Virus record (IMG/VR): IMGVR_UViG_3300004154_000366
Coordinates: 1-23,612 of that record
Reading direction: 5' to 3' (one strand)
Length of the DNA stretch: 23,612 bases
Origin: a virus
A program made the translations under genes and the position numbers. The stretch's first letter is position 1. Each line of letters begins with the position of its first letter. The notes under the pieces are model-generated. The model did not search any database and had not been told where the DNA came from. It was given only the letters and a program-made list of their open reading frames with translations. Below are positions 1 through 23,612 of this stretch, one piece after another.

Positions 1-1806
1 TCAACTAAATCTAAATACTTTGCCCTTTGGTATAAATGGTAAATTACTTCCTTTTGGTATTGAAAATGCATGTTCTCTGTGAACCTTCAAAGGTTCGCAG
101 TAACCGTCAGTAATAATCAAAAGTGGTCCGCTTTTAGGAAAATCTTCAGATTTTTCTAGTAAGTCAACACCAGATTGAAGTATTGTTCCTCCACGTCCTT
201 TTACTTTAACTCTGTCGGCTATGGATTCGGGGGACATATATCCTTGATCATAGACGGCAGCATCGCAGAAGACTACCCTTACATATGGAACATCACGAGA
301 AATACTGTAGCTTGAAATAGCACCTAATGCCTTTGCCAGTAGAGAGCGATCCATTGAACCTGAGGTGTCAAGAATCACCCCATATGTTCGACCATCCTCA
401 GCACCAGCAGCGGGTATCCAACGGGGGCGTGCTATATCAGGAGTAGATGACTGACGTCGGCTAGGACGAGCATATGAACGAACTTTCTCTATAGGTGAGA
501 AGTAATTGTCAAACCATTGAGCAAGCTCGACATCCCAAGGTACAGGAGGTTGACTTAGAGCTCTAATTTCTTCTATAAGTCCTGCTGGTATATATCCACG
601 ACCTTGTTCTTCATGGTAGTAAAGTCCTTGTGATAGTGAGCGGCGATAGAAGTCATCAAGTGTTATTCCGTCGCCAGTTGCCCACCAATAAGGAGTTTCT
701 TTTTCGAGAATATCTCCAAGTCCTGCACCTCTTAATGTTGCCAGTTTTCTGAATTTTCTGCAATCCAATACTATACGGTCATATATAGCTTCGGCGGATA
801 GTCCTTTGAGGTCAGGATCATAAAGGACTCCTATCTTTGGCAATTCTCCAAGGCCCATTTCTACAAGCCAACCGTTGATTACATAGTCACATGCTACATT
901 CCAAAGGTATGGGTCGCGTCCTTGACACCTTGCCTGATGCCTTAAACCTATATGTAGAAGCTCATGTGCCATGACAAACCTGCATTCATATTCATCAAGT
1001 CCAGCAGCAGGATTCATATAAATTTCTTTCATATATGCATTAACAGCAGCAACTGATATATCCATTCTTGCACAAATTATTGGGTCTTCAATGATTGTAA
1101 AACTTGCGGCTAATGCACCAAGAAGAGGGTAACTATTTATAAACCAGTTTTTTGCTTTTACTGCAGTTGTAAGGCTTTTCTTATCAGCACCAAGGAAGGG
1201 TTCATAACCACCAGCAACATTAATGGCGCTGGTTACTGCCATTGAAAGCCCACTTGCAAAACAGGCTGACCAGTCAATTTTGTGTCCATACCAAGATGTA
1301 CATTCTTCCGCCATAATCATGTCACCGCAATTTACGCCTGCTGTGCCAAAGTTGGTCAGAGATGCTGGAATGCCTTTTTCAATAAATTCATTATAAAGTT
1401 TTTCTTCTGATGGAGCCGCAAAATCAATTTTGTACTGCATTTCAGATGGTGCACGTCCAAGCTTCATATCAGCAAGGAACTTTGCAATAAAGCAATCGCA
1501 TGCAGTATTCCAATTAATATTATCGTTTTTTTCCTTAAAGTGCCCCAATCCCAAATGAAGAAGGCAGTGGGCTATGACATAAGCCCACTCAAGTGGTTCT
1601 CCGCGTCTTTTGGGATGGAGATGAAGATAACCGTTTCTTGTTATAACTGCCCATCCCTTTTCAGGACACAGGTTACCTTCCTTTCTTACTTCTTTTACAT
1701 GATAGAGAAGTGGTGAAAACATCGGATGATGATTTATAATGGTATAACCTTTAACATAATTCTCGTATGCGATATCATTTTTAGGGATGTTCTTTTTGTT
1801 TCCCAT
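1..1806 (-). CDS. Duplicated zincin-like metallopeptidase domain plus VWA-like (DUF2201-type) protein
   Basis: This 601-residue protein carries two zinc-peptidase-like segments and a C-terminal von Willebrand A-like domain, the layout of the DUF2201 family. Segment 2 has HELLH (H281, E282, H285) with a further His at 290, followed by WNVACDY. Segment 1 has the same frame, HCLLH (H80, H84, H89) followed by WNTACDC, but Cys81 replaces the catalytic Glu. The VWA part has a MIDAS-like DTSGSM (D480, S482, S484) and a later ITDGYC strand. Members of this family are usually encoded beside a MoxR-type ATPase, as here with a 3-base gap; by analogy the ATPase may remodel a VWA-bound target. Start ATG at 1806 has GGAAAG upstream. 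The stop TGA is the first three bases of the window, so the gene is complete. Substrate is unknown. Host rather than phage gene. Confidence 0.85.
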   Translation of the reverse strand: MGNKKNIPKNDIAYENYVKGYTIINHHPMFSPLLYHVKEVRKEGNLCPEKGWAVITRNGYLHLHPKRRGEPLEWAYVIAHCLLHLGLGHFKEKNDNINWNTACDCFIAKFLADMKLGRAPSEMQYKIDFAAPSEEKLYNEFIEKGIPASLTNFGTAGVNCGDMIMAEECTSWYGHKIDWSACFASGLSMAVTSAINVAGGYEPFLGADKKSLTTAVKAKNWFINSYPLLGALAASFTIIEDPIICARMDISVAAVNAYMKEIYMNPAAGLDEYECRFVMAHELLHIGLRHQARCQGRDPYLWNVACDYVINGWLVEMGLGELPKIGVLYDPDLKGLSAEAIYDRIVLDCRKFRKLATLRGAGLGDILEKETPYWWATGDGITLDDFYRRSLSQGLYYHEEQGRGYIPAGLIEEIRALSQPPVPWDVELAQWFDNYFSPIEKVRSYARPSRRQSSTPDIARPRWIPAAGAEDGRTYGVILDTSGSMDRSLLAKALGAISSYSISRDVPYVRVVFCDAAVYDQGYMSPESIADRVKVKGRGGTILQSGVDLLEKSEDFPKSGPLLIITDGYCEPLKVHREHAFSIPKGSNLPFIPKGKVFRFS

Positions 1807-1809
1807 AAT

Positions 1810-2547
1810 TTATATTTCTTTCCTTTCTACCAGTCTTGGAAGATCACGAACAATATCAACCATAAACCATCCAGGCAAGCCTTGATCATCGTTCTGTTTT
1901 GATACAACCATTTGTGCCATTTCCAGGCTGATTGATGAAAGTTCTTTAATCAGTGCCTTAGCCTCCTCATGCTTTGGAGGCTGTGTCCAGAGATGATCTG
2001 GACGCAAATTAATGTACTCTATAACATATGGATGAATTTCATTTGCCAAAGCCCATTCAAGCCAGTCGTGATGTGAGACCTTAAGATGTACATGCATCAT
2101 ACGGTTTATTAATGCAGATGACATTGGCTTAACTATAGCGCTGTCCTGTGCTCTATTACCAGCACCGATAACAATAGACCCCTTTGGAAGTTCATATTCA
2201 CCAATCCTGTGCTCATGAATAAGGCTATAAAATGCCTTCTGTACCTCCTGTGAACAAGCATTCAGCTCATCTAGGAAGAGGCAGTAAGGTTCTTTTCTTG
2301 CTATCATTTTTGGAGGACAAAACTGACTCACACCATTTGAAATTTGAGGCACACCTATAATATCCTCTGGAGCCAACTGGCTCCCAAGCAAAGAAACACA
2401 AGGGAGTCCGAGTGAATCGGCAAACTGCTGTACCAAAGTAGATTTGCCAATGCCAGGAGGTCCCCAGATAAAGACTGGTCTCACTACTGCTATATTTAAA
2501 AGTAATTCTGATAATTTTTTTTGTGTAACTGTGATTGGTATATTCAT
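1810..2547 (-). CDS. MoxR-type AAA+ ATPase
   Basis: This is a 245-residue AAA+ ATPase. Walker A is GPPGIGKST (residues 29-37), Walker B is LFLDE (90-94), a sensor-1 Asn follows in GAGNR (about 131), and an Arg at about 149 could be the finger. MoxR ATPases act as chaperone-like remodelling enzymes that work with VWA-domain partners. The next gene downstream is such a partner, three bases away, so the two are almost certainly co-transcribed. The protein is somewhat shorter than many MoxR proteins (about 300 residues), with a reduced C-terminal lid. Start ATG at 2547 follows a good GGAGG. The gene begins 13 bases after the end of the prfH fragment, so it was probably expressed from the prfH promoter. 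After prophage insertion it must use another promoter or phage read-through. Confidence 0.9.
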   Translation of the reverse strand: MNIPITVTQKKLSELLLNIAVVRPVFIWGPPGIGKSTLVQQFADSLGLPCVSLLGSQLAPEDIIGVPQISNGVSQFCPPKMIARKEPYCLFLDELNACSQEVQKAFYSLIHEHRIGEYELPKGSIVIGAGNRAQDSAIVKPMSSALINRMMHVHLKVSHHDWLEWALANEIHPYVIEYINLRPDHLWTQPPKHEEAKALIKELSSISLEMAQMVVSKQNDDQGLPGWFMVDIVRDLPRLVERKEI

Positions 2548-2560
2548 ATATCCTCCATTT

Positions 2561-2827
2561 TTATAACCTTATATTTGCTCTAAGCTTAAATCCCAAACCC
2601 TCATAAGTCCTTACGGGGTTGCCCCTTTCAAGCTCATTATGCTGCATCCACATAGTTCTTTTATGGGTTGAATCGCCCTCGTCATTTTTTGCTTTAATAA
2701 GGTTTGCCAACCTTGCTAAAGCTAATTTTTTATTCATGTACTGTGATCTTTCTTCACTTGCTGTTACTGTTAAGCCTGTTAAAATGTGAATTGCCCTCAC
2801 AGCACTCTCAACTTTGTTTAAATTAGG
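2561..2827 (-). pseudogene. prfH: 3' fragment of prfH (release factor H), cut by the prophage junction
   Basis: The frame encodes the C-terminal part of a class I release-factor-like protein: NKVESAVRAIHI, then SEERSQYMNKKLALARL, then the ending LERGNPVRTYEG that I recognise as typical of PrfH rather than RF1/RF2. In intact family members the segment before NKVES is GGQ-x-V; here it reads P-N-L and meets a TAA at 2828-2830, so homology stops at about position 2818. The codon-recognition half and the GGQ motif are missing. PrfH is linked to RtcB2 RNA ligase and repair of damaged ribosomes. No convincing start codon with a ribosome binding site exists in the fragment (only GTG at 2800). The N-terminal half is expected at the far end of the prophage. 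Confidence 0.85.
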
Positions 2828-2835
2828 TTACAAGT
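2790..2835. other. Prophage/chromosome junction (candidate att site) inside prfH
   Basis: Recognisable prfH coding ends at about 2816-2820 and AT-rich non-host DNA begins directly after it. A site-specific recombination core should therefore lie in or just inside the conserved prfH bases here. Its exact extent cannot be seen from one end, since the matching copy would be at the other prophage end. No tRNA is involved. No integrase is encoded near this end, so it is probably at the other end. Confidence 0.6.
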
Positions 2836-2838
2836 TAT

Positions 2839-2901
2839 ATATTTAATAAAAAATCTTATAATGCTTTATTTTAAAGGGTTATAAGATTTTTTATTAAATA
2901 T
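2839..2901. repeat. Long AT-rich inverted repeat beside the att site
   Basis: The arms 2839-2861 and 2879-2901 are perfect complements over 23 bases, with a 17-base centre that itself can fold (CTTTA/TAAAG). Both outer arms carry A- or T-rich runs. It could be a bidirectional terminator insulating prophage from host transcription, or a protein or recombination site. The sequence alone does not decide. Confidence 0.7.
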
Positions 2902-2941
2902 TCTAACATTTGAATTTTTATGTGTAAACTAAATGTATTTA

Positions 2942-2950
2942 TGGTATAAT
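2942..2950 (+). promoter_or_regulatory. Extended -10 promoter of the ORF-less transcript
   Basis: TGGTATAAT is a consensus extended -10 (TGnTATAAT) with a perfect TATAAT at 2945-2950. No good -35 is seen, which is tolerated by extended -10 promoters. Transcription would start near 2957 and meet the terminator at 3210-3245 with no ORF between. Confidence 0.5.
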
Positions 2951-2956
2951 TAACTT

Positions 2957-3245
2957 AGGCGAAGTTATAATTTAGTGTGATTAAAAGTATACGTATCTTT
3001 CATTCACGAAATAATTAATCATTAAATTCACAACAGAAAGGGGTTGGTATTATCACTTAATTGCGTGGCATTTTGAATTTTATGCAAATTGTAAAACACG
3101 CAGTACCTTTTAAGTAAAGGGTAATTAAAAACACTAAAAGATCGTATAAAAAATTACGCTTAAATGTTCATAATTATGTAATATAGCTGGTCACTATATT
3201 ACCAACATTAAAAAAATACGGTATATATATACCGTATTTTTTTTT
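2957..3245 (+). ncRNA. Candidate structured non-coding RNA of about 290 nt
   Basis: A promoter-like extended -10 lies upstream and a strong terminator ends the unit. No ORF with a ribosome binding site exists between them; the longest start at ATGCAA gives 11 codons. Several nested pairings are visible. ACTTAA (about 3053) pairs with TTAAGT (about 3110), and inside that GCGTG pairs with CACGC around a GCAT/ATGC hairpin. Near the 3' end GTAATATAG and CTATATTAC form a 9-bp hairpin (about 3178-3202). It does not match a riboswitch, tmRNA, 6S or other RNA class that I recognise. Its position at the prophage edge next to a small membrane-peptide gene leaves open a regulatory role. Expression is inferred only. 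Confidence 0.4.
3210..3245 (+). terminator. Intrinsic terminator (palindromic)
   Basis: A perfect palindrome centred at about 3226/3227, with TACGGTATAT on the left arm, is flanked by an A-run on the left and nine or more Ts on the right. It is symmetric, so it can terminate transcription from either side. This would serve the candidate RNA on the plus strand and the small ORF reading leftwards from 3524. Confidence 0.8.
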
Positions 3246-3365
3246 CGCATAATAGCACAAAAACACCTATTCTATTTTTGTCCCTACTTTTTGGTCAGAA
3301 TTTCGGGCATGCGATTTTTATAATTTAATTGATTTTTAATGGTCAACTTCTTAAAAAATTTTATA

Positions 3366-3524
3366 CTAACTATTTATGTAGGAACCAAGTTGTATACCAA
3401 GGGCTGTGAAAATTAGGATTATTTCTATTATTCTAGCATAATAGATTATTTTTTCGTTTTTACTAAATATTGATATTGCTTTGCTACAAGCAACCATCGC
3501 GGCAAATGTTAATAATATTAGCAT
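3366..3524 (-). CDS. Small hydrophobic membrane peptide, possible type I toxin or holin-like
   Basis: This 52-residue ORF is strongly hydrophobic. Residues 1-20 (MLILLTFAAMVACSKAISIF) and about 31-47 look like two membrane helices joined by a charged SKNEK loop. A GTG at 3536 could add four residues. The only Shine-Dalgarno (GGAAAGGA) is one base from that GTG and 13 bases from the ATG, so neither start is ideal. The same Shine-Dalgarno sits in one arm of a stem (3533-3558), which could block initiation. An extended -10 promoter lies at 3570-3575. Small membrane peptides with structured leaders occur in type I toxin-antitoxin systems and as phage holin-like proteins. I do not recognise a specific family. 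Confidence 0.45.
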   Translation of the reverse strand: MLILLTFAAMVACSKAISIFSKNEKIIYYARIIEIILIFTALGIQLGSYINS

Positions 3525-3532
3525 AATTAAGT

Positions 3533-3558
3533 GCACGTCCTTTCCGAATAGGATGTGC
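3533..3558 (-). promoter_or_regulatory. 5' UTR stem occluding the Shine-Dalgarno of the small membrane peptide
   Basis: On the minus strand GCACaTCCT pairs with AGGAcGTGC (one A.C mismatch) around a short loop. The right arm contains the AGGA of the only ribosome binding site. This is the usual geometry for structure-controlled translation. Confidence 0.45.
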
Positions 3559-3569
3559 TACCCATAATA

Positions 3570-3575
3570 AGTATA
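3570..3575 (-). promoter_or_regulatory. Promoter -10 of the small membrane peptide gene
   Basis: On the minus strand TGTTATACT is an extended -10; a weak TTACTA lies 17 bases upstream as a possible -35. The start of transcription would fall near 3563, giving a leader of about 40 nt that includes the occluding stem. Confidence 0.4.
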
Positions 3576-3778
3576 ACATATATTCAATATTTTAGTAACT
3601 AGAATCAAGAATTTTATATAATTTCACAGCGTATAGAAACGGTTATAGTGTGTTAAGTGAATTTGTTTAAATAAAATTAGGATAAATAAGAAAGAAATAT
3701 TTTTATTATAAAATAAAGACAAATTGGTGATTATCAGGTAAAATAATTATGTTAATATAAATAAAGGGGAATATACAT

Positions 3779-4119
3779 ATGAATAATAACATCCTTTAGT
3801 AAATGTTAATAATACTGCTCCAAATGGGGATTATTATACCGAAATTGAAAGATACTGTAATGATTTTGTAAAATTATCAGGGTGTGATAATCTTGAAATG
3901 TTAGGAGATTATATTGAAAATTTATGTAGATTGAAATTAATTGATGTTGATTTTGATAGTGAACTAGTTAATAATGAAGGATATATTCAAATAGAAAAAC
4001 GACTTAAATTTTATTATAAAGAGATTAAAGGCATTAGCAGTATTGAATTTCATAGAGGTTGTTTAATAATTACTAAATTTGGATGGAATTTTTGTAAAAC
4101 TTGTATATCCGAGTTTTAG
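3779..4119 (+). pseudogene. Frameshifted DUF4393-like remnant
   Basis: ATG at 3779 follows AAAGGGGA at ideal spacing but meets TAG after six codons (3797-3799). Adding one base at the T-run 3795-3797 joins it to a long frame that continues in register through VNNTAPNGDYYTEIERYC and on to the stop at 4119, giving about 113 residues. The later part (IENLCRLKLID, then GCLIITKFGWNFCKTCI) resembles the C-terminal region of DUF4393 proteins, which end in a similar LTxFGxxFxxxCI strand-helix. The family is normally longer than 200 residues, so this looks like a truncated and frameshifted copy. Alternatively a short intact product starts at ATG 3898, but it has only a poor ribosome binding site. Family assignment is tentative. 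Confidence 0.45.
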
Positions 4120-4142
4120 AACGATATATTTTTTACAAAAAG

Positions 4143-4175
4143 AAAGACCTCTAAATTATCTTAGAGGTCTTTAAT
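4143..4175. terminator. Bidirectional terminator between convergent genes
   Basis: AAAGACCTCTAA and TTAGAGGTCTTT form a perfect 12-bp stem around ATTATC. A-rich and T-rich flanks exist on both sides, suiting the convergent plus-strand remnant and the minus-strand DUF960 gene. Confidence 0.85.
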
Positions 4176-4181
4176 ATTGTT

Positions 4182-4487
4182 TTAATATTCTTCAGCTTTC
4201 ATTATACTTATATATTCATGATTATCAATTATAAATATTTTGCCTGTATAAATGGCTTCAATAGGTACATCAACTAAGTATAGTACTTGCTGAAATTGCG
4301 GAATGTCTTGATGATGTATTATTACTTGTGTATGACCTTTAAGATTTTGAAATTCGAATACTTGTAAATAATCACGTTCTATAGTCATTTTTGATATTGT
4401 GCCAATCATTATATGTATCAAGTAACTATCTAAATCTGATGCTATACCTTGGGTGCAAACTATTTGTTTCTTATCGAATTCAAACAT
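4182..4487 (-). CDS. DUF960-family protein
   Basis: This is a 101-residue soluble protein. The pattern DYLQVFEFQN, then a Q-x-I-x-H-x-Q-x-x-P-x-F stretch, and a C-terminal KIFIIDNHEY...KAEEY matches my recollection of DUF960, a small family of unknown function frequent in Firmicute phages and plasmids. Length fits the family. The start ATG at 4487 overlaps the last codons of the upstream small gene, so translation is likely coupled. The bidirectional terminator at 4143-4175 follows. No function can be assigned. Confidence 0.65.
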   Translation of the reverse strand: MFEFDKKQIVCTQGIASDLDSYLIHIMIGTISKMTIERDYLQVFEFQNLKGHTQVIIHHQDIPQFQQVLYLVDVPIEAIYTGKIFIIDNHEYISIMKAEEY

Positions 4488-4647
4488 TATTAGATTCCTC
4501 CTGTGTCATTTTAGACTGTTTTATTTGTTTTTTTAATAATCTATATTGCTTCAATTCTTCCTTGAATTTTAATGGTGTTTTGGGATATATTACAATTGCT
4601 TCACCTTCGTTAGTTATTTTACGTCCATAAAAAATATTATTAGCCAT
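4480..4647 (-). CDS. Small basic hypothetical protein coupled to the DUF960 gene
   Basis: This 55-codon ORF starts at ATG 4647 with GAAAGGA eight bases upstream, a clear ribosome binding site. Its stop TGA lies inside the first codons of the DUF960 gene (8-base overlap), a typical translational coupling. The N-terminal half looks like a beta structure (GEAIVIYPKTPLKF) and the C-terminal half is a Lys/Gln-rich amphipathic helix. No family is recognised. It may work together with the DUF960 product. Confidence 0.6.
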   Translation of the reverse strand: MANNIFYGRKITNEGEAIVIYPKTPLKFKEELKQYRLLKKQIKQSKMTQEESNNV

Positions 4648-4780
4648 TTATGTAATCCTTTCTATAATTAATTATGTGTCCCTAGAAGCCAATTTTAAGG
4701 ATTTATTTATATAAGGTAATATAAAATAATTACTTTATATTCTTGGGAATTCTAGAGGTTCACATTGTTTTTTTACATGA

Positions 4781-4805
4781 AAAAGAGGACTTTTGGTCCT
4801 CTTCA
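4781..4805 (-). terminator. Intrinsic terminator of the 4818-5309 gene
   Basis: AAGAGGAC and GTCCTCTT pair around a 5-base loop; reading on the minus strand the stem is followed by a run of Ts. It begins 13 bases after the stop codon. Confidence 0.85.
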
Positions 4806-4817
4806 TCATCTTAATTA

Positions 4818-5309
4818 TTATTTTGTTTCCTTAATGTTATGTAATTTATTAATGCCGTAGTCAATTGCTTTTTCGAAGAGTTCTGGGAAGTCAACTTTAA
4901 GTCTTGTAATTGCCACTAAATTATCCAAATTATACATTATGGTTAACAACATTTGATGTTCCTCTGATTTAGTTTTGGAAGCTTTAGTTGTTGTTGTTTG
5001 GACTTCGAGGTTTAAACCTTCGATGTAACTATTTAAGGTTGCTTTTTCTTTGTTGCTTAAGTATTTTGCAGCTGATTTGAAAACTGTTGGGTAAAATTCG
5101 TAAATTTCTTTGATGTCGTCTTTGTTATTAATATGTAACTTTAAAGCGTCAATCATTGTGTTATTGTTTATCATTCCAGATGCCCCTTTAGCGATAAAAA
5201 TACGACATACTTTTTTAACTTCGATTTTTGCTGTTTCCTCTTTAACTGTTGCTACCTCTGCATTTGTTTTTGTTGTTTGATTTTTCATAAAAATCATCCA
5301 TCCTTTCAT
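4818..5309 (-). CDS. Hypothetical prophage protein, Lys/Thr-rich with helical C-terminus
   Basis: The frame from 5309 encodes 163 residues; no family is recognised. Several starts are possible. The first ATG touches GTAAGGA with no spacing, so translation more likely begins at ATG 5297 (MIFMKN, three bases after AAGGATGG) or ATG 5288 (MKNQTT, 12 bases after AAGGA). A low-complexity, charged N-terminal part is followed by a strand-like KVCRIFIAKG and then a mostly helical region with a Thr/Lys linker around residues 104-114. It has its own promoter (5381-5409) and terminator and is transcribed leftwards as a single gene. This suggests a product made independently of the lytic operon, perhaps in the lysogen. 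Base composition is phage-like. Confidence 0.6.
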   Translation of the reverse strand: MKGWMIFMKNQTTKTNAEVATVKEETAKIEVKKVCRIFIAKGASGMINNNTMIDALKLHINNKDDIKEIYEFYPTVFKSAAKYLSNKEKATLNSYIEGLNLEVQTTTTKASKTKSEEHQMLLTIMYNLDNLVAITRLKVDFPELFEKAIDYGINKLHNIKETK

Positions 5310-5380
5310 TCCTTACATATTAATTTATCAATGTTCATATGGTTAAGTTTTGCGTTGTTGTAAGTATTTACCATAATTAA

Positions 5381-5409
5381 ATTATATCAGGCTTACAATG
5401 CAATGTAAA
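5381..5409 (-). promoter_or_regulatory. Sigma-A promoter with overlapping imperfect palindrome
   Basis: On the minus strand TTTACA (-35), a 17-base spacer and TATAAT (-10) form a near-consensus vegetative promoter for the gene at 4818-5309. The -35 and spacer contain TTACA-n-TGCA-n-TGTAA, an imperfect palindrome that could be an operator. Confidence 0.75.
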
Positions 5410-5423
5410 CGGTTTATTAATAA

Positions 5424-5443
5424 ATTTTGTCGTATTTTGTCGT
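5424..5443. repeat. Two tandem 10-bp repeats upstream of the promoter
   Basis: ATTTTGTCGT occurs twice head to tail, directly upstream of the -35 of the leftward promoter. The 10-bp period places both copies on the same face of the helix, as expected for a bound regulator. Confidence 0.7.
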
Positions 5444-5488
5444 TTTTTTTCTGTGACATATAGTGACTTATGTTTTTTCTAGTAAAAA

Positions 5489-5520
5489 AGCTGCTACACT
5501 AATTTCTTAGTGTAGCAGCT
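5489..5520 (-). terminator. Strong terminator overlapping the end of the GIY-YIG gene
   Basis: A 14-bp perfect stem (AGCTGCTACACTAA with its complement) closes a GAAA tetraloop on the minus strand and is followed by TTTTTT. The 5' arm encodes the last residues and the TAA stop of the endonuclease gene. Confidence 0.9.
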
Positions 5521-6166
5521 CCCTTTTTAATTTATACCAAATTCTTGTACTAACATTATATTTAGTAATAAATTCTTTTCGTGAAATATTATTATTATAA
5601 TCACTTATCATTTCATATGTTATAGGAATTTTTTTGGCTTCTAAAAGTTTTTGTTTATGTTCTTCTGAAAGTTTTTTACCTTTATTAGTTTTTGATAGTT
5701 TATTTTTTGTTTCTTCAGAATGATGTTTACCATAAAATGGATGATGTTTACCTTTTCTTTTTTTACCTTTATTTTTTCCTTTATTTGCTTCAGATATTTT
5801 TCTTTTTGTTTCTTCTGAAATTTTTTTACCTTTTTCAGATTCTGATATTTTTTGTTTAGTTTCTTCTGTATGTTTATTACTATTTCCACCTTCGCGAAGA
5901 TTATAACCATCAGGAGCTAAAGTTTTAAGAATGTTAATATATAAAGTTTCAAAAATATTTAAGTCTTCTTCATTACATTCCTGAACAACTTTAAATTCAA
6001 AATTATCTTCACCATATTTATTCCAAGCTTTTTGTAAATAATTATTATAATGATTATTTTTTCTTAAAGATTTTAAGTGTTGTTTCCATCTATCTTCAAT
6101 ATCATGTGCTTGTCCTATATAATGTTTACTATTTACTTTGTTTGTAATTCTATAAATTCCAATCAT
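5507..6166 (-). CDS. GIY-YIG homing endonuclease with NUMOD3 repeats (copy 1)
   Basis: From ATG 6166 (AAAGGA ten bases upstream) this encodes 219 residues; an upstream in-frame start at 6223 has no ribosome binding site. The N-terminal GIY-YIG nuclease domain shows GIY (3-5), YIG (16-18), the catalytic Arg26, the metal-binding Glu73 and Asn89. Residues about 98-195 contain repeated [15 protein letters not shown] units, typical NUMOD3 DNA-binding motifs, and the last 30 residues look like a helix-turn-helix ([19 protein letters not shown]). Free-standing enzymes of this kind cut phage DNA at a recognition site and spread their own gene. It faces against the lytic operon, with its own terminator. 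Copy 3 at 17407 is a close paralogue with the same residue numbering. Confidence 0.9.
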
Positions 6167-6394
6167 TTTTTGTACATCCTTTTTTATAATTATAAAATAC
6201 AAAAAATGTAAAGTTTTTAACAAGATTTACTGACATGTATTTTACAAATGATAATTTATATTACTTTTCAAAATAAGAGAATTGGAACCATCAAAACGGG
6301 ACTAATAACAAAACAAATTTACATAAAGTTTTCTAATAATTATTCCGATAATATAAAAGTAAAATAAATCAAAGAAATGGATGGTGATAATATT
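6167..6394. other. Intergenic region between divergent genes
   Basis: This 228-bp AT-rich gap separates the leftward and rightward transcription units, so it should hold promoters for both. Candidate elements (TTTACA at about 6319, GATAAT near 6350) do not sit at a standard spacing, so I cannot name a promoter with confidence. Confidence 0.4.
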
Positions 6395-6679
6395 ATGGCA
6401 GGAAGTTCAAAATATGATGATGCTTTCAAAGAAGAAGTTAAACAAATGGTTGTGGAAGGTAAAACATTTAAAGAGATAAGTGAAGAAAAGAAAATTGCTG
6501 TGCAAACCATTAGAGATTGGGTAAATGGTAAAAAGGAAAGGAAATCTAAGAAAGGTACAAATGAAGAACTTGAAGCAGCATTCGAAACTATCCGTAATGT
6601 TATCAAATCAAAAGACGATGAAATAGAGCGGTTAAAGAGTAAATTATATAAATTTAAAGAACTTGTTGGTGACCTGTAG
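6395..6679 (+). CDS. Small HTH protein with C-terminal coiled coil (IS3 OrfA-like fold)
   Basis: From ATG 6395 (GGTGAT upstream) this encodes 94 residues. Residues about 5-45 (YDDAFKEEVKQMV through VQTIRDWVNG) form a helix-turn-helix similar to the N-terminal domain of IS3/IS911 OrfA. The rest is a Lys/Glu-rich helix with heptad-like leucines ending in LKSKLYKFKELV, likely a dimerising coiled coil. There is no OrfB transposase or terminal repeat nearby, so it is a stand-alone DNA-binding protein rather than an insertion sequence. As the first rightward gene after the divergent intergenic region it could regulate phage transcription. Confidence 0.65.
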   Translation: MAGSSKYDDAFKEEVKQMVVEGKTFKEISEEKKIAVQTIRDWVNGKKERKSKKGTNEELEAAFETIRNVIKSKDDEIERLKSKLYKFKELVGDL

Positions 6680-6762
6680 AATCAATTTTTAGAATCAAAA
6701 TCTTGTTTATGCATTTCTTTATTCAAACCTTAAAAACTTAGTTTAAAATCAATCTAGTCCCA

Positions 6763-6800
6763 AATCATATCACTAGCTTTATTAGTAGTGTGATATGATT
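6763..6800. repeat. 11-bp inverted repeat
   Basis: AATCATATCAC (6763-6773) is the exact complement of GTGATATGATT (6790-6800). No T-run follows on either strand, so it is not an obvious terminator. It lies in the leader of the 6843 gene and could be an operator or mRNA hairpin. Confidence 0.6.
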
Positions 6801-6842
6801 AAAAATGATATTTTTATGTCATATTTTAGAAAGGATAGTATC

Positions 6843-7127
6843 ATGATTTATTCTAAAATTATTATAAATGGTGATGAACAATTAGTTTCTGAAGCTATAC
6901 AGTATTTATTAGATAATTATCCTGATATGGATTTTGAAGAACAAAAATTATTTAATGAATTATCTTTCTACGATAATAGTTTCGCTGAAGATGAAATTGA
7001 AAAGTTTGTTGAAAATTTCCAAGATTTAATAATAGAGATTGAACAAGTAACCATTGATGCAAAAAATAAAATTCATAAGAAATACGTTTATAAAAACGGC
7101 GAAAATATTTTATTTCAGAAAGGATGA
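6843..7127 (+). CDS. Hypothetical acidic phage protein
   Basis: This encodes 94 residues from ATG 6843, which has AGAAAGGA nine bases upstream. An earlier in-frame ATG at 6795 lies at the edge of the inverted repeat and has no ribosome binding site. The protein is acidic, predicted mostly helical, with a short strand at the start (MIYSKIIING). No family is recognised. It is followed seven bases later by another small gene with the same style of ribosome binding site, so the two form an operon. Confidence 0.6.
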   Translation: MIYSKIIINGDEQLVSEAIQYLLDNYPDMDFEEQKLFNELSFYDNSFAEDEIEKFVENFQDLIIEIEQVTIDAKNKIHKKYVYKNGENILFQKG

Positions 7128-7133
7128 TTATCA

Positions 7134-7385
7134 ATGAATAATTGGAAAAAGAATGCAGTTGATAATGAAGATATCTATGAACAAAAATTGGAGTGGGAAA
7201 AATTATGGAATAATGCCAATAACTTCATTAATATGTCATTAGCTGAAAAGGATAAATTTATTGATGAAGCAATTGCTTGGAAAGTAGATGAAATAATAAT
7301 TGAAATAAGCAAAAATAGTAATTTAACTGAAGAGCAGAAAAGGAAAATTGACAATTATTTTAATAAGAGTAAAGACTCTAAATGA
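7134..7385 (+). CDS. Hypothetical small helical phage protein
   Basis: This encodes 83 residues, starting at ATG 7134 with AGAAAGGATGA upstream, six bases after the previous stop. The composition is helix-rich and charged, with several Trp residues in the N-terminal third (NNWKK, EWEKLW) and a Lys-rich tail. No family or motif is recognised. Confidence 0.6.
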   Translation: MNNWKKNAVDNEDIYEQKLEWEKLWNNANNFINMSLAEKDKFIDEAIAWKVDEIIIEISKNSNLTEEQKRKIDNYFNKSKDSK

Positions 7386-7549
7386 AATTTTAGAACGAAA
7401 GAACACTTAATTTTAATTTAAGCTGTTATTTTTTATATCAATAAAATTAAAGTGTTGATATAGCTGAATTTTAAGTGTAAGTAGAAATAATTTTAAATTA
7501 GTTAAAAATATAATGAACTGCGTTCTAGTGTTCTAGAAAGGGTGATATA

Positions 7550-7891
7550 ATGAATGTTAAACCTATAATTGGAATATATGGAATACACAATAAAACAACT
7601 AAGAAATGGTATATTGGACAATCAGATGATATTAGAGGGCGTTTAAAAGACCATCTAAATAATTTAAATGCTAATAATAGTAAAGAAAGTGAATTGCTAC
7701 AAGAGGATTGGAATAAATATGGGCAGCATGATTTTAAGTTTAAAATAATACAAAAAATTGATGATGATAAACTCCTTGATACAATGGAAAAAATCTACAT
7801 ACATGCTTTTAGAAGTTTTGCTGATGAAGAAGATGGTGGTGGGTATAACTTAACGGAAGGTGGTAAAGATGGTAGACAAGCTAGATATTGA
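7550..7891 (+). CDS. Short GIY-YIG endonuclease (copy 2, no NUMOD domain)
   Basis: This encodes 113 residues from ATG 7550, with AGAAAGGGTGAT upstream. The nuclease domain is complete: GIY (8-10), YIG (21-23), Arg29/31, Glu80 and Asn100 in GGGYNLTEGG. Unlike copies 1 and 3 it ends right after the domain and lacks the NUMOD3 DNA-binding repeats. It is either a minimal homing endonuclease or one that lost its specificity domain. It is clearly diverged from the other two copies. The 165-bp gap before it contains AT-rich imperfect inverted repeats (CACTTAA-type arms). The downstream gene starts inside its last codons, so its EGGKDG region also provides that gene's ribosome binding site. Confidence 0.85.
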   Translation: MNVKPIIGIYGIHNKTTKKWYIGQSDDIRGRLKDHLNNLNANNSKESELLQEDWNKYGQHDFKFKIIQKIDDDKLLDTMEKIYIHAFRSFADEEDGGGYNLTEGGKDGRQARY

Positions 7892-8180
7892 TGATTATGA
7901 TAATGATACTGTTGATAATATATTAGATGAAATGGATAAAAGATGTATATTATTATGGATGGGTAGTAATGGTATTGATGAAACTATAGATAGTTTATTA
8001 TTTACATCGGATATATCTTTTCTATCTTTTATTGAAAAAGATGAAAGATTTAATGAATTGTTAGATGAAAAGCAAATGCAAAAAGTAATCGATGCATTAA
8101 TAACATATAATATGCTTGGTATTGAAGAATTTAGAAAAAGATATTGTAAAGTAAAAAAACCGGGACGTGTTAATAAGTAA
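7869..8180 (+). CDS. Hypothetical acidic phage protein overlapping the GIY-YIG gene
   Basis: This encodes 103 residues from ATG 7869 with GGAAGGTGG just upstream; a GTG at 7860 is in frame but lies inside that ribosome binding site. It overlaps the endonuclease gene by 23 bases. The protein is acidic and helical with a basic C-terminal tail (KVKKPGRVNK). No family is recognised. The overlap suggests that the endonuclease gene is fixed in this operon and not a very recent arrival. Confidence 0.6.
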   Translation: MVDKLDIDDYDNDTVDNILDEMDKRCILLWMGSNGIDETIDSLLFTSDISFLSFIEKDERFNELLDEKQMQKVIDALITYNMLGIEEFRKRYCKVKKPGRVNK

Positions 8181-8207
8181 GACTTGTTCCGCTTCGCTTC
8201 ACAAGTC
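8181..8207. repeat. Short hairpin with iteron-like arms
   Basis: GACTTGT (8181-8187) and ACAAGTC (8201-8207) are perfect complements directly after the stop codon. Both contain the GACTT/AAGTC core of the array at 8378-8479. Confidence 0.5.
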
Positions 8208-8214
8208 AGATAGA

Positions 8215-8259
8215 CAGATACCAGATGATGTAGTTTTTGTCTGGTATTTTCTTATCTGA
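8215..8259 (+). terminator. Intrinsic terminator
   Basis: ATACCAGA (8218-8225) pairs with TCTGGTAT (8240-8247) and is followed by a T-run. An outer CAGATA/TATCTG pair could extend the structure. It closes the small-gene operon before the iteron region. Confidence 0.65.
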
Positions 8260-8377
8260 AAAGTAAAGTTCTGTTTTTATGTTTAAAAGAATGTATATTG
8301 TTTATTGTATATTGTATAGCGGCATTTTTAAAATCATATCAAATACTGTTATCTGTAGTTCTTTGGGATTTCATCAC

Positions 8378-8479
8378 AAGTCAACTTTAAGTCAACTTTA
8401 AGTCAACATTAGGACAATTGTTAATTATTTCAAGTCAACTTTAAGTCAATATTCAAGTCAATGACTTAATATTTGACTT
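8378..8479. repeat. Phased AAGTCAA array (iteron-like)
   Basis: AAGTCAA occurs at 8378, 8389, 8400, 8432, 8443 and 8455, spaced 11 or 12 bases inside each group. A perfect inverted copy (TTGACTT) is at 8473-8479 and a 6-of-7 inverted copy at 8461-8467. One-turn spacing puts the sites on the same helix face. Iteron arrays bind replication initiators or repressors cooperatively. Confidence 0.85.
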
Positions 8480-8509
8480 GAAAAGAATGGTACAAATTTT
8501 AAAAATATC

Positions 8510-8518
8510 TGTTATAAA
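8510..8518 (+). promoter_or_regulatory. Extended -10 promoter before the MerR-like gene
   Basis: TGTTATAAA fits an extended -10. The start site would fall near 8525, at the edge of the inverted repeat 8526-8554, so a protein bound there would block transcription. The -35 (GTACAA) is weak. Confidence 0.4.
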
Positions 8519-8525
8519 TATGATG

Positions 8526-8554
8526 CGTTATTTGTATTATATTTACAAATAACG
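8526..8554. repeat. 10-bp inverted repeat, possible operator
   Basis: CGTTATTTGT (8526-8535) and ACAAATAACG (8545-8554) are perfect complements separated by nine A/T bases. It covers the predicted start of transcription of the MerR-like gene and ends just before its ribosome binding site. Confidence 0.7.
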
Positions 8555-8571
8555 GCAAGGTGGTAAGAAAA

Positions 8572-8754
8572 ATGAAGATTTTTTATGAAATGCAGGATTT
8601 GTTAAAAAGGTTTGATATTCCCAGACAGACTATGTATCGTTGGATAGAAAAATACGATATATATTATGAAAATACAGATACAGGAAGAAGAATATATACT
8701 GAAAGGACAGTTGAAGAAATAAAAAGATTATTAGAAATTAAAGGTAGGAGTTAA
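8572..8754 (+). CDS. MerR/excisionase-like winged-helix DNA-binding protein
   Basis: This 60-residue protein starts at ATG 8572 with AAGGTGG seven bases upstream. It is essentially one MerR-type DNA-binding domain: helix-turn-helix (EMQDLLKRFDIPRQTMYRW), a wing with TGRRIYTERTVEEIKRL, and no effector domain. Proteins of this size act as excisionases, small repressors, or partners of plasmid and phage initiators. The inverted repeat at 8526-8554 upstream is a likely site for its own control. The next gene starts five bases after the stop, so it is co-transcribed with the putative initiator. Confidence 0.8.
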   Translation: MKIFYEMQDLLKRFDIPRQTMYRWIEKYDIYYENTDTGRRIYTERTVEEIKRLLEIKGRS

Positions 8755-8758
8755 AATA

Positions 8759-10012
8759 ATGGGTAAATGGTTTCCGCTAAAAGATGAATTATTATATGAT
8801 TATTCGATAAAAGCTAGGACTAAAAAAGTTTTGGCGATCTTATATCACCATAAAAATAATAGTTCAATAGTTAAAACAACACATGCTAATTTAGATAAAT
8901 GGACGGGTATAAGCAATTCCAAAAGATATCTAAATGAATTAATTAACTTTGGATATGTTGAAAAAATTAAGGACGGAGAATATAAATTAAAGTACAGGGT
9001 TAACTTTCAAGATAAAAAGAAATCGGAAATAAGTAAGAAAGATTATGAACATGTTGAAAGGTACACTAAAATTGAATATGACCATATATTTAATTATAAT
9101 CCTGAAGATGTAATCAACTATTATATCATTACTAATATCCTTAGAATGAACAAATTTGACCCTTCTGACATTAATAAAATCGATGTTAAGATTTTGTTAT
9201 CAAGTAAAAATGATAAATCACCTTGGAATACGATAGAGGAAGTAAATGATGTGATAAATAATCTTAAAGAGAAAGAAATGTTAAATTATGAAATCACTTT
9301 ACAATGTTTAATTCGGGTACCAGATGAAGATGGTGAAGATGACGACATAATAAAAACTGCTCCTGAAGAACAGGAAGCAGTATTAGATAAAGTGGTTTCC
9401 GATAATATAATACAAAATTCAGGTAATAAAATAACTAATGAACTAGAAGATTTTTTCGGAAAAGAACGAGCTGAACAATTAATTGTAATAGCGAAGAAGA
9501 ATGAAATTGAAATCACTTTAGAAAACCTTTCTATACTTCATAACTATAAAACAAAAGCACAGAAAAATGATACTGCTGAAGGTTTAGTTGATTATTTTTA
9601 TCAAAAATCCGGACAACCAAACACATTTAAGAACACAATTAAATATGTTGAAAAGATAAAGAAGCTTATTCAATCTAAAGGATTTATAAAAACTAGATTT
9701 TTAGTTGAATATGCAATTGAAATAAGGAATGTCAATACGTTAAACTTTGTTGATACTCTTTATGAACAGGCGCACAGTTATATTTTAAATAAGATACGTG
9801 ACGAAATAGACCTAACAAAAGCTGAATGTTCAACCATTGCAATGTCTCTGAAAGATTTAAGGCCTAAAGCTGAACAAATTAAACAGCAATATGGCGAACA
9901 ATCGGAACAATATAAAGAAATTAAAAATCAGTATAATCTTAAATATAATGAATTTAAAACTACTGAAGAAAAGTTGAATTTGTTAGAACATTTATTAAAA
10001 GGTGGGGATTAA
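8759..10012 (+). CDS. Putative phage replication initiator / replisome organiser (winged helix)
   Basis: This encodes 417 residues from ATG 8759 with GGTAGGAG upstream. Residues about 15-75 (KARTKKVLAILYHHK through YVEKIKDGEYKLKYR) resemble a winged-helix domain of the kind found at the N-terminus of phage replication initiators. A central acidic linker (about residues 185-205) is followed by helical regions and a C-terminal coiled coil (about 360-410). No helicase or primase motifs are seen. Its position, directly after the iteron-like array and a MerR-like partner, is the main reason for proposing a replication role. An alternative is a large transcription regulator. No DnaC-type loader is found next to it. 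Confidence 0.5.
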   Translation: MGKWFPLKDELLYDYSIKARTKKVLAILYHHKNNSSIVKTTHANLDKWTGISNSKRYLNELINFGYVEKIKDGEYKLKYRVNFQDKKKSEISKKDYEHVERYTKIEYDHIFNYNPEDVINYYIITNILRMNKFDPSDINKIDVKILLSSKNDKSPWNTIEEVNDVINNLKEKEMLNYEITLQCLIRVPDEDGEDDDIIKTAPEEQEAVLDKVVSDNIIQNSGNKITNELEDFFGKERAEQLIVIAKKNEIEITLENLSILHNYKTKAQKNDTAEGLVDYFYQKSGQPNTFKNTIKYVEKIKKLIQSKGFIKTRFLVEYAIEIRNVNTLNFVDTLYEQAHSYILNKIRDEIDLTKAECSTIAMSLKDLRPKAEQIKQQYGEQSEQYKEIKNQYNLKYNEFKTTEEKLNLLEHLLKGGD

Positions 10013-10014
10013 AA

Positions 10015-10221
10015 ATGTCTTTCTATACTGATTATAAAAGTTTAAAAAAATATATGGATGAAAATGATTACTGGGCAATAAAATTCGTTTACAAACATTT
10101 ATCAGAAGCTAAAAAAAACTATGTAGCTAAGTATTTAGTTGCAGTAGAATTAAGTGAAAATATACCTGATAAAAAAGAATTTCTTAAACGATTATATGAT
10201 GATATTCCAGATCCATTATAA
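10015..10221 (+). CDS. Hypothetical small phage protein
   Basis: This encodes 68 residues from ATG 10015, two bases after the preceding stop and with AAAGGTGGGGA upstream, so it is in the same operon as the putative initiator. The protein is predicted fully helical with several Tyr residues and an acidic end (DDIPDPL). No family is recognised. Confidence 0.6.
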   Translation: MSFYTDYKSLKKYMDENDYWAIKFVYKHLSEAKKNYVAKYLVAVELSENIPDKKEFLKRLYDDIPDPL

Positions 10222-10268
10222 AAAAATAAGTATATGGGAAAAGATAAGAAATAATAGGAGAGAAAATA

Positions 10269-10820
10269 GTGATGCAAGAAAATAATGGGTATGAAAAAAG
10301 AAGGAATTACGGAGACTCTAAGATTAAAAAGTCACAAGAAATATTCGCATCAGCAATAAGAAAGAATAATCCCAATGCAAAAATACAGGGTAAAATAGCT
10401 AACGTAGAACTTGATACGAAAAAGAGTACTGACCTTGTGTTCAATATTGATGGACAAGAATATTACTCTGGCTTAAGAAATAGAAAATCAGATTGCACTT
10501 GCAGAGATTTTACCGTAAGAAAAGATTTCTTTCAAAGCACAAATAGTGAAGCAAAGAAAATACACAATACCGACTATTACATTTATACATGGGGAGGTGA
10601 ATGTGAAGAGTATATAGTATTGGACACACAAAAAATAATGGAAGCAGGATTAATTAAAAAACGAAGAAATAGTCAATACATTCCGAATGTAGATGATGGG
10701 AACCATTTCTTTTCGATACCACTTAACGAATTATTTTATAAAGGTTGTATTATTGATTATAGTGAATCATTAGAACCATACATGGAAGGATTCGATCCGT
10801 CAGAAGATATTTGGAACTAA
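10269..10820 (+). CDS. Hypothetical phage protein, possible nuclease-like fold
   Basis: This encodes 183 residues if started at GTG 10269 (eight bases after AGGAG) or 182 from the adjacent ATG 10272. The N-terminal third is basic and helical. The middle has alternating strands with conserved-looking polar residues: DLVFNIDGQEYYSGLRNRK, a CTCRDFTVRKD stretch and DYYIYTWGG. The D...D...R pattern and basic middle are reminiscent of PDDEXK-type nucleases, but I cannot place the catalytic residues and make no firm call. It sits between replication-type genes and the resolvase, which fits a DNA-processing role. Confidence 0.5.
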   Translation: MMQENNGYEKRRNYGDSKIKKSQEIFASAIRKNNPNAKIQGKIANVELDTKKSTDLVFNIDGQEYYSGLRNRKSDCTCRDFTVRKDFFQSTNSEAKKIHNTDYYIYTWGGECEEYIVLDTQKIMEAGLIKKRRNSQYIPNVDDGNHFFSIPLNELFYKGCIIDYSESLEPYMEGFDPSEDIWN

Positions 10821-10838
10821 ATATAATATATTATATTA

Positions 10839-10866
10839 TTGCTATTCAAATCCATTATGATATAAT
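10839..10866 (+). promoter_or_regulatory. Promoter before the 10898 gene
   Basis: TTGCTA, a 16-base spacer and a perfect TATAAT at 10861-10866 precede the ribosome binding site (GGAGG) of the next gene by about 20 bases. It restarts transcription after the replication operon. Confidence 0.65.
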
Positions 10867-10897
10867 AGTGGTAAATATCTTTGTGGAGGTTGTATTT

Positions 10898-11179
10898 ATG
10901 AATGAAATTGAAAAAATAAATTTTAGTACAAAAATTCTTCAATTAGCTGGTGAAACATTAGATGAATCAAAAATATTAACTGAACAGGAATTTGATTCTA
11001 TTATTGATTCAGAAACATTATCAAAAAAAGAAAAATATGAAAAAATGCGAACACATTTAGATGTTTCATCATTATTATACTGTAGTAAACTGATTGATAA
11101 AGTATTTAAAGCTTATTTTCATTTCTTAGAAACTTCAGAGATTAAATTATCCAATTCTGATAGTAATATAGATAGATAA
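10898..11179 (+). CDS. Hypothetical helical phage protein
   Basis: This encodes 93 residues from ATG 10898, with TGGAGG about ten bases upstream; the longer upstream frame crosses the promoter and is not used. It is a charged, helix-rich protein with a C-terminal segment HFLETSEIKLSNSDSN. No family is recognised. It has its own promoter (10839-10866) and a strong terminator at 11237-11273, so it is a single-gene transcription unit within the lytic region. That is unusual for such a small gene and hints at separate timing, for example as a regulator or host-takeover factor. Confidence 0.6.
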   Translation: MNEIEKINFSTKILQLAGETLDESKILTEQEFDSIIDSETLSKKEKYEKMRTHLDVSSLLYCSKLIDKVFKAYFHFLETSEIKLSNSDSNIDR

Positions 11180-11236
11180 TTTGTTTTAGCTCTATTAAAA
11201 ATAAAAAACATATAAAAGGTAATCTATTTCTTATGG

Positions 11237-11273
11237 AATAACAGGATGCAATTAAGTTCTCCTGTTATTTTTA
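11237..11273 (+). terminator. Intrinsic terminator
   Basis: AATAACAGGA (11237-11246) pairs with TCCTGTTATT (11260-11269), followed by a T-rich run. It closes the transcription unit that starts at the 10839-10866 promoter. Confidence 0.85.
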
Positions 11274-11310
11274 TTATGTCCAAGTATATTTGAAAAATAA
11301 AGGTGATTTA

Positions 11311-11772
11311 ATGATACTCGGACTTGATATTTCTCTTAATTCTTCAGGTATAGCTATACTTGATAATAATAAACAACTTATTTTTTACGATACTATCCAA
11401 CCACCCAAAAACATGTCAGAAGAAGAAAAACTTATCTATATACAAAATTATATTCACAAATTATTAAAAATATATCAAGTGACACATGCAGTTATAGAGG
11501 ATACTTTCTTTGGTTCTAACATTAAAACTCTTAAAACATTAATGAAAGTACATGGTATAGTAATTAGTAAGTTAAATGATCATTTAATTTTATATACTTA
11601 CGCTACACCAACATCTATTAAGAAAAATATCTTAGGTAATGTTCCCAAAAACAATAGTAAATTAGCAGTTCAACAGGAAATGTGTAAATTATACCCAACA
11701 TTAAAAACTAACCTAAAAAACGACATATATGATGCTATCAGTATCGCTCTCTTCTTTCTCTCGCAACGATAG
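11311..11772 (+). CDS. RuvC-like Holliday junction resolvase
   Basis: This encodes 153 residues from ATG 11311 with AAAGGTGAT upstream; the longer upstream frame has no ribosome binding site of its own. The RuvC fold is clear: strand 1 LGLDISLNSSGIAIL with Asp6, an internal VIEDTFFG with Glu63, and the C-terminal NDIYDAISIA with Asp138 and Asp141, giving the four acidic residues of the active site. Length is close to bacterial RuvC. In phages such enzymes resolve branched DNA before packaging. It lies upstream of the regulator and packaging genes, the usual place. Confidence 0.9.
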   Translation: MILGLDISLNSSGIAILDNNKQLIFYDTIQPPKNMSEEEKLIYIQNYIHKLLKIYQVTHAVIEDTFFGSNIKTLKTLMKVHGIVISKLNDHLILYTYATPTSIKKNILGNVPKNNSKLAVQQEMCKLYPTLKTNLKNDIYDAISIALFFLSQR

Positions 11773-11824
11773 TTATAAATACTTAGTAAACATGTATTTA
11801 AATAATAAAGTGGAGGAGAGAGAA

Positions 11825-12199
11825 ATGAATGATAATAATTTAAATGTAAGAATTAATGATGGCTGGCAAAACAAGAGCTCTGAAACAGATTTTTTAGATT
11901 TTATTGATTATTCAAATATCGACACAATTGAAGCACTATATAGACTTTACAATACAATTTATAAGTATGTTGAAAAGGGAAACACAGCATGGGCAAGTAT
12001 ACTAGCTGACTTAGATAAAGCTATTGAACATGCAAACTTAAATGATAAACAAAAGCAGTGTATTGAACAATACTTAATTAATAATAGCAAAATTGAAGAA
12101 GTAGCATACGATATGAATTTAGTAAAAAGTACGATATGGCAACACACAAGAAGTGCGTGCAAAAAGATAAGTAAGTATTTATCATGGAGTAAAGAATAA
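11825..12199 (+). CDS. Sigma-70 region 4-like / ArpU-type late transcription regulator
   Basis: This encodes 124 residues from ATG 11825, preceded by GTGGAGGAGAG. The C-terminal half (about 72-118) resembles sigma region 4: a helix LNDKQKQCIEQYLI, the scaffold EEVAYDMNL and recognition helix STIWQHTRSACKKISKYL. Similar small proteins (ArpU and sigma-like phage regulators) sit just before the packaging genes in Firmicute phages and switch on late transcription. The N-terminal part has no recognised domain. The stop shares a base with the next start (TAATG), so the genes are coupled. Confidence 0.75.
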   Translation: MNDNNLNVRINDGWQNKSSETDFLDFIDYSNIDTIEALYRLYNTIYKYVEKGNTAWASILADLDKAIEHANLNDKQKQCIEQYLINNSKIEEVAYDMNLVKSTIWQHTRSACKKISKYLSWSKE

Positions 12200-12465
12200 T
12201 GAATAATGAAATAGAAACACTCTTTAAGTTCTTAAATGAATCTCTAGAACTTTTTAATTCCGATTATGTAAAACTACTTAACTGTTGCAATTGCAGTGAT
12301 TTAGCAGTCACAGAGTTAGAACAAATATTATTTTATACTAAAATACAATATACATTATTTACAGTGTATAAAGAGTACGACAGCTTAGATTACAACTTAG
12401 ATAAAATGGAAGAATTCATATTATATTTAGTACAAGCAATAAAGGAGAAAAACGATGACAATTGA
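12199..12465 (+). CDS. Hypothetical small helical protein coupled to the sigma-like gene
   Basis: This encodes 88 residues. The ATG at 12199 overlaps the preceding TAA by one base (TAATG), and AGTAAAG is only a weak ribosome binding site, so translation relies on coupling. The protein is acidic and helical with a CCNC cluster (about residues 28-31) that is unlikely to be a zinc site on its own. Partnership with the sigma-like protein is possible from the coupling but not shown by any motif. Confidence 0.55.
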   Translation: MNNEIETLFKFLNESLELFNSDYVKLLNCCNCSDLAVTELEQILFYTKIQYTLFTVYKEYDSLDYNLDKMEEFILYLVQAIKEKNDDN

Positions 12466-12601
12466 AATATATGCTGACAACAAAAAGCAGGAACTAACTA
12501 TAAGGGATGTAAACGGTAATATAAAGACAATAACATACAATGAATTTTTAGAGGTGTTCAAATATGGACGAAATAGTAAAAAGACTTATAAACAAAGTTA
12601 A
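12455..12601 (+). CDS. Hypothetical 48-residue protein
   Basis: ATG 12455 has an excellent AAAGGAG eight bases upstream, which argues for real translation. It overlaps the previous gene by 11 bases and the next gene by 38. The first half looks like paired strands (TIEIYAD, QELTIRDVNGNIKTITYNE), the end is basic (GRNSKKTYKQS). No family is recognised. Confidence 0.55.
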   Translation: MTIEIYADNKKQELTIRDVNGNIKTITYNEFLEVFKYGRNSKKTYKQS

Positions 12602-12776
12602 ATATAAATGCGTAGATATAGAAGAACTTAGACAGCAAGCATACTTAATAATACTAGAGTTCCCAAATTTAACTGAAGATCAAATGTATTGGAAGCTACA
12701 ATATTATAATAATAAGCAAAATGTGTATCAAAAGAGATATAAAAACGGGATGATAGAAGATACAGGTATTATATAA
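12564..12776 (+). CDS. Hypothetical small phage protein
   Basis: This encodes 70 residues from ATG 12564 with GAGGTG seven bases upstream, inside the end of the preceding small gene. The sequence is mainly helical with a Tyr/Asn/Gln-rich stretch (WKLQYYNNKQNVYQKRY). No family is recognised. It is the last gene before the terminator at 12914. Confidence 0.55.
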   Translation: MDEIVKRLINKVKYKCVDIEELRQQAYLIILEFPNLTEDQMYWKLQYYNNKQNVYQKRYKNGMIEDTGII

Positions 12777-12913
12777 TGTTTAAAATATTACTCTAAAAAT
12801 AATTTAATAAACATGAAAAAAACATATGTGCAAACAGTATTATATTATGTAAGGCAATTTAAGCAATATTAAAGTAATTTAAAAAACCAAAAAGAACATA
12901 TTAAAAGTGGTTT

Positions 12914-12941
12914 AAGGAGAGCTAATTAACTCTCCTTTTTT
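12914..12941 (+). terminator. Intrinsic terminator before the packaging module
   Basis: AAGGAGAG and CTCTCCTT form an 8-bp stem around CTAATTAA, followed by a run of six Ts. Flanking AAGAACA and TGTTCTT could extend the structure. It separates the middle region from the HNH/terminase genes. Confidence 0.9.
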
Positions 12942-12963
12942 GTTCTTAAAAAGAGTGATAAAC

Positions 12964-13269
12964 ATGAAATACAAAGATAATGTAAGAGACTTTTATCAAA
13001 CAAATGCATGGAAGAAAACAAGACTATTAGCTTTACAACGCGATTATTATTTATGCCAACACTGCTTAAAACAAAATACTATTCAATCAGCAAATGTAGT
13101 ACATCACATCATTGAAATAACAAACGAAAACTTAAATGAATATGGATTAGACTTAAACAACTTAATATCTCTATGTAGAGAATGCCATGAATCATTACAC
13201 GGCAGATTAAATAATAAAGAAGAAACATATTACTTTGATAAAAATGGTAATATAGTTCCTATTAAATAA
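12964..13269 (+). CDS. HNH endonuclease (packaging-associated)
   Basis: This encodes 101 residues from ATG 12964; upstream in-frame codons overlap the terminator. It is a compact HNH domain: zinc ligands Cys31 and Cys34 (CQHC) and Cys71 and Cys74 (CREC), catalytic His in VVHHI (47/48), Asn66 in LNNLISL and His at 75/79 (CHESLHG). Small HNH proteins directly next to the terminase genes are typical of cos-type HK97-like phages, where they assist terminase in cutting at cos. The GC-richer region after it (13268-13345) would be the natural cos. A homing role is less likely given size and place. Confidence 0.9.
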   Translation: MKYKDNVRDFYQTNAWKKTRLLALQRDYYLCQHCLKQNTIQSANVVHHIIEITNENLNEYGLDLNNLISLCRECHESLHGRLNNKEETYYFDKNGNIVPIK

Positions 13270-13372
13270 AATCCCGAAGTGCAGCATACCCCCCATATGA
13301 AAAATCCCGCAAGTACAGCTCTACACCGCAGCCCCGTTCTTCTTAACCCAGACAGTAAATCGCAGCAAAGGG
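13268..13372. other. Candidate cos region with imperfect direct repeats
   Basis: Between the HNH gene and terS is a 130-bp gap with no ORF and much higher GC than its surroundings. Two related blocks, AAAATCCCGAAGTGCAGC (13268-13285) and AAAATCCCGCAAGTACAGC (13301-13319), are separated by a C-run. They are followed by CGCAGCCCCG and, later, CGCAGCAAAGGGG. Location and repeat content fit terminase binding and cutting sites. The actual nick positions cannot be seen. Confidence 0.45.
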
Positions 13373-13403
13373 GTCAAAGAGAAGAATTAAAGAGGTGAAA
13401 AGA

Positions 13404-13769
13404 ATGGACAAGAAAGAGAAAGAAAAGAAAATTAAGAAAAAGATAAAGCAATTAAGTGAATTGTTCAAAGATATTGCAAGTAATAAGAAATCATTAATAG
13501 AAGATTTAATAGAACAGGCAGCTTGGATGGCAGTAACCATTCAAGAGCTTCAAGAGAACATAAACGAAGATGGATTGACCGAAGAATTTAATCAAGGAAA
13601 ACAGCAGTTTAGACGTGAAAATACTGATACAAAAACAATACTTTCAATGCAAAAAAACTATAAAGCTACTATGGAAACATTAATAAAATTACTTCCAGAA
13701 GAACAGAAAAGTGATGAACTTGATGAATTTTTTAAAAAGAATAAGATTGGTTTTAATCAAGAGAATTAA
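13404..13769 (+). CDS. terS: Terminase small subunit (P27-like)
   Basis: This encodes 121 residues from ATG 13404, preceded by AGAGGTG; an in-frame GTG at 13395 overlaps that site. It is a helical, highly charged protein: a Lys-rich N-terminus, a central ASNKKSLIEDLIEQAAWMAVTIQELQ segment and an end LLPEEQKSDELDEFFKK, typical of P27-family small terminase proteins. TerS binds the packaging site and hands DNA to TerL, encoded 57 bases downstream. The call rests on position, size and this pattern. Confidence 0.8.
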   Translation: MDKKEKEKKIKKKIKQLSELFKDIASNKKSLIEDLIEQAAWMAVTIQELQENINEDGLTEEFNQGKQQFRRENTDTKTILSMQKNYKATMETLIKLLPEEQKSDELDEFFKKNKIGFNQEN

Positions 13770-13826
13770 ATAATTGAAGTCTACTCTTTTTATTTTTAAA
13801 TCAGGAGGTTGATGGGGTGATGTGAA

Positions 13827-15518
13827 TTGACTTACATTGAAGAATATTATTCTAAAATGTGTAGCGGTGAAATAATTGTCTGTAAAAAGATAAAAAAGCA
13901 ATACGAAAAGTTAGTTAATGACATTCACACACCATATAAAATTCAACAATTACAATTCGATGGTTCATATAAAGAAATAACTTTTATATTTGATGAAAAT
14001 AAAGCTAATTTACCAATTAACTTTATAGAAACATTTTGTAAGCAATCTAAGAGTCCATATTGTGGACAACCTTTAAAACTTATGCTTTGGCAAAAAGCAA
14101 TGTTACAAGCAATTTATGGATTTGTAAATGCTGAAACGGGTTTAAGAAGATATAAAGAAATACTAGTTGAAGTTGCAAGAAAGAATGGTAAAAGTACTTT
14201 GCTAAGTGGACTTGCTGCATATCATTTAACTTTTTTTAAAGGTATACAAGTTGTTACCGCTGCCAATTCAAAATCCCAGGCTGGGATAATTTTTGAAGAA
14301 GCAAAAAATATGATAATGCAATCTCCGGCACTTGCAAAAAGAGTAACAAAAAGAAAAACAGATTTATATGTTCCTAATACATTTTCTACAATGCAGCCAT
14401 TAGCAAGTGATTCAAGTAACCTTGACGGATTAAATGCAGACTTAGTTCTTCTAGACGAAATACACGAATTTACTGATACAAAATTATACGATGTAATAAA
14501 ACAATCACAGGGAACTAAGTTAGAACCATTACTATTTATGATAACAACAAATGGTTTTGTAAGAGATAACTTTTTCGATGCAAAAATTCAATATGCTGAA
14601 GATGTATTAAATGGTGTTGCTGATAATTATGCTTTTCTTTCATTTTTATATGAATTAGATAATAAAGGTGAAAAAGGATTAGACGAAATTAAAGATTTTA
14701 GAAATTGGGTTAAACCTAATCCAGCTCTTGGAATATATCGTAGCTTCACTGAATTAAGCGAAGAAGTTCAAAAAGGAAAAGATGATATTACTTATAGACC
14801 AACTTTGTATGCTAAATATTTTAACTTACCACAGACACAACATGGCTCTTGGATGACGTTTGATGAACTTAATAACACGGAAACATTTGATATTAATGAT
14901 TTCAAAGGAAATTATTTTTTGGGTGGTTATGATCTTTCAGAAGTAAATGATTTAACCTGTGCTACGATGCTTTTTATGAAAAAAAATGATGATAAAAAGT
15001 ATATACATCAAATGTATTTCATGCCAAAGAATTTAGTTGAACAAAAAGAAATTGATGATAAAGTTCCTTATTCACAATGGATTGAACAAGGTTGGATATA
15101 TCCAAGTGGTACAAGCAAAATTAAATCTGAAGATGTATTTAATTGGTTAAAAGACACAGTTCAAAAATATAATTTGTATCCAAGACAACAAGGTTTAGAT
15201 AGATGGGGTGCAAATGAATTTTTAAGTTTAATGGAAAGTGCAAGAGTAAAAGTAGAATTAGTAATCCAAGGAACTAAAACATTTTCAAGTCCAATGAAAA
15301 ATCTTAAAGGTGATTTCATAGATAAAAAAATTATATATAACAACAATCCAGTTCTTAGATGGTGTTTAATGAACACTGTTGAAGAGCGTGATAAAAATGG
15401 AAATGTAAGACCTATAAAAGGTAAAAACAAAAATAAGCGTATAGATGGTACTTTAAGTTTATTAGATGCTTATGTAATACTTCAAAATAACTATATCGAA
15501 TTTACAAATTTATTATAA
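13827..15518 (+). CDS. terL: Terminase large subunit (HK97-type)
   Basis: This encodes 563 residues starting at TTG 13827, the only start that fits the GGGGTGAT ribosome binding site. The N-terminal ATPase has Walker A ARKNGKST (117-124) and Walker B DLVLLDE (205-211) followed by the ITTNG coupling motif (239-243). The C-terminal RNase H-like nuclease shows GGYDLSEVNDL with Asp369, then GLDRWGA (Asp458) and a final Asp in the LSLLDAY segment, supplying the metal ligands. It translocates DNA into procapsids and cuts it. Size and motif order fit HK97-type terminases. Confidence 0.97.
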   Translation: MTYIEEYYSKMCSGEIIVCKKIKKQYEKLVNDIHTPYKIQQLQFDGSYKEITFIFDENKANLPINFIETFCKQSKSPYCGQPLKLMLWQKAMLQAIYGFVNAETGLRRYKEILVEVARKNGKSTLLSGLAAYHLTFFKGIQVVTAANSKSQAGIIFEEAKNMIMQSPALAKRVTKRKTDLYVPNTFSTMQPLASDSSNLDGLNADLVLLDEIHEFTDTKLYDVIKQSQGTKLEPLLFMITTNGFVRDNFFDAKIQYAEDVLNGVADNYAFLSFLYELDNKGEKGLDEIKDFRNWVKPNPALGIYRSFTELSEEVQKGKDDITYRPTLYAKYFNLPQTQHGSWMTFDELNNTETFDINDFKGNYFLGGYDLSEVNDLTCATMLFMKKNDDKKYIHQMYFMPKNLVEQKEIDDKVPYSQWIEQGWIYPSGTSKIKSEDVFNWLKDTVQKYNLYPRQQGLDRWGANEFLSLMESARVKVELVIQGTKTFSSPMKNLKGDFIDKKIIYNNNPVLRWCLMNTVEERDKNGNVRPIKGKNKNKRIDGTLSLLDAYVILQNNYIEFTNLL

Positions 15519-15533
15519 GAGAGGTGAAAATAA

Positions 15534-16739
15534 TTGGAATTCAGAAACATGTTTAAAAATTTATTTACACCTAAACAACAGAATGTAACACAACAATATT
15601 CAACATTTCAAATGCTAAACAATTATCTTGGAACATTTACTAACTTTTCAGGCAATGCATATAACAATGAACTTGTAAGAGCTAGTATAAATGCTATAGC
15701 AAGTCATGTTTCAAAATTAGAAGCAAAAAATAAAGGACAAAAGAATAGTAAATTAGAGTATTTATTAAATGTAAGTCCAAATCCGTATATGACAGCATAC
15801 GATATGTTTTATAAATTTGTAACACAATTATATTTAAACAATAATGCTTTCATTTTAATTCAACGTGATGATTTTGGTAATGTAACTGGTTTTTATCCAA
15901 TTAATTATTCAAATGCTGCTTTAAAACAATACAAGGGTAATTTTTATCTTGAATTTACATTTATGACAGGTAAAAAAGTTGTTGTAATGTACGAAGATAT
16001 AATTCATTTAAGAAGACATTTCAATGAAGACGATATTTATGGTTCAAATAACATTATATTAAATTCAATTCAACTTTTAGAAACAACTAACCAAGGTATC
16101 GAAAATGCTATTAAAATATCAAGCTTTTTAAGAGGTATTTTAACATCTGAACAAAGTTTAAACCCTGATGCAATTAAAAAAGTAAAAGATGAATTTGTAA
16201 ATGATTATATCACTATGAATAACAAAAGTGGTATTGCTGCCCATGATGGTAATTTTAAGTTTACACAATTAAATGCTAATCCAATGATGGTTGATGCAGA
16301 GCAGATGAAAATCATAGAAGATAAGATATTCATGTATTACAACATTAATAAAAAGATAGTGATGAATGAATTCGAAGAGAATACTTTTACTGCATTTTAC
16401 GAAGGTGTAGTTGAACCAATCTTAACAGCTCTTTCACAAGAACTTACTAGGAAGATATTTACACCAAAAGAAAGAAGTTTTAAAAATGAAATTGTATTAA
16501 CTGCTAAAAAGTTAAATTATGCAAGTTCAGATACAAAGATAAAAATGGTTAAAGAATTATCAGTGATTGGTGCTCTATCAATTAATGAAATAAGAGAACT
16601 ATTTGGATATGACGAAGTAGAAGATGGCAATGAAAGAAAAGTATCTTTAAATTATGTAAATACACAGATTGCTGACCAATATCAATTAGGAACTGATACA
16701 AATAAAACAAATACAGGTGGTGATAATGATGGAATTTAA
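15534..16739 (+). CDS. HK97-family portal protein
   Basis: This encodes 401 residues from TTG 15534, placed eight bases after GAGAGGTG. The family pattern is plain: an N-terminal ASINAIASHVSKLEA segment, NPYMTAYDMFYKFVTQLYLNNNAF, the strand IIHLRRHFNEDDIYGSN and the TAFYEGVVEPILTALSQEL helix near the C-terminus. The portal forms the dodecameric DNA entry ring at one capsid vertex and docks the terminase. The end of the gene overlaps the protease start by 14 bases. Confidence 0.95.
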   Translation: MEFRNMFKNLFTPKQQNVTQQYSTFQMLNNYLGTFTNFSGNAYNNELVRASINAIASHVSKLEAKNKGQKNSKLEYLLNVSPNPYMTAYDMFYKFVTQLYLNNNAFILIQRDDFGNVTGFYPINYSNAALKQYKGNFYLEFTFMTGKKVVVMYEDIIHLRRHFNEDDIYGSNNIILNSIQLLETTNQGIENAIKISSFLRGILTSEQSLNPDAIKKVKDEFVNDYITMNNKSGIAAHDGNFKFTQLNANPMMVDAEQMKIIEDKIFMYYNINKKIVMNEFEENTFTAFYEGVVEPILTALSQELTRKIFTPKERSFKNEIVLTAKKLNYASSDTKIKMVKELSVIGALSINEIRELFGYDEVEDGNERKVSLNYVNTQIADQYQLGTDTNKTNTGGDNDGI

Positions 16740-17319
16740 AAAAGAATACAGATCAATGCCTATAGCAACACAAGAAAATGAATCTGACAAAATGATAGTT
16801 GAAGGTAAAGCAATAGTATTTAATACACCAACATTACTTTTTGAAACACCTGATTATAAATACTATGAAATTATCGATGCAAGAGCATTGGATAATTGTG
16901 ATATGTCAGATGTAGTAATGCGTTATAATCACACTGATACAATGTTTATAATGGCTAGAACAAGAAAAGGTTCATTACAACTTTTAAAAAATGAATTTGG
17001 AATAAACATAAGAGCTGAACTTTTTAATACAACACAAGCGAAAGATTTATATGAATTAATTAAAGTAGGAGCAGTTGACCAAATGTCATTTGGAATGATA
17101 GTAGAAGAAGATATAAAAGTTTGGGAAGATAATATTTGCACAAGAACAGTAACAAAAATTAAAAGGCTTGTTGATGTAAGTGCCGTGGATATGGGAGCTT
17201 ACAGAGATAATACATCAATATCTGTACGTAGCTGGTTCGAAGCGGAGGCAGAGGCTAAAAAAGCATTGGAGAATGCTGAACAACGTAAGAGATTGCTAGA
17301 CACTTATTTTAAAGGTTAA
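16726..17319 (+). CDS. HK97-family prohead protease
   Basis: This encodes 197 residues from ATG 16726 (or the adjacent ATG 16729), seven bases after AGGTGG; a GTG at 16717 lies inside that site. The herpesvirus-like serine protease fold of the family is recognisable: VEGKAIVFN, RYNHTD with His69, the strand VGAVDQMSFGM with Ser121 and RLVDVSAVDMGAY with Asp150. It cleaves the N-terminal delta domain from the major capsid protein during maturation. Its substrate gene is separated from it by an inserted GIY-YIG gene, whereas in most relatives the two are adjacent. Confidence 0.95.
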   Translation: MMEFKKEYRSMPIATQENESDKMIVEGKAIVFNTPTLLFETPDYKYYEIIDARALDNCDMSDVVMRYNHTDTMFIMARTRKGSLQLLKNEFGINIRAELFNTTQAKDLYELIKVGAVDQMSFGMIVEEDIKVWEDNICTRTVTKIKRLVDVSAVDMGAYRDNTSISVRSWFEAEAEAKKALENAEQRKRLLDTYFKG

Positions 17320-17406
17320 ACATTTACTTTAATAATTAAAACATCAAAGAAAGTATTAAAAAAATTCAACAAAATATATTTAATATTCTAAAAGGAGTGA
17401 TATATT

Positions 17407-17955
17407 TTGATTGGAATTTACAGAATTACTAATAAAGTTGATGGTAAACATTATATTGGACAAGCATTAAATATAGAAGATAGATGGAAAGAACATTTAT
17501 ATGGATTAAATGGTAAATATCATCGTAATAAATATTTACAACGTGCTTGGAATAAATATGGTGAAGAAAATTTTGAATTTAAAGTACTTCAAGAATGTAC
17601 AGAAGATGAACTAAATATTTTTGAAACATTGTATATTAATATTCTTAAAACATTCGCTCCTGATGGTTATAACCTTAAAGAAGGTGGAAGTAATGGAAGA
17701 CTTTCTGAAGAAACAAAAAGAAAAATATCTGAATCTGAAAAAGGTAAAAAAGTTTCTAAAGAAACAAGAAAAAAATTATCAGAAACACTTAAAGGTAAAC
17801 CAAGTAAATCAGGGATGAAAGGTAAAAAACATACTGAAGAAACAAGAAAAAAATTATCAGAAGCTAATAAAGGTAAAAAACTTTCAGAAGAAACAAAAAA
17901 GAAATTATCAGAAGCTAATAAAGGTAATAAAAATGCAGTAAAAAAAAATATCTAA
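17407..17955 (+). CDS. GIY-YIG homing endonuclease with NUMOD3 repeats (copy 3)
   Basis: This encodes 182 residues from TTG 17407, with AAAGGAG nine bases upstream. The nuclease domain has GIY (3-5), YIG (16-18), Arg26, Glu73 and Asn89, the same numbering as copy 1, and shares long identical runs with it (for instance [14 protein letters not shown]). From residue 97 on there are four NUMOD3-like units of the form [15 protein letters not shown]. It lacks the C-terminal helix-turn-helix of copy 1. The gene sits alone between protease and capsid genes with AT-rich flanks and its own terminator, as expected for an intergenic homing insertion near a conserved target. Confidence 0.93.
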
Positions 17956-17973
17956 ATCAAAGCAAAAAAAAAC

Positions 17974-18004
17974 AAAAAACTCCTAAAATTTTAGGAGTTT
18001 TTTT
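17974..18004 (+). terminator. Terminator after the inserted GIY-YIG gene
   Basis: AAAAAACTCCTAAAA is followed directly by its complement and a long T-run, a strong symmetric terminator. It lies just before the capsid gene, so read-through from the protease transcript would be reduced unless antitermination or another promoter compensates. Confidence 0.9.
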
Positions 18005-18034
18005 AATGTAAAAATTTAGGAGGAAAACAAACAA

Positions 18035-19174
18035 ATGTTTGAAAAGAGAATGCAAGAAATTAAAACCAGAAAAATGGAAATCAAAGGTCTTTTGGAAGGT
18101 ACAGAAACAGTTGATATACCAACTTTAGAAGCTGAATTAAGAGCTTTAGATACTGAAGTAAAAGACATTGAAACCAGAAAAGAAATAGCCAAAGGCATTG
18201 AAACAGGAAAAATCGATGCAACCGAAATTACAAAACCAGTTCAGGAGGAAAAGAGAATGGATGAATTATTTAGTGTTGAAACAAAAGAGTACAGAAATGC
18301 GTACTTAAAAAATTTAATTGGCAAAGAGTTAACTGATGTTGAAAAGAGAAGTGTAGCTGCTGCTAATATAGTAATTCCAACTGATACTTACAATAGTATT
18401 TTTACAAAAGTTACTGAAATGGCACCAATGTTGAACGAAATTACATTGTTAAATGTTGCTGGAAATGTAACTTTCGCAGTTGAAGGTACAAACAATGTTG
18501 CTGGAATACACACTGAAAACAACTTAATCAATGGTGCACAAGATACTTTAGTAACTGTTAGCTTAGCTGGCTACGAAATAGTTAAGCTTGTAAGAATATC
18601 AGCTACAGTAAAAACAATGGCAATTGATGCTTTCGAAAATTGGTTAATAAGCCAGTTGTCTGAAAATGTTGCAAAAGTTATCGAAAACTATATAATCAAT
18701 GGAACTGGTGAAAGCCAACCAAAGGGTTTGGACAAAGCACAAACTTGGTCTGATGGTTCAAATGCTGTACAGTTTGCTTCAAGTGGAGCACCAACCGCTG
18801 CTGAATTAGCTGAAATGATTAGCTACTTAAAAGGCGGATACGCAAGAAATGCTAAATTCCTTGTAAACCACAAAACATTCTGGAAAGAGATAATGAAAAT
18901 CAGAGACGACAGCAAAGCTCCAATCGTTTCAAATGATAACGGCACTTACAGAATATATGGCTTCCCAGTAATATTCTCCGACTATGTTGTAGACGGTGAT
19001 GTTTTCTTAGGCGACTACAAAAAAGTTGTTGGTAACTTAGCACAAAATATAACAGTTGAAGCTTCAACTGCTTCAGCATTTGTTTACAATGCAGTTGATT
19101 ACAGAGGAGTAGCAATATTCGACTGTGATATCGCTGTTGGAGAAGCAATTGTTAAAGGTGCTTCAACTCTTTAA
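18035..19174 (+). CDS. HK97-family major capsid protein
   Basis: This encodes 379 residues from ATG 18035, preceded by TTTAGGAGG. The first 75 or so residues form a charged coiled coil (MFEKRMQEIKTRKMEIKG, then EAELRALDTEVKDIETRK), the delta or scaffolding domain removed by the protease. The rest is the HK97 fold: LFSVETKEYRNAYLKNL, VVIPT-like IVIPTDTYNSI, LVRISATVKTMAIDAF, the IINGTGESQPKGL turn and FLVNHKTFWKEIMKIRD. An unusual AGGAGG followed eight bases later by an in-frame ATG (18257) lies near the expected domain boundary. A GAAA-loop terminator follows the gene, so capsid protein mRNA can end here. Confidence 0.96.
   Translation: MFEKRMQEIKTRKMEIKGLLEGTETVDIPTLEAELRALDTEVKDIETRKEIAKGIETGKIDATEITKPVQEEKRMDELFSVETKEYRNAYLKNLIGKELTDVEKRSVAAANIVIPTDTYNSIFTKVTEMAPMLNEITLLNVAGNVTFAVEGTNNVAGIHTENNLINGAQDTLVTVSLAGYEIVKLVRISATVKTMAIDAFENWLISQLSENVAKVIENYIINGTGESQPKGLDKAQTWSDGSNAVQFASSGAPTAAELAEMISYLKGGYARNAKFLVNHKTFWKEIMKIRDDSKAPIVSNDNGTYRIYGFPVIFSDYVVDGDVFLGDYKKVVGNLAQNITVEASTASAFVYNAVDYRGVAIFDCDIAVGEAIVKGASTL
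18243..18259 (+). promoter_or_regulatory. Strong internal ribosome binding site and start within the capsid gene
   Basis: AGGAGG at 18243-18248 stands eight bases before ATG 18257, in frame with the capsid gene (codon 75, MDELFSVE). It is as good as the gene's own site. The bases use CAG GAG, less usual here than CAA GAA. A product from this start would lack the scaffolding domain. Confidence 0.5.
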
Positions 19175-19182
19175 GATTAACT

Positions 19183-19213
19183 AAGAGTTAGGGAAACCTA
19201 ACTCTTTTCTTTT
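19183..19213 (+). terminator. Terminator after the capsid gene
   Basis: AAGAGTTAGG and CCTAACTCTT form a perfect 10-bp stem closed by GAAA, followed by TTTTCTTTT. It lies in the 63-base gap after the capsid gene and probably sets a higher level of capsid mRNA than of downstream genes. Confidence 0.9.
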
Positions 19214-19237
19214 AATAAAACTAGGAGGAATTTAAAC

Positions 19238-19810
19238 ATGAATAGATATATAGGACAACTCGGAACTGATATATACGGTATTGGTGTTGATGAAGCTAGA
19301 GTTGGACATATCCACCTAACCAAAGAGCAAGCTTGTGCAGCAGACACTGACGGTTTGTTAGATGGTGTAGCTTTAACTGAAGCAGCACAAACAGTAACAG
19401 AGTTTGAAAAAGCAATGCCTTATACAAGAAATGTAACAGCAGTTGCAAGTGATGCTGTTACAACAAAAATTACTGTATACGGAACTAACATAGCTGGTAT
19501 AGCAATATCAGAGGAGTTAACTTTAAATGGTACAACTCCAGTTGTTGGAGCTAAAGCATTTAAGACAGTAACGAGTATTGTATTACCGATAGCTACTGGG
19601 ACAGAGACAGTTGATGTTGGTTTTGGTGACAAAATTGGCTTACCTTTCGTGTTTGATGCAAAACCATTAGCATTTGCAATGCAAGCTGGAACTTTAGAAT
19701 CAACAGCGCCAACATTAGCGATTGATACTGATGAAGTTGAAAAGAACACAATCGATTTGAATTCAGCTTTGGACGACACTAAAGATGTTGATATATTCTT
19801 AGTTCTTTAA
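19238..19810 (+). CDS. Putative capsid decoration / head protein
   Basis: This encodes 190 residues from ATG 19238 with CTAGGAGGAA upstream. The protein is rich in Thr, Val, Ala and Gly with predicted beta strands throughout (TAVASDAVTTKITVYGTNIAGIAI is broken by a GTN turn), and few charged helices. Together with its place right after the capsid gene this suggests a virion head or decoration protein. No named family is recognised. The GC content is a little higher than in the flanking genes, like the capsid gene. Confidence 0.6.
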   Translation: MNRYIGQLGTDIYGIGVDEARVGHIHLTKEQACAADTDGLLDGVALTEAAQTVTEFEKAMPYTRNVTAVASDAVTTKITVYGTNIAGIAISEELTLNGTTPVVGAKAFKTVTSIVLPIATGTETVDVGFGDKIGLPFVFDAKPLAFAMQAGTLESTAPTLAIDTDEVEKNTIDLNSALDDTKDVDIFLVL

Positions 19811-19832
19811 TAAATAAGGAGGAGGTGTTGTT

Positions 19833-20114
19833 GTGGTAATACTTACTTTAAATGAAGCAAAAGCATTTTTAAGAGTTGATATTAATGATGATGACACCTT
19901 AATATCAACACTTATAACTGCTGCTGAACTTTACTTATACAATGCAACTGGTAAGACATTTGATAGTACAAATGCATTAGCTAAATTATTTTGCATGGTT
20001 CTTGTTACAGATTGGTATGACAATAGAAGTATGACAACTACTACTGACAAAACAAGAAAGATAATTGAAAGTATGCTTTTACAATTAACATATAGCACTT
20101 CAGAAGAGGTGTAA
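19833..20114 (+). CDS. Head-tail connector protein (gp6-like)
   Basis: This encodes 93 residues from GTG 19833, seven bases after GGAGG. The pattern LTLNEAKAFLRVDINDDDTLISTLITAAELYLYNATG is the signature of the small helical gp6/gp15-type head-tail connectors, which form a ring below the portal. Length and position fit the family. It starts a run of four tightly spaced connector genes. Confidence 0.9.
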   Translation: MVILTLNEAKAFLRVDINDDDTLISTLITAAELYLYNATGKTFDSTNALAKLFCMVLVTDWYDNRSMTTTTDKTRKIIESMLLQLTYSTSEEV

Positions 20115-20116
20115 TT

Positions 20117-20428
20117 ATGGATGCAGGAAAGTTAAATAAAAAAATAACAATTCAAAAATGTGTTGAAACAAGAGATACTGATGGTTCAAATTTATTAACA
20201 TGGTCTGATGTAACAAATCTATGGTCTGAAGTTAAATACAAAGGTATGAAGCAAGATGCAGTACAAACATTAAATTACAACATAATTACAATGCATTTTA
20301 CAATTCGTAAACGTGATATTGATGTTAAAGAAAACAGAGTAAAGTACAATAATCAGTATTTCAAAATAGAAACAACTTTTGAAGAGAATAAACAATTTAT
20401 AACTCTGGTGTGTACGGTGGTGGAATAA
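20117..20428 (+). CDS. Head closure / head-tail adaptor protein (SPP1 gp16-like)
   Basis: This encodes 103 residues from ATG 20117, two bases after the preceding stop; the site GAAGAGGTG lies in the end of the upstream gene. The pattern AGKLNKKITIQK, then WSDVTNLWSEVKYKG and a beta-rich FTIRKRDIDVKENRVKYNNQYFKIE is typical of the head-tail joining family (beta-barrel). The protein closes the connector and prevents DNA leaking. Confidence 0.9.
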   Translation: MDAGKLNKKITIQKCVETRDTDGSNLLTWSDVTNLWSEVKYKGMKQDAVQTLNYNIITMHFTIRKRDIDVKENRVKYNNQYFKIETTFEENKQFITLVCTVVE

Positions 20429-20429
20429 A

Positions 20430-20819
20430 ATGGCTGATAGAATAACAGTTAATCTTAGTCCAGGGCAAGTAAGAGCTATACAAATAAGATTAAATCAATT
20501 AGGTGATAGAGCTACCGAAGTGCTTGAAGAAAGTGTTAAAGATGAAACTGATAAACTAGAACAAAAAATAAAAGCTAGATGTCCAGTTCGTACAGGTAAA
20601 CTAAGAGATTCAATTTCCGTGCAAAAAGTAAAAGCCAATAAAAAACTTGTAAAATACAGAGTTAAACAAGATGTAAAAAAAGCAAAATATGGGAAAACAG
20701 TTGAATTTGGAACTTCAAAAAGAAGGGGTAAATTCTTCATGAAAGGTACATTTAAAAATAACAAAGACATAATGGAAGGCGAAATAAAAAGAGATATACA
20801 AAGGAGGTTAGGATTATGA
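20430..20819 (+). CDS. HK97 gp10-like tail component
   Basis: This encodes 129 residues from ATG 20430 with GGTGGTGG upstream. A helical N-terminal part with QIRLNQLGDRATEVLEESV is followed by RCPVRTGKLRDSI, the hallmark of the gp10 family (minor tail or tail-completion protein), and a KYGKTVEFGTSKRRG strand. It is strongly basic at its C-terminus. The stop overlaps the next start (ATGA). Confidence 0.9.
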   Translation: MADRITVNLSPGQVRAIQIRLNQLGDRATEVLEESVKDETDKLEQKIKARCPVRTGKLRDSISVQKVKANKKLVKYRVKQDVKKAKYGKTVEFGTSKRRGKFFMKGTFKNNKDIMEGEIKRDIQRRLGL

Positions 20820-21184
20820 ATATATGTGAAGTGCTTTATACAATATGTGCAGCCAATGATTATAAACCTTATCCTTCCCAACTTCCAAAACCATCAAATG
20901 GCGTTGTATATAATCTTATAAGTAACAAACGCAGATATAGCTTAAATGGTGATAGTAAATTTCATACGGCTGCTTTTCAAATAACTGTTTTTAATAATAG
21001 TAAGAAAGAAGCAGACAGGCAAATGGAAGAACTTATTGATATATTCTATCAATCGGTCGGAACATATGATAATATTCAAATCTTGTCAGCATTGGCAAGT
21101 GAAGAAAATGAAGACTTTGAAGAACAAACAAAATTAAATGTTAAAATATTTGATTTAACGATAACATACAAAAAGTTATCATAA
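20816..21184 (+). CDS. Tail terminator / completion protein (DUF3168 or gp17-like)
   Basis: This encodes 122 residues. ATG 20816 overlaps the previous TGA and has AAGGAGG nine bases upstream. The size and pattern (N-terminal helix, FQITVFNNSKKEADRQMEELID, C-terminal strands VKIFDLTITYK) match small tail-terminator proteins that cap the tail tube and join it to the head. Position between the gp10-like and tail-tube genes supports this. Confidence 0.8.
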   Translation: MNICEVLYTICAANDYKPYPSQLPKPSNGVVYNLISNKRRYSLNGDSKFHTAAFQITVFNNSKKEADRQMEELIDIFYQSVGTYDNIQILSALASEENEDFEEQTKLNVKIFDLTITYKKLS

Positions 21185-21200
21185 ATAGGAGGAAAAAATT

Positions 21201-21602
21201 ATGGCAGGAACAGGTTCAGGTGTAACTTTTAAAATCGGAGCAACAACAATAGGTGAAATAACATCCATCGGTGGTATCGGTTCAGAAATCAATATGATTG
21301 ATGTAACTACACTTGTAAATGATGGATACAAAAGATTTATATCAGGTTTAAGAAACAATGATGATGTTGAAATTACAGGAAACTTTGATTTAACTGATGT
21401 TGGACAAGTTGCTTTAAGAACAGCACATGATAGCGGAGCAGAAGTAACTTTCGAATGGACAATACCATCAGTAGGTGCAAAAATTACAGGTGACTGTATA
21501 ATTAAGAAACAATCAGTAGAAGGATTTGAAGTTGAAGGTGTAATCCAATTCAAAGCAACATTACAAATTAACGGAAAACCAACATTAGCAGCAATAGCAT
21601 AA
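21201..21602 (+). CDS. Major tail tube protein
   Basis: This encodes 133 residues from ATG 21201 with AGGAGG upstream. Typical features of the tail-tube family are IGEITSIGGIGSEINMIDVTTL near the N-terminus, FISGLRNNDDVEITGNFDLTD and the strand EVEGVIQFKATLQINGKPT at the end. Hexamers stack around the tape measure to form the tube. A terminator follows, so this high-demand gene can be transcribed in excess over the tail-assembly genes. Confidence 0.9.
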   Translation: MAGTGSGVTFKIGATTIGEITSIGGIGSEINMIDVTTLVNDGYKRFISGLRNNDDVEITGNFDLTDVGQVALRTAHDSGAEVTFEWTIPSVGAKITGDCIIKKQSVEGFEVEGVIQFKATLQINGKPTLAAIA

Positions 21603-21632
21603 TAACTAATATAGTATACAACTTTTTTATAA

Positions 21633-21676
21633 AAGAAGGGAATTGCAACTATCCGCGACCCTTCTTTTTCTTTTTA
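21633..21676 (+). terminator. Terminator after the tail tube gene, with alternative pairing
   Basis: AAGAAGGG (21633-21640) pairs with CCCTTCTT (21659-21666), followed by a T-rich run. The loop carries ACTATCC (21648-21654), which is complementary to GGATAGT at 21687-21693, so a competing structure is possible. Confidence 0.8.
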
Positions 21677-21723
21677 AAACAATAGTGGATAGTAATTATT
21701 TATTTTAAGGATGGTAAAAAATT

Positions 21724-22074
21724 ATGAAAAGATCAGTAGAAATTAACTTAGACAAAGTAAGACATTTAAGATTTGATATGTTAGCGAAAGCAAATATACA
21801 ACAGGAGTTAGGAAGACCAATTCAGCAAGTATTAGTTGACCCAAAACTAGGAGAAAAAGAACTCTTAGTAATACTTAAACATGGATTATACAGAGAAGAT
21901 AAAACATTAACCGATGAAAAAGTATCAGACATATTATTTGAATCAGAAATATCGGATGCTGAAATAATTTATAAACTTTTCGAAGCTTTAGCTGAAAGTA
22001 ATGGTGAAGGTGATAAATTCAGAGCAATTCAAGAAGCAAGAGTGGATGAAATTAAAGACGAAAAAAACCAGTAA
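21724..22074 (+). CDS. Tail assembly chaperone G (short form)
   Basis: This encodes 116 residues from ATG 21724 with AAGGATGG upstream. It is an acidic helical protein (LGEKELLVILKHGLYRED, VSDILFESEISDAEIIYKLFEALAES), of the size and place of the gpG-type chaperone that coats the tape measure during tail assembly. It ends in DEKNQ at TAA 22072. The codons just before the stop contain the slippery heptamer that gives the longer GT product. Confidence 0.85.
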   Translation: MKRSVEINLDKVRHLRFDMLAKANIQQELGRPIQQVLVDPKLGEKELLVILKHGLYREDKTLTDEKVSDILFESEISDAEIIYKLFEALAESNGEGDKFRAIQEARVDEIKDEKNQ

Positions 22075-22415
22075 CCAGTAGTGATGATTACGATGATGTT
22101 GAAGAAGCATATATCGTTGCTACTGGATATTTAAACATAAGTGAAGAAGACTTTTGGCAAATAACCCATGGTGAACTTAATTTAAGATTCAAGGGTTATG
22201 AAAGAAGACAAAAGGATTATTACAAAGATCAATTATGGATGGCATGGCATATAGCTGCTTTATCAAGAGCTAGTAAATTGCCAAAGCTTGAAGAAATGTT
22301 AGATACAAAACCAAAGAAAACAACATTAGATGGTAAAGCAGCATTAGTACAATTAGCAGCAATGTTTGATTTTGACAGAGAACAAGTAAATAAATTTTTA
22401 AACAAGGGAGAGTAA
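21724..22415 (+). CDS. Tail assembly chaperone GT (-1 frameshift product)
   Basis: A -1 shift at A AAA AAC (22062-22068) joins the first 115 codons of G to a frame open from 22068 to TAA 22413-22415, giving about 230 residues. This second frame has no start with a ribosome binding site of its own. It encodes a T-type domain (EEDFWQITHGELNLRFKGYE, then DYYKDQLWMAWHIAAL) characteristic of the C-terminal half of such chaperones. In lambda-like tails the ratio of G to GT matters for assembly, which is why the frameshift is conserved. It directly precedes the tape-measure gene. Confidence 0.88.
22062..22126 (+). promoter_or_regulatory. -1 ribosomal frameshift signal: slippery site and hairpin
   Basis: AAAAAAC at 22062-22068 is in the correct X XXY YYZ phase. 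Six bases later CCAGTAG (22075-22081) can pair with CTACTGG (22120-22126), and inside the loop ACGAT (22090-22094) can pair with ATCGT (22113-22117). The spacer length suits a stimulatory structure. Confidence 0.8.
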
Positions 22416-22457
22416 ATTTACTCTCCTTTTTTTATTTAAAAAATAGGAGGTGTGTAC

Positions 22458-23612
22458 ATGGCAAGTTTAGGGTCACTTATTGTTAATATCGGTGCGAGTA
22501 CACAACAACTTCGTCAGGGTGTAAATGATGCTTCATCCATATTAGTTAATTTTCAAAATAAGATGGGTTCCATGATTAAGAATGGTATTCTATTAAACTT
22601 TGGTTCTGACATTTATAATGGTATAAAACAAGGCACAGAACAGGCTATAAGAGCGGGTATACAATACAATAGTATGATAGAACAAAATACTGTTGCATTC
22701 AATACACTGCTTGGCAGTGCCAGTGAAGCAAACAAAATGATGACAGATATTCAGGAGATGGCAGCTAGAACACCATTCGAAACCGCTGGTTTAACGAACA
22801 ACGTTAAATTAATGACTGCTTATGGATTTGAAGCACAAAAAACTCTTGGAATGTTAACAACAATGGGTGATGCCGCCGCTGCTTTGGGAGCAGGCAATGA
22901 AGGTATTGAAAGAATAACTAGAGCATTGGGACAAACGAGAGCAAAGGGAAAAGTACAAGCCCAAGAAATGAATCAACTTGCAGAGCTGGGTATACCAGCT
23001 TGGGAAATGCTGGCTGAAGCGGCGGGAAAATCAATTGCTTACATGATGAAACAATCCGAAAACGGTGCAATAAAAGCAGATTGGGCAATTAAAGCTATTT
23101 TAGATGGTATGAATGCAAGATATGCTGGAAGTATGGAAGCACAATCAAAAACTTACTTCGGTATGTTAAGTACTGCAAAAGATTATGCAAAACAATTATC
23201 AGGAACATTAACTGCACCTTTATTTGATTTTATGAAGGTTGATATATTTCAAACATTGATTGATAAGTTTACAGCATTCAAAAGTGTAGCAGAACAGAGT
23301 GGTTTAAAAGAAGCATTTAAAACTATTTTCCCTGAAGATATAGTAGAAAATACTTCATCAATTGTTGATAGTTTAAAAGGAATTGTTGGCGGTGTAGTTG
23401 ATTATGTTGCTTCAAAAAAAGATACAATCATAGGTGTTGTAACTAATGTAACTGGTAAAATAGCTGAACTTTTAGATTATGTTAATAATGATGGTGAAAA
23501 GATAGTACCTGTCGCTGGTGGAATAGCAGCAGCATTTATAGCAATGCGTGGTGTGCCAGCTATAATTGCAACAGTAACAACAGCGGTTGGTGGACTTAGA
23601 TTAGCAATAACT
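22458..23612 (+). CDS. Tail tape measure protein (5' part, runs off the window)
   Basis: ATG 22458 follows AGGAGGTG. The frame is open for 385 codons to the end of the window, so the gene is partial at its 3' end. The opening MASLGSLIVNIGASTQQLRQG and the conserved block AFNTLLGSASEANKMMTDIQ, MAARTPFETAGL and GNEGIERITRALGQTRAKGK are characteristic of siphovirus tape-measure proteins. A hydrophobic stretch begins near residue 350 (GIAAAFIAMRG). The protein sets tail length and is chaperoned by G/GT, encoded just upstream. Confidence 0.95.
   Translation, partial: MASLGSLIVNIGASTQQLRQGVNDASSILVNFQNKMGSMIKNGILLNFGSDIYNGIKQGTEQAIRAGIQYNSMIEQNTVAFNTLLGSASEANKMMTDIQEMAARTPFETAGLTNNVKLMTAYGFEAQKTLGMLTTMGDAAAALGAGNEGIERITRALGQTRAKGKVQAQEMNQLAELGIPAWEMLAEAAGKSIAYMMKQSENGAIKADWAIKAILDGMNARYAGSMEAQSKTYFGMLSTAKDYAKQLSGTLTAPLFDFMKVDIFQTLIDKFTAFKSVAEQSGLKEAFKTIFPEDIVENTSSIVDSLKGIVGGVVDYVASKKDTIIGVVTNVTGKIAELLDYVNNDGEKIVPVAGGIAAAFIAMRGVPAIIATVTTAVGGLRLAIT

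Follow-up and report, generated by a model that had tools for sequence, protein, structure and literature searches.

A probable prophage insertion directly after the GGQ codons of prfH in a Clostridia host

A linear IMG/VR virus record of 23,612 bases, analysed over its full length and called here the window, carries the structural genes of a phage contiguous with bacterial genes, and the two meet inside a broken prfH gene. The question this locus raises is whether the break marks the attachment site of a prophage and, if it does, what the insertion would mean for the host. We consider it likely that a temperate tailed phage integrated into prfH of a host among the Clostridia, a relative of Anaerobacterium and Ruminiclostridium, by way of its own large serine recombinase, with the crossover directly after the GGQ codons. 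The features on which this reading draws are collected in Table 1.

Table 1. Features of the window and of the overlapping contig (L206 coordinates where indicated)
Feature	Position	Strand	Evidence
DUF2201/VWA-like gene, host, next in operon	1..1806	-	Pfam DUF2201_N + DUF2201; order matches L005, L007
AAA (MoxR-like) ATPase, host, downstream of prfH	1810..2547	-	Pfam AAA_5; 95% identity to Anaerobacterium
prfH C-terminal piece, host half of proposed attL	2561..2821	-	TIGR03072; alignment to 10 intact PrfH
Host/phage crossover interval, codons for N-V of GGQ-N-V	2819..2827	.	Comparison with uninterrupted prfH of 11 relatives
Proposed prophage, left part (with its continuation in G395, at least 31.2 kb in all)	2822..23612	+	Phage families; 99.99% overlap with G395
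Long hairpin, A+T-rich, shortly inside the phage end	2840..2901	.	Fold energy -23.7 kcal/mol, z -10.3; self-match
Terminase large subunit	13827..15518	+	phrog_9, E 6e-139
Portal protein	15534..16739	+	phrog_12, E 1.5e-67
Major head protein	18035..19174	+	phrog_10, E 9e-52
Tape measure protein, cut by record end	22452..23612	+	phrog_12798, E 7e-50; full 1076 codons in G395
Large serine recombinase, end opposite the prfH junction	L206 11573-12454		Resolvase + Recombinase domains

The broken prfH gene and its intact relatives

The first 2.8 kb of the window is bacterial and consists of the DUF2201/VWA gene, the AAA ATPase gene and a piece of prfH that encodes the C-terminal 86 codons without GGQ. 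Read on the minus strand from 2821 to 2561, this piece translates as LNKVESAVRAIHILTGLTVTASEERSQYMNKKLALARLANLIKAKNDEGDSTHKRTMWMQHNELERGNPVRTYEGLGFKLRANIRL, followed by a stop. The TIGR03072 PrfH model, 200 positions long, matches it over positions 123-197 only (79 bits, E 3.9e-24), Pfam RF-1 matches it as well (E 3.8e-13), and intact PrfH proteins from related genomes reach at most 79% identity to it; together these values place the identification far above chance and bear out the initial annotation, which had read a PrfH C-terminus from this strand. The piece fits the PrfH model rather than RF1/RF2, and the relatives that it matches pass the curated cut-off.

The same annotation had put the end of homology, where GGQ-x-V should come, at about 2818, a few bases from where we place it. 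Homology to PrfH starts at the Asn following GGQ-x-V: in frame, the break reads NL*PN-L-NKVESAVRA (asterisk, stop), whereas relatives read GPGGQNV-NKVE(T/S)AVRA. Just before the conserved Asn the codon is TTA, as against GTN in relatives; a TAA stop ends the prfH frame three codons into the foreign DNA, and past the break only a few scattered bases are held in common with prfH. From the TTA in place of GTN, the absence of the GGQ codons and the TAA stop, the break falls within about 2819-2827, and attR or attP would be needed to resolve the exact crossover point inside this interval. GGQ does not stand in the frame, which breaks just before it, and the piece is a fragment and no working PrfH. 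Moreover, the first start codon in the remaining frame is a GTG within the conserved region, so that, with GGQ missing and the stop early, no functional PrfH is expected from the C-terminal side.

In related hosts the gene is whole. PrfH is present in 13 of the 58 genomes of the host's order, and a comparison of the kind suggested in the initial annotation found it uninterrupted, with both halves contiguous, in all 13; among 391 Clostridia genomes, each of the eight PrfH genes is intact in frame. Since prfH is whole in these relatives and broken here, the interruption arose in this lineage. The empty, phage-free sites come from related genera only, and the nearest relatives share only about 78-82% DNA identity over the prfH fragment.

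Anaerobacterium chartisolvens carries rtcB, prfH (213 aa, intact), AAA and VWA, in that order, and Ruminiclostridium cellobioparum carries prfH, AAA and VWA at a contig end; the AAA protein of the window is 95% identical to that of the former and 93% identical to that of the latter. The uninterrupted order rtcB-prfH-AAA-VWA is found in L005, and prfH-AAA-VWA in L007. In relatives, rtcB lies beside intact prfH (L005, L238, L239, L240, L241, L242), on the upstream side in the closest ones, and in the window record it falls outside. No AAA gene was detected within several kb around rtcB-prfH in L238, L240, L241 and L242; AAA-VWA is therefore tied to rtcB-prfH in part of the group only. In L239 (G408:C387), where rtcB-prfH is intact, the start of AAA is fused directly to the end of VWA, as if AAA-VWA had mostly been lost by deletion. 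A second viral contig that carries the AAA gene (L085) has no detectable prfH beside it.

The dN/dS ratio of the prfH fragment against the two nearest relatives is 0.13-0.17, and that between the intact genes of those two relatives is about 0.22 (0.075/0.335). The still open frame and a ratio similar to that of intact genes would fit a recent insertion, albeit weakly, because synonymous sites are saturated in the comparison with most relatives.

The phage and its recombinase

At the break, GC falls from about 0.4 on the host side to about 0.25, and head and tail genes follow, so the initial reading of AT-rich, phage-like DNA from this point holds. The terminase, portal, protease, capsid and tape-measure genes to the right of the break were assigned by matches to phage family profiles. 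The first 1.07 kb of the phage side (2822-3897) is non-coding, AT-rich and contains two strong inverted repeats. The hairpin at 2840-2901 (Table 1) is possibly a two-way terminator. Further in, the plus strand of 2950-3250 has a TATAAT box just upstream, a folding z-score of -5.0 and, at its end, a perfect hairpin with a T run (3210-3245), and is possibly a phage non-coding RNA; Rfam holds no family for it, and gave nothing convincing near the junction.

Because the record stops within the tape-measure gene, the N-terminal half of prfH, and with it attR, would lie beyond the window. A terminase search of IMG/VR returned a second contig of the phage, G395 (IMGVR_UViG_3300027796_000047), which differs from window positions 10601-23612 at a single one of 13,012 bases and extends 10.4 kb further. 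The extension contains the remaining tail genes, a holin, an amidase, a GIY-YIG gene and, as its terminal gene, a large serine recombinase, of which 294 residues are present before the contig ends and cuts off the C-terminal part. Neither the window nor G395 contains an N-terminal piece of PrfH; these are both of the contigs that hold this phage, and both stop before attR.

A recombinase gene next to the attachment site is a common arrangement in circular phage genomes. Lying opposite the prfH junction, this gene would adjoin the attachment site once the phage is circular, and its position supports a site-specific insertion with the prfH junction as attL. In IMG/VR the recombinase has no relative besides G395 itself, and its identity to phage records is about 33% at most; none was found at E 1e-30 in the 58 genomes of the host's order, and three distant relatives occur among the 391 Clostridia genomes. 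The gene at the left end of the phage (4818-5309) has no relative in IMG/VR, and thus no free-phage contig spanning attP was found.

The phage also carries at least four GIY-YIG genes (window 5507-6223, 7550-7891 and 17407-17955; L206 10709-11344), most of them with NUMOD3 motifs. Two of the phage's GIY-YIG genes, oppositely oriented, share 77% DNA identity over about 540 bases.

Origin of the junction and search for further cases

We propose that the large serine recombinase would join attP of the phage to attB in prfH, giving attL at about 2819-2827, and that this phage's own recombinase produced the junction seen here. The predicted attR would hold the N-terminal half of prfH, ending near GGQ without the last approximately 85 residues, with rtcB behind it.

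It is unlikely, in our estimation, that prfH was instead truncated by another event, such as a deletion or a small element, and that the prophage lies beside this scar, its true att site being at another point of 2822-3897. Such a history would account for the stretch of roughly 1 kb, AT-rich and non-coding, that separates the break from the first phage gene and contains inverted repeats, and the true phage end could sit further in within it. The locus also decays by other routes: relative to L005 and L006, the adjacent AAA gene has independently lost 108 codons in frame (245 versus 353 residues), the flanking parts remaining 88-95% identical to relatives, and one relative has lost most of AAA-VWA. 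Given this separate loss in AAA, decay of the operon may have set in earlier and independently of the phage. On the other hand, the composition is phage-like already over 2822-3250, and a clean end at a single point together with a serine recombinase at the far end requires no second event.

That the junction is an assembly chimera of a bacterial and a phage contig seems very improbable, even though it is present in one record of one assembly and G395 falls short of it: the join coincides exactly with one of the most conserved points of a coding sequence, there is no long shared repeat to mislead an assembler, and G395 confirms the phage part of the record over 13 kb. Least probable of all is a hybrid PrfH completed in the lysogen by a C-terminal half that the phage supplies at attR; some phages do rebuild the 3' end of their target gene and attR lies outside both contigs, but about 85 replacement codons would be required and the window has no PrfH-like sequence beyond the host piece (G395 was examined for the N-terminal half only).

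No second insertion of a phage into prfH was found in IMG/VR, in the 391 Clostridia genomes or in an E. coli sample. Scans of IMG/VR with the C-terminus and the N-terminus of PrfH gave no second gene split at GGQ; all matches were unsplit PrfH or RF2- and ArfB-like genes, some cut by a contig end. For E. coli, a sample of 40 rows drawn across 5,399 records contained prfH either complete or as deletion alleles, never broken at GGQ. Within the collections searched, the GGQ codons thus appear to be no general target for phages. The initial annotation had proposed that the phage uses this conserved stretch as its attB; the interruption of prfH after GGQ and the serine recombinase at the far end speak for this use, but it does not recur in the searched collections, and the proposal therefore rests on a single case.

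The scans also returned 18 putatively viral contigs (L263-L280, IMG/VR, about 5 to 608 kb, many of 67-608 kb) that encode PrfH with GGQ in frame, in 12 of which an RtcB match adjoins PrfH or lies near it. A survey of jumbo phages names RtcB, not PrfH (PMC7824862). Phage-borne RtcB-PrfH ribosome repair merits a separate look.

Predicted consequences for ribosome rescue and repair

Under the integration that we favour, the lysogen would be left without a working PrfH, the stop in the phage DNA leaving no phage-supplied start ahead of the conserved region; RtcB would stay with its partner lost, and the insertion may also cut AAA and VWA off from the operon promoter. When 16S rRNA has been cleaved, E. 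coli PrfH occupies the A site of the ribosome and triggers peptide release, after which RtcB2 reseals the rRNA (PMC9223846). The gene broken here is the same and adjoins rtcB in related genomes; however, the function was demonstrated in E. coli and is putative in these Clostridia, with rtcB outside the record. With PrfH lost, RtcB-PrfH ribosome repair is probably impaired in the lysogen. The loss may be partial, since overexpressed RtcB2 could protect even without functional prfH (PMC9223846).

Excision would be expected to restore prfH exactly, as at any such attB, so that the disruption is plausibly reversible. We are doubtful that the prophage acts as a switch that turns RtcB-PrfH repair off on integration and on again on excision, placing ribosome rescue under phage control.

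Phage insertion into genes is a familiar event, for which prfH is a new target gene; our literature search turned up no prophage described in this gene. Coding genes split by elements that carry serine recombinases are well known, and skin in sigK of Clostridioides difficile is likewise a phage-like element moved by a large serine recombinase (PMC5025042). There, however, excision is needed for sporulation and has been shown experimentally, whereas the prfH prophage has a different target and is known from the proposed attL side. Restoration of a gene by phage excision is also established, as with the Sa3int prophage in hlb and prophages in comK, which likewise sit in coding genes; conditional excision was demonstrated in those cases, while ours is a case read from sequence (PMC6597384). 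Natural inactivation of prfH has a precedent in E. coli K-12, where the cause is an approximately 1-kb deletion (PMC1586002) rather than a phage.

With this insertion, prfH, split at its catalytic loop, would join the genes that serve as phage insertion sites, and the recombinase, whose relatives in the collections searched do not exceed about 40% identity, would be one with a defined coding target. Should the insertion be common among the hosts, phage carriage would decide whether a cell can rescue and repair cleaved ribosomes, and lysogeny would be linked to sensitivity to ribosome-cutting toxins.
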